Positions 1 to 55,005 of a stretch of DNA of 55,005 bases are shown here, piece by piece. The stretch comes from a virus. The stretch is from the IMG/VR virus record IMGVR_UViG_3300031539_000039, positions 1 to 55,005 of that record; one strand, 5' to 3'. A program made the translations under genes and the position numbers. Each line of letters begins with the position of its first letter. Positions within the stretch are counted from its first letter, which is position 1. The notes under the pieces were generated by a model. That model made no database searches, had not been told where the DNA came from, and saw only the letters and a list, made by a program, of their open reading frames with translations.

Positions 1-198
1 TCTGGAGCCTTCTGGTTTTATGGTTTGATGTACGAGAAGGCTCCAGATGCCTGCGAGATGTTACTGGAGGCGTTGAATATGCCGATGAAATGGTCACTGA
101 ACAATCTGATCATATACATAGAGCACCCACTATTCCGTGGAGCCGCTAACGGATACTGGTACCCGGAGAAGAGAGAGGTACACTGGAGGTCAGAGTAA
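1..198 (+). CDS. DUF483-like protein, C-terminal part (continues from 54251)
   Basis: This is the 3' end of the gene that begins at 54251 and crosses the circle junction. In the joined frame the protein ends ...EVHWRSE with TAA at 196-198. The first 11 bases here do not belong to the gene, because the true upstream sequence is at 54869-54879. The stop codon overlaps the ATG of the next gene (TAATG), so the two are translationally coupled. See the 54251 entry for the function. Confidence 0.8.
   Translation, partial: SGAFWFYGLMYEKAPDACEMLLEALNMPMKWSLNNLIIYIEHPLFRGAANGYWYPEKREVHWRSE
12..137. repeat. Terminal direct repeat, left copy (circular junction)
   Basis: These 126 bases are identical to 54880-55005. 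A coding frame starting at 54251 continues without a break through the repeat into positions 138-198. This is what a circular or circularly permuted genome gives when the assembler leaves an overlap. Bases 1-11 do not match the sequence before the right copy and look like an artefact. Confidence 0.95.
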
Positions 199-665
199 TG
201 CTGCTCGATATACAGCTGAATCACTTTGGAAGAGGTTCGTGCACTATCAATCCCAGTCAACGACTCGTCAAAATAGGAATTGATCTGGCCTTGCAAGAGT
301 GGATATTAAAACACACAGGACTGATGTATCCGAATCCGAAAACCTATGCCTTTCCGTCCTATGCCTCATATATGGAATACAGCATAGCCCACGTTATTGC
401 GCACGAGGCTCTACATCAGGTTATCTACGATGAAGAAGGCTTTAGAGCCTGTAAAATGCTAGACAACGTTGACCAGTATGGAACCATGACGATGAGATAC
501 GGATATGAAGAGGACGTGTACTGGGGGATACAGTTTCGAAGAGTCCAATGGTGGAGGATATTCGACAATGATTTTGTGTTGAGGTATGACCTCCTGAAAA
601 AATTTGATGAGGCTCAAAGTAGATTGCAGGATAGGTTTGATAGGCAGGTGGAATTAGATAAATAA
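198..665 (+). CDS. Putative HExxH zinc metallopeptidase-like protein
   Basis: A 155-residue protein with H69-E70-x-x-H73 in the stretch AHVIAHEALHQV. That is the arrangement of zincin metallopeptidases, where the two histidines bind zinc and the glutamate activates water. I cannot place a third zinc ligand with certainty, and no signal peptide is visible. The ATG overlaps the stop of the DUF483-like gene, so it sits in the rightward accessory operon behind the radical SAM gene. A peptidase there could process a modified peptide or act on the cell surface. That role is inferred, and a non-catalytic protein is possible. Confidence 0.6.
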   Translation: MLLDIQLNHFGRGSCTINPSQRLVKIGIDLALQEWILKHTGLMYPNPKTYAFPSYASYMEYSIAHVIAHEALHQVIYDEEGFRACKMLDNVDQYGTMTMRYGYEEDVYWGIQFRRVQWWRIFDNDFVLRYDLLKKFDEAQSRLQDRFDRQVELDK

Positions 666-693
666 CGCAGAGAAGAATCACATCCTTTTAGGT

Positions 694-1362
694 ATGGACT
701 CCTGCCGATGGGATTCATTTACAATAGCAGATACACCGAACATAGACTCCCTAGGGAAGGCCATAAAGGTTCACTCGCCCGCAGGATGGACAGCGCCATC
801 AATGTTTCATCTGCTGACAAATGCACCATATTTCGGAAATCCTCGAACGAGATTCGTCCCTACCGAAAAAGGGGTCATCTGGGTTCCAAAGACTATGGCT
901 CAAAAGGGCTATCACAACGTCTTCTTTACCCCAAACCAAGTGATATACAAATACACTCATGCATTCCGACAGGGATTTCATGAAGTGGATTGGTACTGGG
1001 GAGAGTTCAAATATACGGCTAACCGTGACGTGGATAACGTAATTCGGGTCTTAAAAGAAGTAGAACAACCTAAATTCATACTAACCCTCTGTATGGCTAC
1101 ACACAAACCATTTGCATATAAAAAGGACCTTCCGAAAGAGTTTTTTGAGTCACCCACGCAAGGGATAGAATTTCAGGTTAGATCGATCGAGTCCTTAGAT
1201 AAGGAATTCGGTAGGGTACTGGATGTAGCCGAGAACGCCATCATAACCGTGTATTCAGATCATGGAACGTTGTTTAAAGAGTTAGAGGGCTATGACGGAC
1301 ATGGTCAGTGGCTGATGCATCCCAAACTGTTCGAGGTGCCGTTCATCCGTGGTAAAGTTTAG
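694..1362 (+). CDS. Sulfatase/alkaline-phosphatase-fold protein (phospho- or sulfo-group transferase or hydrolase)
   Basis: The order of motifs fits the sulfatase/phosphoethanolamine-transferase superfamily: N-terminal MDSCRWDSF (metal-binding Asp), then GWTAPSMFHLLT with Thr at the nucleophile position, then VYSDHGTL, GHGQW and VPFI near the end. At 222 residues it is much shorter than normal (400-550). The natural N-terminus would include NHILLG just upstream of the ATG at 694. No ATG, GTG or TTG precedes it in frame, but an ATA at 658 sits behind an AGGTGGA ribosome site. It probably acts on surface glycans with its glycosyltransferase neighbours. Substrate unknown. Confidence 0.65.
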   Translation: MDSCRWDSFTIADTPNIDSLGKAIKVHSPAGWTAPSMFHLLTNAPYFGNPRTRFVPTEKGVIWVPKTMAQKGYHNVFFTPNQVIYKYTHAFRQGFHEVDWYWGEFKYTANRDVDNVIRVLKEVEQPKFILTLCMATHKPFAYKKDLPKEFFESPTQGIEFQVRSIESLDKEFGRVLDVAENAIITVYSDHGTLFKELEGYDGHGQWLMHPKLFEVPFIRGKV

Positions 1363-2113
1363 CGGAGTATTCAGGTGTTATAAAAGACCTAACCTCACAG
1401 AGTTGTGCCTCCGAAGGATTATGGAGATGATGGAGCCGTATGACTTTGAACTCATTATGCTCTACGATGGTGACGACGAGAAATATATCAACCGTATGAA
1501 ACGGTTCTGTGATTTCAGTCACATAGTTTCAAATCCAAATAAGAAATATACGTTGGGGGAGCAGACAAACAAGGCAGTTGACTTATGTAGTGGTAGATAT
1601 TTCATGCACTTCGAAAACGACTACTATTGGGTTCATGGGTGTATGGAAGATGCGGTGGAGGCCATGAATTACGTGGATGTCGTTCGGTTGACGATGTTCC
1701 CCTTCAGCCGGAATAATTGTGAGAAGACCATGGGGAACATCGGGGTGTTTAAGGCAAATGTGGGTTACAGATTTAGTTTGAATCCACACCTTAGAAAAGA
1801 GAGATACCCTGTTGGTAGATTCTCACATACTGGAAGCTGGGTCGTCGAACCAGAGTATGTGGAGAGATTCAACAAGTCTGATAAGGTTGGAGGGTGTCTG
1901 TTGAAAAACAACTTTATCCATCTCGGCTTATATAATTCAAACGGACATTTCAGCCCAGGGCACACATCTTATTTCTTAGGATACAACTGGAGAAAACAAC
2001 AAGATGAACTTGATCCCGTCAGAACATTCACCTCTATCTGTGACAACGAAGAGTATATAGAATTATTCGGGGAATATTTACGTAGTAGTGGTGGAGAGAA
2101 ATGGTTGAACTAA
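1349..2113 (+). CDS. GT-A fold (GT2-like) glycosyltransferase
   Basis: A 254-residue protein that opens with a beta strand followed by CYKRPN, as GT2 enzymes do. It then has a LYDGDDEKY segment and FMHFENDYYW, where the E-N-D stands in for the DxD metal/nucleotide-sugar motif. No membrane segment is seen, so it is probably cytoplasmic. It overlaps the sulfatase-like gene by 14 bases and the nucleotidyltransferase gene by 13, placing it in a tightly coupled operon. Donor and acceptor sugars cannot be told from the sequence. Sequence similarity to GT2 is remote, so the call is moderate. Confidence 0.6.
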   Translation: MVKFSGVFRCYKRPNLTELCLRRIMEMMEPYDFELIMLYDGDDEKYINRMKRFCDFSHIVSNPNKKYTLGEQTNKAVDLCSGRYFMHFENDYYWVHGCMEDAVEAMNYVDVVRLTMFPFSRNNCEKTMGNIGVFKANVGYRFSLNPHLRKERYPVGRFSHTGSWVVEPEYVERFNKSDKVGGCLLKNNFIHLGLYNSNGHFSPGHTSYFLGYNWRKQQDELDPVRTFTSICDNEEYIELFGEYLRSSGGEKWLN

Positions 2114-2865
2114 ACGGTAAGTTATTCGATGTAGAAAACATGACCACGCAACAGCGTGATAGAGGACTAGAGATAGTTCTGGAAAACTGTGGAGAACAAG
2201 CAGAGGTTGTCCTCTGTAGCCTCACAGGATCAAGAGCCTTCGGTTGGGGCGGGGACAGATACGATATGGACATCCATGGAGTGATCGCATCCCAAGGGCC
2301 TGGTTGGGACAATATGCATACCGGTAAGTTCGGTTACGACATCTCGATGTACAACTTCGACGTGTTCCTGATGGGTATGAGAGACCGGTGGATACTGTAC
2401 GAGAATTTATCAAATCCAATCTTCATTCACAAAGACTTCGACTTCAAAGGATTCCTATCCTTCTGCTGCCCGTTCCATGTCAAGCACCAGATGGGCACCA
2501 TAGAGATGGAGTTGCATACTTTGAGAAACAAGGAGACAATGCGAAAAGCCTTACACTGCTACCGACAGTTGGCCAATTCGCTGTGGTTCTTACAAACCGG
2601 TGAGGTACAGATTGATATAGGGAAAATTTATGAGAAATTCGAGATGGGTGAGTTTCCAAAGCTCTGTGAGTTTTACAAGGCGAGACAGTTAGGAGCTAAG
2701 TTAGACTGGCAGAAGATTTGGGCTGAACTGGGTGGATTGAAAGTTCAGATGGATCAACTGTTGGAAGAAAAACAAGACATATTTGATAAGGAGAGATTTG
2801 AGGAGTGGAAACAAGAAATGGTGGTGAAATTTATTGACTACAATATCAGGCGTCCTAACTTTTAG
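2101..2865 (+). CDS. Nucleotidyltransferase (RlaP-like, polymerase-beta fold)
   Basis: A 254-residue protein with TGSRAFGWGGDRYDMDIHG near residue 42. That is the GS-x(n)-D-x-D signature of polymerase-beta-type nucleotidyltransferases in the form used by the DUF4269/RlaP-like group. The two aspartates would bind the catalytic magnesium. The C-terminal half is helical and may bind the substrate. It could adenylylate or uridylylate a sugar, a protein or an RNA end; the sequence does not decide. It overlaps both neighbours in the rightward operon, between two glycosyltransferases. Confidence 0.65.
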   Translation: MVELNGKLFDVENMTTQQRDRGLEIVLENCGEQAEVVLCSLTGSRAFGWGGDRYDMDIHGVIASQGPGWDNMHTGKFGYDISMYNFDVFLMGMRDRWILYENLSNPIFIHKDFDFKGFLSFCCPFHVKHQMGTIEMELHTLRNKETMRKALHCYRQLANSLWFLQTGEVQIDIGKIYEKFEMGEFPKLCEFYKARQLGAKLDWQKIWAELGGLKVQMDQLLEEKQDIFDKERFEEWKQEMVVKFIDYNIRRPNF

Positions 2866-3664
2866 GAACTGCATCAAGACAGGGTATCCATTCCTGGAGG
2901 CCATCCTATCTGTCCTACCGATAGTAGATGAGTATCGGATAAATGACGGCGGATCAATCGATGGCACTAAAGAGTGGCTACAAAAACTGAAGGATGTATT
3001 CCCAGATAAGATCATACTTTACGACATGCAAGACTACCCATCAGATAGATGGGAGTGTGTTAGTGAGCAATATAATAAAATGATCGAGGACTCAACTGGA
3101 GACTGGATGTTTCAAGGTGACGCGGATGAGGTAATCCATGAGCAAGACATCGGCGCCCTCAAGGCTGTAATCGAAAACATCTCTGATGATGTGGATGTAC
3201 TAAGGTTCCCAAGACGAGAAATTGGAGGATGGATGAGACTATCAGGTGCCGATAAACCATACCATCCATGTCGAGCGGTTAGAAACATTCCCGGGCTATA
3301 CCAAAAATGGGAGAGCCACGGCGGCGATGAGTTCTTAGACGAAGCCGGATGGATAAAAGAGCCGCGAAGACAGAAAAGCGATGTAATGATTTGGCATTTA
3401 TATACGGTTTTCCCGGGGAACAATATGGAGAAATGGAAAAATGACGCAACATACGTTGCAACCGGTGATGATCATAGAGTTAGGATATTCGAAGAACGTA
3501 AGAACAAGAGATGGTCTTCAGGTATAGATAGAGTCATCGTTAATCCAATTCCTAACTTACCGGCACTTGTGAAGGATATGGTGGGATGGGATAAATACAA
3601 GGTTAGAGGGACGCTTTTAGATATAGATTGGTTGAATTTTGTCACTGGTCTACGTTACGGTTAG
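2834..3664 (+). CDS. GT2-family glycosyltransferase
   Basis: A 276-residue GT-A enzyme. It has a typical N-terminal strand, then INDGGSIDGT (donor-binding region) and FQGDADEV carrying the D-A-D metal motif. The family transfers a sugar from a nucleotide-sugar to an acceptor in the cytoplasm. I take the TTG at 2834 as the start because GGTGGTGA lies about 7 bases before it and no other start is available. The gene overlaps the nucleotidyltransferase by 32 bases. It ends the rightward operon and runs up against the leftward His-rich repeat gene with a 4-base overlap of stops. Confidence 0.75.
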   Translation: MTTISGVLTFRNCIKTGYPFLEAILSVLPIVDEYRINDGGSIDGTKEWLQKLKDVFPDKIILYDMQDYPSDRWECVSEQYNKMIEDSTGDWMFQGDADEVIHEQDIGALKAVIENISDDVDVLRFPRREIGGWMRLSGADKPYHPCRAVRNIPGLYQKWESHGGDEFLDEAGWIKEPRRQKSDVMIWHLYTVFPGNNMEKWKNDATYVATGDDHRVRIFEERKNKRWSSGIDRVIVNPIPNLPALVKDMVGWDKYKVRGTLLDIDWLNFVTGLRYG

Positions 3665-4821
3665 ACATCTGCATGTATAACAAAGGGTGGGCTGTTAGTA
3701 TGTGGGGTATCGCTGAAAGGTGTGTTGCTGTGAACGTTCATGAACGGGAAGTTAACATGACTCGGATTATCAGCAAACGGAATGTTTGAGTGGTCGCCAT
3801 GGGGCGGAAAGTTTACGTGCGATGGGTTATCGGCAAACGGAACGTTTGAGTGATCACCGTGAACTGGAAAGTTTATGTGGTTATCAGAGTAGAAGGGAGT
3901 ATTTGAGTGATCACTATGAGCTGGGAAATTTACATGGCTGTCAGGATATGCTGGGGTATTTGAATGGCTATCCCTGAACGAGGTATTACTGAAGGGGCTA
4001 TTTGAGTGGTCATTGTGAGCAGGAAAGTTTACGTGGCTATCACTATAGGTAGGAACGTTTGAGTGGTCACTATAGGCTGGAAAATTGACGTGACCAACAT
4101 CTGAGTGGTTAGAGTGTGCCTGATCAGTAAATTCATCACTATGTGACGTATCAACATACGAGTGGTCAGAATGGCCTTGATCAGAAAACGCATTACTGTG
4201 TGCTGTGTTACTAAACGGTCTATCTGAATGATCGTTACTATGTGCCGTATCAGTAAACGGATGGTTACTATGAACTTGGTCAGAATAGTCATTACTATGT
4301 ACTGTATCAGAGAAAGGATGGTTAGAGTGTACTTGGTCGATATATTCGTCACTATGGGGCGTATCTCCAAACGGTTGATTAGAGTGTACTTGGTCAGTAT
4401 ACTCATTACTGTGAGGATTATCTCCAAACGGTTGATTAGAGTGTACCTGAACTGGAACATTGCTATGAGGCAAATCTCCGAATGGACAGTCCTGATGCCC
4501 AGTTTCCCGTAGCAACCTGAAAGCCCTTGGCACTCCAGCCGTCGGCTGATAATCCCACGCACTGGCCGATGGATCCGCTCGGGGGACCGTATAAATGGAG
4601 TAAGTTGTTATATTCTTGTGAACACGGGGAACTCCACCAACTCCACCAACTTCCTCAGCTGGGAGGACTAAGCATATTTCACTATTCGCTGAGTTATAAT
4701 GATCGCAGTCACTATGGCAGACATCTTGGTGAGGTGGGCCAGCAACGTCAGCAAATGGAATGTTGGAATGCACTACATCACCGTGATGGTGAATAAACAG
4801 ACCGCGATACATAGTCGGCAT
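3661..4821 (-). CDS. His-Ser-Asn/Asp repeat protein (candidate substrate or metal-binding virion protein)
   Basis: A 386-residue protein, most of it a degenerate repeat. It has roughly two dozen short units built on HSN or HSD plus PF(A/S/G)D or VNFP (for example VHSNQPFGDTPHSDEY), and later units of the type HGDHSN..PFADNPSHVNFP. It is very rich in His, Ser, Asn and Asp and almost free of Lys; Cys occurs only at C36 and C47. No membrane segment or signal peptide is seen. It is the last gene of the leftward tail operon, 12 bases after the tail-tip gene, with GAGGG before the ATG. It may be a tail or spike component that binds metal, or a target of the radical SAM enzyme at 52968, which carries PHGDH repeats itself. 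No family was recognised. Confidence 0.7.
   Translation of the reverse strand: MPTMYRGLFIHHHGDVVHSNIPFADVAGPPHQDVCHSDCDHYNSANSEICLVLPAEEVGGVGGVPRVHKNITTYSIYTVPRADPSASAWDYQPTAGVPRAFRLLRETGHQDCPFGDLPHSNVPVQVHSNQPFGDNPHSNEYTDQVHSNQPFGDTPHSDEYIDQVHSNHPFSDTVHSNDYSDQVHSNHPFTDTAHSNDHSDRPFSNTAHSNAFSDQGHSDHSYVDTSHSDEFTDQAHSNHSDVGHVNFPAYSDHSNVPTYSDSHVNFPAHNDHSNSPFSNTSFRDSHSNTPAYPDSHVNFPAHSDHSNTPFYSDNHINFPVHGDHSNVPFADNPSHVNFPPHGDHSNIPFADNPSHVNFPFMNVHSNTPFSDTPHTNSPPFVIHADV
3680..4720 (-). repeat. Degenerate tandem repeat coding for H-S-N/D units
   Basis: The DNA repeats with the protein. Words such as gagtgg/gagtgt (coding for HS), aaacgg/gaaagg and gttacgtg/gttaacatg recur every 30-66 bases. The units diverge more at 3' codon positions than in the His/Ser/Asp positions, so the repeat looks kept for its protein. 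Such an array can expand or contract by slippage. Confidence 0.75.
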
Positions 4822-4833
4822 TCAGTCTTCCCT

Positions 4834-7800
4834 CTAAAGGTCGTTCCTCAACCAGATGTCGCCACTCGCAAGAGCCGCAGGATCTGCACCAACAGATGGA
4901 ATCCGGAGATTATCAGCCACCTGCACCTTATCGGGGAGCACCCATCCAGTCATGTAGGTGTACTGGGCCCCTCCGCCGGGAACAATGTAGATGTCGTCTC
5001 CTGCACCTGATGTGAGAAGAAGATCCTCTGCTGAGGCTAACTGAAGATAAGGATTAGCCCCGCCTATGCCGTAAACCCATCCACGGAAGACCCCCGCAGC
5101 ATCATTGAAAAAGATGAAGGTTCCGTTGATTGTTATACCCAACGCATCAAGTATGACTGTACCGCCACCAGCGAGAATCTTTCCATCAGTGGCTTGGAAG
5201 AGTGCCTGTAATGCTCCAGCTGCACCCTTTCCTTTAATACCATTCCGAGTGATGATAACTCCAGGGTCCCCAATCCCATCCGTCCAAGAGACTCCATCAG
5301 AAGTTTTCATTATCTTACCTATCAGAGCGTCACCAGTGAGCAAGATGGTATCTATTACCCCAGCACCCAAGAAGTCAAGAGTTTTACTCCCTCCTCGGGT
5401 GAATACAGGGAATATAAATGGTTCTTGCCCAGCTGCAGTGGTCACCCTGGCAATTATTCCCACTGTATCTCCTACAGCATTGGCATATGTGTTAGTCAGT
5501 GTAACTCCAGCACCCGTAGTGAATATCGCCCAATAGGTGTTATCAAGAGCAAGTGTATGATCAGTTCCATTAGCAATGTTTTGAGTTGTTCCATCTGCAA
5601 ACCAAACTGCAGGAGCAGCCCCCGTCCATTTAACTGCGTCAGTAACCGATACAATCATCTGCTCATCGTCAGTATTGTCCGCACCCGCAAGGGTGGTAGT
5701 TAAGGTGACTGATGCTCCTCCGCCTCCAACAGAATCTACTATTTTACCAGTACAATTATGTAACCATGGCGGCTCAGAGTTTTGAATTAATATCACATCT
5801 CCAGCGACGAAGTCTGAAAATGGTATCCCAGCAGATGCAGTGATTACAGCCTTCCCGGCACCATTATCAACATCAATATCAAGAGTCACAGTACTAGTAG
5901 CCACTACTCTGATGGCTTCAACTAGTACTGCACTATCAAATGGCTGTATACCTTTCTTTAGCTGTGTCGCGGATAGGGTTCCCGAGATGGTTGTCGCGGC
6001 AAAGTTGATCAGCGTCCACACGCCGGTCCACTCGTACCAGAGATCGTTAGTAGTGTCGTGCCACGTATCCCCGATAACTTCTCCGTTTGCAGGCGGTCCA
6101 GGAAAGGCCCGGTGCATGGTGATAGGGCCACGTACCCAAATCCCAGCGGTTTCATCCCACCGGTACCAGACGCCCTCATTGCCGTAGTAAACTCCCGGTA
6201 CACCTACATCCGTCGTGAGGTGGTGCATGTCCTCGTTGACAGGGTCAGTTGGGAATGCGGCTCCCTCGGTGAACCCCATACGGTCGCCCGTCAAGATGTC
6301 CCCAAGGAAGAGATCCCAGTCATCCATAGAGCCCTTGAACCCACGGTTCTGGCGGCGGAGCTCAGCGAGCATAGCGGCGTTAGGGTCCGTCGACCTGATA
6401 ACCCGGCCCGCATCAGCGTCAGTCGACACAAGATCGTAGGTCGTCCAGAAGTCGAATCCCCTAACATCAGACTTCTTTCTGAGGATGTGCTGAAGCCGGA
6501 CGATGATGTACTTCGTTAGTGCGTCTACCCCATGCTGGGGTGCCCGTACATGTACATATTGAGCCGCGTACAGGGTATCCACCTGGCCCTTAGCGACGGC
6601 CTTGAACTTAACTAGGGGATACCGCTTCATGAGCAGCACCCGGTCGCCATATGCCTTCAGCTGGGGCATCGACCGGAGCTCGTTACGGTACTCAGGGTAC
6701 ATCCTGTCATCGTACAGGCCTCTGCTCCCTGCATCCGCTGTAGTGTATTTCGCCTCTAGGCTGGGGATCGTCCAGCCGTCGATCCACACTATCCCGTTCT
6801 CGGCGTGAGGGTACTTGAAACCCATCTGAACTACATTATTCCAGTTAAACGGTGCCACCGATCCGGCGGCGAAGGTCCAGTAGCCATTCATCTCGGCACC
6901 CGTGGCCCTGATCGGGTTACCGTCGTGGTCCCCAAGGGGGTACGTGATCACGCTCCACTTACCGGCGCCAATATTCCAGTCTGGAATGTCTTCGGTGATG
7001 CCTTTACTCCCAGCCCCAGACTTCCTCCGGATGAACACAATCTCCTTCCCACCATCATCTACCAGGAATGGTCTGAAGTTGAACCGATCTTCAGCATCTC
7101 TCTCGCCTTTGATAAGCACCTTCGCCTGACAGAAAGGGGACAGGTCAATGGAGCCGGTGTAGCCGTATAGTGTACCCGCGAAGTTCAGGTAGGCGCTTGA
7201 GGCGCCAGTACATGTCAACTCGATGCTGCCGAGGCCGTAGATGAAGTGGGTGGTAGTTTCGCTGGCGATAGCCCCGCCACCGCCGGCGGTCCAACCTGTG
7301 GGGTTCTCCTCGGTGTAGTGGTCCTTGACGTTTCCGGCGGAGATCTCAATGATGTTCCTAATATCCCCGCCCTCCTGCTCAAACTCGTCGAAGGAAAGCA
7401 GGTTGTTTGTGGGGTCCCCAACTAGGCTGATGAGGTCAACGGTGGAATCAATGGTGCCTGATGCGAAGATATGAAGCTCGTTAGCGTTGTCAATGTAGGA
7501 GTCGTATGCCATCAGGTCACATATCTCACGAACAGCGTCACAGAGGAAGGTTCTCTTTCCCTCATACTTGATGCTCGGGGTTCCACCTGGGTCTGCATAT
7601 GTCCAGGGGTCGTTTGCTCCTCCAAACATGGAGAATATGTCGAGGAGTATCGCCCCCCCTGGCTGGGTTTTGTACTTCTTCGTGAAGTAAAGGTCAGCCC
7701 CATACCGACCGTAATCCGTGCCAGTTATTAGGAGTTCATTGGTATAGACTCCCTTCTCAGTCAGGTATGGCACCACGTCCTTAACCTTGCCCGCGAATAT

Positions 7801-7986
7801 TGGAGCCCCATTGATGGCGAGGGCGATCGCGTCGTTTGAGGCGAATGTGCCGCCCCAGATGTCGGCCGGGTTCGCCAGCCTTATCTTGCAAGTGCCAATG
7901 TTGTTAACCTTGTTCTTCTGAACATCAGAATCCACCACATAGTTACTGACAACGTTCCCGCCTATCGTGCACGTCGTGTCAGTCAT
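4834..7986 (-). CDS. Tail tip / baseplate hub-like protein with C-terminal fibre region
   Basis: A 1050-residue protein. The first ~400 residues resemble baseplate-hub/gpD-like proteins: a beta-rich start (residues 1-90) with NNIGTCKIRL and a repeated LLITGTDYGRYG-type segment, then LCDAVREICDLMAYDSYID. The middle contains a short Trp-rich domain near residues 600-650 (GDTWHDTTNDLWYEW) common in virion fibres. The last 350 residues are Gly/Ala/Thr-rich beta repeats ending with a PSVGADPAALASGDIW segment typical of fibre ends. It would sit at the tail end and contact the host. It overlaps the 7983 gene by 4 bases (ATGA). Confidence 0.65.
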   Translation of the reverse strand: MTDTTCTIGGNVVSNYVVDSDVQKNKVNNIGTCKIRLANPADIWGGTFASNDAIALAINGAPIFAGKVKDVVPYLTEKGVYTNELLITGTDYGRYGADLYFTKKYKTQPGGAILLDIFSMFGGANDPWTYADPGGTPSIKYEGKRTFLCDAVREICDLMAYDSYIDNANELHIFASGTIDSTVDLISLVGDPTNNLLSFDEFEQEGGDIRNIIEISAGNVKDHYTEENPTGWTAGGGGAIASETTTHFIYGLGSIELTCTGASSAYLNFAGTLYGYTGSIDLSPFCQAKVLIKGERDAEDRFNFRPFLVDDGGKEIVFIRRKSGAGSKGITEDIPDWNIGAGKWSVITYPLGDHDGNPIRATGAEMNGYWTFAAGSVAPFNWNNVVQMGFKYPHAENGIVWIDGWTIPSLEAKYTTADAGSRGLYDDRMYPEYRNELRSMPQLKAYGDRVLLMKRYPLVKFKAVAKGQVDTLYAAQYVHVRAPQHGVDALTKYIIVRLQHILRKKSDVRGFDFWTTYDLVSTDADAGRVIRSTDPNAAMLAELRRQNRGFKGSMDDWDLFLGDILTGDRMGFTEGAAFPTDPVNEDMHHLTTDVGVPGVYYGNEGVWYRWDETAGIWVRGPITMHRAFPGPPANGEVIGDTWHDTTNDLWYEWTGVWTLINFAATTISGTLSATQLKKGIQPFDSAVLVEAIRVVATSTVTLDIDVDNGAGKAVITASAGIPFSDFVAGDVILIQNSEPPWLHNCTGKIVDSVGGGGASVTLTTTLAGADNTDDEQMIVSVTDAVKWTGAAPAVWFADGTTQNIANGTDHTLALDNTYWAIFTTGAGVTLTNTYANAVGDTVGIIARVTTAAGQEPFIFPVFTRGGSKTLDFLGAGVIDTILLTGDALIGKIMKTSDGVSWTDGIGDPGVIITRNGIKGKGAAGALQALFQATDGKILAGGGTVILDALGITINGTFIFFNDAAGVFRGWVYGIGGANPYLQLASAEDLLLTSGAGDDIYIVPGGGAQYTYMTGWVLPDKVQVADNLRIPSVGADPAALASGDIWLRNDL

Positions 7987-8540
7987 GGTAAGTTCTCATC
8001 TCCTATATCCCATGACATGATGGCTGGTTCCGAGGGTGAAACCGTGTATCTAACGTACAGTGCCCGCATGTAATCCTCTGCCGCCGCGAAGAAGTCTCCC
8101 TTAGACTTCTCAACAGACGCCTCCCAGTCAGTCACCCAGCCAGTCTGCTCCCGGCTCAACATCTCCCACTCATCATGCGTAAGATCAAGACCATCCCGGA
8201 CCATGGTCTCATGGGCGCCTCGATCCCGAATGATCTGCTCCTCCATCCTTGCGAGCTTATCGACTAGGGTCATAATAACCTGCACGAGAAGCAGTGCCGC
8301 AGCGATTGGGCCAAGCCCTATGCCCCCCGCCTCTAGGGTGGTACCCAGTGCTTTAATCCTCTGTTGAAGCATGTTCGCCTCCCTGAGGAGGGGCAGCTGT
8401 GTGAGAACCGCCTTTGTGCTGGCGTCGAGTTTAGCTGTATCTACATCCATCTTCTTTATGCGTGTCATCGATGTGTCAAGTTTGCCGGTGAGTGCAGTTA
8501 ACTCGGTGTCGTCAATCTGGATGTAGATTCTTTCAGTCAT
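7983..8540 (-). CDS. Short tail protein with one hydrophobic segment (possible mini tape measure)
   Basis: A 185-residue protein with heptad-rich helices (residues 10-70), a hydrophobic stretch at about 75-95 (GPIAAALLLVQVIMTLV) and a helical C-terminus. It lies where a tape-measure gene normally lies, between the tail-tube/chaperone region and the hub gene. It has the hydrophobic, helical look of a tape measure but is several times shorter than siphovirus ones. No other tape-measure candidate exists in the window. If it is the tape measure the tail must be very short. This is a position-based inference. Confidence 0.45.
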   Translation of the reverse strand: MTERIYIQIDDTELTALTGKLDTSMTRIKKMDVDTAKLDASTKAVLTQLPLLREANMLQQRIKALGTTLEAGGIGLGPIAAALLLVQVIMTLVDKLARMEEQIIRDRGAHETMVRDGLDLTHDEWEMLSREQTGWVTDWEASVEKSKGDFFAAAEDYMRALYVRYTVSPSEPAIMSWDIGDENLP

Positions 8541-8923
8541 GTTACCACGCTCATCTTCTCTTTATGTAGCCTTCTCTCTAGGCATTCAAGTGGGTTCTGC
8601 CACGTCAATATACATCGACATGGGGCGTTGAAAAACCGGGAGGGATCACGTGCGTGAACCCGAGGATAAACGGTATAGTTACTTGCGTCAAGATTATAGT
8701 CAGGGAAGAAGGTGGGGATGGTGTCTCCTCTGAATGTTCTATCCCTCCCAAACGCCGCACAGACAGGGCACACCCTGAGGTCCTCCATTGTCTCGTAGAT
8801 CCACACCTCGTCGGCCTGAAAGGCTGGCCATCCCTCAGCGGCGCGGAGCCGCACCGTTTTGCTGACGGTCAGAGCTTGTTGTTGGACGGCTTCGAGAGAG
8901 CCGCGGATAATCATCTCACTCAT
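8537..8923 (-). CDS. Zinc-knuckle protein related to phage minor head proteins (gp7/MuF C-terminal type)
   Basis: A 128-residue protein with DEVWIYETMEDLRVCPVC and later APCRC. This is the CPxC...CRC pattern found at the C-terminus of SPP1 gp7/Mu gpF minor head proteins. The same segment, diverged, occurs at 29957-30424, so the genome holds two copies. The position among tail genes is unusual for a head-morphogenesis domain. It overlaps the genes on both sides by 4 bases. The four cysteines probably hold zinc. The function in the tail region is unknown. Confidence 0.55.
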   Translation of the reverse strand: MSEMIIRGSLEAVQQQALTVSKTVRLRAAEGWPAFQADEVWIYETMEDLRVCPVCAAFGRDRTFRGDTIPTFFPDYNLDASNYTVYPRVHARDPSRFFNAPCRCILTWQNPLECLERRLHKEKMSVVT

Positions 8924-9114
8924 GCTTCAGGCCCCCACCAGAAGCCGGTGTACCCAGGCAGAGGGCGAGGCATAATCGAATCCATGAACTCTGTGATCTC
9001 ATCCACCGTCTTCTCCATCGCCTCAGCAGCGGGGACGCCCAGGAGAAGAGGGACCTCCAGTTGATATTGAATAGCCTCATCTACGCGGCCTCGGGCAAGC
9101 AGAGCCGCCACCAC
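8920..9114 (-). CDS. Small helical protein after tail tube (tail assembly chaperone position)
   Basis: The frame stays open up to 9246, but the upstream part overlaps the tail-tube gene by 122 bases and looks like a shadow. I chose the GTG at 9114, giving 64 residues with the helical core VAALLARGRVDEAIQYQLEV. A second GTG follows at 9111. Siphoviruses place tail assembly chaperones (gpG-like) exactly between tube and tape-measure genes, which is the main reason for the suggestion. The real start and the role are uncertain. Confidence 0.45.
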   Translation of the reverse strand: MVAALLARGRVDEAIQYQLEVPLLLGVPAAEAMEKTVDEITEFMDSIMPRPLPGYTGFWWGPEA

Positions 9115-9124
9115 ATCCCTAAGC

Positions 9125-10087
9125 CTAGGCTTGGCCGATGGACTTGGTTCCGTATGAGATAAAGGTGTATTCAATCGTTTCTCTTCCTGTTGCTTCGTTG
9201 ATCCTTCCCTCCTCACGCTTCGACATATAGGTCTTGGCGTGTTCATATGTCCAGGTCTCCACGGTCCCTGCTGTGTCGTCCATGGCGAAGTCTGCGAGGA
9301 AGTCGGTACCTGCCGCTGCCTGCGCCGCGATAATGTTCATCATGGAGTCGAAGACGTCCGTCTCAGAGTCCACCACCACGGTGAGCACACGGTACTTCTC
9401 ATCCTGCTTCAACCCCACGCCCTGATACGTGTTAGGAACAAACTGCGGAGTCCTCCTCATCACAAAGTCCTCCTTGAAACTCAGGATGTTCACCGCATCG
9501 ACCCCGCCTGTCCGCACGTTGTTGATCCTCTTGATCTTACCTACTCCCTGCGGTGCTCCCTCAGGAACAGGTATTACATCATTGGCTCTCAGCCTCTCCT
9601 GAAGGCAGATGAAAGTGAAGGTCACCGTCTGGTGTCGCTCGCCTGTCTCGTTGTTGAAATCAGAGGTCTCTCCGACACACCAGAGCACATTGGTATCTAG
9701 GGCTGAATAGGTGAATTTTGTGTAGGTGCCGTCATGTTCACGGACATGTACCACGAACCATTCAATGTCCGGGTTGGCTCCGTCCTCATCAATCGCCGGT
9801 AAGCCATCTGCGAGATCGACATGCTGGGTGTAAGCCCAATAATCCTCAGGAGTAGCAACGTTAGGATAATAGTTGGTGTCCAGACATAGCGTCAGCTCCC
9901 AGTACTTGTGGTTCTGATGAATCCCCGCAGGGTTCCAGGAATTAATCATACTAAGAGGGTCCACGAGGTCGCCGTCGGGGCTTATCACCTTCTCGGCGAA
10001 GTAGACCACATTGGTTATGGAACAGAAGTCGGCAGCCGTCCTCCCGATGTCCACCTGAAGAACCTTGTCATATTTCAGGTCAGCCAT
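9125..10087 (-). CDS. Major tail tube protein-like
   Basis: A 320-residue, mostly beta protein starting MADLKYDKVLQVDIG. It falls right after connector/terminator genes and before the chaperone and tape-measure positions, as tail tube genes do. The charged, aromatic-rich make-up and absence of membrane segments fit a structural protein. A TATA-like TATAATATTT lies at 10121-10130, about 26 bases before a short leader to the ATG, so the tube gene may have its own promoter. It is longer than many tube proteins (150-250), which may mean an added surface domain. No sequence motif proves the call. Confidence 0.55.
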   Translation of the reverse strand: MADLKYDKVLQVDIGRTAADFCSITNVVYFAEKVISPDGDLVDPLSMINSWNPAGIHQNHKYWELTLCLDTNYYPNVATPEDYWAYTQHVDLADGLPAIDEDGANPDIEWFVVHVREHDGTYTKFTYSALDTNVLWCVGETSDFNNETGERHQTVTFTFICLQERLRANDVIPVPEGAPQGVGKIKRINNVRTGGVDAVNILSFKEDFVMRRTPQFVPNTYQGVGLKQDEKYRVLTVVVDSETDVFDSMMNIIAAQAAAGTDFLADFAMDDTAGTVETWTYEHAKTYMSKREEGRINEATGRETIEYTFISYGTKSIGQA

Positions 10088-10120
10088 GTATTCTCATCTA
10101 TTAAACTGAGGGCACCCTTA

Positions 10121-10130
10121 AAATATTATA
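10121..10130 (-). promoter_or_regulatory. TATA-like promoter before the tail-tube gene
   Basis: On the minus strand TATAATATTT precedes the ATG at 10087 by about 35-40 bases, predicting an RNA start near 10100 and a short leader. It lies in one of the few non-coding gaps of the tail operon. Confidence 0.45.
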
Positions 10131-10144
10131 CTTTGCCTCATCAC

Positions 10145-10594
10145 CTAAGCTTCCTTGTGTTCCACGACATACACAGATTCCCAGAGTTGGAGCCCGGCAA
10201 GCCAGCGGTCGTTGGCGCTCTCTTCTATGATTCTCAGGGTGTAGGCACCCACCTGGGCGTTCGCCGCGATGATTGCCCTCATAGCTGCCTTCATTTTCCA
10301 TTGCATCTTTGTGGCGGTGCAGAGGAGGGCGCCCGCAGCGTTGTACTTGTCGATCGTGATGATATGCACGGGGAACTCTGCGGGGTAGTAGGTAGGGACG
10401 TCCTGAAGGTGGCGTGTGGGTCGGGTGCGGGAGTCGTGGAAGGTCACGATCACGTCGTAGGTCTGGAACAGGGTCTTAAGGGTCTCGGGGCCCTCGGCGT
10501 AGAGGAAGATGATGGCGGCGGCGGTGATGTTGTCGTCCTTGGTTGTCGTGATGGCGTCGACGACGTCGAGCAGCGTGTACTTAGGGTCGCTCAT
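10145..10594 (-). CDS. Tail terminator/completion-like protein
   Basis: A 149-residue protein with a YDVIVTFHDSRTRP segment and an alpha/beta pattern, located between the head-tail stopper candidate and the tail tube gene. That is the usual place of gpU/gp17-like tail terminators, which cap the tube and join it to the head. It overlaps the preceding gene by 4 bases. The call rests on size and order more than on motifs. Confidence 0.5.
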   Translation of the reverse strand: MSDPKYTLLDVVDAITTTKDDNITAAAIIFLYAEGPETLKTLFQTYDVIVTFHDSRTRPTRHLQDVPTYYPAEFPVHIITIDKYNAAGALLCTATKMQWKMKAAMRAIIAANAQVGAYTLRIIEESANDRWLAGLQLWESVYVVEHKEA

Positions 10595-10944
10595 GTTATC
10601 CGCTCCATATCCGCTGTGTAAAAGGATGTTTTCCCACCCTTACGGTGGGCGTTTGGCTCTGATACAATGGTATAGGTCACGCCGTTGTAGACGATGCGGT
10701 CACCCCTGTGAATCGCGGAGGCCGTGTACAGTTCAGCCCGTACATCAGACTCGGGGACGCCGCCCACATCTATCCGCCTGCCCGGTAGAAGGCTTACGAT
10801 CACCTTGATCGTTGTCTCCGTGTAGGAGGCCGCCGCCCACTTCGTCGTGGCGTCCCGGGCTGCCGTGTCTAGGGCTAGGGTCTGGAGAGTGACATCCTCT
10901 CCACGGCGGGCTATGAAGGCGGGGGCACGTGGCATGTCAGTCAC
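10591..10944 (-). CDS. Head-tail stopper-like protein
   Basis: A 117-residue protein whose second half reads GDRIVYNGVTYTIVSEPN. This is the small beta-barrel pattern of SPP1 gp16/HK97-type head-tail stoppers (D-x-I-x-x-x-G-x-x-Y-x-V). Such proteins close the portal channel after packaging. The gene lies between the 10947 structural gene and the tail terminator candidate, in the expected order. Confidence 0.55.
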   Translation of the reverse strand: MTDMPRAPAFIARRGEDVTLQTLALDTAARDATTKWAAASYTETTIKVIVSLLPGRRIDVGGVPESDVRAELYTASAIHRGDRIVYNGVTYTIVSEPNAHRKGGKTSFYTADMERIT

Positions 10945-10946
10945 TC

Positions 10947-11510
10947 CTATGCGGGTGCTCCCTGAGTGATTAGCAGGGTTCCCCGTATGGTCGGCACGGT
11001 GATTCCTGGTGTGATCGTAAATGCGTCTCCTACCCCAGGCGCTCCGGTGAATGCCGCAGCCACGGTGACCTCCCCGTTCGTCAGAGCGTAGTCACTGATC
11101 ACTTGCGACTCCCCAGTGAGAGCGCCTGCAGTGAACGTGATCGTGAAGCCATTCCAGAAGTCGTTTGCCTCGTTTAGATTGGTCTGGAATATGGTATCCG
11201 TCCCCACGCCGGTCGCCGTGGACGCCTCTGCTTTCACCAGTTCGATGGTGAAGAAGTAGGATCTCTCGTCGCCTATGGCGATGTCGCCTGGAGCAAGATA
11301 CACCTTGACACGCCCATCCATGCCATCCGTCACGTAGGACATGTCCTTCTCGAATTTCAGGGTCGTACCGTCGTTTTCATATACCTTCAGCTGGATTTCA
11401 GTCTCATCGTAGATAGAGATGTCCTCGGCGTCTCCATTAGCGTCGTAGACCGTGAAGAAGACGGTCTTCCCGACGGTGCCCTCCACTTCCTGCCAGTCAG
11501 GGTCAGTCAT
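10947..11510 (-). CDS. Beta-rich virion protein (BppU-N-like domain)
   Basis: A 187-residue protein from the ATG at 11510. I prefer it over a GTG at 11519 because GGTG lies 6 bases before it. The first ~80 residues (GKTVFFTVYDANG, then IQLKVYENDGT) resemble the N-terminal domain of baseplate upper proteins. The rest, with FTAGALTGESQVISDY, resembles short beta modules seen in phage structural proteins. It is probably a tail or fibre attachment component. A TATA-like TTTTATTT lies at 11539-11546. Confidence 0.5.
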   Translation of the reverse strand: MTDPDWQEVEGTVGKTVFFTVYDANGDAEDISIYDETEIQLKVYENDGTTLKFEKDMSYVTDGMDGRVKVYLAPGDIAIGDERSYFFTIELVKAEASTATGVGTDTIFQTNLNEANDFWNGFTITFTAGALTGESQVISDYALTNGEVTVAAAFTGAPGVGDAFTITPGITVPTIRGTLLITQGAPA

Positions 11511-11536
11511 ACTCTTCACCTATGAATAAACTGAAC

Positions 11537-11547
11537 TGAAATAAAAG
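11537..11547 (-). promoter_or_regulatory. TATA-like promoter before the 10947 gene
   Basis: Minus-strand GGCTTTTATTTC is centred about 32 bases before the ATG at 11510, which would leave a short leader containing the GGTG ribosome site. It lies in the 56-base gap between two virion genes. Confidence 0.4.
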
Positions 11548-11566
11548 CCTGAGTGAGAGTCGCTTT

Positions 11567-14092
11567 CTAGGCAACTATTCTCACCACCACCTCATCTGAA
11601 GACACCTCGGCTTCTACCTCGGTGTCCATTAGGTCTGCTTCCACCTCGTCGCTGGTCAGATATACATGGATGAAGCGCCGGATCACGAAGCGCACGTCCA
11701 AGCCGAAGCTATTCTGAATATCACCTCTAAAGAATGCGGCGTCGAAGTCGGGTGTCTTCTCGACCGTTGCTTGGAATGCGGCGTCGAAGTCAGCAGGCTT
11801 CTCAATATCCTGAAGCTGGAAGGCGGCGTCAGTGTCGGAGGTTTCCTCGATGCCTTCGAGCCGGAAGGCAGCATCAATATCAGCGGTTCTTTCGACGCCC
11901 AGGGCCTTGAAGATAGCGTCAAAGTCCGGCGCCTTCTGAATGCCCTGCAACTGGAACGCTGTATCGAAGTCAGCTGTTTTCTCTATGTCCTGGAGTTGAA
12001 AGGCTGCGTCGACGTCGCGTGTTTCTTCGATGCCCAGCTTCTGGAAGGCCGCATTGATTTGTCTCCCAATCTCGGTGCGGAGAACAATGAGAGTGTCAAC
12101 ATCAAAGGTTCTCTCGACGCCCAACCTCTTGAATAGGGTGTCTACCCCTCGCTGGAGTTCTAGGCGTAATACTATAAGGGTATCAACATCAGCTGTCTTT
12201 TCAATTCCTAATTTCTTAAAGACAGCATCGATGTCAAAGGTTGTTTCAATACCTAGCTTCCTAAACGCGGCATCCACAGTTCGCTGTAACTCTGTTCGTA
12301 GGACTATGAGAGTGTCAATGTCAAAGGTCTCCGTAATACCTTGAAGTTGAATAGCAGCATCAACATCGGCTGTAACTGGAATACCTAACCTCTTGAACAC
12401 CGCATCAACATCAAAAGTCTCCTCAATACCTTCTAACTTGAAGGCAACATCAAAATCAGGAGTCTTCTCGATGCCTTGAAGCTGAATGGCTGTATCATAG
12501 CCACGTGCCTTCTCGATGCCTTGCAACTGGAAGGCGACATCGAAGTCAGGGGTTTTCGGGATAGCCTGCCTCTGGATAGCGACATCATAACCGCGTGCCT
12601 TCTCTATGCCTAACGCCTTGAAGACAACATCTACATCCCATGTTTTTGTGTAAGTTACTGGAACAACGGCTAGGTATATGAAAGCTACTTCATAGTAGAC
12701 GGGGAGGCTGCTCGCCGTGTTGTAGGTATGGTCGCTGTGGTCTCCAGGAGCAGGGGTCGTATGGTTAAGGTGGGCACCAGTGTTGCTGAGATCACCATGG
12801 TTGTGAGCGGGCCCATAATAAACAGTGCCAGCAGTACTCTGGGGCAGCCCGTTTGCTGGAACTCCTGTTAAAGTGCTATGTCTGTGGGACCACGTAGAGT
12901 TAGAATCAGCCGCATCATGTATGTGTGCGCCCTGAGCGTCAATTGTATGAGTATGATCACCAGCACCTTGAGGCGTGTGAGTGTGTGTGAGGTCGCCGCC
13001 TGTGCCGCCTGGGTTAGTTAAGGCGGTGTTGACGCCACGGATGAATTTACTTAGAAGGTTCGGGCCGCTCCCGTTCCCGTCGCACAGCTCCCATTTATCT
13101 GGGATGTTCGCGATAGTCCCTGTCCAAATACAGATAATTCCAACCTTTGGATCTGCACCGCCAGCTCCTGCAGTAATAGGCGCTAACTCATAATATGGCG
13201 GTCTCCCATCACTGGCGTTTATGGTGTGTGAGTGGCTCCCTGTACTTGCAGCGGTGTGGCTGTGCGACCCACCAGCAGTTGTTGTATGTGAGTGTGAACC
13301 AGCGTTAGTGTTACTTGCGATTTGTGTTGGCCCGTAATTCATAACAAGACTAGAAGTAAAGTGATTATGGCTTCCAGCAGAGTTCGATGTATGGGTGTGA
13401 GTTGCCGCTGCTAAAGTATGGGTATGTGCTCCAGCAGCGTTCTGAGTATGGGCATGTGAATCAGCTCCGCCTGTGCCACCTGGCTCAGTGGCTGCTGGAA
13501 CTCCTCGGAGAAACTTTGCCACTAAACTGGTATCAAGACTCCAACCAGCGGGGATATTACCGAGAACATCACTCCAAAGGGTAATTATTCCCTGGGCAAA
13601 AGTAATAGGAGTTCCATCAGAGTAAATGAAAGCTACCTGATAGTATGCGGGTCTAGTGTCAGCGTTCTGGAGTGTATGAGCATGAACTCCCTGGGAATCA
13701 ATTGTATGGGTATGTGCTCCACTGCTAGACCATGTGTGGTTGTGGTTTCCACCTGAATTGGTAATCTTATTTATCTCATTTTTATACCCAGCCGTTACTA
13801 CACCATGAGACGAATAACTATGATTTCCTGTGGAGTTCGGTGTTGTATGTGTATGTGCGCCTCCGCTACCTGAAGTTCCACCATGATTATGCGCCCCGCC
13901 AGTTCCATTCTCAGTGTGAAGGTGAGTATCAGATCCGCCCTCACCCCCAGGATCGGTTGAAATGGGAACACTCACCAAGAACTTGGCGAGAAGGTTCGGT
14001 CTACCCCCGTTGCCATCACAGAGATCCCACCCAGCGGGAATGTTAGCTATGGTTCCTCTCCATACCGCTATAACTCCCACTGGAATCGGCAT
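11567..14092 (-). CDS. Tail fibre with three collar/HxH domains and a C-terminal 14-15-residue repeat array
   Basis: An 841-residue protein. Three copies of a phage tail-collar-type domain begin near residues 5, 170 and 320 (W..T.ANIPAGWDLCDG..G.PNLL.KF). Each is followed by a His-rich stretch with many HTH, HNH and HSH motifs, like the metal-binding needle of T4 gp12. Residues ~484-795 hold about 21 repeats of 14-15 residues built on (F/V)DxAFQLQGIEKT. The last 40 residues are acidic. It should be a trimeric receptor-binding fibre. The repeats may form a long solenoid or coiled shaft. Confidence 0.7.
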   Translation of the reverse strand: MPIPVGVIAVWRGTIANIPAGWDLCDGNGGRPNLLAKFLVSVPISTDPGGEGGSDTHLHTENGTGGAHNHGGTSGSGGAHTHTTPNSTGNHSYSSHGVVTAGYKNEINKITNSGGNHNHTWSSSGAHTHTIDSQGVHAHTLQNADTRPAYYQVAFIYSDGTPITFAQGIITLWSDVLGNIPAGWSLDTSLVAKFLRGVPAATEPGGTGGADSHAHTQNAAGAHTHTLAAATHTHTSNSAGSHNHFTSSLVMNYGPTQIASNTNAGSHSHTTTAGGSHSHTAASTGSHSHTINASDGRPPYYELAPITAGAGGADPKVGIICIWTGTIANIPDKWELCDGNGSGPNLLSKFIRGVNTALTNPGGTGGDLTHTHTPQGAGDHTHTIDAQGAHIHDAADSNSTWSHRHSTLTGVPANGLPQSTAGTVYYGPAHNHGDLSNTGAHLNHTTPAPGDHSDHTYNTASSLPVYYEVAFIYLAVVPVTYTKTWDVDVVFKALGIEKARGYDVAIQRQAIPKTPDFDVAFQLQGIEKARGYDTAIQLQGIEKTPDFDVAFKLEGIEETFDVDAVFKRLGIPVTADVDAAIQLQGITETFDIDTLIVLRTELQRTVDAAFRKLGIETTFDIDAVFKKLGIEKTADVDTLIVLRLELQRGVDTLFKRLGVERTFDVDTLIVLRTEIGRQINAAFQKLGIEETRDVDAAFQLQDIEKTADFDTAFQLQGIQKAPDFDAIFKALGVERTADIDAAFRLEGIEETSDTDAAFQLQDIEKPADFDAAFQATVEKTPDFDAAFFRGDIQNSFGLDVRFVIRRFIHVYLTSDEVEADLMDTEVEAEVSSDEVVVRIVA
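11700..12645 (-). repeat. About 21 tandem repeats of ~45 bp inside the tail-fibre gene
   Basis: Each unit codes for a 14-15-residue motif of the type D-(F/V/I)-D-x-A-F-Q-L-Q-G-I-E-K-T. Several blocks vary (TLIVLRTELQR) and alternate with the main type. Copy number can change by recombination, which would alter fibre length. Confidence 0.75.
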
Positions 14093-14117
14093 TATCTTTC
14101 ACCTACTATTTACTTGA

Positions 14118-14417
14118 TTAAGATTCCACCATTTGGTCGATATGCCAATGTATTTGTTTCAACTCACGATAGGAAAGGAGAAGAAGTGCAACGTTCGGCT
14201 TGACCTTGAGAGTCCCAGACCAAGTTCTAGCTTCAGATAAGAGATTTTTGAGTTCCTCATATTCCTGGTTAAGCTCTTTCTTAGCCTGAATCTCTTGTTC
14301 ACCTAGTTCAACTAGGCGTTTCTCTCTTTTTTCCAAATTGGTCTCACTGATCATAACATCAGCTTTTAACGCCGTGAATGTCGCCTCAATCTCCTTCAAC
14401 TGGTTTTTAAGAGCCAT
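14118..14417 (-). CDS. Small coiled-coil protein in the tail operon
   Basis: A 99-residue protein, largely one long amphipathic helix (residues 1-70, heptads of Leu/Ile/Val with Glu/Lys). It is followed by a short hydrophobic stretch around NVALLLLSYRELKQIHWH. No family recognised. It lies immediately downstream of the 14421 gene and 25 bases before the tail fibre gene, so it may be a fibre assembly chaperone or a minor virion component. That role is inferred from its place. Confidence 0.5.
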   Translation of the reverse strand: MALKNQLKEIEATFTALKADVMISETNLEKREKRLVELGEQEIQAKKELNQEYEELKNLLSEARTWSGTLKVKPNVALLLLSYRELKQIHWHIDQMVES

Positions 14418-14420
14418 TTA

Positions 14421-14708
14421 TTACACCTCTACAGTGAATTTTGCTCCGATGTATTTCTGGGTTCGTTTCCAAATCTTATCTGGGGTCAGCTCCTCCTTCA
14501 TACCGACCCTCTGACGAACAATGTCCTGCAAGATTCCTTTGAAGTGCTGCCGAACTCCTGGTTCAGTCATTCCTCGAAGGTTCCCCACCATCTCACTGAA
14601 TCGAATCTCCTCGATCATTCCTCCTATGTTGGCCTCTACAGTCAAAGTTATCATTTGACCAGTCGGATCTGTTTCTATGTTCTTGACTACTACATTTACT
14701 TCAACCAT
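14421..14708 (-). CDS. Uncharacterised small tail-operon protein
   Basis: A 95-residue alpha/beta protein beginning with a hydrophobic strand (MVEVNVVVKNI), then alternating strands and a helical C-terminus (LTPDKIWKRTQKYIG). It overlaps the 14701 gene by 8 bases and is followed at 3 bases by the coiled-coil gene. No motif recognised; a minor structural or chaperone role is possible. Confidence 0.5.
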   Translation of the reverse strand: MVEVNVVVKNIETDPTGQMITLTVEANIGGMIEEIRFSEMVGNLRGMTEPGVRQHFKGILQDIVRQRVGMKEELTPDKIWKRTQKYIGAKFTVEV

Positions 14709-15105
14709 GTGTCAATCTCACCTCCTCAGGATGGATACTTCCATCCTCCCTTATCTTCAGGATCTCGCCGCCCTCTATCCCCAGCAAGTAGAGTGACGCC
14801 ACTCTGCGAGTACCGCCACCCCTAACGCTGAACTCAATATGGTTCCTCCTCACAGCGAACAGCTTATCGCCCTCCTTCAACTCAACCACATGACTCGGGT
14901 TCCTCGTCGGGATCACCACCATGCCCTTTATCTTCGCCGCCATCCTCGCTGAGAACGGGTACCAGCCGAAGCGGACCAGCTTCGAGTGATCTACCTCAGC
15001 GAAGCGATTCTCCTTCCCCGTCTCAGGATCGAACTGGGGCAATGCCTGGCCGTCGCTATACTCAGCGACCCACATATACACCAAAGGTCTATAGCCGAGA
15101 TCCAT
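14701..15105 (-). CDS. Uncharacterised protein, beta-rich
   Basis: A 134-residue protein with several beta strands (YRPLVYMWVAEYSDG, KGMVVIPTRNPSHVVELKEGDKLFAVRRN) and a positively charged middle. No cysteine clusters or membrane segments. It follows the homing endonuclease gene by one base. In the absence of a recognised family, a virion-associated or tail function is only a guess from the context. Confidence 0.5.
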   Translation of the reverse strand: MDLGYRPLVYMWVAEYSDGQALPQFDPETGKENRFAEVDHSKLVRFGWYPFSARMAAKIKGMVVIPTRNPSHVVELKEGDKLFAVRRNHIEFSVRGGGTRRVASLYLLGIEGGEILKIREDGSIHPEEVRLTHG

Positions 15106-15106
15106 C

Positions 15107-15574
15107 TTAGTTGACCCCCTTTTTGTTTAGAACCTTCATTTTTTGATAGCACTCCTCTCGCCACTGCATCTCCTCTGGCGGTGTGACGTTGTACCCCCCT
15201 CCCGGCAACCTTCCCTTGTATACCTTTTTATTTGTATGATATTTTATGGCAAGCTTGGCCTGTTCTTTTTTCAACTTCAGATAAGGCATAATAGCTTTCA
15301 GTACATCAACTGCATCATTTGTGGTGACGCCCCAAATATACCTTGTTTTCCAACCGTCCCGAGTGAGAGTGGTTGTTATGCTTCCACAACCGAACTCCCT
15401 TAACGCCGCATCAATCACTAGACGCTTCGTGTTGCTAATACTTACCCGGATAAAGTGATAGGTTCTCCTGCCCAACTTGGTCTTACCATAGGTTCTAGCT
15501 ATACCTATTGTTCCATCGAAGTCGATCCCTGCCGCCCAATACGCCAACTCTTCAGCCCTCATATTCTCGTTCAT
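15107..15574 (-). CDS. LAGLIDADG homing endonuclease (free-standing)
   Basis: A 155-residue protein with one LAGLIDADG-type motif at residues 10-22 (LAYWAAGIDFDGTIG), followed by the beta strands that touch DNA. The helix IMPYLKLKKEQAKLAIKY is typical of this family. One motif means it acts as a homodimer on a nearly palindromic site of about 20-22 bp. No intron or intein surrounds it, so it is a free-standing mobile gene set between tail genes. Its ATG is 26 bases from the centre of a perfect 20-bp palindrome containing a TATA box (15591-15610). Confidence 0.85.
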   Translation of the reverse strand: MNENMRAEELAYWAAGIDFDGTIGIARTYGKTKLGRRTYHFIRVSISNTKRLVIDAALREFGCGSITTTLTRDGWKTRYIWGVTTNDAVDVLKAIMPYLKLKKEQAKLAIKYHTNKKVYKGRLPGGGYNVTPPEEMQWREECYQKMKVLNKKGVN

Positions 15575-15590
15575 AGTACATGATTAGACT

Positions 15591-15610
15591 CTAACACATA
15601 TATGTGTTAG
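15591..15610. promoter_or_regulatory. Perfect 20-bp palindrome with central TATA box before the homing endonuclease gene
   Basis: CTAACACATATATGTGTTAG is identical to its reverse complement. Its centre is 26 bases from the ATG at 15574, the normal TATA-to-start distance in archaea, so the transcript would be leaderless. The flanking arms could be bound by a dimeric regulator, perhaps the endonuclease itself. Confidence 0.7.
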
Positions 15611-15612
15611 CA

Positions 15613-16224
15613 TCAGATTTCATCGTATGCAAAAGTCAACGTTTCGTCTGCCTGCAAGCCCTGGACGGCGCCGTTCGCGGCTGTGTCGAGCTTCACCTGG
15701 AGCACTGCGGCTTTGCATTTTTCCGCTATGGTGTGGTTTGTGGTGTCGACGTCCATCCTGGCGCCCGTCACGTAGCCCTCTATGTCCAGAACTGGAGGTG
15801 TCTGTCCATTGTAGTATGTATGTCCGTTCGCGCCATCCCCGATATAGTGCCCCGTAGTACCTATTGTGCCCGTCGCTACTTCGTAGCTTGCGTCCATCGG
15901 ACATCCGTGATCGCCCGCATCACGTTGCCCAACGGCAAGCAGCCCACCTGCGCCGAAGGTCCAGTCGATGGAACCATCACAGAATAGCTGGACGTTGTTG
16001 ATCTGCGTCGCGTCCTGTATATTCTCAATCTTCAGGTACACATGTATCCAGAAGCTGTAGTTGAACCCAGCCGCTGGAATTGGTATCGGATTAGCGAGGT
16101 CATCGATAACGAAGTCATCCTGAGTCTGAAGCCTGGTAGAGGTGACGATCTCATCTTCTACTGAGCCACCGCCGCCGTCTGCTCCTACTGTGAGTTGATA
16201 TACTCCTACATCTGCTACAACCAT
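15613..16224 (-). CDS. Beta-rich virion protein
   Basis: A 203-residue protein rich in Gly, Thr, Asp and Ile. It has beta-strand patterns and N-terminal GVYQLTVGADGGGGSVEDEI, which resembles small fibre or tip proteins. A TATA-like TTATTTATT at 16252-16262 on the minus strand lies about 30 bases before the ATG. No family recognised. Position in the tail block suggests a structural protein. Confidence 0.5.
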   Translation of the reverse strand: MVVADVGVYQLTVGADGGGGSVEDEIVTSTRLQTQDDFVIDDLANPIPIPAAGFNYSFWIHVYLKIENIQDATQINNVQLFCDGSIDWTFGAGGLLAVGQRDAGDHGCPMDASYEVATGTIGTTGHYIGDGANGHTYYNGQTPPVLDIEGYVTGARMDVDTTNHTIAEKCKAAVLQVKLDTAANGAVQGLQADETLTFAYDEI

Positions 16225-16251
16225 TTATTATCGTATCTAAGTGGAGTGGGT

Positions 16252-16262
16252 GAATAAATAAG
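16252..16262 (-). promoter_or_regulatory. TATA-like promoter before the 15613 gene
   Basis: Minus-strand GGCTTATTTATTC sits about 26-30 bases before the ATG at 16224. The surrounding 127-base gap (16225-16351) also holds a run of eight G at 16337-16344; I see no other gene in it. Confidence 0.45.
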
Positions 16263-16351
16263 CCTGTCCCTCCTCTCTATTCTTAAATATTCACGTATGC
16301 CTCGAACTCACGCGCGCATCTAGCATTTTAGCCTTTGGGGGGGGCTTCTTA

Positions 16352-17236
16352 TTAGATGTGCATATACTCAGTATGATCCATATGCATTGATTCTAATCTC
16401 GGTTTACCCGTGAGCTCAGTTGCGGGAGCTGTGACGAACATAACCTTAAACTGTATTTCATGCTTACCGGCAAAGTCCGCCGCCGGGATAGTGAGGTTCC
16501 CTGTTGTATGGAATACGCTTCCAAGATCCGATGTATAGGTATCATCTATAGTCCTAGGGCTGTTTGCATGGCTTCCAGACAGTACATCTCCGTCAGTGAC
16601 TGCCAGGTACTCCACTTGGATTCTGATTTTCTTACCGTTATCATCTAATCCCGTGTCATTCGTCCAGTGGAATAATAATACTATATCAGTGCCAGGCACA
16701 TAATGTGGCGAAACTTCCCATTTATAGTGAACAATATCGGTATCAACGTCGAACTCCAGCATTAGGGTATTATCTACGGTTACAACATCCGGTGGGTTAG
16801 TATTGGGTCTTCCAAACTTCTCCGCTGGAATATGATCCCCGTGTGGTCTGGTATCATCTATTTGCTTAATCCACATGGGAACGAGAAGCATGTAGGTTGA
16901 GCCATGAGCGACACCGACAGCTTGAGAATATCCAGATGTAGTGGGCGGAGTCTGCGTGAGGCCTCCGGGGGTCGATGATGCATAGATGGGGCCGTCAACC
17001 CACGCCCAGTCTAGGTTGCTTACTAGACCGTATAGCAGGATTCTGCCTTTGTAGTTGATCGGTAGATCGCTGAGCACCATCCCATACCCAGGCATTGTCA
17101 GCTCTGCGTCCCTGTCCGCCTTGTACCATTTACCTCCCTTGATGTAGACCAGGTTGTAGTTGTCCAGGGCTTCCCCTGCCACGCCCTCAACTATGAGTCC
17201 GTCCCCTTCCCGATGCGGTTTAATCACATAAGGCAT
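16352..17236 (-). CDS. Virion protein, long paralogue of the 18072 gene
   Basis: A 294-residue protein. The first ~130 residues match the 18072 protein closely (both start MPYVIKP.REGDGL and share NYKGRILLYGLVSNL and YASS.PGGLTQ). The remaining 160 residues form a beta-sandwich-like domain, probably receptor or glycan binding (FHTTGNLTIPAADFAGKHEI). At the junction stands TRPHGDHIPAEKFGR, whose PHGDH core also occurs in the His-repeat protein and in the radical SAM protein. Probably a tail or capsid decoration protein. Confidence 0.55.
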   Translation of the reverse strand: MPYVIKPHREGDGLIVEGVAGEALDNYNLVYIKGGKWYKADRDAELTMPGYGMVLSDLPINYKGRILLYGLVSNLDWAWVDGPIYASSTPGGLTQTPPTTSGYSQAVGVAHGSTYMLLVPMWIKQIDDTRPHGDHIPAEKFGRPNTNPPDVVTVDNTLMLEFDVDTDIVHYKWEVSPHYVPGTDIVLLFHWTNDTGLDDNGKKIRIQVEYLAVTDGDVLSGSHANSPRTIDDTYTSDLGSVFHTTGNLTIPAADFAGKHEIQFKVMFVTAPATELTGKPRLESMHMDHTEYMHI

Positions 17237-17250
17237 TTAGAACGTTGCTC

Positions 17251-17595
17251 CTATGGATTGCTATACGGGCCTGTGCACCAGTACACGTCGGCGTCTGGCT
17301 CTGCCTTCCCGCCATCATCCATCGTTATAATTGTGAAGCCCGACACTGTTTTTGTCCCAGATTTCATGTTGCAGATTATGGCGTCCGTTGACTCTCCGGC
17401 TGTTAGTTGAATGAAATAGTCTAGGTTGCCGTAGGGCGTGTTGAATATGACTACGGCCTCTGCGCTTCCATCCGAAGTGACCAAGCCCGCCTTGTCGACT
17501 AGACCGCTGCCTCCACCGCCAGGGTGAGAGTGAAGACTGGTTACTTCTCCTCCCACTAGCTCTTCATGAGCTACGGCCTCATTCTGCTTGACCAT
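17251..17595 (-). CDS. Small virion protein with HSHPGGGG fibre motif
   Basis: A 114-residue protein. The N-terminal HEELVGGEVTSLHSHPGGGG is a signature seen at the ends of many phage fibre and tip proteins. The rest is a beta domain. It starts MVKQ like the next gene upstream (17605), so the two may be products of duplication within the 16.3-18.6 kb block. Likely a tail fibre component. Confidence 0.55.
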   Translation of the reverse strand: MVKQNEAVAHEELVGGEVTSLHSHPGGGGSGLVDKAGLVTSDGSAEAVVIFNTPYGNLDYFIQLTAGESTDAIICNMKSGTKTVSGFTIITMDDGGKAEPDADVYWCTGPYSNP

Positions 17596-17604
17596 TGAGC
17601 GTCA

Positions 17605-18057
17605 CTAGGGCTCTGGTACGTCGTCGTAATCCACCTTCAGCTTACCCGTTGCATCCCTCTGGACAGCGATGACCTTGAACTCGCCTGATACCGGTTCGGA
17701 GATCACTATCTTCCTGTCCGCCTCGGCTATGCCAACGATAAGATCCCTGACCTCTGGTCCTGTCTGATCCACCGTTGCGCCTTCCTCGATGCCGGTGAGC
17801 TTCGTCTTCTCTGTGTCAGACATCGCCTTCCTCGTCGAGCCATCGGGTAGCGCATCCAAGTCCGCAGGCGGAGCGCCGGTGTCGTATTTGTTCGCAGTAC
17901 CTTCCGTGATGTCGTCCGAGTCTACGGCCCCGAGGGCAGCACCGGCTATGGCGTCGGTTCTTGTAATGGATACGGCTGCGGCGTTGACCTTGCCGACGAT
18001 CTCATCATCCGTGTAAGCTTGGGCGTTCGGGTCAAGCAGAAAACTCTGTTTCACCAT
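17605..18057 (-). CDS. Fibre-like virion protein
   Basis: A 150-residue protein starting MVKQSFLLDPNAQAYTDDEIVGKVNAA. It contains DTGAPPADLDALPDG and a helical segment typical of phage fibre hinge regions. Its last 25 residues (SGEFKVIAVQRDATGKLKVDYD) resemble the end of the 18072 protein. It lies 14 bases after that gene. Probably a tail fibre or fibre adaptor. Confidence 0.5.
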   Translation of the reverse strand: MVKQSFLLDPNAQAYTDDEIVGKVNAAAVSITRTDAIAGAALGAVDSDDITEGTANKYDTGAPPADLDALPDGSTRKAMSDTEKTKLTGIEEGATVDQTGPEVRDLIVGIAEADRKIVISEPVSGEFKVIAVQRDATGKLKVDYDDVPEP

Positions 18058-18071
18058 TTCTCTTTCCTCTT

Positions 18072-18566
18072 CTATTCGGGTGCATCATACTCAACTCTGA
18101 GTTTGGGCTCCCCTTCCACAAGTTCTACGTATAGGTTTGTGACTTTAAACATTCCGTCTGGAGCTCGTGTCATCACTGGGTTCACATCCAGCTCCTTGAT
18201 CCACATAGGAGCAAATAACATGTAGTCCGTGCCGTATGCCACCCCAATGGATTGATGCCACCCGGCCCAGTCAGGAGGTTCCTGTGTAAGCCCTCCGGGC
18301 ACCGACGAAGCGTATATGGCCCCATCCTCCCATGACCATTCGAGGTTGCTGACCAGTCCGTACAGCAGGATTCTGCCCTTGTAATTGGGGGGAAGATCGC
18401 TCAGCGCCATGCCGTAAGCTGGCAAGGTAGGAGACGTATTCCTATCTGCTTTGAACCATTTACCTGCGGTGAGGTGGACTAGATCATACTTGGCGAGAGT
18501 GTGTCCTGCGATACCCTCAGTTATGAGCCCGTCCCCTTCTCTTTTGGGCTTGATCACATATGGCAC
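18072..18566 (-). CDS. Virion protein, short paralogue of the 16352 gene
   Basis: A 164-residue protein sharing its first ~125 residues with the 16352 protein but lacking the C-terminal sandwich domain. Its own end (GMFKVTNLYVELVEGEPKLRVEYD) resembles that of the 17605 protein. It follows the head-tail connector gene by 14 bases. The pair suggests a local duplication in which the longer copy gained a binding domain. Confidence 0.55.
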   Translation of the reverse strand: MPYVIKPKREGDGLITEGIAGHTLAKYDLVHLTAGKWFKADRNTSPTLPAYGMALSDLPPNYKGRILLYGLVSNLEWSWEDGAIYASSVPGGLTQEPPDWAGWHQSIGVAYGTDYMLFAPMWIKELDVNPVMTRAPDGMFKVTNLYVELVEGEPKLRVEYDAPE

Positions 18567-18580
18567 ACAGGATACGACTC

Positions 18581-18919
18581 CTACCCGATGGGGCTGCTTG
18601 TCATCTTGAAGGCTATACCGCTAGAGGCAGTGGAATCAACAAGCATCTCCTTGTACATAGACTCGAGGCGCTTCAGGTTATCGGCACGGTTCTCACTGTG
18701 GCCGTCGAGGCTCTCCGACGCCGGGTCCTTCAGCATCACCCGGTACGCAGTCCAGGTCTTGCTGATAGCACGGAGAATCTTGCTATGTGTACTAGCAGAG
18801 TCGATCTTTACGTCGATAAAGGCGTCCGTCTCGTCTATGAGGTCCTGAATCTCAGCGGTCTCCATGTCGGTGTCCACGATTGCCTGCACGTCGTCGACGT
18901 TACAATAACTGGCTGTCAA
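18581..18919 (-). CDS. Head-tail connector (HK97 gp6/SPP1 gp15-like)
   Basis: A 112-residue helical protein with the typical adaptor pattern: YCNVDDVQAIV near the start, then IQDLIDETDAFIDVKI and a C-terminal helix KRLESMYKEML. These proteins form the ring beneath the portal. The start is TTG at 18919 with AGGAG about 7 bases upstream and a TATATATA box at 18951-18958. The gene is separated from the other head genes by the glycan island (19.0-27.2 kb). Confidence 0.65.
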   Translation of the reverse strand: MTASYCNVDDVQAIVDTDMETAEIQDLIDETDAFIDVKIDSASTHSKILRAISKTWTAYRVMLKDPASESLDGHSENRADNLKRLESMYKEMLVDSTASSGIAFKMTSSPIG

Positions 18920-18950
18920 GGTGTTCTCCTTTATTTAGGGGATGCTGAAA

Positions 18951-18958
18951 TATATATA
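18951..18958 (-). promoter_or_regulatory. TATA box before the connector/tail operon
   Basis: TATATATA lies 32-39 bases before the TTG at 18919, giving an RNA start near 18926-18930 just ahead of the AGGAG site. It would restart transcription of virion genes after the glycan island. Confidence 0.6.
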
Positions 18959-18973
18959 AGTTGAACTTCAACC

Positions 18974-19585
18974 TCAGGTTTCACCTGCCTCCTCAATAAG
19001 CCTGTATAGGACAAACGCCTCGAACAGCCTGCCTGGATGGAATGCCTTAAACGCGCGTGCCGCAGCCCGTCCCCTGATCCCCTCTATGTCATAGTAGGGC
19101 TTGTGCTCCTGGCTTCTGTGACACCTCACCGCCTTCGCCTTAACCTCGAAGTGCTCTGTGACATCGACATAATAGTTTGGCTCAAACCGCTCCGTCTGAG
19201 GAAGCTCGTAGAACAGAACCTTAGTCACATATCTACATGATGAGACGGCGATCCTCGACACCGCCCTGTGTCCCTGATGCGTATCCTCAAGGTAGGGAGC
19301 GAACACGACCTCGGGGTTGAGGGAATCGATCCGCTTCTTGAGGAGTTCGATGGAGTCGGCGTCAACAGGGATCTTCCCGTTCATGTAGCCGAATACCGTG
19401 ACCTTGGCGTCTATGAGGGCCGCACTCGCCTCCGCCTCCTTGATCCTAGTTTCCCTCGGTCCCCCGAGTTCGCCGGCACTGAAGATGAAGATGTGTACCT
19501 CGTGCGTCTTACTCAGCTTCGCCAGCGTGCCGTAGCATCCGAACTCCACATCATCAGGGTGAGCTCCGACCGCGACCACTACCAA
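18974..19585 (-). CDS. PIG-L/LmbE-type N-acetylglucosamine deacetylase
   Basis: About 203 residues from a TTG at 19585, which overlaps the stop of the preceding gene by 7 bases and follows GGAGAG. An ATG at 19633 would give 219 residues but overlaps more. The zinc/catalytic motif AHPDDVE is near the N-terminus, and DTHQGHRAVS supplies the second zinc-binding histidine. The family removes acetyl groups from GlcNAc linked to lipid, inositol or glycan. Here it would tailor a sugar in the virion glycan pathway. The C-terminus is helical and complete. Confidence 0.8.
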   Translation of the reverse strand: MVVVAVGAHPDDVEFGCYGTLAKLSKTHEVHIFIFSAGELGGPRETRIKEAEASAALIDAKVTVFGYMNGKIPVDADSIELLKKRIDSLNPEVVFAPYLEDTHQGHRAVSRIAVSSCRYVTKVLFYELPQTERFEPNYYVDVTEHFEVKAKAVRCHRSQEHKPYYDIEGIRGRAAARAFKAFHPGRLFEAFVLYRLIEEAGET

Positions 19586-20349
19586 GGCCGATACTCTCCT
19601 TCGTCCGCGTAGAACCGGAACCGGATGCCGCATCTGCGTAGCTGATTCTTGATCCTTTCCGTCTCTTCGGTGGAGGGGCCCTCGATAGTTCTCTCCTCCA
19701 TGTTGAAGATGGTGCCCTTGAACCTAATCTCCCTCTTGTAAAGCCGGAAAGGGAGTTGGAGATATGCGGCTATGCGGTCCACAAACAGGGTCTTCTCCCT
19801 CAGCGTAAGCTTTCTAGGGTAGACGTTCTCCTTCAGAACCTTGACGGGTATGCCTCCAGCGAGACAACCCGCCGGCAGGTCCCTGTTCACTAGGCTCATC
19901 GCCGCCACCACCACGTTGCTTCCTATGTGGACGCCAGGGTTGACCCAGGCGTGGGGAAGCCAAACCCTGTCCCCGATCGAGACTGCCTCGAACGTGACGG
20001 GGAACCCCTCATAGGCTGACAGATATGCGCCGTGGGTGAAGATGTTGGTGCCGATGCCGACGCCGCACTCGTCGCCGATAACAACCTTCCTCGCCGTGTT
20101 TATGTGGCTACCTTTACCCATGTGAAGCCAGTCGCCAGCTATGAGTTTCGACTGCAAATCAAAGCAACTCCCCCCACCTATATACGCGCCCTTGTCGAGC
20201 CAAGCCTCGCAGCCTATGTCGATATGCCTTCCCTCGATGACTGCACCGTCATTGATCACGGATCTGTCTCCTATGCTGATGTGCTCCGTGACGTTGATCG
20301 TGACATTCCTCCCGATCTTCACATCCCTTCCAAGTTCTGGCTCAACCAT
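19579..20349 (-). CDS. Left-handed beta-helix (hexapeptide) acyltransferase
   Basis: A 256-residue protein. Residues 5-170 form hexapeptide repeats ([LIV]G.....) such as VKIGRNVTINVTEHISIGD, and end with VIGDECGVGIGTNIFTHGAY and NVVVAAMSLVNRDLPAG, as in maltose/galactoside or serine O-acetyltransferase types. The trimeric beta-helix transfers an acyl group from acyl-CoA to a sugar. A helical tail follows from residue 190. It overlaps the 20342 gene by 8 bases. Confidence 0.8.
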   Translation of the reverse strand: MVEPELGRDVKIGRNVTINVTEHISIGDRSVINDGAVIEGRHIDIGCEAWLDKGAYIGGGSCFDLQSKLIAGDWLHMGKGSHINTARKVVIGDECGVGIGTNIFTHGAYLSAYEGFPVTFEAVSIGDRVWLPHAWVNPGVHIGSNVVVAAMSLVNRDLPAGCLAGGIPVKVLKENVYPRKLTLREKTLFVDRIAAYLQLPFRLYKREIRFKGTIFNMEERTIEGPSTEETERIKNQLRRCGIRFRFYADEGEYRPW

Positions 20350-21325
20350 TCTTCAGCATCTCCACGAACTCCCTAGCCCTGATCTCATGTGTGTGCCTCT
20401 TCAGGATCAGCCTTCGTCCGTTCAAGGCGATCTCCTCAGCCTCAGCCCTGTGCCTTGCGTAGTAGATCATCTTCTCCCTCCAGTCCTCCAAGCCGATCTT
20501 GATATAGTTCACACCATCCACAAAGCCGAGTTCCTCGGCCTCGGACGGCTCGTTCACCATGACCAGGCATCCGCATGCCCTTCCTTCAAAATGCTTCTGG
20601 ACGGGGCCGACATGGACGCCGGAGCCGAACGGAAGAATCCTACTCTGCCCCAGCATTTTCGCATACCTCTCCCCCACGTAATGGTTCCTGATCAGGTTTT
20701 CAACTTTCCTTTGATAAGTTTTTCCGGGGGGGGACGTTCTCATCACGTATCTGAGTCCATGCACCCCGCATAGACCTGGAAGACCTTCGTAGATGGCCTG
20801 TCTCAGAGGATATTTCCCTCCAACGGCGCCGAGGAAGCATATATCAATCGTCTTCTTTATGGGCCAGTAGTCTTCGGGGTCAATGCTCCATGGGAGAAAC
20901 AGCGGCTTAGCCTCAAGTGTCTTGAGGTATATATTCTCCGGCTCGGGAACGCCATGCACATACATATACTTCATAAAAACGGCGTCATATCCAGCCCGGT
21001 TTAGGAGCTCTATGAAGCCCGTCGCGTTTCCGATTCTCCAGTTGTATTTTCCATGCAGGTCGCTGATGAACACGCAGACCCGATAATCCCTCCGCTTCGG
21101 GGTTTTGAAGCTGTCGTTTTTGTTGTCAACCACCCAGTCAGGTGGGTCGCCTCCGTATAGCCGGTCAACCGTCTCGTTCATCTCTTCTCCCTCTCTGTGG
21201 AGCGGCCACCCCTCTCCCGCCCACATACAGTCAGCGGTTTTGGCGACGGCCCTCTCGAATCCATGATAGGTGCTGGGGGCCCCCACGCAGCCCTCCCCGT
21301 TCCTAGTCAAAAACAGTATCCTCAT
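20342..21325 (-). CDS. CgeB-like glycosyltransferase (GT-B)
   Basis: A 327-residue protein starting MRILFLTRNGEG. It has a Rossmann-like N-terminal half and C-terminal ILPFGSGVHVGPVQKHFEGRACG and VNEPSEAEELGFVDG, the acceptor/donor loop typical of CgeB/GT4-like enzymes. It probably moves a sugar from a nucleotide donor to a growing glycan. A run of eight G (20726-20733) lies inside the frame and could slip. Ends overlap the acyltransferase gene by 8 bases. Confidence 0.7.
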   Translation of the reverse strand: MRILFLTRNGEGCVGAPSTYHGFERAVAKTADCMWAGEGWPLHREGEEMNETVDRLYGGDPPDWVVDNKNDSFKTPKRRDYRVCVFISDLHGKYNWRIGNATGFIELLNRAGYDAVFMKYMYVHGVPEPENIYLKTLEAKPLFLPWSIDPEDYWPIKKTIDICFLGAVGGKYPLRQAIYEGLPGLCGVHGLRYVMRTSPPGKTYQRKVENLIRNHYVGERYAKMLGQSRILPFGSGVHVGPVQKHFEGRACGCLVMVNEPSEAEELGFVDGVNYIKIGLEDWREKMIYYARHRAEAEEIALNGRRLILKRHTHEIRAREFVEMLKNG

Positions 21326-22204
21326 TCAGCTCAGCCCCTCAATGGTTGTGATCCATTCCTCCGCTCTCTTCTTCCAAGTCCAGTTCTTAAGCACAAGTTC
21401 CCTGCTTCTCTCCCCCATTTCACGCTTTTTATCTGGGTTCTCCTTCAGGTAGATAAGCGCGTCAACAAACTCCTTCTTGGTGTTGCAGATGAATCCATTG
21501 CCATCTATCAGTCCCTCCCTGACATATCCTACATCCGTTGAGATGATGGGTAAGCCGCAAGCTGCGGCTTCAAGAAGCGTCAGCGGTCCCCCGGCCGATG
21601 AGAATGTACATAGAAAAACGTGTAGTTGGTTGTATCGTCTCGGCATCTTCTCACGCGGAACCCTGAATTTACCTCTCGTATCTATAAGATAACTTGTAAC
21701 TTGTGCGTTCGCGCAGATGGGGTTGAACCAATTATCTATCCTCTCCGCCCTACTCTTCCAGTTGTCCTGGTTTCCGCCTCTCCCGGTGATTCCGGCGAAG
21801 TGTCTCTTCTTAACATTCAGGGGTCGGAACATCTTTGTGTCTACGCCCGTGGGTCTGACGAAGAAGGTCGTGTACCGGAGCTTGTCGCGGATCAGGGAGC
21901 TGGACTGGGCGAAGATGTATTTGAAGATGCTCCAATCCTTTATCCTGCCGTAGGTCTTCATCCCTCCCAGCCAGGCGATGAATTTGGGGCGGATCTCCTT
22001 CTTGAAGAGCGTGGTTTCGTAGGTGTCCTGCCCGAGTAGTGGGCTGATTATCCAGTCGTATTCCCTGAGGTTCTTCGTGATCTTCTGGGTGTTGATCAGG
22101 TCGAAGGTGTAGCTGGGTCTGTCCACCCACCTCTTGAAGTCCTCCATGATGAAGTTGAAAGCCCACCGCTGGCTCCCTTCAGGGCATAGGAGGGCGATTC
22201 TCAT
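21326..22204 (-). CDS. GT4-family glycosyltransferase (GT-B)
   Basis: A 292-residue enzyme. The C-terminal half has TFSSAGGPLTLLEAAACGLPIISTDVG, the E-x7-E region that binds the nucleotide-sugar in GT4 enzymes, followed by GFICNTKKEFVDAL. The N-terminal half is a Rossmann domain (MRIALLCPEGSQRWAF). Cytoplasmic retaining transferase, donor unknown. It overlaps the methyltransferase gene by 4 bases and abuts the next glycosyltransferase by 1. Confidence 0.8.
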   Translation of the reverse strand: MRIALLCPEGSQRWAFNFIMEDFKRWVDRPSYTFDLINTQKITKNLREYDWIISPLLGQDTYETTLFKKEIRPKFIAWLGGMKTYGRIKDWSIFKYIFAQSSSLIRDKLRYTTFFVRPTGVDTKMFRPLNVKKRHFAGITGRGGNQDNWKSRAERIDNWFNPICANAQVTSYLIDTRGKFRVPREKMPRRYNQLHVFLCTFSSAGGPLTLLEAAACGLPIISTDVGYVREGLIDGNGFICNTKKEFVDALIYLKENPDKKREMGERSRELVLKNWTWKKRAEEWITTIEGLS

Positions 22205-22803
22205 CTCTTTTCCTCCCGTTTGAAGACATATATGGCCCCCCGCTTGTTATGATCCCCTGGATCTCCGCCTCTCCTATCGATAAGCTTGAACCCGCCTCTC
22301 TCGAAGATGTTCATGTATTTTTCGAGGGGGCGAAAATAATGGATTATGCCGTCTGTCACTCCGCGTCCGGGTTTGGGTTTGATCCAGTTATATAGAAGTA
22401 TGAGGGCTGTGGAGTAGTGGCAGAGGTTCTCCAGTATCTTCATGAAGACCGCTTCATCCATCTGGTGGATAAGAACGTCGAAGCAGAAGACGACGGGGGC
22501 GCGTAGCCCGTCTATCCTGTCCTCGGCGTGGCGTAGGATGAACTTCCAATGGGGTCTCGCCTTTCTGTCCCTCTCTATGATCGTATTTGAGAAGTCTATG
22601 CCTATGTAGTCGTTGCAGTCTCGGTCTTCCCAGAAGGTGAGGTCCCCGCAGCCCACATCTATCACATGGTCCACCTCAGAGACGTACTCCTCTATAATTC
22701 CCCATTTCCATTTACGGTGTTCTCCGACGGATCCGTGGCCGCTGCGCCCGCCTCTGGCGTAGTGTCTCTCCCACCACTTCTCTTCAGCTGTGCTCGCGAT
22801 CAC
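22201..22803 (-). CDS. Class I SAM-dependent methyltransferase
   Basis: A 200-residue protein with motif I VDHVIDVGCGDLTFW near residue 45, then YIGIDFSN (motif II, Asp binding the ribose of SAM) and VVFCFDVLIHQMDE (motif IV/post IV). The size and motif order fit small-molecule methyltransferases. Set among glycosyltransferases, it probably methylates a sugar on the glycan. Overlaps both neighbours by 4 bases. Confidence 0.75.
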   Translation of the reverse strand: MIASTAEEKWWERHYARGGRSGHGSVGEHRKWKWGIIEEYVSEVDHVIDVGCGDLTFWEDRDCNDYIGIDFSNTIIERDRKARPHWKFILRHAEDRIDGLRAPVVFCFDVLIHQMDEAVFMKILENLCHYSTALILLYNWIKPKPGRGVTDGIIHYFRPLEKYMNIFERGGFKLIDRRGGDPGDHNKRGAIYVFKREEKR

Positions 22804-23360
22804 AATGCCTCCTCCTTTATGAAGCTGAATATTATCGTTCCCATCTTGTCAGCGGCGTCCTGATGGAATGGTTTTAGTCCGATCCTGTTCACCGTCTTCA
22901 CTATGTCTGCGTAACGGATCTCTATTGTACCCTTGTCGTGGGCCATTATCACGTCTCCCTTCTTGAGGAGCGGTGCGTAGAGGTTGAACTCCTTTATCTT
23001 CTGCGCGTCACAGTAGATCATTGTCCGGCCTAGGATGATGAGTTTTGAGACGAGTTTCACCGCCTCATCTGACAGCACATCCATCCGCAGGAAGGTCAAT
23101 GGTATTAGAGGCTTCAGCTTGGCGTAGAGGTCCTGCAGGGGCTCACCTGATATGTCGAAGGTGTAGGCGTGTCCTCCGACGCGTAGGGCGTGTAGACCGA
23201 GGAGGAGGCTCAAGCCGCCCTTCGCCGTCCCGAACTCGATGAGTGTCTTGAATGTCTGCTCTGTGAGAACCTGATCTATGAAAGCGATCTCTGCGTAGCT
23301 GTGTTGAATCCTCTGGCCTAGAACCGTGTTTCCACGCCTGTTTCTTAGATCTGTGTTCAT
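22800..23360 (-). CDS. Cephalosporin-hydroxylase/CmcI-like methyltransferase
   Basis: A 186-residue Rossmann protein with LIEFGTAKGGLSLLLGLHAL (SAM loop), then YTFDIS, and GRTMIYCDAQKIKEFNLYAPLLKKGDVIMAHD. This is the pattern of the CmcI/cephalosporin hydroxylase group, often O-methyltransferases of sugars in glycan clusters. It ends exactly before the next gene starts. The exact substrate is unknown. Confidence 0.65.
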   Translation of the reverse strand: MNTDLRNRRGNTVLGQRIQHSYAEIAFIDQVLTEQTFKTLIEFGTAKGGLSLLLGLHALRVGGHAYTFDISGEPLQDLYAKLKPLIPLTFLRMDVLSDEAVKLVSKLIILGRTMIYCDAQKIKEFNLYAPLLKKGDVIMAHDKGTIEIRYADIVKTVNRIGLKPFHQDAADKMGTIIFSFIKEEAL

Positions 23361-24116
23361 CTATTTCACCTTGTAGCCCCATTTCTTCATAAAATAGTTG
23401 TTCATCCTTTCAGTCATATCAGGGGCGCCTCGCTTGTAGCCTGGAGGATTGGACACCCACTTCATCTGTCCATCGACCATCATGAGTTTGTGGTAGGCTC
23501 CAGCGTCGCCGCACACCGCCATCCTCAGCCCCCGGGCCTCCAGCTTGTTAGCGTAATCCCAATCCGTTAGGCCGACCTCGTAGTTCGGGTCGGGAATGAC
23601 AAGCGGCTCCAGCCTTATCAGCCGAAAGCCGTTGCTCACGTAGTCAGCCTCGTGAACTCCGGGCATCCACCCGTAGTTTCTGTAGTGGATACCATTCGGG
23701 TGTGGGGTCTTCCTTCCACCCAACATGTATTTTCTCCTCTTGTCTATGAGGAAACCGGAGATGGAGTGAAACTCGGGGTGCGTGTCCGCCGCCTTTACTA
23801 GGTTCTCTATCGCGCCGGGAAGCAGGCAGCAGTCGTCGTCCACGGTCACAACATACTCGTAACCCATGCCATGCGCCATCGTGAAGACTGCGGCTCTCGC
23901 CGCTCCAGGCCACTTCGCAGGTTTGTTGAGGATATAGTTCACCTCCGGCCTGCCCCGCCACTCCTCGATCACCTTCATCTGCTCCTCGCTCTCGTCGTTC
24001 TGGTTGACTAGAAAGAGCATAATGGGGATCTCCGTCCTCGCGATGCTCATGAGGCATTGGCTTAGGAACCGGGGTCGCTTCAGCGTCAGGACGGACACCG
24101 CGACTCTGGGCATCAT
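23361..24116 (-). CDS. GT2-family glycosyltransferase
   Basis: From the ATG at 24116 (ATGA overlap with the stop of the previous gene) the protein has 251 residues, beginning MMPRVAVSVLTLKRP. The longer open frame upstream is a shadow. Motifs are FLVNQNDESEEQ and VVTVDDDCCLLPGAI (D-D-D metal site), followed by a C-terminal acceptor part with VSNGFRLIRLEPL. It is closely related to the second domain of the 24943 protein, sharing .TLDDD/VTVDDD, LRMAVCGDA.AHHK and GW.DWD motifs. The two probably arose by duplication. Confidence 0.8.
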   Translation of the reverse strand: MMPRVAVSVLTLKRPRFLSQCLMSIARTEIPIMLFLVNQNDESEEQMKVIEEWRGRPEVNYILNKPAKWPGAARAAVFTMAHGMGYEYVVTVDDDCCLLPGAIENLVKAADTHPEFHSISGFLIDKRRKYMLGGRKTPHPNGIHYRNYGWMPGVHEADYVSNGFRLIRLEPLVIPDPNYEVGLTDWDYANKLEARGLRMAVCGDAGAYHKLMMVDGQMKWVSNPPGYKRGAPDMTERMNNYFMKKWGYKVK

Positions 24117-24946
24117 ATCATCACACCCCAGTCGCACGCATTCCGCCTGATTGAATACTCGCTTTTCTTGATCAGTCGGTTTATCTCGTATTGACGTTGC
24201 ACGATCTCCATCCCAATCGACTGGTGTAGCCTCATCGGAGGATGCCACTGATGGTAGAACCGCATGTTAGGATCATAGTTTTCCTCTATTTCGTAGCTCT
24301 CTATTTCACGGTCTATCTCAGCTCGTCTACGCAAGTCGCCGTCCTCATGGCCATACATCTTCATCCTCTCGTCGAAACCCCTCACCTTCATCCACCAGCT
24401 TTGTGGTGCGCTCATGAAGCCTCCGACGCTTCTTTTGATATACCTCGGATTGCCGGCTCTTAGCTTCTCATAGTCTCTAGGCAGATCCATGTTTTCAACC
24501 TCAACAGTCTCGTCTAAAAGGTAGGGTGCCATCATGATCAGCCGAGGCCTCTCTATGTGAATGTTGAGGGCGCATTTAAGAACCGAAGGCATCAACACGC
24601 AGTCTGCGTCCAGTGTCGCAACGTATTCGCCTCTCGCCCTCCTCAGCCCAATGTTCCGCGAGAGTGACATGCTCCACGCGTCCATGGTTGGGAAGCGGAG
24701 CACGGTGCAGTCGAACGGCTCAAGCGTCGCCATCAACCGCCTGTGGTTCTCAGGGGTGGAGCCGTAGTCGACTACGATTACCTCAAGGCTTCCCACGGTT
24801 TGAAGCTGAAGGCTCCTCAGGCAGTTCCTCACCCTCGCGCCATAAAGGTTCCCCACGGGTACGATGATGGAGTAGATGGGCGCCTCTATCTCCTGAACAC
24901 GAACTATCTCAACATACGGGGGCCCGGACTGCCTGCGGCTCTTCAT
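24113..24946 (-). CDS. GT2-family glycosyltransferase
   Basis: A 277-residue GT-A enzyme: YSIIVPVGNLYGARVRNCL (donor region), VIVVDYGSTPENH, and YVATLDADCVLMPSVL with the D-A-D metal motif. FDERMKMYGHEDGDLRRRAE is the typical ED catalytic region. Overlaps the genes before and after it by 4 bases. Sugar donor and acceptor are unknown. Confidence 0.85.
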   Translation of the reverse strand: MKSRRQSGPPYVEIVRVQEIEAPIYSIIVPVGNLYGARVRNCLRSLQLQTVGSLEVIVVDYGSTPENHRRLMATLEPFDCTVLRFPTMDAWSMSLSRNIGLRRARGEYVATLDADCVLMPSVLKCALNIHIERPRLIMMAPYLLDETVEVENMDLPRDYEKLRAGNPRYIKRSVGGFMSAPQSWWMKVRGFDERMKMYGHEDGDLRRRAEIDREIESYEIEENYDPNMRFYHQWHPPMRLHQSIGMEIVQRQYEINRLIKKSEYSIRRNACDWGVMI

Positions 24947-26418
24947 CGGGGGAGCACCCTGCGAACAGGTTTATCCCATAGCTTTGGCTGAGCTGGTTCG
25001 AATCCCCACTTCTTTTTGAAACGATCCTTAGAAGCTTCATTTCGTTTAATGTCTCGACGCAGCAGATTATACTCAGCGCTGTCATAACAGGGTATAATTC
25101 CTTTAGAGGTGACTAGATATTTATGATGGGCCACGGCGTCTCCGCAGACAGCCATCCGAAGCCCCGCCTTCCTTATCTCTTGGCTCCAGTCCCAGTCATT
25201 CCATCCAAAGTCGTATTCTGTATCGTAAGGAATAAGCGGGTCTAGTTTGAAGGCTGTGAAGCCAGAGGATACAAACTGCACCTCCGCGGTTTGCTTCACC
25301 AAGGGAAGAACGTGGTGCTGTGTTTCACCCTCTTCGTGGGTTATGTAGCCGCCTAACATTCGATTCATGCCTTTCTGGATGACGCCGCCTGCTATGGCGT
25401 GGTATTGTGGGTTTTCCGCTAACGCTCTGATGAGGGCTTCAATGCTTCCTGGGTGTGGTAAGATGTCATCATCGAGGGTTAACATGTATCTGTACCCTTC
25501 CTTTCCGAAAGCCTCCATCGCCTCTGTTCTGATCTCTGAGAGTTTTCGTGGCTCTGGGTTGTCAATGACGTCTACAGCCCATCTACCTCGCCAACACTTC
25601 AGAGCCTCCATCTGCTTGGGACTCCTGTCGCCTTGGTTGACTAGGCGAACCTTCAGGGGCATCCTGGTCCTGAAGATTGCTCTCATAACTTGGTCGATAT
25701 AGTAGGGTCGTTCCAGCGTCGCAACTAGGACCCCTACCTCTGGGTTATACGGGGTCACTCTATGGAGATTGTCCTTGTAATCCATCCGTTTCTTCGCCCA
25801 TAAATCCATGTTTCTCTGCTGGTTCGGGTGGACTCTCAGGTGGTGTTGATGACTGCCCTTCAGACCAGGCTCGTATCGAAGCCTTATGCCGCTATGGTAA
25901 CACCTCGCACCAAAGTCGTGATCCTCGGCACCCCAGCCAGAGTCGTATTCCGTGTCGAATAAACCCACGAGCTTTGCTCTGCTCCTTGAGAACAGCATAC
26001 ATCCATCCAAGGCCTTCCAGGCGCCCATGTAAGAATCATCCAGCCACCTGGAGCCCTCACCTGGTGTTGCTTGGTTCCCTGTAAACAGGACACTTGGATC
26101 AAAAACTCTGCGTGCATTCTCTAGGAAGTGTGGGTTCGGGATACAATCGGGGGCAAGGATGGTCACAGCGTCGTTCTTAGCGGATCTTATACCAAGGTTG
26201 CGTAGAGTGTTCAGCCTGTGAATGCGTTGGTCAAGTTTCGGTGGCCTCACAATAGTTAACGCCTGGCAGCCGCATATGCCTATGCCTGAGGGAGAGTGGT
26301 CGTCGACGACGATCACCTCATCGTCGGGGTTCAGCTGAAGTTTGAGTTCATTGAACGTCTTTTTGAATGCCCTCTTCTTCTCATAGAACGGGATCACTAT
26401 GCTTATGCCTATTGCCAT
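24943..26418 (-). CDS. Bifunctional glycosyltransferase with two GT2 domains
   Basis: A 491-residue protein with two GT-A domains. Domain 1 (residues 1-220) has ISIVIPFYEK, VIVVDDHSPSG and SGWGAEDHDFGARC (ED acid region). Domain 2 (225-470) has VGVLVATLERPYYI, MLTLDDDILPHPGS and FGWNDWDWSQE, and is similar to the 23361 protein. Two-domain enzymes of this sort add two successive sugars or polymerise a repeat. Cytoplasmic. The start codon overlaps the upstream gene by 10 bases. Confidence 0.85.
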   Translation of the reverse strand: MAIGISIVIPFYEKKRAFKKTFNELKLQLNPDDEVIVVDDHSPSGIGICGCQALTIVRPPKLDQRIHRLNTLRNLGIRSAKNDAVTILAPDCIPNPHFLENARRVFDPSVLFTGNQATPGEGSRWLDDSYMGAWKALDGCMLFSRSRAKLVGLFDTEYDSGWGAEDHDFGARCYHSGIRLRYEPGLKGSHQHHLRVHPNQQRNMDLWAKKRMDYKDNLHRVTPYNPEVGVLVATLERPYYIDQVMRAIFRTRMPLKVRLVNQGDRSPKQMEALKCWRGRWAVDVIDNPEPRKLSEIRTEAMEAFGKEGYRYMLTLDDDILPHPGSIEALIRALAENPQYHAIAGGVIQKGMNRMLGGYITHEEGETQHHVLPLVKQTAEVQFVSSGFTAFKLDPLIPYDTEYDFGWNDWDWSQEIRKAGLRMAVCGDAVAHHKYLVTSKGIIPCYDSAEYNLLRRDIKRNEASKDRFKKKWGFEPAQPKLWDKPVRRVLPR

Positions 26419-27161
26419 GTTATCCCTCTGATCTTCTCAAACAGAGTGTCTGGATGCCCCTTATAGCTTAGGGGCCACTCCGGTAGGTGACCACAGTAGA
26501 CGCCACCGTGAACTCTCACGGAGAACCCCATCTCGGCGGCGTCGATGAAGAATTGAAGCTCAGGGCCAAGGAGGTATTTTCTGTCTCGTACAATCTGGTA
26601 TCTCAACGGGGCGTGGTGGCGAGAATACCGGAGGAATGCCCGCCTCTTCGCGAGGATGCAGAAATTCCCTGTAGCCACGAAGCTGTCGTGGCCCACGACA
26701 TTGTCCTCTATGTCTATGCGTCTGTAGAAGCGCAGGGCGCCCCCGGGGAGCTGCCAGCCCACGGTTGTCTCGTTCCAGTCATTATGCGTAGGACTCACGC
26801 CGCTCGCGATGTCAACGTCCAGGCGGATCAGCTTCTCGAGGGCGTCTGGCGGCAGTTCGCAGTCGGCGTTCACAAGCCAGATGTGGGTGCAATCCGTCTC
26901 TAGGAACCTGTCGATGATGTCATTCAGCTTGCCAGCCACGAGATCCCTCTGGCTTCCCGTCGCGGCTGCTGGAGGGGTAACCCAAGGATCAAGCATCGTG
27001 ACGGCCGTCACCTGGGCCTCTATCGATCTGACGGCTTCAGGTAGGAAGGATTCACACCGTCCTCCAATACCTAAAAAGGGGATGCCTACGAAGACTCGAA
27101 GGGTGCCCTTAAGGACTCTTCTAGCTTCCGAGCTTCCCTGACCAAGTCTGCTTTTCTCCAC
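26409..27161 (-). CDS. GT2-like glycosyltransferase
   Basis: A 250-residue protein whose conserved part begins LRVFVGIPFLG at residue 21. It continues with TDCTHIWLVNADCELPPDAL, where N-A-D-C corresponds to the DxD site. The C-terminal half carries FVATGNFCILAKRRAF and LGPELQFFIDAAEMG. Only a GTG at 27161 offers a start, overlapping the 27086 gene by 76 bases, so the real start may be non-canonical or further inside. First gene of the glycan island after the 27086 gene. Confidence 0.65.
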   Translation of the reverse strand: MEKSRLGQGSSEARRVLKGTLRVFVGIPFLGIGGRCESFLPEAVRSIEAQVTAVTMLDPWVTPPAAATGSQRDLVAGKLNDIIDRFLETDCTHIWLVNADCELPPDALEKLIRLDVDIASGVSPTHNDWNETTVGWQLPGGALRFYRRIDIEDNVVGHDSFVATGNFCILAKRRAFLRYSRHHAPLRYQIVRDRKYLLGPELQFFIDAAEMGFSVRVHGGVYCGHLPEWPLSYKGHPDTLFEKIRGITWQ

Positions 27162-27580
27162 TGTGAGTCCACTTCTCCGCCACGCTGCTCAATGAACAGC
27201 CTGAGGCTCTTGACGGTCATCTCGTCATACAGTATCTCGTCTATCGGAGTTTCAGGGTACACCTTCACGGTGAGCACATCCCCCAGTTCACCTGAATGAG
27301 AAGTAAAGACTTCGCTTGCTTCACTTTCAACGTATAGGGACTTGTCCTCATCAGGAGGCGGCGCTATGTCCACGGCGTCAACCGGCACGAACATCCCCTC
27401 GATGAAGACGCTGTCCATGAGGCTCTCCTTGGGGATCACGAGGTCAGGGATTTCATCGAGGAGTTCCCACCACGCGTCCTGGGAGTACTCCAGTGGAAGC
27501 CTTCTGATCTCACCTTTCTTGTAGGCGGGTGAGTTATGCGTGGGCGTGAAGCGCATCCTGTATTTTAGTCTCTCGTCCAT
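27086..27580 (-). CDS. Virion-region protein with C-terminal HeH/SAP-like domain
   Basis: 164 residues from the ATG at 27580; the open frame upstream is a shadow of the 27592 gene. The N-terminal 60 residues (KYRMRFTPTHNSPAYKKG, EYSQDAWWELLDEIP) are a diverged copy of the 27592 protein. The C-terminus (MTVKSLRLFIEQRGGEVD, then KADLVREARKLEE) fits the helix-extended-helix/SAP fold often found in phage head proteins, which binds nucleic acid or protein. It follows the major capsid and 27592 genes, so it may be a capsid-associated factor. Confidence 0.55.
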   Translation of the reverse strand: MDERLKYRMRFTPTHNSPAYKKGEIRRLPLEYSQDAWWELLDEIPDLVIPKESLMDSVFIEGMFVPVDAVDIAPPPDEDKSLYVESEASEVFTSHSGELGDVLTVKVYPETPIDEILYDEMTVKSLRLFIEQRGGEVDSQWRKADLVREARKLEESLRAPFESS

Positions 27581-27591
27581 CCTGAATCCAC

Positions 27592-27891
27592 CTATGTGAT
27601 AGGGACGCCTACGGGTGCCAGCCGTTTCGCACGCTCCGCCTCGGCTGCCCGGGCCTTCACTAGGAAGGCATCCCGTATCTTCTGATCCTTGGCCAGCTCG
27701 CCCTCGGGAACTGACTCCTCGTCCACAAGCTCCCACCACGCCTCCCAGCGCTGTTCAAGGGGAAGCATGACGATGTCGCCATCATCAGGGCATCCCTTCA
27801 CCCCAGGACGGGGAGCATTTTTCTTCATCTTTCCCTCGGCGTCGTAGGGACAGAACCTCATCTCATATCTCTTTTCTGCCAATGTTATCAC
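27592..27891 (-). CDS. Small capsid-region protein, paralogue of the 27086 N-terminus
   Basis: A 99-residue protein: KRYEMRFCPYDAEGKMKKN, then LEQRWEAWWELVDEES and a charged helical end. It shares the RMRF/EMRF...AWWEL pattern with the first domain of the next gene. The start is GTG at 27891, 26 bases after a TTTTTTATAA box, so the RNA may be leaderless. No family recognised. Confidence 0.5.
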   Translation of the reverse strand: MITLAEKRYEMRFCPYDAEGKMKKNAPRPGVKGCPDDGDIVMLPLEQRWEAWWELVDEESVPEGELAKDQKIRDAFLVKARAAEAERAKRLAPVGVPIT

Positions 27892-27910
27892 TGAGATAGT
27901 GTTATGAACG

Positions 27911-27920
27911 TTATAAAAAA
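27911..27920 (-). promoter_or_regulatory. TATA box before the 27592 gene
   Basis: Minus-strand TTTTTTATAA lies 20-29 bases before the GTG at 27891, matching archaeal spacing for a leaderless start. It could drive the 27592, 27086 and glycan genes separately from the capsid operon. Confidence 0.55.
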
Positions 27921-27964
27921 GGTTTGGAGAGAATTATCCTTTCAAAATTAGATACGCAGATTCA

Positions 27965-28008
27965 GGCTGTCTCGAGACAGCCATCCACTGCGGGGGATGC
28001 AAACCCCC
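27965..28008 (-). terminator. Two hairpins after the major capsid gene
   Basis: In the direction of the capsid gene the RNA has GGGGG-TTTGCAT-CCCCC (28008-27992) and then the perfect 18-bp palindrome GGCTGTCTCGAGACAGCC (27982-27965), followed by a weakly T-rich stretch (TAATTTTG). They may end or protect the abundant capsid transcript. The next promoter lies 45 bases further on. Confidence 0.55.
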
Positions 28009-28038
28009 AAGGGAGCTCTAAGTTCGGTGACCCCAGGG

Positions 28039-28920
28039 CTAGCCTGAGGTGATACCGGTGATCTCTGCGATACACCCTGCGTGCGCGATGACTGGAGCTA
28101 TGACTTCCCTGACCTTCCCGTGAGCGTTCCCATCCTTGTCGTACCACCATGTGGTCATAGGGGGTTGGCCCTCGACGTAGTACAGGTAGTCCGGGTCGGG
28201 TACGACGAGAAGTGCGTTGGTTGTGAGGCCTGCCGCTGTGTAGAGGCTTGTGGTCTCCATAAGGTCCGATAGGATACCGTTTTCCTCTAGGAAGGCTTGT
28301 CTATAAGTCGTTGCTGTGCCGGTGACGAATGTGTCGAGGTACTTGGCGATCGTGGGCCGCGCCACTAGGATGGGCTCATCATGGAAGCCCGCCGCCTCTA
28401 GTGCGGCTCTTGCGGTGTTGATGTTTGCCTGAGCGTTCGTCGGCCAGGCCCCGCCTACGACGGGGAGCCTGTTGAGTTTCGTGGCGAGTCCCTGGATGTT
28501 GTATGCGCCCCACCCAGTGTACTCGCCCGTGATCATTAGCTTGTCCTCTTCCTCTGCAACCTGCTTCGCGGCGTTCCTCGCATAGCGATCTAGAAGATTC
28601 GGCTGGTCTTCTTTTGATGCCTGGATGTCACGCCACTGGATGAAGATGTCCTTCGAGATGGCGGGAACCCGCACATCGTTGCCGTCGTACATCGTGACGT
28701 CGCCGGCCTGTGTGTTCCCACCCATCGTGATGACAGCCGCGCTCATGTCTGCCTCAGAGTAGTAGGTGTAGACCTTCTTCCCCACAGGGATGCTGCGGGG
28801 AGCGAAGAGCTTCCTACCGATCATGAGTTCGCCCATGGACTCGACTATCTTGCTCTCTACGTACTGGATCTGGAACTGGGTTAGCATCTCGTCTCTGCCT
28901 ACGTTACCTATTGATCTCAT
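28039..28920 (-). CDS. Major capsid protein, HK97 fold
   Basis: A 293-residue protein. The pattern fits an encapsulin/HK97-type capsid: N-terminal helix LTQFQIQYVESKIVESM, E-loop region KKVYTYYSEADMSAA, spine helix QPNLLDRYARNAAKQVAEEED, and A-domain INTARAALEAAGFHDEPILVA with LVVPDPDYLYYVEGQPP. It follows the protease, scaffold-like and decoration genes in canonical order and precedes two hairpins. Length is normal for this fold without a delta domain, which agrees with a separate scaffold gene upstream. Confidence 0.8.
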   Translation of the reverse strand: MRSIGNVGRDEMLTQFQIQYVESKIVESMGELMIGRKLFAPRSIPVGKKVYTYYSEADMSAAVITMGGNTQAGDVTMYDGNDVRVPAISKDIFIQWRDIQASKEDQPNLLDRYARNAAKQVAEEEDKLMITGEYTGWGAYNIQGLATKLNRLPVVGGAWPTNAQANINTARAALEAAGFHDEPILVARPTIAKYLDTFVTGTATTYRQAFLEENGILSDLMETTSLYTAAGLTTNALLVVPDPDYLYYVEGQPPMTTWWYDKDGNAHGKVREVIAPVIAHAGCIAEITGITSG

Positions 28921-28932
28921 TTTGCATCAATC

Positions 28933-29400
28933 CTAAGGTATCTTGAGTTCGACGAGCACCCAGCCAGCAGCGGTGTATGTGACGACATCCTCAAGGCTCT
29001 GAGCGATTAGCTGGCACGGGTTGTCCGTGACACACTCATATGCCTTAACCTCGCCTGAAGCAGCAGGGCCGAGCATCTCGCCTCTGGCGATGTCCTGGAC
29101 GCCTGCCAGACGTAGCATTACGTTGATGGTGCCCTTGATCACCTTGACAACGTCTCCAGCGGCGTAGGCGCTTGCACGCTTCCCGCCTCGGAGGGCGATG
29201 TTGTCAACGCTGATGTCTGCGACCCCTATGATGGCGACAGAGTCGTTGGTGCCTGCCTTGATCGTCTTGTCCAGGGCGTCTGCGTTGTTGAACTCCACTA
29301 GGTCACCGGGATAGATTTCACTTGCCGCCTCGAACTCCTCGATGTGAGGAAGACCCCCCACGAAGATCGAGTGTGTTGAGGCTACTGGCCATACGGGCAT
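28933..29400 (-). CDS. Capsid decoration (cement) protein-like
   Basis: A 155-residue beta protein: EIYPGDLVEFNNADALDK, VAIIGVADI, AYAAGDVVKVIKGTINVMLRLAG, GEMLGPAASGEVKAY. This is the pattern of DUF2190-like/lambda gpD-type decoration proteins that sit on capsid trimers. It lies immediately upstream of the capsid gene, 12 bases apart. Confidence 0.65.
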   Translation of the reverse strand: MPVWPVASTHSIFVGGLPHIEEFEAASEIYPGDLVEFNNADALDKTIKAGTNDSVAIIGVADISVDNIALRGGKRASAYAAGDVVKVIKGTINVMLRLAGVQDIARGEMLGPAASGEVKAYECVTDNPCQLIAQSLEDVVTYTAAGWVLVELKIP

Positions 29401-29402
29401 AT

Positions 29403-29798
29403 CTATTTCCCCCGGTTTCCGATGTAGAGGCTGTGCAGGTAGGTCTGGGCATTGAGCTTGTCCTTGCCGTGCTTGACGGCGATGTCAGCACCGGACTCGA
29501 AGCGCGGCTTCTTCGCCAGCGCCGAGATGGTGAGGATGGTCTCAAGCTCGTCGATGTCCTTACCTGCCAGTTCGTTCAGAGTCATGTTGGTCTCTCCCAT
29601 TGCTTGCTCAACGAGCCGAGCCTTCGTGTCGGCCTCGATGAGGTCGTTCGCCTGCTTCAGCTGCACGACCGCCGCGTCACGCTCCGCTATGAGAGCCGTG
29701 TTCAGAGATTCGAGAATCAAGACGCGTGCATTCAATGAAGCGACGTTCTTCTCAACTATTGGTGAAGTCTTGTCTCCAGTCTTATCTGTTTCTACCAT
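29403..29798 (-). CDS. Scaffold-like coiled-coil protein
   Basis: A 131-residue protein, mostly helical and charged, with a coiled coil at residues 18-75 (NARVLILESLNTALIAERDA). It falls between protease and capsid genes, where scaffold proteins are encoded. Ribosome site AAAGGGG lies 10 bases before the ATG, and a structured leader follows a CTATATAG box at 29932-29939. It is short for a scaffold, so the call is moderate. Confidence 0.55.
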   Translation of the reverse strand: MVETDKTGDKTSPIVEKNVASLNARVLILESLNTALIAERDAAVVQLKQANDLIEADTKARLVEQAMGETNMTLNELAGKDIDELETILTISALAKKPRFESGADIAVKHGKDKLNAQTYLHSLYIGNRGK

Positions 29799-29939
29799 TT
29801 TCTTTTTTCCCCTTTCGGGTTTAGTATTTCGTAGTCCGCGCCATTCGCGGAACGGCTTTCCTTTTAGTCAGGCGCCGACAGCCTGAAGGGATTCAAACCA
29901 AGAGGTCTGGGCCCACGCCACTGTGTTAATTCTATATAG
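29799..29939 (-). promoter_or_regulatory. Promoter and ~110-nt structured leader of the capsid operon
   Basis: CTATATAG at 29932-29939 predicts an RNA start near 29910. The leader contains CCGCG-AATGG-CGCGG and CCC-GAAA-GGG hairpins, the second touching the AAAGGGG ribosome site. I tested the GGTTTGAATCCC stretch as a tRNA arm and found no cloverleaf. Long leaders are unusual in this genome, where most promoters are leaderless. Confidence 0.5.
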
Positions 29940-29956
29940 AAGTTACTTATTAGGGT

Positions 29957-30424
29957 TTATCTGATAAGTGGTCTGTACCGTGCCTTATGATCATTTAGTA
30001 GAAGCTGGGAGCGCTCCACCTCGTCCCCAATGTCCCCAAGGGGTGCGTACTCCTCCCTCTCACGGCAGGTCTTCTCCGCCTCCTCCTTCGTCCTACCCTT
30101 AGACCGCTCCTTCTTCACGCATCGTTTGAAATCGTCATCCAGCAGCTTCGCCAGAAAAGCAGAGACCAGAACGAACTGAGCAGGCTCCGGAAGGGACTCC
30201 CACACCTTCTCGGCGATGTTGAAGTAGTCCTTCATCCTCTTGTCGTCGATATAATGAGGTACAAACCAGCACCGACAATTAGGATGGACGTTCGGGCGGC
30301 CATACGTGGCGTAGGGGAAGGTCTCCGTGATCTGTTCTTCGGTGGTGAATATCCGGTTATGGTGGGTTAGACAGATGGGGCAGACTTTGAGGTCATTCTT
30401 TGTCTTGTAGAGCCAGATGTCCGG
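29957..30424 (-). pseudogene. Minor-head zinc-knuckle protein fragment, no canonical start
   Basis: An open frame of 155 codons with DIWLYKTKNDLKVCPIC and VHPNCRC, the gp7/MuF C-terminal pattern. It is followed by a helical domain and a tail (DEVERSQLLLNDHKARYRP) that resembles the end of the prohead protease. No ATG, GTG or TTG precedes the zinc motif; TGA stands directly before it. The frame is the same as that of the protease, with TAA, TAG and TGA within 12 codons between them. Either it starts at an unusual codon (ATC behind AAGGTGA), or at the ATG at 30235 without the zinc part, or it is decayed. Confidence 0.55.
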
Positions 30425-30457
30425 TCACCTTCCCTTCGAGGATGACTATGTGAGGAG

Positions 30458-31798
30458 TTAATTCCTTTTGATGGGGTCACGCTTGAGGCGGGGATCCTTC
30501 AGCAGACGTTTGGAGCGTTCCACCTCGTCCTCGCCGCCTTCGCCGTCCTCGGGGATAACCCGTTCCTTGATCACTTCAGCTAGGGCTAATTTGTATGCCT
30601 CGAGTTCAGCGTATAGAACCTCGGCTTCCACGTTCTCCGGTCTCTCAGCGTAGAGTTCATCGATCTTCTTCTGGAGTTCTGCGATCTTGGCTATGAGCTC
30701 CTCCTCAGTCATGGCATCCTCACCTGCACCGCCCTCGCTTCGTTCAGGCAGAGCGGCTTTCAAGGCAGTCTTGGCCTTCGCCGACAGGGTTTCCCATACC
30801 TCTGCAGTGATGTCGAAGTGGGCACAAGCTCTCTCATCTTCGGTTCGGGCTCCCTGATCTGCCGCCTTCTGTAGCTTATCGATCTCGATTAGCCGAGCGA
30901 GGAAGATGTCGCCTGTGCTCTCCTTATGCTCGTCCACCCACGCCTGGGCCTTCGCCATCGTCCAGCCCTTAGCCTTCGAGAAAATGTAGCTGCGAACCTT
31001 CTTATCTTCGCCCCCGCCACAGTAAGTGGCCTGGATGCCCTGTTCCTCTGAGATCTGGATGGTTGCCGTGACCTCGCAGTCCCCAGCCCCGGGGTTGTCG
31101 ATTCGGATGTTCTCCTCTGTCTCCTCTGGGTCATGTCCAACGTGTGACATGTTCTTCACTTCTATTTGTTCACCCTTCTCATTTAAGGACTTCTCTAGGT
31201 TGTAGTATTGGTCGGCTCCGATGCCGCATGCAGGGTAGCTGCAGCGTCCCTTCCTGATGCCGAAGGCGGTGTGATCGTGAAACATGTTGACTTGGCGGAA
31301 GTCATAGTCCGAGCCATTCCAGTTACCTGAGGTCATCTCCTTGCCATAGAGGAAGCCGATGCTGACATCTGATAAGCTGCCATCCAGCATCCCCTTGAGA
31401 ATGTTCGGTGGAACGCGGTTGTTGAATACCTCAAGGTCTACGAGGATGCCTCGGATGTTAGGGCGTTCAGTCTTCCCATGATCCACCAGGTTCTTTATGA
31501 AGCGGGTGTTGACTGTTCTCCCTGAGATGTCGTCTGGGGATACAATGACGGGGGTTGCGGGGTGGTGTCCTGCGATAGCCCAGCGTCCTTCGACCCAGGG
31601 CCAGTAGCGTTCAAGCTCGTCAGCCGACTTGTAGGCCATCAGAGTCTTGCCGTCTATATCGTAGGGTTGAACGATCTCGCGGGCGATCACGACGTCGTGG
31701 AACACCGTCACTGGACCGTAGATTGGGTCTGTTCGTTTAGATACGTTGGCGGCGTCGACGCCGCTCCAGTAATGGTCGAATATCATTTTAGACAACAT
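30458..31798 (-). CDS. Prohead protease (DUF2213-like) with extended C-terminus
   Basis: A 446-residue protein. Residues 1-190 match phage prohead proteases of the DUF2213 group: RGILVDLEVFNNRVPPNIL and DGSLSDVSIGFLYG carrying the catalytic Ser, plus MFHDHTAFG with the His. From residue 250 follow a KAKGWTMAKAQAWVDEH segment, a helical part (VWETLSAKAKTALKAAL), a coiled coil, and a charged end that may act as an internal scaffold. The order after the portal gene is canonical. The last 60 residues are echoed in the 29957 fragment. Confidence 0.75.
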   Translation of the reverse strand: MLSKMIFDHYWSGVDAANVSKRTDPIYGPVTVFHDVVIAREIVQPYDIDGKTLMAYKSADELERYWPWVEGRWAIAGHHPATPVIVSPDDISGRTVNTRFIKNLVDHGKTERPNIRGILVDLEVFNNRVPPNILKGMLDGSLSDVSIGFLYGKEMTSGNWNGSDYDFRQVNMFHDHTAFGIRKGRCSYPACGIGADQYYNLEKSLNEKGEQIEVKNMSHVGHDPEETEENIRIDNPGAGDCEVTATIQISEEQGIQATYCGGGEDKKVRSYIFSKAKGWTMAKAQAWVDEHKESTGDIFLARLIEIDKLQKAADQGARTEDERACAHFDITAEVWETLSAKAKTALKAALPERSEGGAGEDAMTEEELIAKIAELQKKIDELYAERPENVEAEVLYAELEAYKLALAEVIKERVIPEDGEGGEDEVERSKRLLKDPRLKRDPIKRN

Positions 31799-31985
31799 GA
31801 ATCACCGCGAGGTAATATTGGACAAGAATGAGAATAGCTCCCATCACCGCAGAGGCGAGGTAGACACTCCAGCGGATGCTCTTCTCCATGTTCCCGATCT
31901 TCGTCTCGATGTGTCTCCTATATTCGGCGCAGAGGTCGGGCGTCACAGAACCGGGGTTGCCGTGACCGTCGCCATCTTCAGCCAT
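31788..31985 (-). CDS. Small single-pass membrane protein next to portal gene
   Basis: A 65-residue protein with a polar N-terminal half (helix YRRHIETKIGNMEKSIRW) and one membrane segment at about 43-62 (VYLASAVMGAILILVQYYLAV). It overlaps the protease gene by 11 bases. It resembles small holin-like or haemolysin XhlA-like proteins in make-up. A lysis role is possible but not shown. Confidence 0.5.
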   Translation of the reverse strand: MAEDGDGHGNPGSVTPDLCAEYRRHIETKIGNMEKSIRWSVYLASAVMGAILILVQYYLAVIHVV

Positions 31986-31987
31986 GA

Positions 31988-33358
31988 CTATTCCTCCTCG
32001 GGGAGAGAATTAAGTACTTCTCTCATTTTCAGTCTTTCTATGCCTAAAACCATGTCGCCGCCTTCAGTTAGAGGCTTCATCCCTGCCTTCTCACGTACTT
32101 CGTCTAATGTGAGGTACTCTGTATCGTTTTTCAGTGCCATGCTTTTCTGCAGATGCACGCGGGCTTCGTCCAGCTCGTTCAGCTCGAAGGCGCTGCCCCA
32201 CTCTAGTGCGAAGGCTTTGTTCTCGTAGTCGAACTCTACCTGCCCGGTCTCCATTAGCCGCCGAACCAGCTCGATTGGTACGGACTCGACGTCGCTCTGC
32301 TCGTTGCTGATCAGCTTGGCGTACTCTCGGAGGTTTACCTCGCTGCCCGTCACGGCGCCCGCTGACACGCCTTTCAGGAGGTCCTGGGAGATGCGGCTGC
32401 CTGTGGCCATGCTCCCGTAGGCTAGGTCGACGTATTCCTTCGGGGCCACCGTGGCGCCCTCGAGACCCACGAACTTGACTGTCGCCTTCTCGTTTGACAG
32501 GAACACGCCGCGCACGAAGAAGTCCGTAAGGCCGCCGCCAGCCTCCCAGACATCGAGGTCATTCTGTGTTGCTCCCTCGAAGCTGAAGTGGGGGTATCCC
32601 ATACCGTAGCGCCATAGCATCTGGTAGAGGGCCCAGCGTATGTTTCGCCAGCCCGTGGCGTCATCCCACACAGGGTCCATCGTGCTTAATCCCTCGTAGG
32701 GGTGCTCGTCTAGGCGGGGGGCGTCATGGATGACGCGGGTCCAGTGAACTTTCAGGGCGGTGGCTTCTGAGCCCCGTGTAATGTCGTAAAACTCGGGTAG
32801 ACCGTAACGGAGATCCGAAGCGTCTTTTATCTCTTGGGTGACCTTGACCTTGTTCCAGGGGTAGGGTGTGATCTGGAGCAACTCAACGCCGTCGGGGAGG
32901 TTTCCCTCCTCATTGTATAGTGGCGCCGCCCAGTCGACCTTATCCTCTGTGGTCGAGTATGCGAGCAGCAGAATGGATGTGCCCCATCGCCTCTCGAAGG
33001 CGGTTAGCCTTGTCAGGTTCTTCTTAGCTTTCAGCTCAAGCAAGGCTTTCTGGACTGCGTCGTCCAGCGTATCATCATCCTCTTTTCCAACCTCTACCAC
33101 CTTGAAGCCGTTGTCGAAGATGTCTGAGGCGACGTAGCTGACAAGCCATTTCAGGACAGGCTCACGCTGGCTCGCGAACACGCGCTCGCTATCAGGTATC
33201 TTGCCGCCGAAGGTGCGGGTGCTTCCGTAGAGTTCGCTGCTGCTAAAGTGTCTGCCGGGGGTCATGATGTCGGCGGCTGGGGTTCGCCCTGCAACGATGG
33301 CGGTTTCCGACGCCTCCACTTCAGCGTCGTCCTCAACGGGGGATTCTTTAGAATCCAT
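31988..33358 (-). CDS. Portal protein (DUF1073-like)
   Basis: 456 residues from the ATG at 33358, 26-30 bases after a TATA box. A TTG at 33367 adds three residues. Features are the portal wing/stem pattern: FASQREPVLKWLVSYVASDIFDNGF, RWGTSILLLAYS, LQITPYPWNKVKV and GSRISQDLLKGVSAGAVTGSE with a C-terminal helical crown. This agrees with the anti-CBASS/DUF1073 portal group. It forms the dodecameric DNA entry ring. First gene of the head operon after the terminase block. Confidence 0.75.
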   Translation of the reverse strand: MDSKESPVEDDAEVEASETAIVAGRTPAADIMTPGRHFSSSELYGSTRTFGGKIPDSERVFASQREPVLKWLVSYVASDIFDNGFKVVEVGKEDDDTLDDAVQKALLELKAKKNLTRLTAFERRWGTSILLLAYSTTEDKVDWAAPLYNEEGNLPDGVELLQITPYPWNKVKVTQEIKDASDLRYGLPEFYDITRGSEATALKVHWTRVIHDAPRLDEHPYEGLSTMDPVWDDATGWRNIRWALYQMLWRYGMGYPHFSFEGATQNDLDVWEAGGGLTDFFVRGVFLSNEKATVKFVGLEGATVAPKEYVDLAYGSMATGSRISQDLLKGVSAGAVTGSEVNLREYAKLISNEQSDVESVPIELVRRLMETGQVEFDYENKAFALEWGSAFELNELDEARVHLQKSMALKNDTEYLTLDEVREKAGMKPLTEGGDMVLGIERLKMREVLNSLPEEE

Positions 33359-33384
33359 TAGTATCAAGAATTAGAGTAGGCTAT

Positions 33385-33396
33385 ACAATATATAAG
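33385..33396 (-). promoter_or_regulatory. TATA box before the portal gene
   Basis: Minus-strand CTTATATATTGT gives an RNA start near 33365, only a few bases before the ATG at 33358, so the portal mRNA would be almost leaderless. An 18-base element shared with the early promoter region lies 70-100 bases upstream. Confidence 0.65.
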
Positions 33397-33466
33397 ATTC
33401 TTCGGGTTCACCCACCCCTTTTTACATATCGGGGGTATTTACCACCTTTATTAATTATTATCGGTT

Positions 33467-33484
33467 GTAATTACGCCCTTTATT
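33467..33484. repeat. 18-bp element shared with 51471-51488
   Basis: GTAATTACGCCCTTTATT occurs only here and at 51471, each time upstream of a leftward promoter. On the minus strand it is followed after 18-19 bases by AGGTGGT in both places. A bipartite regulatory site is likely. The 130-base gap 33368-33497 also contains AACTGTACAGTT, a perfect 12-bp palindrome. Confidence 0.65.
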
Positions 33485-33497
33485 TTTAACTGTACAG

Positions 33498-33680
33498 TTA
33501 TCTGTATTCTTCGAGGACGTGCTGGTACGCCTGCTCCTCCTTGGCGAGCTTGAGCATCAGGATGGCGATCCTTGCGTTTAGCTCTGCCTGTTGAGCCAGA
33601 ATCCTCTCCTGCTTGCAGTCACGCTTCTGGTGGGCGAACCACCAGAGGACGAGGAAAAAGAGACAGATCAGATCGAATAT
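33498..33680 (-). CDS. Small membrane protein, apparent ATA start
   Basis: 60 residues: a membrane segment at residues 2-16 (FDLICLFFLVLWWF), then a charged helix (RILAQQAELNARIAILMLKLA). There is no ATG, GTG or TTG ahead of the membrane segment in frame. ATA at 33680 stands 7 bases after GGAGG, which suggests a non-canonical start. It overlaps the 33668 gene by 13 bases. It could be a holin-type or inner membrane protein. No family recognised. Confidence 0.5.
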   Translation of the reverse strand: MFDLICLFFLVLWWFAHQKRDCKQERILAQQAELNARIAILMLKLAKEEQAYQHVLEEYR

Positions 33681-33853
33681 GTCAACCCCTCCGTATGCGC
33701 GCGTGCTTCAGTCCTCTTCGCCAGCTTCGCCGCCCTGTGCTCCCTACGCCTCTGAGCTTTTGACAGGTCGACCCGGTCGAAGTCGGCTTGGGTCCTGATT
33801 GAGTATCCGTCTATGGTGATGTCGTATTTTCGTTTTATGGTTGTCTCGGTCAC
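33668..33853 (-). CDS. Small basic protein after terminase
   Basis: A 61-residue, very basic protein (IKRKYDITIDGYSIRTQ, then a KAQRRREHRAAKLAKR helix). No cysteines. It follows TerL by 15 bases. The basic helix suggests nucleic acid contact, perhaps with packaging. No family recognised. Confidence 0.45.
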   Translation of the reverse strand: MTETTIKRKYDITIDGYSIRTQADFDRVDLSKAQRRREHRAAKLAKRTEARAHTEGLTYSI

Positions 33854-33868
33854 TTCTCTGTCTCCTCC

Positions 33869-35311
33869 CTAGCGAGGCCTCCGTGGGCTTTTGGCGACGA
33901 TTCCGCCGCGTCTCTCGAGGTGAGCCCAGACACACATGCTGAGGCTGTCGATGGCGTCGTCGTGGCTCATGTGGCCTGTGGGGGCTTGCACATGCAGCTT
34001 GTTCCCCACGTATTTCCGCTCCGCCCGGAGCATCTGGCTCAAGAACAGTTGTTTGGCTTGACTGTCAGTTAAGGGGTAGCGTATGCGGCTGTTCCCGATC
34101 TCCCGCTCCAAGAGCTTGAACATAATGTCCTGCTGGACTCCGCCCTCTGTGATGCGCTCCAGCTTTACTCGGGGGAAGCGGTTCACGAATATGTCGGCTG
34201 GGCCTTGGCCGAGTCCGATGACGCCTATGGCGAGGGTCGATACGCCTCTTTGCATAAGCCAGGGTCCGAGCTCTAATGCCTGGCTCTCGAGGTTCATGCC
34301 TTGACGATACCACCAGTCGATGATGTGGATGGGGTTCTCGCCTTCGATGACGGTGACCCAGCTGTAGTCGTTGCCACGCGCGGGATCCCACGCTGCTGTG
34401 CGGCGGAGGGGCGGGTTCTCCCTCATCAGGCCGGTGGCGGGTATGTAGTCCTCCTGCAAGCCAAGGAAGAACTCCCGGTCCATGATGAACTTGTTTGAAA
34501 CCATCTCCCACTTGAGTTCGTACTGGGCTGCGAACTCGGGGCTGTTGGGACCATAGTTTATACGCTCCGTTTCGATGAAATCGGCGTAGGTCTCATTGTA
34601 TTTGGCGGCTTCGTAGCAGTCTACCACGAACACGTCGGGGCCTCCCCGGATGCATTTGTCGAAGAAGTAGTCGTTCACGATCGAGGTCGTCGACGTCCCG
34701 TTTAGAACCCTGATCCCTCCCGTGGCGGCCGTCATGGGGAAGATGTCGTCCTTCAGCTTTGACTCGTCTGCATCCTCGGCCTGCTCGATAATTACTAGGT
34801 CTAGGGTCTCGCCTTTGATGTTTGATGTGCGGTCACTGGACATACACCTTATGCGGGATTCCATTTTGTCTCGTAGACTTGCGACATAAAACAGGCTGGT
34901 TGTCCTGCCGCTGCCGAGGTAGCTCGTCACGTTCAACCGGCGGAATAAAGGATCAAGCTCGCCGAAGCGCTCCTTAACACGGCTGCGGAACACAGCCACT
35001 GCTTGGCTCTGGGCAGGCGCGAATACACCCACATTGTATCGACGCTTCAAGACCGTTGTGAAGTAGACGCAGAGGGCGAGCACCGTTATCGTGGTAGCCT
35101 CCGTCTTGCCCGACTGCCGAGCCATCAGGCTGAGGAGCTCGTCGCCGTTCATCAGCAGCTGGGCTTCAATTATGCGGTCACTGAAAGGTATCTGGTAAGG
35201 GTAGAGTGGGCGGCCAACGGCGTGGGCGAGCATGTCCCTCAGCTTCTTGCAGCGGCGCACGTGTAGAGGGATGTCCGTAAGGCGGAGGCTGGGGCGTGTC
35301 AGGGTGCTCAA
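33869..35311 (-). CDS. terL: Terminase large subunit
   Basis: A 480-residue packaging motor. The ATPase half has Walker A in LMARQSGKTEA (residues 62-72) and Walker B in DLVIIEQAED, where Gln stands beside the catalytic Glu. The RNase-H-like nuclease half has AAWDPARGNDYS near residue 310 and GHMSHDDAIDSL near 445, giving the acidic metal residues. It cuts concatemers and drives DNA into the prohead through the portal. It overlaps the small subunit gene by 4 bases. Length is normal. Confidence 0.9.
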   Translation of the reverse strand: MSTLTRPSLRLTDIPLHVRRCKKLRDMLAHAVGRPLYPYQIPFSDRIIEAQLLMNGDELLSLMARQSGKTEATTITVLALCVYFTTVLKRRYNVGVFAPAQSQAVAVFRSRVKERFGELDPLFRRLNVTSYLGSGRTTSLFYVASLRDKMESRIRCMSSDRTSNIKGETLDLVIIEQAEDADESKLKDDIFPMTAATGGIRVLNGTSTTSIVNDYFFDKCIRGGPDVFVVDCYEAAKYNETYADFIETERINYGPNSPEFAAQYELKWEMVSNKFIMDREFFLGLQEDYIPATGLMRENPPLRRTAAWDPARGNDYSWVTVIEGENPIHIIDWWYRQGMNLESQALELGPWLMQRGVSTLAIGVIGLGQGPADIFVNRFPRVKLERITEGGVQQDIMFKLLEREIGNSRIRYPLTDSQAKQLFLSQMLRAERKYVGNKLHVQAPTGHMSHDDAIDSLSMCVWAHLERRGGIVAKSPRRPR

Positions 35312-35679
35312 CGGTTATCCTTCAATATTTCATCCTGTTTGAGCATCCTGTCCAGGAGGCTCTCCACATCATAGGTGCGTACCTCGCCCTCTACCTTCTG
35401 CTCGATCTTGCTGGGCAGCAGCTTGTCAAGCAGCTTACCACGATACTTCAGCCTGAGCCCTATGTCGGCTATGGTGATGTCGGTGAGCTGCTTGCGGAGA
35501 ATCTCCTCTAGGTAATCTTTGGCCTCGGTGCTGTTCAGGTCGTTCCAGACGGTGCGCTCGCTGGCCTTGAAGCCCTCCTCCTTCATCATGTCGCTGATGT
35601 CGGGGATGGTCATGCCAGAGGTTGAGAGTTCGAGGACACGTCTCAGTCGTCGCGCGCGGTTTGCTTTAGATCCTGTCAT
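35308..35679 (-). CDS. terS: Terminase small subunit-like HTH protein
   Basis: A 123-residue protein with an N-terminal helix-turn-helix (RRVLELSTSGMTIPDISDMM, then ASERTVWNDL), a helical middle and an end containing LLDRMLKQDEIL. Size, HTH and direct coupling to TerL (4-base overlap) fit a small terminase subunit that recognises the packaging site. A general DNA-binding role cannot be excluded. Confidence 0.7.
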   Translation of the reverse strand: MTGSKANRARRLRRVLELSTSGMTIPDISDMMKEEGFKASERTVWNDLNSTEAKDYLEEILRKQLTDITIADIGLRLKYRGKLLDKLLPSKIEQKVEGEVRTYDVESLLDRMLKQDEILKDNR

Positions 35680-35709
35680 TTTTATTCATATCTCGCAACT
35701 TCTCGCAAC

Positions 35710-36930
35710 TTATATCTTCTCCGCAGTCTCTCCCGTGTAGGCTTTGAAGCGGTCTAGGATGATCTGGCAGTAACGGGGGTCGAGTTCTATCATGTAGCCT
35801 TGGCGGTCTAGTTGCTCGCACGCGATGAGAGTGCTGCCGCTTCCGGCGAAGGGGTCCAGGACAATCTCCCCGGGGAGGCTGCTGTTCCCTATGGCGCGTG
35901 AACAGAGTTCCACAGGTTTCATGGTGGGGTGGAGCTTGCTCTGCTGGGGTTTGGGGATGTCCCAGACGGTGCGCTCGTTCTTCCCATAGAACTTGTGTTT
36001 GCCCATCCAGCAGTAGACGATGAGTTCATGTTTGCCCATGTAGTCCGTTCTGCCTATGACGGAGTTGTTTTTATTCCAGACGAGGACTTGGCTTAGGTAA
36101 TAGTTGTTCAGGTCCAGGGCTATGAGTAGTTCTTTGATTGTTTTTCCGGCTATTGTTATGTATATGGTGTTGTATTCTGTGAGACTGTTTTTCATAGCTT
36201 CGAGCCAGTCATGTAGGAATGCGGTGTAGTCCAGTATGGCGTCGTTTATTATCGCGGTTTGGATACGATTGCCTTTGTCAAATTTGTTTAGGAACTCGTT
36301 TTTACTGGCGTAGTCTACGTTGTAGGGCGGGTCGGTCATGACCATGTGGGCCTGCTTGCCATCGAGTATCTTGATGAAGGTTTCCTCTTTGGTGCTGTCC
36401 CCGCATAGTATCCTGTGGGGGCCCACCTTGTAGAGGTCTCCGAACTCTATGTCGGTGACCACTTCCTCTAGGGGCGGTATCCTGTATGTGTCCTCTTTGA
36501 TCTTACCCTCGAGAGCGTCCTTGATTGCCTTCTCGCCGATCTGCAGGATGCTGATAAGCTCCTTGCGTCTGCCGCCCTCTATGAGGCGCCGGTACTCGAG
36601 GAGATCCTTATCTGGGTCGTGTATGCCTCGGAGCTTGTTCGTGATCTGCCTGAGTAACCGCCTGTCCACATCGTCGACGTCGAGGCGTAGGACGGGACCA
36701 TAGTATTCCTTGTGGGCGAGGCATGTCTCTAGGCGCTGTTCGCCGTCTCCGAGCATGCCTTTCTTGTCGACTAGGATGGGGTAGACCCAGCCATATTTCT
36801 GCATGCTTCTCCAGAGACCCTCTCTGACGCGCTTGGTCATGCGATTAGGATTGTCAGAATCCTTGGTGAGTTCGCGGAGATCCTCGATGAGGGGCTTGTA
36901 CTCCTCTGGGATGTGTATCTGGGTTTTCAT
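35710..36930 (-). CDS. ParB-like domain fused to DNA methyltransferase (N6-adenine/N4-cytosine)
   Basis: 406 residues from the ATG at 36930, which overlaps the stop of the AbrB gene (ATGA). Residues 1-110 are a ParB/Srx-like domain (KTQIHIPEEYKPL, GDGEQRLET). Residues 140-406 are a beta-class methylase: HILCGDSTKEE, MVMTDPPYNVDYASK (catalytic DPPY) and VLDPFAGSGSTLIACEQ (SAM loop). Such fusions are common in phages and modify viral DNA against restriction. No matching nuclease gene is present. Confidence 0.85.
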   Translation of the reverse strand: MKTQIHIPEEYKPLIEDLRELTKDSDNPNRMTKRVREGLWRSMQKYGWVYPILVDKKGMLGDGEQRLETCLAHKEYYGPVLRLDVDDVDRRLLRQITNKLRGIHDPDKDLLEYRRLIEGGRRKELISILQIGEKAIKDALEGKIKEDTYRIPPLEEVVTDIEFGDLYKVGPHRILCGDSTKEETFIKILDGKQAHMVMTDPPYNVDYASKNEFLNKFDKGNRIQTAIINDAILDYTAFLHDWLEAMKNSLTEYNTIYITIAGKTIKELLIALDLNNYYLSQVLVWNKNNSVIGRTDYMGKHELIVYCWMGKHKFYGKNERTVWDIPKPQQSKLHPTMKPVELCSRAIGNSSLPGEIVLDPFAGSGSTLIACEQLDRQGYMIELDPRYCQIILDRFKAYTGETAEKI

Positions 36931-37109
36931 GTTGTTCCCTTCTTTACTAACAGGCAGGTGCATTTCTCTAGGGCAGGGTATGCTTCAACTAGGAGGGATG
37001 CATTCTCGATGGTATCCATGTCTATTCCCAATGCTTTAAGGAGATACTTTGGTAGGGTGCATCTTCCACGGTTGTCTACCAGAACCCACTTACGGGGAAG
37101 CTCCTCCAT
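36927..37109 (-). CDS. AbrB/SpoVT-type DNA-binding regulator
   Basis: A 60-residue protein with the swapped-hairpin motif KWVLVDNRGRCTLPKYLLKALGI, which is the V-D-x-x-G-R-x-T-[IL]-P-K core of AbrB domains. These dimerise and bind DNA. Its own promoter region contains TTTACCC-TAATT-GGGTAAA (37118-37136) between TATA and ATG, so it probably represses itself. It is coupled to the ParB-methylase gene and probably controls it too. Confidence 0.75.
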   Translation of the reverse strand: MEELPRKWVLVDNRGRCTLPKYLLKALGIDMDTIENASLLVEAYPALEKCTCLLVKKGTT

Positions 37110-37117
37110 GTCTTTCG

Positions 37118-37136
37118 TTTACCCTAATTGGGTAAA
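37118..37136. promoter_or_regulatory. Inverted-repeat operator before the AbrB gene
   Basis: TTTACCC-TAATT-GGGTAAA is a perfect 7-bp inverted repeat with a 5-base spacer, 9 bases before the ATG at 37109 and just downstream of a TATA-like GATATACC (37139-37146). Binding here would block transcription. Confidence 0.7.
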
Positions 37137-37168
37137 AGGGTATATCAGTGTTTCTTATGTGTGCTTGG

Positions 37169-37447
37169 CTATTCGCCGTTTCTTATTTGTTGGTAGGCTC
37201 CGCTGAGTCGGTGGCCTGTGACGTCGATGCCTGCCCCGATAAGTAGGGCTGAGACGTATGTCCAGATGTCTGGGTTTTCAACGCCTTGGAATATGAGGGC
37301 TGCGAGTAGGCCTCCGAGGATTGCTCTTCCTATGCTGGCCGAGAACTTTCTGGGGTTGAATGGCTCTCCTGATTCTATCCAGCCGAGAAGGGCGACGAAA
37401 AGGGCGCCGAGGACGGTGAGCAGAATTAATGTGGTTTGGGGATCCAT
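37169..37447 (-). CDS. Holin-like membrane protein (three segments)
   Basis: A 92-residue protein with three hydrophobic helices at about 6-22 (LILLTVLGALFVALLGW), 38-55 (IGRAILGGLLAALIFQG) and 62-76 (WTYVSALLIGAGI). Size and topology fit a class I holin or a small phage membrane protein. It is followed by the AbrB gene and preceded by the 37496 coiled-coil gene. A weak TATA-like TTTTTATCA lies at 37478-37486. A lysis role is inferred. Confidence 0.6.
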   Translation of the reverse strand: MDPQTTLILLTVLGALFVALLGWIESGEPFNPRKFSASIGRAILGGLLAALIFQGVENPDIWTYVSALLIGAGIDVTGHRLSGAYQQIRNGE

Positions 37448-37495
37448 CTTGTTTCAGTTATGGTGTTAACATTCAATGATAAAAAAGTTGGGGGC

Positions 37496-37732
37496 TCAGA
37501 GGTTGTCATGGAACCGTTGATCCAAATATTCCTTAAGATTATGCTCCTGAGCCAGGGCACTATCCTGGGGATCAAGCCTATCTGCGACAGTCTCGAGACG
37601 TTCAACGAGCAGGTCTATTTTCTCTTCGTGCTCCCGGAGGATGGTTATGATCATGTCCAGGACATCTATTTTCTCGGTGTACGACATGTTCATCTTGTTT
37701 ACATGTTTCACGTAAGGGGTTTGTGGAGCCAT
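37496..37732 (-). CDS. Small coiled-coil protein
   Basis: 78 residues from the ATG at 37732. The open frame upstream overlaps the methyltransferase and is a shadow. The core KIDVLDMIITILREHEEKIDLLVERLETV is a strong coiled coil. It lies between a DNA methyltransferase and a holin-like gene. Function unknown. Confidence 0.5.
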   Translation of the reverse strand: MAPQTPYVKHVNKMNMSYTEKIDVLDMIITILREHEEKIDLLVERLETVADRLDPQDSALAQEHNLKEYLDQRFHDNL

Positions 37733-37740
37733 GATATGGA

Positions 37741-39300
37741 TTAAGGGTCTTTGAATTGGGTTAGTGGGGTGACGCCTTCGGGTCGGGGCTTGTATCTGCC
37801 ACGGATGCGTTTCTCCGCCATCTCGGCGTACTCCGGGTTTATCTCGATGCCTATGAATCTGCGACCAAGTCGGCGGGCTACTCTTAGAGCTGTGCCTGAC
37901 CCTGCGAAGGGGTCCAGAACCACGCCTCCGACCCAGTCGGCTCCGCATCCACAGTCAGACCAACCAGCCGTTTCTCTTTCATTCACATATTCAACGCCTT
38001 GTTCTCTTGCTGCTTGTCTTAATAATGCGAGGCGGTTAGCACTGGTTCCTTTCAGATATTTGCTCTCAGTTTCACCAGTGTGAAGAGTGAATTTGGGTTC
38101 AGTTATTCTTGTTCGTGGTTTTCCGCATCGGCTGCATATCCACCGGGGGCACCCTGCCTTCACGATGGGCTTGATTAATTTGGGTGGGAAGGTGGCGAAG
38201 TGGGCTCCAGGGAAGGGCGTTGTAGGGATACGCCAGAGGTCTCCGGGGTTCTTACCTTTAGGATGATAGAAGTTCTCATCATGATGGTGCTCCACCAGAT
38301 ATGGATAGTTTTCATCGGATTTTCTTCGTCGTTGTGTTCTGGCTCTTGGCGAGCCATACTTCTCTGATTCTTCACCAATACCGTCGAATTTACCTTGATA
38401 TTTCTCAGCTAATGATTTAACCATGTCAGCACTTCGTGAGCCCCTGTCTTTGGGTGATTTCTTCTTACCCCTTAACGCAATCTGTTTTTCTCCACCTTGT
38501 TGATTCATCACGTTAGGTTGAGTGACACGCTGAATTGTAGAAGCTGAATGAGGCTTCCTTATTGCGTCGAGGTCGAAGTAGTAGCGCCGTGCCTTGGCGA
38601 AGAGGAACACATGCTCGTAGGCACAGGTGAGTCGGTCTTTGACGCTGCTGGGCATGTGATTGGGTTTGTGCCAGATTATGTCGTTGCGGAGTATCCAGCC
38701 GTCGTGCTGGAGGGCGATGGCGACTCGTGCGGGGATCATGAGAAGTTGCTTAGGCTGAAGCCAGCCACCATCTGATTTTAACATTCTATTGGGATTCTGT
38801 TCTCTCGTAAGTTCCTTGAAGGCGTCTTGTGGGAGAGAGGTTGCGCCTCCACCTGGGTTGTAGCATTTTCCTTTCATTGAAGCGTATGAGTCGCCTAGGT
38901 TGATCCAGAACGTGCCCGACGGCTTCAGCACTCGTTTGATTTCAAGGCATATCTCGGCGAGGTGGTCGATGAATAATTGGGGGTGGGGTTCGAGGCCTAG
39001 GCTGCCACGCCAAGCCCCACATTCAGAGCAGAAATCGCTTTTCTGATCTTCTCCTCTTAAAGTCCCTAAGTTTGTGGATTGCTTCCCTTCCCCGCCCTGC
39101 TTATTGAATGAAGCCGTTTCCTCAGCCCACTCGTGTTCGCATTCGGGGTCGCCGCCCCACATCTTTATAGTTTCAGATCCATAGTCTCTGAGGCCCCAAT
39201 AAGGTGGGCTAGTCACCACGAGGTCGATGCTGTCCTCTGGCCACCCAGCCATGACCTCAGTGCAGTCGCCGACTATAACTTGGTTTAGGGGTAGACTCAT
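37741..39300 (-). CDS. DNA methyltransferase (N4-cytosine/N6-adenine, beta class) with zinc knuckles
   Basis: A 519-residue enzyme. LVVTSPPYWGLRDYG near residue 35 is the catalytic SPPY motif and VVLDPFAGSGTALRVARRLG near 475 is the SAM loop. Between them are two CxxC pairs (CSECGAWRGSLG and CSRCGKPRTRI) that probably hold zinc in target recognition regions, as in many phage and archaeal DNA methylases. Overlaps the 39297 gene by 4 bases. It likely protects viral DNA. Confidence 0.85.
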   Translation of the reverse strand: MSLPLNQVIVGDCTEVMAGWPEDSIDLVVTSPPYWGLRDYGSETIKMWGGDPECEHEWAEETASFNKQGGEGKQSTNLGTLRGEDQKSDFCSECGAWRGSLGLEPHPQLFIDHLAEICLEIKRVLKPSGTFWINLGDSYASMKGKCYNPGGGATSLPQDAFKELTREQNPNRMLKSDGGWLQPKQLLMIPARVAIALQHDGWILRNDIIWHKPNHMPSSVKDRLTCAYEHVFLFAKARRYYFDLDAIRKPHSASTIQRVTQPNVMNQQGGEKQIALRGKKKSPKDRGSRSADMVKSLAEKYQGKFDGIGEESEKYGSPRARTQRRRKSDENYPYLVEHHHDENFYHPKGKNPGDLWRIPTTPFPGAHFATFPPKLIKPIVKAGCPRWICSRCGKPRTRITEPKFTLHTGETESKYLKGTSANRLALLRQAAREQGVEYVNERETAGWSDCGCGADWVGGVVLDPFAGSGTALRVARRLGRRFIGIEINPEYAEMAEKRIRGRYKPRPEGVTPLTQFKDP

Positions 39301-39659
39301 CTCTCCGCCTCCATCCTTGTTTCTTTAGAGTCTCTGGTCCTGAGTCTCCTTGTTTCAGGGTGCTGTAGCCAAATGTAATTATTGACGCCTTTATCATGCA
39401 TGATGAAAGCCAGCATCATGTCACCGAGGTATCTGTCGATGCCTTTGCTGTCAACTTTATATCGTCTAGTCAGTGGCGGGTGATTATGGTGGCAATAGTT
39501 GTCACGTTCACAGTGAATGCAATCATTGAAGCTGGTATAGTTCCCCTTATTACACCAGAAGCCGGATGTTTCTCCGCTGCATCCGAACTGTCTAAGTATT
39601 TTGTCTATTCGTTTAGCCTCGTTTTCATGGTGAGCTAAATATCTACTTGAAGATACCAT
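39297..39659 (-). CDS. Cys/His-rich protein, unknown
   Basis: A 120-residue protein with FGCSGETSGFWCNKGNY and DCIHCERDNYCHHNHPP, five or more cysteines and several histidines that could bind one or two metals. It precedes the methylase and is coupled to it. No family recognised. Possibly a nuclease-like or Fe-S protein; the C-terminus is basic (RRLRTRDSKETRMEAER). Confidence 0.5.
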   Translation of the reverse strand: MVSSSRYLAHHENEAKRIDKILRQFGCSGETSGFWCNKGNYTSFNDCIHCERDNYCHHNHPPLTRRYKVDSKGIDRYLGDMMLAFIMHDKGVNNYIWLQHPETRRLRTRDSKETRMEAER

Positions 39660-39860
39660 TCATTCCTCAGTCTCCTTCTCCATGAGTTTTCTGACCATTG
39701 TCTGAAAGTCTACGTTCTCGGCATGTGACAGCTTATCCATCATAGTGTAGATGCGTTCCTGGGCTTTCCGTTTTGATGTCCTCCGTAGCAGTAACCAAGT
39801 CCATTGAAGGGCATTATATTGGTTAATGCGCGTCTGTCCCTCTGCCAGTTTGCCAGTCAT
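39660..39860 (-). CDS. Small helical protein, unknown
   Basis: 66 residues, helical and basic in the middle (WTWLLLRRTSKRKAQERI) with an acidic end. It abuts the 39297 gene and overlaps the 39857 gene by 4 bases. No motif recognised. Confidence 0.45.
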   Translation of the reverse strand: MTGKLAEGQTRINQYNALQWTWLLLRRTSKRKAQERIYTMMDKLSHAENVDFQTMVRKLMEKETEE

Positions 39861-40165
39861 TCCTTCTCGTCCTCCTTGATTCTCGGTACATCTTCAAGCC
39901 CTTTAAGGCAGTCCTGGCACCGGGTCCCTACGTCATACCAGGGCTCGTCAGGCTCCCATCGGTGCTGTAGTATGGGTATCTCGGCGTCGTAGTTCTCGGG
40001 GAAGTTGGCGTTGCAGAGGTCGCAGATGATTGTGGCATCGTCGACGACTATGTGGTCCACATCTGTGATGTTGCCTTTTTGGTCGAACCACTCGATCTTG
40101 TTGAAGCGGTTAGCCCATCGGGAGGAGTATCGGTGGGTGAGTAGGATGCGGTATTCACGGGTCAT
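39857..40165 (-). CDS. Small protein with two CxxC pairs
   Basis: A 102-residue protein with ICDLCNANF and TRCQDCLKG, about 43 residues apart, which probably form one zinc site. The N-terminal part (EYRILLTHRYSSRWANRF) is strand-rich. Part of the early leftward operon, overlapping genes on both sides by 4 bases. Function unknown. Confidence 0.5.
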   Translation of the reverse strand: MTREYRILLTHRYSSRWANRFNKIEWFDQKGNITDVDHIVVDDATIICDLCNANFPENYDAEIPILQHRWEPDEPWYDVGTRCQDCLKGLEDVPRIKEDEKE

Positions 40166-40467
40166 CTCATATCCTTCCCTTGTCTCTCTTTCACTAACTC
40201 GTTTCTGAAGGCTTCGAGTGCGAGTTCTCTATCCGAAAGTTTACCATATTTTTCGATGTCACATAGAAGATCATCGAGTCGATCCATAGCTAAAGAGAAG
40301 TTCCTTTCATAGGCTGCCGTTGGTCGTGCATTTTCTAAAATCTGCTTGGCCTTGTTTAGTTTCTTATAGAATCTCTCAACTGAGGGTGAGTCGAACTTGT
40401 CGCCTTCTTTTAACCCTTTGCAGTAGAAGAGGTATTTTATCAATCTACCAGATGGAGAGTAGACCAT
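40162..40467 (-). CDS. Helical protein, unknown
   Basis: A 101-residue, mostly helical protein (VERFYKKLNKAKQILENARP, MDRLDDLLCDIEKYGKLSDRE). It may be a three-helix bundle. Coupled to its neighbours. No family recognised. Confidence 0.45.
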   Translation of the reverse strand: MVYSPSGRLIKYLFYCKGLKEGDKFDSPSVERFYKKLNKAKQILENARPTAAYERNFSLAMDRLDDLLCDIEKYGKLSDRELALEAFRNELVKERQGKDMR

Positions 40468-40796
40468 TAGGTTTTACCGTCCCTGTGTTTACTGTATTCT
40501 TTGACGACCGCCATCTTTGTTTCCTCAAGTTTTTTGAGTGTGTCCTCTTTCTTGCTCCATATGATGAGGGTGGCCTGTTTGAACATCTCCTCGCTCACTG
40601 TGGTCACTAGGAATCTGTCGTCTCGCCGTTCTATCTTGGCCAGCCCCTCTATGAAGCCGTCCTCCCAGGTGTCCTCCGTCATCATCCGGGGCATCGTCTC
40701 AGCGACATACTCGGCGGCGGCCCTTATGTTTCGGAACACTAGGTCTCGGCGTTTGGTGCAGAGCCAATAGAGGCTACGGCCTATGTCGAGGCTCAT
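40467..40796 (-). CDS. Helical protein, unknown
   Basis: A 109-residue protein, alpha-helical with a conserved-looking RDDRFLVTTVSEEMFKQATLI centre and a charged coiled end. It directly follows the Toprim gene with a 4-base overlap, so it could be a partner of that protein. No family recognised. Confidence 0.45.
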   Translation of the reverse strand: MSLDIGRSLYWLCTKRRDLVFRNIRAAAEYVAETMPRMMTEDTWEDGFIEGLAKIERRDDRFLVTTVSEEMFKQATLIIWSKKEDTLKKLEETKMAVVKEYSKHRDGKT

Positions 40797-41836
40797 TCTT
40801 TGTTCTCCTCCAGCTGGATTCTTATCACCTCAATCCGATACTCAACCATCTTATGGACTTCCTCCAGTTTATTGTACAGCTTGCTAAGCTCCTCCTCCGC
40901 GGCCCTGCAGGCTTCCCTAGCTTCGTCACGCTGCTTTGTGTACGTGTCCTCGTCATAGTGTTTGTTGACGGCGTCTTTGATGATCTTCCTGAAGGCGTTG
41001 GGCTGGATTGCTGCCATGGCGTCGAGTTCGACTCTGAAGACGCCGTCCTCCCACTTGTCCCAGCGTGGGTCGCGTTGCATCTTGGCTATCTCGGCGGCGT
41101 CCTCGGGTTTCCAGGGGAGATTGTACTTCATGATCTGCGCTTTGGTGAGCAGTATCTTCTCTGCGATGCAGGTCACCCCGAACTTGATGTGTAGCCGCTC
41201 CTGGACATCACGGGCTATGTCTTCTCCGCTGGGGTCGTAGTCGGTTATGATCAGGAGCTGGACTTCTCCGCAGCGTGGGTCTTCTCCGCCTTTCAGCTGG
41301 CTTAGTGAACGGATCCGGTCAGCTAACTGTTTCACGAAGGTGGTGCTTGAGTAGCCTCTAAGGGGGAATATCTCGACATCCTGCGTTTTCGTGACGCTCT
41401 GGACGGCGCTGAGTATGGCGTCCTTCTCTATGGCTATTATCACTCGTTTCGGTTGAGCTGACCACTTCGCTAGTCCGAAGTTGACGTGGGGGTCCGCTAT
41501 CGCATCGAAGGCGCTCTCAAGATCGTAGAGCTTGTCTCGGGTTTCTGTGCTGGCGTTGTATTTGGCGTCCTCTAATGTGACGTCGCTTCTCGCTCCCGTG
41601 CTTGATCGGATGTTGTCGACCATCAGGTTCCAGGGGAAGGTGCCTTCGATTCGGGCGTCGGATAGTGCCCGGCTCAGGCCCTTGTAGGCGCTCTTGGTGT
41701 TGGGGATGACCCCGATGCTTACGAGGCGGTAGTAGATGGCTCTCAGCGTCGGGGACTTGTTGTCATATTCTTGGCGGTAGGCTTCTGCCTCCTTGATCGC
41801 CTGGGGAACGATGGCAGCCCAGTTGAGGTTAACCAC
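40793..41836 (-). CDS. Spo11/topoisomerase VI-A-like protein with Toprim domain
   Basis: A 347-residue protein. Residues 20-75 contain SPTLRAIYYRLVS and a following helix, like the winged-helix part of Topo VI-A/Spo11 where Tyr attacks DNA (candidates Y35/Y36). A Toprim fold follows: VIIAIEKDAIL (E137) and LLIITDYDPSGEDIA (D199 and D201), the E...DxD metal triad. The C-terminus is coiled coil. No B (ATPase) subunit gene is present. It could cut or relax DNA in replication or packaging, alone or with a host partner. Confidence 0.7.
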   Translation of the reverse strand: MVNLNWAAIVPQAIKEAEAYRQEYDNKSPTLRAIYYRLVSIGVIPNTKSAYKGLSRALSDARIEGTFPWNLMVDNIRSSTGARSDVTLEDAKYNASTETRDKLYDLESAFDAIADPHVNFGLAKWSAQPKRVIIAIEKDAILSAVQSVTKTQDVEIFPLRGYSSTTFVKQLADRIRSLSQLKGGEDPRCGEVQLLIITDYDPSGEDIARDVQERLHIKFGVTCIAEKILLTKAQIMKYNLPWKPEDAAEIAKMQRDPRWDKWEDGVFRVELDAMAAIQPNAFRKIIKDAVNKHYDEDTYTKQRDEAREACRAAEEELSKLYNKLEEVHKMVEYRIEVIRIQLEENKE

Positions 41837-41837
41837 T

Positions 41838-42041
41838 TTACCACCTCACCAAGTACTCGTGGTCGATGTCTGGCTCCCGTGGCATTATGATGCTCGCGGG
41901 GGTCGTATCTATTTCTAGGGAGCAAGGGCTCCCGTGTTCACACCGTCGGAAGTGTGGACATCCTAGACATTTATCCATCATCTCAGCGTCGGTAAGGCTA
42001 TACATGTTACCGAAGCATGGTGGATACTGTTGGGTCTTCAT
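41838..42041 (-). CDS. Small Cys-rich protein
   Basis: 67 residues with MMDKCLGCPHFRRCEHGSPC, four cysteines and two histidines in 16 residues, the look of a short zinc or Fe-S knuckle. It abuts the Toprim gene by 1 base and overlaps the 42038 gene by 4. Function unknown. Confidence 0.5.
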   Translation of the reverse strand: MKTQQYPPCFGNMYSLTDAEMMDKCLGCPHFRRCEHGSPCSLEIDTTPASIIMPREPDIDHEYLVRW

Positions 42042-42187
42042 CTACACCATCCCCAGGGGTAAGAAAAAATGTGGACGGTTCGCCCGCAGATCCCGCAGTG
42101 CCCAGGGGTGGGCGAGCGGGGGTGCAGGGCGACCCGGCGGAAGTTGGCGCAATCGGGGGCGGTGCAGACGCTTTTCTGGTTGGTCAT
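42038..42187 (-). CDS. Small zinc-ribbon protein
   Basis: 49 residues from the ATG at 42187, chosen because a TATA box lies at 42218-42228. CTAPDCANFRR and HCGICGRTVH give two cysteine pairs. It heads the operon running to the Toprim gene, behind an operator box that also occurs before the RHH regulator gene. Function unknown. Confidence 0.55.
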   Translation of the reverse strand: MTNQKSVCTAPDCANFRRVALHPRSPTPGHCGICGRTVHIFSYPWGWCR

Positions 42188-42204
42188 TTTCGTCACCACA
42201 TGGG

Positions 42205-42228
42205 GGTACGGGTAACAATATTTATAAC
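42205..42228 (-). promoter_or_regulatory. TATA box and RHH-type operator box before the zinc-ribbon/Toprim operon
   Basis: Minus-strand TTATAAATATTGTTACCCGTACC combines a TATA box with ATTGTTACCCGTACC, which is identical to the box at 51423-51437. In both promoters the box lies directly downstream of TATA, where a bound protein would block the polymerase. Confidence 0.65.
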
Positions 42229-42300
42229 TTGTGGACATGTCCTCATTGGGGTTTGGGGGTGAAATGTCTTTATACTCCTATGGGATTAGGGTAACTGACT

Positions 42301-42345
42301 GAGGGGGGAATCGCCTTATGATTGGCGTTTCGTCACCACCCCCTC
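42301..42345 (-). terminator. Two-part hairpin after the 42353 gene
   Basis: GAGGGGG at 42301-42307 pairs with CCCCCTC at 42339-42345, and CGCC/GGCG (42312-42315, 42324-42327) pairs inside it. It is 8 bases after the stop of the 42353 gene in the direction of transcription and could end that RNA before the next promoter. The remaining 165-base gap holds the 10-bp palindrome GGACATGTCC at 42232-42241. Confidence 0.5.
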
Positions 42346-42352
42346 GTCAACT

Positions 42353-42625
42353 TTACCTTGTGGTGCTGTTGATCTTTCGGTTTATGGATAGCAATAGTTT
42401 TTTGAGACGTTCCGGGTCTCTGCGGACTCTGCCCTCAAAGATGGTGTAGTATTCGTCCAAGTATTCTAGGTGCTCCACGGTGCTTTCGTAGAAGGTTGTT
42501 AGACGGTTGTCTATGTTTGGTGTGGGTTCTCCGATCTTGGTGCTCCGTATTTTGAAGTTCTCAGCGTTCCTACCTATAGCCCTCAAGGTGGCTTTTTGTT
42601 TTTCTGTGACGCCCATATCAATCAT
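42353..42625 (-). CDS. Uncharacterised helical protein with own promoter
   Basis: A 90-residue helical, charged protein (VTEKQKATLRAIGRNAENF, VEHLEYLDEYYTIFEGRVRR). TTTATACC at 42646-42653 lies 21-28 bases before the ATG, so the mRNA would be leaderless. It is a single-gene unit bounded by a hairpin downstream. The size and strong solitary promoter suggest a regulator or anti-host factor; neither can be shown. Confidence 0.5.
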   Translation of the reverse strand: MIDMGVTEKQKATLRAIGRNAENFKIRSTKIGEPTPNIDNRLTTFYESTVEHLEYLDEYYTIFEGRVRRDPERLKKLLLSINRKINSTTR

Positions 42626-42645
42626 GTCCCTGTATTACTTTAGAG

Positions 42646-42653
42646 GTATAAAT
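42646..42653 (-). promoter_or_regulatory. TATA box for the 42353 gene
   Basis: Minus-strand ATTTATACC is centred about 25 bases from the ATG at 42625, the archaeal leaderless arrangement. The adjoining gap (42654-42794) holds a G-rich tract (G7-TT-G6 at about 42676) but no gene that I can support. Confidence 0.55.
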
Positions 42654-42794
42654 GTTATGTGGGTGTTAGTTTTTGGGGGGGTTGGGGGGTACCCTATGTC
42701 CCAACGTTATTTCTATGGGTTTATAATATTGAGGCATTAGTGTGACAGGGTATTCTGTGGGCGTTTAGCCTTACCTATTTGGTCTTGAGATTAG

Positions 42795-42977
42795 TTACGC
42801 ATCGGGTATGGCGGCCCTGGTTATCTTCGTGATCATGTCCTGAGGCTCATGGCGCGAGAACCGCACATAGATCACGGGGCACAACGGGTTATTGCATTGA
42901 TACTTCCCGTTCAGGGTTTCCCTCTTTAGCCATGCACCACAGTCCGGGCACCTGTGTCGCCGCTTAGATCGATCCAT
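42795..42977 (-). CDS. Zinc-ribbon protein
   Basis: 60 residues from the ATG at 42977. CPDCGAWLKRETLNGKYQC and NPLC form a four-cysteine ribbon of the transcription-factor/rubredoxin-like type. It overlaps the 42964 gene by 14 bases. It may bind DNA or RNA. One of about a dozen such small proteins in this region. Confidence 0.6.
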   Translation of the reverse strand: MDRSKRRHRCPDCGAWLKRETLNGKYQCNNPLCPVIYVRFSRHEPQDMITKITRAAIPDA

Positions 42978-43479
42978 CTTTAATGTCACCTCTACGTTTT
43001 ACGGCGGTTAGCCACATGGTTTTATGTTTGCCTGAGTTTCTTTTCGCTTTTGAACGGTACTCTTTAACATGGATTATGGTCCATCCGCAGCTTTTGAGAA
43101 GCCCCTCATAGTTCCATCTAGGTATCTCGAAGTCGCCGAACTTGGTGCAGAGCCGAGAGGAGACGCGCGTGAACTCGCAGAGTCCGGCGATAAGCAGTCT
43201 CACTAGGGCTCGTCTGGTTCTACCGGGGGTGCCCCAGTAGGTGCCTTTATTCTCCTTTGGATCGTTGTGTCTGCTTAAGATTCTGGGTATCCACGGCGGA
43301 TCGAAGAATACTACCTTGAATACATTATCCCTGAAGGGGAGATGCTGGTTATCCGCTAAGACGTGAGGAGGTCTGTTGAGGCGTGGCTCTATGTCGAGGA
43401 AGACGACCCGGTTGACTGGTTGATCCCAGTTTTTACCCCAGATGTGGCGGTTGCCGGCGGTCGCGTCCAGACTTACCAT
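42964..43479 (-). CDS. Small DNA/RNA methyltransferase-like protein
   Basis: 171 residues. LDATAGNRHIWG near the N-terminus resembles the SAM loop, VVFLDIEP motif II, and VVFFDPPWIPR the catalytic DPPW. The C-terminal GLLKSCGWTIIHVKEYRS is typical of class I methylases. It lacks a separate recognition domain. It could act on DNA, RNA or a small molecule. Follows a winged-helix gene. Confidence 0.7.
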   Translation of the reverse strand: MVSLDATAGNRHIWGKNWDQPVNRVVFLDIEPRLNRPPHVLADNQHLPFRDNVFKVVFFDPPWIPRILSRHNDPKENKGTYWGTPGRTRRALVRLLIAGLCEFTRVSSRLCTKFGDFEIPRWNYEGLLKSCGWTIIHVKEYRSKAKRNSGKHKTMWLTAVKRRGDIKDGSI

Positions 43480-43486
43480 TTAGAGC

Positions 43487-43798
43487 TCACCTATCTGGGT
43501 TGAACTGCCAGGCGATGGCGGTTCGTCCTGTGATCCTGCATTCGCGGCGGCGGCTCTCTGTGAGCACCGGGTTATAGTGGAGAGGGTTGTGCTTGCCTTT
43601 GCCGCGTAGTTCGTAGACTCGGGGGGTGACCCTGTTGATGCTCCAGCCGAGTTCCTGGGCGAGCTCCATGTTGGTGAAATCAAGTACCGGGTTCTCTAGG
43701 AATATGTCGAGGACTTGTCCCTGTCTCTCTCTGAGATTAGGAAGCACCTCCCCGAAGAAGACCTCCAAGCTTGTCGACTGCATGGCTGTTCTGCTCAT
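43487..43798 (-). CDS. Winged-helix protein
   Basis: A 103-residue protein with a winged-helix pattern: RERQGQVLDIFLENPVLDFTNMELAQELGWSINRVTPRVYELRGKG. The turn NMELAQELGWSINRVTPRV is the recognition helix region. It is followed by strands and a CRITGRTAIAW segment. Phages use such proteins in replication or regulation. The operon position, just before the small methylase, suggests regulation. Confidence 0.6.
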   Translation of the reverse strand: MSRTAMQSTSLEVFFGEVLPNLRERQGQVLDIFLENPVLDFTNMELAQELGWSINRVTPRVYELRGKGKHNPLHYNPVLTESRRRECRITGRTAIAWQFNPDR

Positions 43799-43977
43799 TT
43801 TTGTTTCTCCATCTCTCGTGGGGTCTTACCGTAACGGTTAGCCTGTTCTATGGTTGATACCTTGGGATGTTCGCCTGTTATTAGTTTGTAGAATCGGGGT
43901 GACATCCACCATTCTTTGAACTCGCCACTGATCTCAATTATTCCTTTATCCTTTTGATGTTTCTTGTTTGTAGTCAT
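43795..43977 (-). CDS. Small protein, unknown
   Basis: 60 residues, basic at the ends, with GIIEISGEFKEWWMSPRFYKLITGEHP. No motif recognised. It overlaps its neighbours by 4 bases, which supports it as a real gene of the operon. Confidence 0.45.
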   Translation of the reverse strand: MTTNKKHQKDKGIIEISGEFKEWWMSPRFYKLITGEHPKVSTIEQANRYGKTPREMEKQK

Positions 43978-44168
43978 TTTTTGTCGTCCTCTGTCATAAT
44001 AACCGAAACGGTGTTTCCTTGACGCTTGGACTGTTCAATAGCATATAGGTAGACCTCACAGTCAGGTGAACAGGGAACTATTACATAGTTTTTCCCGATG
44101 ACCTCGGTTTTACAGCCACATGAAAAATGGGTTTGATTACCCACCTCCCTGAAAGTGATCTGCCCCAT
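43974..44168 (-). CDS. Small protein with CxC and CxxxC pairs
   Basis: 64 residues with HFSCGCKTEVIG and VPCSPDC, probably one zinc site. Coupled to the genes on both sides. Function unknown. Confidence 0.5.
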   Translation of the reverse strand: MGQITFREVGNQTHFSCGCKTEVIGKNYVIVPCSPDCEVYLYAIEQSKRQGNTVSVIMTEDDKK

Positions 44169-44308
44169 TATATTTCCTCCTTTTTGTTTCTCCTCTGGTT
44201 CGCCGCTAACGTGCGTATCTTATCGTTCAGACAGTAGCCGCAGTGCCAGCAGATTATGACTTGGTCAGGGATCTGTGTGCCGCATTTGGGGCAGGCTATC
44301 ATCGGCAT
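44168..44308 (-). CDS. Zinc-ribbon protein
   Basis: 46 residues from the ATG at 44308, which lies directly after the stop of the membrane-protein gene. CPKCGTQIP and CWHCGYCL form a typical double CxxC ribbon, and the rest is a basic helix. Likely nucleic acid or protein contact. Confidence 0.55.
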   Translation of the reverse strand: MPMIACPKCGTQIPDQVIICWHCGYCLNDKIRTLAANQRRNKKEEI

Positions 44309-44309
44309 C

Positions 44310-44435
44310 CTATACCGCTCCTGCTCTTTTCTCGAACCGTCGTAACCTGCGGAACACGTATATCCATGTCGCCAGCACAACTAGGGACGCAGTCCATACA
44401 ATTATGAAAGCTATTCTGAACTGGGAGTCGGTCAT
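44310..44435 (-). CDS. 41-residue membrane protein
   Basis: One membrane segment (IAFIIVWTASLVVLATWIYVF, residues 8-28) and a basic tail (RRLRRFEKRAG) that would face the cytoplasm. Its ATG overlaps the stop of the preceding gene and its stop lies 1 base before the next ATG. It is below the size usually called but fits the coupling pattern. Confidence 0.55.
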   Translation of the reverse strand: MTDSQFRIAFIIVWTASLVVLATWIYVFRRLRRFEKRAGAV

Positions 44436-44611
44436 TTCTCGGTCTCCTTAATGTTCTGGATATATGTGGCGCAGGGAAGGCAGACTTGACCGATTCGTAT
44501 CCACTGTGTTTTCCTGTTTTTTCCTCTTCCCACGGTCTGCTGAATATATACGGCCCTCATGTTTATGCCACAGCGGGGACACCGTTTAGGCGGAATTTTA
44601 CTTGGCGTCAG
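44432..44611 (-). CDS. Zinc-ribbon protein with apparent CTG start
   Basis: 59 residues with CPRCGINMR and VCLPCATYI. No ATG, GTG or TTG lies in frame between the upstream TAA and the first cysteine. A CTG at 44611 stands 6 bases after GGAGG, so it is the best start. The gene overlaps the 44598 gene by 14 bases and the membrane-protein gene by 4. Confidence 0.5.
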   Translation of the reverse strand: MTPSKIPPKRCPRCGINMRAVYIQQTVGRGKNRKTQWIRIGQVCLPCATYIQNIKETEK

Positions 44612-44918
44612 TCTCAGCCTCCGATAACGTTTTCCTTACTTGTTCAACGGCCCAATTATGACCGTGAATCCACATACCTTTTAGAAGGGCAGAAAAAGCC
44701 AAACTTTCCTGAGAAAACTCGGAAGTTTTCAATCCCTCAGGCAGTGTTCCCCCAAGGTCTGTTATTGCTTTGAAGAGAGCACCATCCTCTTCCAATGTCA
44801 TGTTTTGAAGGAGTTCAACTTCTTCTTCAGAAAGCCCTGCACCAAATCCCTTTATTCGCAAATCCATATATTTGTGGATCGCAATAAATTTTTCTTCGTT
44901 TGTCTTTATCATTTTCAT
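44598..44918 (-). CDS. Uncharacterised helical protein
   Basis: 106 residues from the ATG at 44918. The frame further upstream is a shadow of the next gene. Helical throughout (EEKFIAIHKYMDLRIKG, LAFSALLKGMWIHGHNWAVE). No motif recognised. Coupled to a Cys-rich gene upstream by 4 bases. Confidence 0.45.
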   Translation of the reverse strand: MKMIKTNEEKFIAIHKYMDLRIKGFGAGLSEEEVELLQNMTLEEDGALFKAITDLGGTLPEGLKTSEFSQESLAFSALLKGMWIHGHNWAVEQVRKTLSEAETDAK

Positions 44919-45097
44919 CCCTGAGCCGCCTCGGGTTCCACATAGACTGGGCATTTGGTGTAGTCGCCGTTGTAGCAGGCCTCGGTGCAGGGCCTGAGAT
45001 ACGTGGTGCCGCCGCCATCTAAGCCCTGCTCTTTTAGCGTGTTGGTGCAACCCTTTATGTGTTCATAACCTATGTCTACGGCGTATGGACAGGTCAT
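44915..45097 (-). CDS. Small Cys-rich protein
   Basis: 60 residues with cysteines at CPYAVD, KGCTNTL, RPCTEACYNGDYTKC. Five cysteines suggest metal binding or an Fe-S knuckle. Overlaps both neighbours by 4 bases. Function unknown. Confidence 0.45.
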   Translation of the reverse strand: MTCPYAVDIGYEHIKGCTNTLKEQGLDGGGTTYLRPCTEACYNGDYTKCPVYVEPEAAQG

Positions 45098-45285
45098 TTC
45101 AGCGTCTCCATTAGTTTGTTTAGGTTTGCGCCTTCCACTGGGGGGCCATCATACTTGCTGCATCTGCGGGGAAGCGTCCAGTCTGGGATGACGCTCTGCT
45201 TGGCGTAGCACCACCTGTCTGGGACATGGAATTGGCGGCACCAGGTGCAGACCGCGTTTTTCGGTTTAGGAGTGTATAGTACCAT
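45094..45285 (-). CDS. Small Cys-rich protein
   Basis: 63 residues with VCTWCRQFHVPDRWCYA and a later RRCSKYDG, probably a zinc knuckle. It follows the 45286 DNA-binding gene without a gap. Function unknown. Confidence 0.45.
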   Translation of the reverse strand: MVLYTPKPKNAVCTWCRQFHVPDRWCYAKQSVIPDWTLPRRCSKYDGPPVEGANLNKLMETLK

Positions 45286-46299
45286 CTATCTCCACACCTT
45301 GATACCCTGCTCATGGAGGAACTGCGCCGCCAGGTCCGCGATGTCCGACCCCCTGAAAGGCATCTTAAGCTCCTTCACCTCTCGCATGATCTCGTGGTAG
45401 TGAATCTCCTGGAGCCCCTTGCTCATCCATTCCTCGAGTATCGTCTGCCCCACCTTCTCCGCCGTCCTATACTTCGGCGAGCACAGCCGCATATGCAGCA
45501 GCTGAGCCTCACGCACCTGCTCATTCGTAGCTTCCTGAAGGCCCCAGACCGTTGTGGGCTTCTTCCTGTTTCGCGCAGGTATTTGGGCACGGTGATAATC
45601 GGTGATAAGCCCAGTCATTCGCAGCTGCTCCAGCGCCTCGTAGACGGTTCGCCTCTTAGCGCTGAGCCTGAACCTGAGCGTCCACGCCGTCGCTGCGCCG
45701 TAAACAAGGAAGTACTTGGTGACGGGCCACCGTTTCTCTGAGATTAAAGTGCAAACATCTTGCACTATATCCCGGGTGAGCCCAGTGCCCTTCTCCGAAT
45801 AAGTAGTGCAAGAATGTTGCATTTTATAAATTTCGTTCAGTATATGTTCTATATATATAGTGCAAGATTCTTGCACTGACCCTGAAAGGGGTGCTGCCTT
45901 TTTCTTTAGATTCATTTCGAGGTCGTAGAACTTGTTCTCGACGGCCTTCAGGGTTCTCCCGGGGAAGTGTTTTGTAAGCTCTTCGATGCTGTTCACGGTT
46001 AGGCCTATTGTCTCAATTTTCTGTATCTCGGCGGCGGTCCATCTGGGCGTTTTGTTGATGCCGATCTGTTTTGCCTTGGTCTTTATTGCGTCATAGGTTC
46101 GATCCGGGAAGAGGGCGATTAACTGTTCTTTACTGCATTCTAGGTAACTGTTGATCAATCTCTGCTTCTCCCTGTCAGACCAGACCAGGTCATTGAATTG
46201 GTTGTACCGGGGCTGTTCATATCGTTCTGATAGGAGCGGCTCCTTGAATGGGGTTACCGGGTCAATATTAACCTGGGGTCTCAGCTTCTTCTCGACCAT
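45286..46299 (-). CDS. Multi-HTH DNA-binding protein; candidate replication initiator or master regulator
   Basis: 337 residues with two SANT/GcrA-like helix-turn-helix units (about 38-82: WSDREKQRLIN...ALFPDRTYDAIKTKAK; 86-128: WTAAEIQKI...HFPGRTLKAVENK). A variable linker (135-190) follows, then a winged-helix domain (about 195-250: RLSAKRRTVYEALEQLRMTGLI) and a helical end. The linker DNA carries three 19-bp palindromes of the type AGTGCAA-N5-TTGCACT with AT-rich DNA between. A TATA box and the in-frame ATG at 45822 could produce a short form holding only the C-terminal domain. The window has no other initiator candidate. Confidence 0.6.
   Translation of the reverse strand: MVEKKLRPQVNIDPVTPFKEPLLSERYEQPRYNQFNDLVWSDREKQRLINSYLECSKEQLIALFPDRTYDAIKTKAKQIGINKTPRWTAAEIQKIETIGLTVNSIEELTKHFPGRTLKAVENKFYDLEMNLKKKAAPLSGSVQESCTIYIEHILNEIYKMQHSCTTYSEKGTGLTRDIVQDVCTLISEKRWPVTKYFLVYGAATAWTLRFRLSAKRRTVYEALEQLRMTGLITDYHRAQIPARNRKKPTTVWGLQEATNEQVREAQLLHMRLCSPKYRTAEKVGQTILEEWMSKGLQEIHYHEIMREVKELKMPFRGSDIADLAAQFLHEQGIKVWR
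45748..45766. promoter_or_regulatory. 19-bp palindrome, copy 1 (AGTGCAA-N5-TTGCACT)
   Basis: AGTGCAA-ACATC-TTGCACT, perfect 7-bp arms, inside the 45286 gene. Distance to copy 2 is 57 bases. Member of a three-site set that is either an iteron array of a replication origin or an operator set. Confidence 0.75.
45805..45823. promoter_or_regulatory. 19-bp palindrome, copy 2 over an internal start codon
   Basis: AGTGCAA-GAATG-TTGCATT; one arm has a single change. On the minus strand it covers the in-frame ATG at 45822. Distance to copy 3 is 54 bases. Confidence 0.75.
45849..45858 (-). promoter_or_regulatory. Internal TATA box in the 45286 gene
   Basis: ATATATATAG on the minus strand lies 27-36 bases before the ATG at 45822, so a leaderless RNA for the C-terminal 178 residues is possible. 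Palindromes flank it on both sides. The same AT-rich DNA could instead be a melting region of an origin. Confidence 0.55.
45859..45877. promoter_or_regulatory. 19-bp palindrome, copy 3 beside an internal TATA box
   Basis: AGTGCAA-GATTC-TTGCACT, perfect arms. On the minus strand it is followed directly by TATATATAG (45851-45858), 26-30 bases before the in-frame ATG at 45822. Confidence 0.75.
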
Positions 46300-46997
46300 T
46301 TCTTTATACTCTCCTTCTCAAAGACCTTGATACCGTGGTCTGTCATGGCTTTTAGGAGATATTTGTAAGTTCTCTTGTTGGGCTGGGGGATGTCGATCTT
46401 ATGCCGGTTAGCATAATTGTCGATCCCGATCTCGACGAGTTCGGGGTTTATGTTGAGCACCATGTCTCTCATGTGGTAATAGTTGAAGTGGAATAGCGGT
46501 TCAAGGCTTAGCCGGAGTCTGAAGCCCTGGGCGCCGAAGCGGAGCATAGCCTGGTAGCGGCTGTATATGGTGGGGGCGTTGCTTACTGTTTTGACGATTT
46601 CCTCGTTATCTGTCTGGATCGTGGTGCCGATTATGACCTTGTCCTGTATCCCGTCTAGTTGGGGCATGAATTGCTGGGCACGCCAAACGTTCTGTGATTG
46701 AAGGTAGAAGATGAGGCCGTCGGGTTGGTGACCGATCCAGCGTATCAGTGAGAGGATCCATTCGTCGGGTATGCAGGCGGCGAAGGTGTCGTGGGCGCTG
46801 TTCAGGAAGCAGACGCCCGTCTTCCCCCGGATGATCTGATGCTCATCTGTCTGCACCAGCTTAGGCGCGTGGCTTATAGGTCCGCCGCGCATAAACTTAG
46901 TCCAGCAATAGACACAATCGTGATCGCAGCCCTGGTAGAAAGTGGCGGTCCAATCAACCGACTTGAACATTCTACCCTTCGATGTCCTCAACTGCAC
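46281..46997 (-). CDS. DUF5131-like (phage Gp37/Gp68) radical SAM-type protein
   Basis: A 238-residue protein with YQGCDHDCVYCWTKFMRGGP, the C-x3-C-x2-C iron-sulfur motif of radical SAM enzymes in the form typical of the DUF5131/Gp37-Gp68 phage family. FLNSAHDTFAACIPDEWI and LSLEPLFHF fit the rest of that family's barrel. The reaction is unknown for the family. It is preceded by a winged-helix gene (26-base overlap) and followed by the multi-HTH gene (19-base overlap). Confidence 0.75.
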   Translation of the reverse strand: MQLRTSKGRMFKSVDWTATFYQGCDHDCVYCWTKFMRGGPISHAPKLVQTDEHQIIRGKTGVCFLNSAHDTFAACIPDEWILSLIRWIGHQPDGLIFYLQSQNVWRAQQFMPQLDGIQDKVIIGTTIQTDNEEIVKTVSNAPTIYSRYQAMLRFGAQGFRLRLSLEPLFHFNYYHMRDMVLNINPELVEIGIDNYANRHKIDIPQPNKRTYKYLLKAMTDHGIKVFEKESIKKWSRRS

Positions 46998-47247
46998 TTT
47001 TACTTACCTCTCTCTCTATGCGTCGCCACCTGATGGCTATGTCGTTACCGTTACTTTGGCGTTGGACAGTGCCTTCTATGCGTCCCTCGAGAGCAAGCCC
47101 CGTGAGTTGGGTTCTGTACCATTTATGTGAGTGACTCTCCTTGGTTCTTTTGGATACATAGTTTATCATCCTGAATATCTCGATGTATCCGGGGCGTTCA
47201 TTGATGTAGTCGAGGATGGCTTGGGATATGGGGCCGAGTTCAGCCAC
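46972..47247 (-). CDS. Winged-helix-like protein, GTG start
   Basis: 91 residues starting GTG at 47247, overlapping the stop of the preceding gene. ISQAILDYINERPGYIEIFRMINYV and WYRTQLTGLALEGRIEGTV look like a winged helix. It may regulate or support replication. No family recognised. Confidence 0.5.
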   Translation of the reverse strand: MAELGPISQAILDYINERPGYIEIFRMINYVSKRTKESHSHKWYRTQLTGLALEGRIEGTVQRQSNGNDIAIRWRRIEREVSKSAVEDIEG

Positions 47248-47398
47248 GGTCCTCAGCCTCCTTCTTTCTCGGCGTGAAAGTGTCCTTCGTCCCTCTCAAT
47301 CCGCACCCGGGGCAGCGGAAGTCGCCCCACGCCTTCTCAGGGACCGGGTCGTAGAACTCGGCCCGTATTCCCTCTTGGCCAAAGTCTGGGCACTTCAT
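47240..47398 (-). CDS. Small CxxC protein
   Basis: 52 residues beginning MKCPDFGQEGIRAEF, with FRCPGCGLRGTKDTFTP. Three cysteines in a half-ribbon pattern. Its end contains GGAGGCTGAGG, which serves as the ribosome site for the next gene. It is too short for routine calling but has clean coupling on both sides. Confidence 0.5.
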   Translation of the reverse strand: MKCPDFGQEGIRAEFYDPVPEKAWGDFRCPGCGLRGTKDTFTPRKKEAEDRG

Positions 47399-47399
47399 G

Positions 47400-47699
47400 T
47401 CAGCCCTCAGCCTCCGCCCAAACGGGTGTTTTTATGTATTTTTCAGCACCAATATAGATGGAATGATCTGGGTTAGGTAGGTGTCGCTTATTTTTGTAAG
47501 TGTCACACTCTTCTCTGGTGTGCTGTGCCTCTTTTCCGATTATAGCCTTACCGCAAACACGGCAGATATATCCGCCTTCTAGGTAACTAAATGCCCCCAT
47601 ATAGCTAAATGGGTCGCCTCTGGCTGCAATTACATATCCTAGAACGCCTGATCCCCCAACAAAACCAGATATTAATAACCCGACGAGACAATTATTCAT
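47400..47699 (-). CDS. Membrane-anchored zinc-finger protein
   Basis: 99 residues with an N-terminal membrane segment (CLVGLLISGFVGGSGVLGYVIAA) followed by YICRVCGKAIIGKEAQHTREEC, a C2HC-type finger of the kind seen in C2H2 domains. A membrane-tethered nucleic acid or protein binder is possible. It follows the 47700 gene immediately. Confidence 0.5.
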   Translation of the reverse strand: MNNCLVGLLISGFVGGSGVLGYVIAARGDPFSYMGAFSYLEGGYICRVCGKAIIGKEAQHTREECDTYKNKRHLPNPDHSIYIGAEKYIKTPVWAEAEG

Positions 47700-47852
47700 C
47701 TACTCCTCAGCCTCCTCAGTTTCTAAATCTTTAAGGAGACTTAGTAAGACGGCCTTGATGTCCTCATTCGTTTCCAGTTCGGATTCACAATATAAGCCCC
47801 ATTTTAGAGTTTGCTGATCTTCAGTGAGAGTTTTGTCTTCCTTCCACTTCAT
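47700..47852 (-). CDS. Small acidic protein
   Basis: 50 residues, MKWKEDKTLTEDQQTLKWG through a helical end LLSLLKDLETEEAEE. The ATG overlaps the stop of the 47852 gene by one base, with GGAGGCTGA about 6 bases before it. No motif recognised. Not visible to routine size cut-offs. Confidence 0.5.
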   Translation of the reverse strand: MKWKEDKTLTEDQQTLKWGLYCESELETNEDIKAVLLSLLKDLETEEAEE

Positions 47853-48340
47853 CAGCTCTCAGCCTCCCTCCGGATGAAGGGCAAGGCAGGAGGCCCCCCC
47901 GTGGCGATTGTTTCCACTATGTGCTCCCTGACCGTCGGCTCCCGGCCGTCGGGCAGCATCATAACCATATGGTCGCTGAACTCCTCGACGGCGCCGCTGA
48001 TGCCCATGATCACGGCGTAGAGTCTGTGTTCCAAGTAGTCGTGGAAGAACCGCCAGCTCGTGGACTCCAGGTACTTGTTACCACTCTTCTGCTTCACATA
48101 GATCTTGGGGACCTCGAACCGGAAATGGAAGACCTTGACGTCGCCGCCGCTACGGTCCACCACCTCGAAGGCGAGTATGTCTCGACCGCCCTTGGTCGCC
48201 CAGGCCCGGGTGTCGATGCCTGCCTCGACGAGCAGGCCCTCGATCATGCCTCTGAGCCTGAGTTGACCGAGCTTGCTTCCACGGCCGGGGAGCCTCCTCA
48301 GCTGCTGCTTGGTAAGTATGATCCTGTGATCCTGGCTCAT
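47852..48340 (-). CDS. Uncharacterised alpha/beta protein
   Basis: 162 residues starting MSQDHRIILTKQQLRRLPGRG. GGRDILAFEVVDRSGGDVKVFHFRFEVPKI is strand-rich and a helical end follows (REHIVETIATGG). No catalytic motif recognised. It lies in the early operon between a Cys-rich gene and a small acidic gene, overlapping both. Confidence 0.5.
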   Translation of the reverse strand: MSQDHRIILTKQQLRRLPGRGSKLGQLRLRGMIEGLLVEAGIDTRAWATKGGRDILAFEVVDRSGGDVKVFHFRFEVPKIYVKQKSGNKYLESTSWRFFHDYLEHRLYAVIMGISGAVEEFSDHMVMMLPDGREPTVREHIVETIATGGPPALPFIRREAES

Positions 48341-48621
48341 AGCTTCTCCTCCTTTTCCTTACGGTACATAGCGTCCAGCCGTTTCAGGCCGTGGGAGTGG
48401 TAAGAGGCTTTATGGTACTGGCATAGCGGGATCACGAGAATGTCGCCTTTATCTCTGAGGTTTGGTGGGTAGTAGGCGGTTGGGTATGCGGGGCGGCCGC
48501 AGAGTAGGCATAGCTTCTCACCGTAACGCCAGGGTCCAGCATACTTTTCGTGTATTTTGAAGCCTATCTGGCTCGAGGCGACTATATCCTCCTTTGTCTC
48601 TGGGGCTGTGTTTTTATTCAT
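48337..48621 (-). CDS. HNH-like or zinc-knuckle protein
   Basis: 94 residues with KLCLLCGRPAYPTAYYPP and LVIPLCQYHKASYHSHG. The Cx2C...Cx2H arrangement resembles HNH-type zinc folds, but the catalytic His pattern is not clear. It overlaps the 48614 gene by 8 bases. Confidence 0.5.
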   Translation of the reverse strand: MNKNTAPETKEDIVASSQIGFKIHEKYAGPWRYGEKLCLLCGRPAYPTAYYPPNLRDKGDILVIPLCQYHKASYHSHGLKRLDAMYRKEKEEKL

Positions 48622-48877
48622 TTTTGGTGTACTCTTCTATCTTGTATGCTTTCTTGCAATGTCCACACCGGTACTTCATGTAGTTCTCCTCCCAGCCCCG
48701 CAGATGTTGGTTGGTAGTCTCGCCGCAGTCGGGGCACTTAGGAGTTATTTTCTGCTCCTCCGTGTAGGGATTCAAGTTGCCACATTTCTGGCAGACATAT
48801 TTACCGTCCCGGAGAAAGTGGCGCACCATCATATCGCATTCCGGGCAATATAGGTACTCAGTTTCCTTAGCGGTCAT
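48614..48877 (-). CDS. Double zinc-ribbon protein
   Basis: 87 residues from the ATG at 48877, which overlaps the stop of the previous gene. Two ribbons: YCPECDMMVRHFLRDGKYVCQKCG and KCPDCGE...YRCGHCKKAY. TFIIS/TFB-like ribbons of this kind bind nucleic acid or polymerase. It follows the annealing-protein gene and may belong to the same process. Confidence 0.6.
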   Translation of the reverse strand: MTAKETEYLYCPECDMMVRHFLRDGKYVCQKCGNLNPYTEEQKITPKCPDCGETTNQHLRGWEENYMKYRCGHCKKAYKIEEYTKNE

Positions 48878-49776
48878 CAGCCTATCACGTCTTTTTTGTT
48901 GAGCCGCCAAACGTTATTGCGTCTGACGAAGCTGACTGCAAGCAGAACGCCGTCTACATCCGGCATGACCTCCGCCGGAATTGCCTTCACGGGTTTCACG
49001 GTGATCTTCACGTTGTCCGACTTCACCTCCCAATCAGCCACATTGAATCCGGCATGCTTCATCCAGTTCTCAGTCATCTCCTTGGCTTGGCCCCATGAAT
49101 CCTCGGCCCGGTTCAACTCATCAGTGAGCAACCAGTCCGGTATCCTGAGCTCAGCGGGCTTCACGAAGTCCACGATTTTGACGTCTGTGTCTACCTTTTT
49201 TCTTGGCGTGGTTTCAATGTCGGTGTCGTCAGCATAGACTAGCCCCATCTCCTCAGCACTCACCTCGGCGCTTCCCACATAGTTGCTCACGGCCCTGTTC
49301 CAAGCCCGAGTCTTCGCGGTCCCCAAGCAGCGATGATACCATTTCGGTGACAGGTTGTTTGTCATGGCGAGCTCGGAGATTGTGCAGGCTCCCTCACCCC
49401 ATGCATATCGGCCTGAGTCGATGTTGATCACCCGTACCTTGGCTTCGAACCCGAAGATGTCGGTGGTGAAGATCTCAGTTTTTTCTCGTCTTCTCACGAA
49501 GTGCTTGAAAGTGTATTCGACTGGTTCTTCCTCGAGAATCTTTGTGATCTCCGGCTTATCATCGCTTAGGAAGAAACCCTGGTGTAGTTTTGCAAAGCCG
49601 GACCGGCACGTGTATTGCCGGTTCCCATCGATAACGTAGTCTTTCCCCTCGACCATCAAGGTTTTCTTTACTTGGGCCACGTAGTTCGTAAGCTTGGTGA
49701 GTTCCTCGATAGGCATCATCGGGATAGCGAGCGCCAGCTTGTCAGTGTTTGCTAGGGACTTGTCCTCATCAACCAT
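48877..49776 (-). CDS. Single-strand annealing/recombination-like protein
   Basis: 299 residues. Residues 30-190 resemble phage proteins with the segment WYHRCLGTAKTRAWNRAVSNYVGSAEVSAEEM, the TRA-x-NRA...G-EVSAEE pattern found in Rad52/ERF-like and related annealing proteins. It would pair single strands during replication or recombination. The C-terminal third is a separate domain (DVKIVDFVKPAELRIP onward). It is the largest protein of the early operon. Confidence 0.6.
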   Translation of the reverse strand: MVDEDKSLANTDKLALAIPMMPIEELTKLTNYVAQVKKTLMVEGKDYVIDGNRQYTCRSGFAKLHQGFFLSDDKPEITKILEEEPVEYTFKHFVRRREKTEIFTTDIFGFEAKVRVINIDSGRYAWGEGACTISELAMTNNLSPKWYHRCLGTAKTRAWNRAVSNYVGSAEVSAEEMGLVYADDTDIETTPRKKVDTDVKIVDFVKPAELRIPDWLLTDELNRAEDSWGQAKEMTENWMKHAGFNVADWEVKSDNVKITVKPVKAIPAEVMPDVDGVLLAVSFVRRNNVWRLNKKDVIG

Positions 49777-49879
49777 TGTTGTTAGCCTCCCTCTTGCTCC
49801 TTTTAACAGCCTTCCTCAAGGCATTGCGAGCATCCAGCCGAAGCCACCACTCCTCCGAATAGGGTTTAGGGTTGCTCAT
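49769..49879 (-). CDS. 36-residue basic peptide
   Basis: MSNPKPYSEEWWLRLDARN and a basic helix (ALRKAVKRSKREA). The ATG lies 1 base from the stop of the 49879 gene, with AGGAAGG upstream, and its stop overlaps the start region of the annealing-protein gene. A small partner protein is possible; no family recognised. Confidence 0.45.
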   Translation of the reverse strand: MSNPKPYSEEWWLRLDARNALRKAVKRSKREANNNG

Positions 49880-50127
49880 CAGCCTTCCTCCTGGTATTCG
49901 TCGAGCTTCTTCGGAATGGCTGGCTTGAACTCAACGATGACGTCGTCCCCGGGCTCCGCGGTTCTGTAGAAGTCCTGGGCGCCCTCCTCGATGACCAGCC
50001 TTATCCTCCTGTAGAGGGGCTCACCCTTCTTACCCACGGTGTGGACGAGGGTGGTCTTGTATGTGATTCCCAGCTCTACGTCGTCGTAGAGCCGGGTCTT
50101 CCCCTTAGTCTTCAGCAGTTCCTTCAT
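49879..50127 (-). CDS. Small beta-rich protein, unknown
   Basis: 82 residues, strand-rich (TRLYDDVELGITYKTTLVHTVG, DDVIVEFKPAIPKKL). It could be a small OB- or Sm-like fold, perhaps binding single-stranded DNA beside the annealing protein. That is speculative. Coupled on both sides. Confidence 0.45.
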   Translation of the reverse strand: MKELLKTKGKTRLYDDVELGITYKTTLVHTVGKKGEPLYRRIRLVIEEGAQDFYRTAEPGDDVIVEFKPAIPKKLDEYQEEG

Positions 50128-50423
50128 ACTTGCTTGGCCTCCTCTGGCGTCTGTTCGGATTTATAATAGCCTGAGATATTGTTGTAGCTAATCTCAACCT
50201 CAAACCCACGGCAAGCAGCTATTTCCTTCAGATGTTGTTCGAGGTAAGGATGAGTGCCAGTGAGTTGTACCTGAATTGCTGAATGTTGAGGTGTTTTTCC
50301 CATATTCCAACCTCCAGATAGATGAGACTCTAAAACGGGACGAAGGCACTGGAACTCATAGCAATCTACAGGCATCTTAAATCTATCAATTCCGAGAAGC
50401 TTACGAAGTCGTTTCACTACCAC
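50124..50423 (-). CDS. Small alpha/beta protein, unknown
   Basis: 99 residues with a basic N-terminus (MVVKRLRKLLGIDRFKMPVD) and HPYLEQHLKEIAACRGFEVEISYNN. No motif recognised. It abuts the winged-helix gene by a one-base overlap. Confidence 0.45.
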   Translation of the reverse strand: MVVKRLRKLLGIDRFKMPVDCYEFQCLRPVLESHLSGGWNMGKTPQHSAIQVQLTGTHPYLEQHLKEIAACRGFEVEISYNNISGYYKSEQTPEEAKQV

Positions 50424-50932
50424 TACTCCTCAGCCTCCTCGGCGGCTTCCCATGCATCCCTGACGATGCTGAAGATGGCTTCCTTAAGCGGGTGGGTTAT
50501 GTGTATGCCTTTCTCGGTCTGTATGATGCGCTCCATCTCCTCGATCAGTGTCTCAAGCGCCAAAGAGTGGGGGTCATCCTTGTCTTCATTTTTTCCATAT
50601 TCCTTCTTCAGCTTCTTGATGAACCTCTGATAGACTGTTTCTCTGAAGTTTTGCTCGGTATCGTCTGTCGGGCTGTAGACCCGGTGGTGCCCGCCTTTGC
50701 CTGTCTTCTCTATGTAGGTTAGGAGCCCCTCGTCGGCCATGTAGTTGAGGAAGTTGATCACCGATGCCCGGCTCACGGCAACATCGCCGCCCACATCCTG
50801 TAGGTGCTGGTGAGCCTCTCTGCTGATCATGGGTTTCTTGGCGGTCCATAAGTGGCGCATGATCTCAGCCTGCCAGGGCTTGAGCACGCACAGCAGACCG
50901 TTCTGGGCTAAGTCGAATTTAAGAGTGCTCAT
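50423..50932 (-). CDS. Winged-helix regulator (BlaI/MecI-like)
   Basis: 169 residues. WQAEIMRHLWTAKKPMISREAHQHLQ, then SRASVINFLNYMADEGLLTYIEKTGKGGHHRVY, is a winged helix of the penicillinase-repressor type with the wing after GGHH. The C-terminal 90 residues are helical and probably dimerise. A viral transcription regulator is the simplest reading. It overlaps the 50929 gene by 4 bases. Confidence 0.65.
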   Translation of the reverse strand: MSTLKFDLAQNGLLCVLKPWQAEIMRHLWTAKKPMISREAHQHLQDVGGDVAVSRASVINFLNYMADEGLLTYIEKTGKGGHHRVYSPTDDTEQNFRETVYQRFIKKLKKEYGKNEDKDDPHSLALETLIEEMERIIQTEKGIHITHPLKEAIFSIVRDAWEAAEEAEE

Positions 50933-51237
50933 GACTCCTCAGCCTCCTTCCTGCTTGCCTCGAGGCCTGCCCAGCACACGGGTCCTATCCCACGATCCAC
51001 GCTCTCCGCGACCCTAAGCAGACGACCGCAGACACGGCACCGGGAGGACCCCGACGGATCATCGATAACAGTTCTACGGCTCCTCTCCTTAGCCTCCTCA
51101 TGAAGACACTTCAAGCAGATGTTCTGGTGGCCGTGGGCGCTGGTCTTGTTCTTCGCGAAGGTGCCGAGGTCATCCTCGGTAAGCGCCTCGAGGCCGCACA
51201 CCCGGCAGACTCTTAGCGGCTTAATATCTTGGCTCAT
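50929..51237 (-). CDS. Double zinc-knuckle protein (DUF6011-like end)
   Basis: 102 residues. Knuckle 1: RVCRVCGLEALT...ICLKCLHEE. Knuckle 2: SRCRVCGRLLRVAESVDRG, IGPVCW, which is the C-x2-C-G-R-x-L...S...G-I-G-P-x-C pattern of DUF6011-type proteins in phages. Second gene of the early operon, right after the RHH regulator. Confidence 0.6.
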   Translation of the reverse strand: MSQDIKPLRVCRVCGLEALTEDDLGTFAKNKTSAHGHQNICLKCLHEEAKERSRRTVIDDPSGSSRCRVCGRLLRVAESVDRGIGPVCWAGLEASRKEAEES

Positions 51238-51410
51238 TTTCCTTTTATCTCCTCCCCGCTTCCTGCGGGGCTGTCCGGATACATTGTCCCGAGCATCTTA
51301 CGGAGTAAGTCAGGCATACTGAGACCCTCAGCCTTAGCTATGCCCTGAATCCGATCATACAGTGCGTCGGGCACGGTGACTTGTTTAAAGCCTGGTTTTG
51401 GCGTTTTCAT
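51234..51410 (-). CDS. Ribbon-helix-helix (CopG/Arc-type) regulator
   Basis: 58 residues: FKQVTVPDALYDRIQGIAKAEGLSMPDLLRKML is the strand-helix-helix of RHH repressors, where the strand VTVP enters the DNA groove. First gene of the early operon behind a TATA box and the box ATTGTTACCCGTACC. The same box precedes the zinc-ribbon/Toprim operon, so it probably represses itself and that operon. A CCCCGC/GCGGGG hairpin sits at 51256-51272 near its end. Confidence 0.7.
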   Translation of the reverse strand: MKTPKPGFKQVTVPDALYDRIQGIAKAEGLSMPDLLRKMLGTMYPDSPAGSGEEIKGK

Positions 51411-51422
51411 CACCGATAAATT

Positions 51423-51446
51423 GGTACGGGTAACAATTATTTAAAA
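51423..51446 (-). promoter_or_regulatory. Early promoter: TATA box plus operator box
   Basis: Minus-strand TTTTAAATAATTG followed by ATTGTTACCCGTACC. The distance from TATA to the ATG at 51410 is about 26-30 bases. The 15-base operator is identical to that at 42205-42219. Confidence 0.65.
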
Positions 51447-51470
51447 CCACCTATTCATAAAATATGGTGG

Positions 51471-51488
51471 GTAATTACGCCCTTTATT
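51471..51488. repeat. 18-bp element shared with 33467-33484
   Basis: GTAATTACGCCCTTTATT, 25-35 bases upstream of the early TATA box. As at 33467, minus-strand AGGTGGT follows after 18 bases. Here CCACC and GGTGG also form an inverted repeat within the spacer. The gap 51411-51545 holds no gene. Confidence 0.65.
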
Positions 51489-51545
51489 ATTTATTGTCTG
51501 TTGGGGCGTGACAAAAAGCCCCCTGACGCGTAGGTGAATAAAACT

Positions 51546-52547
51546 TTAGGATGGGGTAAGACTCATCCATGCGGCGTCCCCGCTGTCCCCGCCTTCCAGC
51601 ATGGCCTCTGTGAGGATCAAGTCGTCGAACTCTATATATCCGGCGCTGCCATAATTCACGATGCCGTGGGCGCAGTCATCCGTTATGACCCCTTTCGTGT
51701 ATTCGCTTGTTCTACCTACCTTGTGCAACGTGTCGCCGATGTTGGCCTCATGGATGTCCACATCGACGGGGATCCACCCCGTCTCCACTATGTTTCTTGC
51801 CTTGCAGAAGAAGCTCGCCAGATCAGAGCCAGCGAAGCCCAAACCAACGAACCCTGAGAAGTCCTCGACGCCATGAATCGCAAGTTTATAATCCACTGTG
51901 GGCTCCGCCACGGCGAAGTCTATCTTATTCTCACCCTCTACGAAGGTTGTGAATCTGCTCTGTCTACCTGCCAGTCGCGAGGTCGTGTTCAAGCCTGCCA
52001 CCACACTACGTGCGAGGGGGCAGTCACTAATGCCACCGTAAAGTTGCTTGTGCCACAGATACTCGGCGACCTGATCAGCGGGGAGATGTCCATCATCATG
52101 ACGACCAGGCTGAACTATTCTCTTCTCAAGGCTACCCGGGTTCGCTGGGTTCGATGCGAACACATGAGAATTACTTCCAAGAGCGACAGTATCCTTCTCA
52201 AAGTACCATCCAAGGGTGCCGGCGGTGATCGCCCAGTTCCCTATGCTTATCCCCGCCTCTAGGGGGCGCACCCTCTCCGTGTAGGCCTTCGGGGACGCCA
52301 TCAAGGGCGGTATAACCATCTCCCCGATGACAACCACGTCAGTCGCGACACCCTCAATTTCAGACGGTATCACATCGACAAGGGACAAGGCTGAAAGGGG
52401 CAGCTTCTCCACGACGTAGACTCTGAACACCTCCTCCTTAACGACGCGACCATCCCTGAAGCGGCTTCTCAGCTTCTTAGAGTAACCCTGAACGTTCCTC
52501 CTCCACTTTACCTTTTTCCACAGGTTTTCAAGTTTCAAAGCCTTCAT
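51546..52547 (-). CDS. Trypsin-fold serine protease
   Basis: 333 residues from the ATG at 52547; the open frame beyond it crosses the promoter and is not real. The catalytic triad is visible: H128 in LGSNSHVFA, D210 in KIDFAVAEP and S322 in EGGDSGDAA. No signal peptide or membrane anchor is seen, so it may act inside the cell or be packaged. It stands alone on the minus strand, sharing a divergent promoter with the rightward operon. It could process virion or modified precursor proteins. Confidence 0.75.
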   Translation of the reverse strand: MKALKLENLWKKVKWRRNVQGYSKKLRSRFRDGRVVKEEVFRVYVVEKLPLSALSLVDVIPSEIEGVATDVVVIGEMVIPPLMASPKAYTERVRPLEAGISIGNWAITAGTLGWYFEKDTVALGSNSHVFASNPANPGSLEKRIVQPGRHDDGHLPADQVAEYLWHKQLYGGISDCPLARSVVAGLNTTSRLAGRQSRFTTFVEGENKIDFAVAEPTVDYKLAIHGVEDFSGFVGLGFAGSDLASFFCKARNIVETGWIPVDVDIHEANIGDTLHKVGRTSEYTKGVITDDCAHGIVNYGSAGYIEFDDLILTEAMLEGGDSGDAAWMSLTPS

Positions 52548-52578
52548 TCCTCCCGATTCATATGGAGGGGTGTTGGAC

Positions 52579-52590
52579 AATATATATAAA
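52579..52590. promoter_or_regulatory. Bidirectional TATA element
   Basis: AATATATATAAA is nearly symmetric and is the only TATA box in the gap between two divergent genes. Leftward it gives an RNA start near 52558, 11 bases before ATG 52547 with GGGAGG between. Rightward it gives a start near 52611, just ahead of ATG 52620. Confidence 0.6.
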
Positions 52591-52607
52591 ACAAGCCCAC
52601 CGCGTAG

Positions 52608-52949
52608 ATGACGGTGACGATGAATAACAAAAAGGTTATAGTGGTCGCTCTCATAGCGACGCTTCTCGGCGGAGTCATGGGCGGAGTCTTTGCGCAGCAT
52701 CAAAGGGCTGTGAAGATCAACGAACTTAAGGGAGAACTTGAAGAAACGGCTGATACATGTAGGCAGTACGGTGAGAGAATAGCAGAACTTGAGAATGCCA
52801 TAGACGTCATAGTGATGGAGAGGACGATGTACATCGAGTTGTCGTTCGCGGAGATCCAGAGGCTTAGAGTGGAACTCGAAGCCACGAAGCAGCTCCTCGC
52901 CGATTTAAACCAGACATCCTACCCTTGTTTTTATAACGTTACGAAATAG
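52608..52949 (+). CDS. Membrane-anchored coiled-coil protein
   Basis: 113 residues from ATG 52608; ATG 52620 is more likely from promoter spacing. One N-terminal membrane segment (VIVVALIATLLGGVMGGVFA) is followed by a long coiled coil (KINELKGELEETADTCRQY, IQRLRVELEATKQLLADL). The form is that of phage spanins, Rz-like or sensor stalks, with the coil outside the membrane. First gene of the rightward operon, 18 bases before the radical SAM gene. Confidence 0.6.
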   Translation: MTVTMNNKKVIVVALIATLLGGVMGGVFAQHQRAVKINELKGELEETADTCRQYGERIAELENAIDVIVMERTMYIELSFAEIQRLRVELEATKQLLADLNQTSYPCFYNVTK

Positions 52950-52967
52950 CGTATAGTAGGTGATAAT

Positions 52968-54254
52968 ATGACAATCCTCATCATACCAACAGAGCACTGT
53001 CAATTCCGGTGTACCTATTGCTTCGAACCAGACTCGTTGAGGCACAAAGAAGAATATCTTGAACCAGATATTACCGCTGTTCAGCGATCTTTAGACAAAC
53101 TATGGGGAGATTCCTATCAGGGCAGTGATATTGGCATACATGGCGGTGAATGTACGACGTTACGCCCACGGGAGTTAGAGCCCTACCTGAAAATGATTTT
53201 CGACAAAATCGGGCACACAGGTATTACTACGAATGGCTATAACATTGATGATGGTTACATTCAATTATTTAAGAAATACAAAACATATGTTGGGATAAGT
53301 TGTGACGGCCCTGAAGCATTGAATACTTTACGTGGTCCGAATCCACAAGATGCAAATGGAACCAAAGGATATAATCGTAAGTTGAAAAAGATTCTTCGAA
53401 AGTTACGGAAGGCTAGAATCGATGTCAGCATGATGTGTATCCTACATACTGAGAATGCTGGGAATGAAGATAAACTAGATCAACTGAAAGAATGGGTGGT
53501 ATGGCTCTCCGATATGGGCATCACCGGCGGACGATTTAACCCACTATATGCTATGCCCTGGCAGTCGAAGTATCAACTAGATAACGATCAACTGTTAACT
53601 GCTTGGAAGGAATTAACCAACTTAACTTTTGACTACAGCCTTCGATGGAACCCAATCAGAGAGATGGAAGACAGCCTACTAGGATTCTCGGTCTCACCAT
53701 GCACATTCGGTCAATGTGACAATTTCCAGACCAGTACTATCAGCATTCTGCCTGACGGTACAATTAGCAATTGTGATCGTACATTTGAATATGGATTACA
53801 TTTGCGAAGTGAAACTGATTTATGTAGCGGTAGGTACCAGGCGCTGATAACAGATCAATGTAAAGACTGTAAGTATTGGAACTTGTGCAATGGTGGATGC
53901 CCAAGTGAAGGTGTCGATGGAGACTGGCGGAACAAGAGCAGATTCTGCGAAGCATACTACGGCTTATATGAGTACGTTGGACAAAAAATAAAGGGATTGT
54001 TTCCAAACGTTATGCTAGTTACCGAGAGCACTGAGCGAGAGCCATTCAAGTTGATGTCCTACCGTTACTCATCGAAGCCGTCGGTTTATGGAGCTGCGCC
54101 ATTAGTTGAAAATTGTCCACCGACCCCATCAACTCAACAGGTAGGGTATCGTCCCCATGGAGACCACTATGATGAGACGCAACGGATACTACAACCTGAG
54201 CAGCGCATTAATCGCCCGCACGGAGATCACTATGACGAGGCGTTACGAAGATGA
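52968..54254 (+). CDS. Radical SAM/SPASM peptide maturase with C-terminal PHGDH repeats
   Basis: 428 residues. C11-C15-C18 in EHCQFRCTYCFEP bind the radical SAM cluster, and GIHGGECT is the barrel region. The SPASM part has C-D-R...G at about 265, then CKDCKYWNLCNGGCPSEG and a last Cys, holding auxiliary Fe-S clusters. These enzymes modify peptides (for example by thioether, C-C or epimerisation chemistry). The last 50 residues carry PHGDHYDE twice, matching PHGDHSN in the repeat protein at 3661. GGTGAT lies before the ATG. ATGA overlap links it to the DUF483-like gene. Confidence 0.8.
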   Translation: MTILIIPTEHCQFRCTYCFEPDSLRHKEEYLEPDITAVQRSLDKLWGDSYQGSDIGIHGGECTTLRPRELEPYLKMIFDKIGHTGITTNGYNIDDGYIQLFKKYKTYVGISCDGPEALNTLRGPNPQDANGTKGYNRKLKKILRKLRKARIDVSMMCILHTENAGNEDKLDQLKEWVVWLSDMGITGGRFNPLYAMPWQSKYQLDNDQLLTAWKELTNLTFDYSLRWNPIREMEDSLLGFSVSPCTFGQCDNFQTSTISILPDGTISNCDRTFEYGLHLRSETDLCSGRYQALITDQCKDCKYWNLCNGGCPSEGVDGDWRNKSRFCEAYYGLYEYVGQKIKGLFPNVMLVTESTEREPFKLMSYRYSSKPSVYGAAPLVENCPPTPSTQQVGYRPHGDHYDETQRILQPEQRINRPHGDHYDEALRR

Positions 54255-55005
54255 GTAAACCCGACCTGTTCCCATTTACAGTGTTATCATGGAACAGTGC
54301 TAAGATAAAGAGGAAATGGGAGCCTATACAAAGAGAAATTCAAAATGCCGTAGCGTTTGCTGAATATGAAGGAGTAAAAAGAGGCCACCGACGCTGTGAC
54401 GTGTACCAACTTGATCCACACAGCTTCGATCACCAGATTGAGAAGGTTTTCATGGATGGATTATCCTACCTACCGATACTGCGATCACAACTATACCCTG
54501 GTTTTGGGCATCGGCACTATCTCGTAGAGGAATTGAAACAAGATACGTTTGTTTACGGGGTTGTTGGAAAGACATTGGAGGATGCTAAACTATTCAAAAA
54601 AGCCAGTGTTGGTGATGTAGATCACAACCAGATAGGAGAACTGCTAGGCTATCCAAAATGCTGTCGTGACTGGTTTTTAGAGGTTTGGTTGAAAGAAGGA
54701 AGCTGTGACCCGATGTATGAAACAGCATTGAATACGTCGAACCATGAAGTTAATGACGATGGATCTGTCACCGTCGGTGGTAATCCAAAATACAACAGGT
54801 TGATAAGGTACTTCGGGCTTCAGGCGATTCCATACTTCACCTGCAGTTATGAGTGTAAAGAATCTGAGAAGTTCATTGACTGGTTTTATGGTTTGATGTA
54901 CGAGAAGGCTCCAGATGCCTGCGAGATGTTACTGGAGGCGTTGAATATGCCGATGAAATGGTCACTGAACAATCTGATCATATACATAGAGCACCCACTA
55001 TTCCG
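54251..55005 (+). CDS. DUF483-like protein, N-terminal part (continues at 138-198)
   Basis: In the joined frame about 272 residues. The DUF483 hallmark IGELLGYPKCC lies near residue 140, with a further C-x3-C-like region (FTCSYEC). DUF483 proteins are found mainly in archaea and have no settled function; the G-Y-P-x-C-C motif suggests metal or substrate binding. ATGA overlap with the radical SAM gene and TAATG overlap with the HExxH gene show co-translation of the three. It may assist peptide modification; this is inferred from the context. Confidence 0.75.
   Translation, partial: MSKPDLFPFTVLSWNSAKIKRKWEPIQREIQNAVAFAEYEGVKRGHRRCDVYQLDPHSFDHQIEKVFMDGLSYLPILRSQLYPGFGHRHYLVEELKQDTFVYGVVGKTLEDAKLFKKASVGDVDHNQIGELLGYPKCCRDWFLEVWLKEGSCDPMYETALNTSNHEVNDDGSVTVGGNPKYNRLIRYFGLQAIPYFTCSYECKESEKFIDWFYGLMYEKAPDACEMLLEALNMPMKWSLNNLIIYIEHPLF
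54880..55005. repeat. Terminal direct repeat, right copy (circular junction)
   Basis: Exact second copy of 12-137. The match stops at the upstream side, where position 54879 is A and position 11 is T. The repeat lies inside the DUF483-like gene, so it is not a non-coding terminal repeat. Assembly overlap of a circular map is the simplest reading; a true direct terminal repeat of packaged DNA is less likely. Confidence 0.9.

Follow-up and report, generated by a model that had tools for sequence, protein, structure and literature searches.

The window, that is, the whole stretch of viral DNA analysed here (55,005 nucleotides of the IMG/VR record IMGVR_UViG_3300031539_000039), was found to contain an operon on the + strand that starts with a radical SAM/SPASM enzyme gene and a DUF483-like gene, followed by five more + strand genes. 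A gene encoding a His-rich repeat protein faced this operon from the - strand, opposite to that of the enzyme gene. An exact repeat of 126 bp was present at the ends of the window (bases 12–137 are identical to 54880–55005), which makes the record a closed circle of 54,868 bp or a circularly permuted sequence of this length. Since the window is circular, the DUF483-like gene crosses its ends, and about 4.3 kb separate the enzyme gene from the repeat gene. The HK97/encapsulin-like capsid match together with the Phage_portal_3 portal identified a tailed virus; the archaeal host assumed in a preliminary description of this DNA was not supported. The features of the locus were as follows:

52968–54254 (+), radical SAM/SPASM enzyme, 428 aa, intact
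54153–54176 (+), first PHGDHYDE (two H-x-D motifs) in the enzyme tail
54216–54239 (+), second PHGDHYDE in the enzyme tail
54251–55005 (+), DUF483-like protein, 5' part; its start overlaps the enzyme stop and it continues over the circular junction
1–198 (+), DUF483-like protein, 3' part; 271 aa in all (12–137 duplicates 54880–55005)
198–665 (+), HEALH protein of the enzyme operon
694–1362 (+), alkaline-phosphatase/sulfatase-superfamily protein, with Thr (TAPSM) where sulfatases have the Cys/Ser of CxPxR
1349–2113 (+), family 2 glycosyltransferase of the enzyme operon
2101–2865 (+), nucleotidyltransferase-like protein of the enzyme operon (GSRAFGWGGDRYDMDIHG; the family assignment is weak)
2834–3664 (+), family 2 glycosyltransferase; homologues adjoin the same module at loci L009/L020, L021, L022, and L025
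3661–4821 (-), H-x-[N/D] repeat protein, 386 aa, presumed substrate
3776–4092 (-), repeats of the HVNFPxHxDHSNxPF type
4124–4450 (-), 57-bp (19-aa) repeats of the HSNxPFxDTxHSNxxxDQV type
4834–7986 (-), probable tail protein, 1050 aa, directly upstream of the repeat gene; named 'tail' by context

The complete radical SAM core and the SPASM cysteines noticed earlier in the enzyme were borne out. Pfam Radical_SAM (PF04055) matched with 57.5 bits against a cut-off of 29.5 (E=2.5e-15), SPASM TIGR04085 matched with 30.9 bits against a cut-off of 27, and all of the cysteines were present. The radical SAM cluster motif CX3CX2C was found at residues 11/15/18 and the eight SPASM cysteines at residues 245, 250, 269, 298, 301, 307, 311, and 327. 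All of these were invariant among 78 non-redundant family members, and CX3CX2C was found in 50 of the 50 enzymes aligned. The enzyme fell far under every equivalog cut-off of NCBIfam; the best model was AmcB (72 bits against a cut-off of 425), and none of the cyclophane-maturase models (AmcB, YhhB, GrrM, XyeB, FxsB) was reached at its cut-off, all of the scores being far below. In the AlphaFold model, the core was confident (most residues >90) and the tail was disordered from about residue 360, unplaced, with a pLDDT of about 38. The solved structures nearest to the model were those of the peptide and protein modifiers anSME, ChlB, SuiB, and CteB, at 16–20% identity. The best single match was anSMEcpe (TM about 0.63), and the epimerase EpeE and the thioether enzyme CteB were among the fold matches. 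In a midpoint-rooted tree, the viral enzymes formed one clade with two haloarchaeal plasmid-borne enzymes (71 rows, SH-aLRT 96). The enzyme of the window fell inside this clade, its exact place being unsure because of its long branch.

The two PHGDHYDE copies that had been pointed out in the C-terminal tail were confirmed, and all four His residues of the tail obeyed the H-x-[N/D] rule. Most viral enzymes were found to bear the motif on their own tails. At least one motif was present in the tails of 66 of the 78 non-redundant enzymes (12 were without it), so the tail motif is no peculiarity of this virus. Among the same enzymes, 336 of 412 His residues in the tails were part of a motif, versus 71 of 694 in the core. 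The 673-aa enzyme of locus L012 contained 24 motifs in its tail. Some viruses contained two tandem enzyme paralogues with differing tails (L012 9968–13357; L045 8001–11451; L130 10403–13316).

The 386-aa protein contained 41 of its 46 His residues in H-x-[N/D] motifs (27 HxN, 14 HxD, and no HxS). Shuffling of the protein (20,000 shuffles) gave a mean of 8.9 motif His residues and a maximum of 20. The PHGDH core described earlier for this protein was present, HGDHSN being found twice and once as PHGDHSN; the common rule was H-x-N/D and not the string PHGDH. The RPHGDH motif that had also been assigned to the system was indeed found at position 16846, in the protein encoded at 16352–17236, but this link was rejected. 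It carries no weight because it is a single motif in an unrelated protein and is absent from the paralogue at 18072–18566, and HGDH elsewhere looks like chance. The adjacent genes of this tail region shared a 284-bp N-terminal part with 71% identity (16952–17235 and 18282–18565), by duplication or by swapped fibre heads.

In 111 non-redundant repeat proteins (4,045 His residues), the position +2 from His was occupied by Asp in 78% and by Asn in 9.5% of cases, against backgrounds of 11% and 4.5%, an enrichment that is partly circular because the proteins were chosen for the motif. At other offsets from His, nothing comparable was found. The tests of conservation and of Pro exclusion are free of this circularity. 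In three homologous tail proteins, His was kept in 93%, Asp/Asn in 96%, X2 in 26%, and the spacers in 52% of the comparisons. Most of the other homologue groups showed a similar pattern; the pair from the Thermus phages Cumys and phiMa was too similar to tell. Pro was found at X2 in 4 of 3,553 cases and at 0.1% after the Asp/Asn, against frequencies of 6.9% in the surrounding residues and 12.9% just before His. Selection thus acts on the two residues of the motif, and since these are kept while X2 is free and Pro is excluded, the essential elements are the two side chains and the backbone that joins them. The repeat regions of the scanned repeat proteins matched no curated NCBIfam or Pfam family.

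Both the DUF483 gene and the HExxH gene had been regarded as coupled to the enzyme, which was supported for the former only. Of 166 enzyme loci, 155 contained a DUF483-like gene, as a rule immediately downstream of the enzyme and in some genomes fused to it, whereas the HEALH protein (198–665) had a homologue at none of the related loci. The DUF483-like proteins matched the GYPxCC part of the DUF483 (PF04467) profile, mostly below the Pfam gathering score. In full they are about 270–320 aa long, with conserved GYPxCC and CSxxC motifs. The AlphaFold model reached a pLDDT of 95, and the fold search with it gave no PDB match at E<=0.001. At loci L014 (7675–8841) and L042 (9188–10480), the DUF483-like protein carried an additional methyltransferase-like domain, a hint of a second modification step. 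Our guess is that DUF483 probably binds the substrate or performs such a second step.

Among the other genes near the enzyme, the sulfatase-like protein (694–1362) is without a formylglycine site because of the Thr in TAPSM, and its gene gave no BLAST match at related loci. Just ahead of the enzyme, a 113-aa protein (52608–52949, +) was found with a membrane anchor and a coiled coil by eye and a spanin-like look; it had no homologue at related loci. The 385-aa protein at 51546–52703 (-) contained a GGDSGDAAW stretch reminiscent of trypsin-like serine proteases and gave no Pfam match. The 1050-aa protein upstream of the repeat gene had no PHROG match; a position directly downstream of a tail gene is usual for the repeat gene in relatives (compared at L009, L011, and L014). 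Further along the - strand, an 841-aa tail-fibre-like protein (11567–14092) matched tail-protein PHROGs at its N-terminus, and in its gene 30-nt units recurred at a spacing of 42–90 bp, often 45 bp (15 aa). A 491-aa protein with two family 2 glycosyltransferase stretches (24943–26418, -) was present amid structural genes.

The tblastn search of the enzyme against cultured phages gave three records only, all of them Thermus phages, at 27–30% identity. In Cumys and phiMa, a protein of about 343 aa was encoded immediately ahead of the enzyme, and all of its His residues (54 of 54 and 53 of 53, respectively) were in the motif; the enzyme tail ended in HGDYTDHGDAPHGDHWDG, and the DUF483 gene came next. 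In phiLo, the enzyme and a DUF483-like gene were accompanied by three repeat proteins of 474, 782, and 675 aa, with 75 of 78, 104 of 109, and 58 of 62 His residues in the motif, respectively. A plasmid prophage of Halomicrococcus gelatinilyticus encoded a 206-aa protein with N-terminal PGSxWIEG repeats, as in Cumys, and an H-x-D tail, followed by the enzyme, DUF483, and a DDCRWD protein, in this order; the last resembles the sulfatase-like protein of the window by eye only. The N-terminal repeats PGSxWIEGxxLxYxDxxG were common to L002, L006, and L012, ahead of the H-x-D part, and these are unrelated viruses (Thermus, haloarchaeal, and metagenomic). The repeats are possibly a unit for attachment to the virion.

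An IMG/VR scan with the single enzyme protein gave no match, and patterns based on alignments were needed. A narrow SPASM alignment was too variable for scanning. With enzyme-core patterns, the IMG/VR scan gave 187 relatives, of which 80 were kept, and one genome scan gave 57 loci; an earlier scan that yielded 7 loci had the enzyme tail motif among its patterns. Scans with the repeat protein and the DNA methylase of the window found no relatives, and the portal scan found two contigs. Other ORFs were used as internal controls because these scans yielded neither a close relative of the virus nor a control set from unrelated genes. The sample for co-occurrence contained 118 non-redundant loci, all those found via the repeat being left out. 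An H-x-D/N repeat protein was encoded by the unselected upstream neighbour of the enzyme in 62 of 109 loci; among the other ORFs of ≥150 aa, the count was 36 of 2155 (Fisher 5e-65). Within the locus DNA examined, a repeat protein was present in 63 of 69 viral and 29 of 49 genome or plasmid non-redundant loci; some cellular and a few viral loci contained no strong repeat protein there.

The association also held in the reverse direction. A DNA pattern for HxDxHxDxHxDxHxD, blind to the enzyme, returned 120 stretches, 19 of them with an ORF of at least 18 motifs. The enzyme was present at 16 of these 19 strong repeat genes versus none of the 101 other stretches. At L180 and L199, where the repeat was found without the enzyme, the sequence stops at the repeat or about 2 kb past it. 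L196 was rejected as a repeat gene without enzyme, being an out-of-frame reading of another repetitive ORF. Co-occurrence of the two genes in other viruses, which had been set beforehand as the test of the preliminary description, was thus found in diverse viruses and in both directions. It supports a virus-encoded enzyme acting on a repetitive protein. Membership of the His-Xaa-Ser systems was not supported.

In viruses, the repeat gene came last among the tail/baseplate genes, or the repeat formed a C-terminal fusion to a tail protein. Some bacteria carried the repeat on large proteins with a beta-rich look or on proteins with Tat-like, lipobox-bearing N-termini. Proteins of the latter type, with H-x-D tails and near the enzyme, were found in actinobacterial MAGs (L216 5203–5808, L270 12829–13302); they may be a cellular, exported version of the system. 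An exposed appendage would be the common denominator of the repeat proteins. It may also be glycosylated, since a family 2 glycosyltransferase resembling that of the window stands beside the module in several other viruses.

We propose that the radical SAM/SPASM enzyme, the DUF483-like partner, and the long repeat protein would form a three-part protein-modification module, in which the enzyme would act on each His-x-Asp/Asn motif, at about 41 sites in this virus. By analogy with the enzymes that form three-residue cyclophanes, a 5'-deoxyadenosyl radical would take a hydrogen from the beta-carbon of the Asp/Asn (i+2), and the carbon radical would bond to the imidazole ring of the His (i), with two hydrogens lost per motif. 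Such a reaction would turn part of an exposed appendage into a stiff stretch, rich in imidazole and stapled many times; the appendage would most often be encoded at the end of the tail-gene cluster or as a C-terminal fusion to a tail protein. The disordered enzyme tail is probably a pseudo-substrate, a docking arm, or a self-modified arm, which is again a guess. SPASM triceptide enzymes link the beta-carbon of residue i+2 to an aromatic residue at position i, and the links described are from His C2 to the C-beta of Ala or Arg, from Tyr to Asp, and from Trp to Asn/Asp (PMC11002830). From these i/i+2 links we infer that a His-to-Asp/Asn link is the simplest reading of H-x-[D/N]; this link was not among the described triceptide links that we found. 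The repeat protein is very likely the substrate of the enzyme and is likely to be located in the virion. The chemistry of the bond, from the His ring to the C-beta of Asp/Asn, has somewhat better than even chances by this analogy, and we hold the whole explanation, i to i+2 cross-linking on a virion appendage, to be rather probable. Against the cross-link, no short leader was recognisable in the repeat proteins, the enzyme and the repeat gene of the window are 4.3 kb apart on opposite strands, and repeats rich in His and Asp could simply bind metal. The same applies to the cyclophane models whose cut-offs were missed, to the length of the repeat proteins, far above that of triceptide precursors, to the loci with no strong repeat protein in the DNA examined, to the 12 of 78 enzymes without the tail motif, and to the tail left unplaced by AlphaFold.

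The enzyme might modify each H-x-D/N motif by another reaction, such as a link via another atom, beta-hydroxylation, epimerisation, or dehydrogenation of the Asp/Asn. This would account equally for motif recognition and co-occurrence; SPASM enzymes perform many reactions, EpeE and CteB are among the fold matches, and no curated cyclophane family was reached. We regard it as unlikely, because a change of one residue needs no His and Asp/Asn at a fixed spacing, whereas both are kept with X2 free, and Pro is excluded at X2 and X+1, as expected of a strained three-residue ring. Proteins rich in His and Asp often bind metal, and the repeats could form an unmodified metal-binding appendage, with the enzyme modifying another virion or host protein. 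Not all loci put the two genes together, which fits such an arrangement, but it would leave unexplained why the enzyme tails bear the motif, why the association holds in reverse, why the spacing is exactly +2, and why Pro is excluded, so that we consider it very improbable. Modification of DNA by the rSAM/DUF483 module, with the repeat protein as an unmodified neighbour, was suggested for Cumys and phiMa (Kolesnik et al., 2024). Related genes adjoin deazapurine DNA-modification genes in cyanobacteria (PMC11437467), and DUF483 is sometimes fused to a methyltransferase domain. The repeat is not discussed in that study, however; its association with the enzyme holds both ways, the enzyme bears the motif of the repeat, and the closest folds act on peptides or proteins, which makes a role in DNA modification still less credible. 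Maturation of the sulfatase-like protein (694–1362) by the enzyme as an anaerobic sulfatase maturase, to which anSMEcpe as nearest solved structure and the shared operon might point, was rejected on sequence and has next to no probability, since the protein has Thr (TAPSM) and no CxPxR/SxPxR, TIGR03942 gave 64 bits against a cut-off of 349, the gene has no BLAST match at related loci, and the position after the third SPASM Cys, which we take to be that of the catalytic Asp of anSME, is not conserved in this enzyme family, being Gly/Leu/Ser in most relatives.

Returning to the His-to-Asp/Asn cross-link, our results suggest that many tailed viruses, this one included, introduce chemical staples at dozens of sites in a tail protein of their own. 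More tentatively, and with the odds somewhat against the statement in full, a new enzyme family may install dozens of His-to-Asp/Asn three-residue cyclophanes in one tail protein of bacterial and archaeal tailed viruses, giving a rigidified, metal-capable fibre by RiPP-type chemistry; the enzyme would carry, and perhaps modify, its own substrate motif, and in bacteria, related enzymes would act on exported proteins of the cell. If this holds, viruses cross-link side chains of a structural protein by radical chemistry, which to our knowledge is not known in any virion, and the length and dense modification of the substrates are unusual for enzymes of this class. The function of DUF483 would become open to test, new peptide-stapling enzymes could be drawn from the family (187 relatives in one IMG/VR scan and 57 loci in a genome scan), and the published DNA-modification guess for the Thermus locus would be corrected. 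Since the Thermus phages phiMa, Cumys, and phiLo are in culture, mass spectrometry could test the claim directly.

Literature searches, which had most subscription papers outside their coverage, gave no account of an H-x-D/N system. The locus of Cumys and phiMa was described in 2024 as an 'rSAM module', for which a part in DNA modification was suggested; its third gene was given only as unknown, and the word 'histidine' does not occur in the paper (Kolesnik et al., PMC11437467). The repeat, the tail motif, and the idea of a substrate are absent from it. Like the window, that locus contains a homologous rSAM enzyme (29.5% identity), an adjoining DUF483-like gene, and an H-x-D repeat protein, and the enzyme tail carries the motif, ending in HGDHWD; the window differs in that its repeat gene, rich in HxN, is encoded 4.3 kb away on the opposite strand. 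The His-Xaa-Ser systems (HxsA/B/C/D), to which the preliminary description had compared the locus, also combine a repeated His-x-residue motif with a radical SAM/SPASM enzyme. However, the HxsB model (TIGR03978) gave 30.4 bits against a cut-off of 370, the motif is HxD/N and not HxS, and no HxsB/HxsC pair or HxsD was seen among the operon genes of the window. The triceptide enzymes (AmcB, YhhB, HaaB, YxdB, OscB/GrrM, XncB/XyeB) share with the window a SPASM radical SAM enzyme and a substrate motif of i and i+2. Unlike the short triceptide precursors, the repeat proteins range from <200 to >1,300 aa and contain from a dozen to 104 motifs, and the DUF483 partner and the motif on the enzyme's own tail further distinguish the module. 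Although the enzyme scores far below every family cut-off, the module probably works, by analogy, like a triceptide system.
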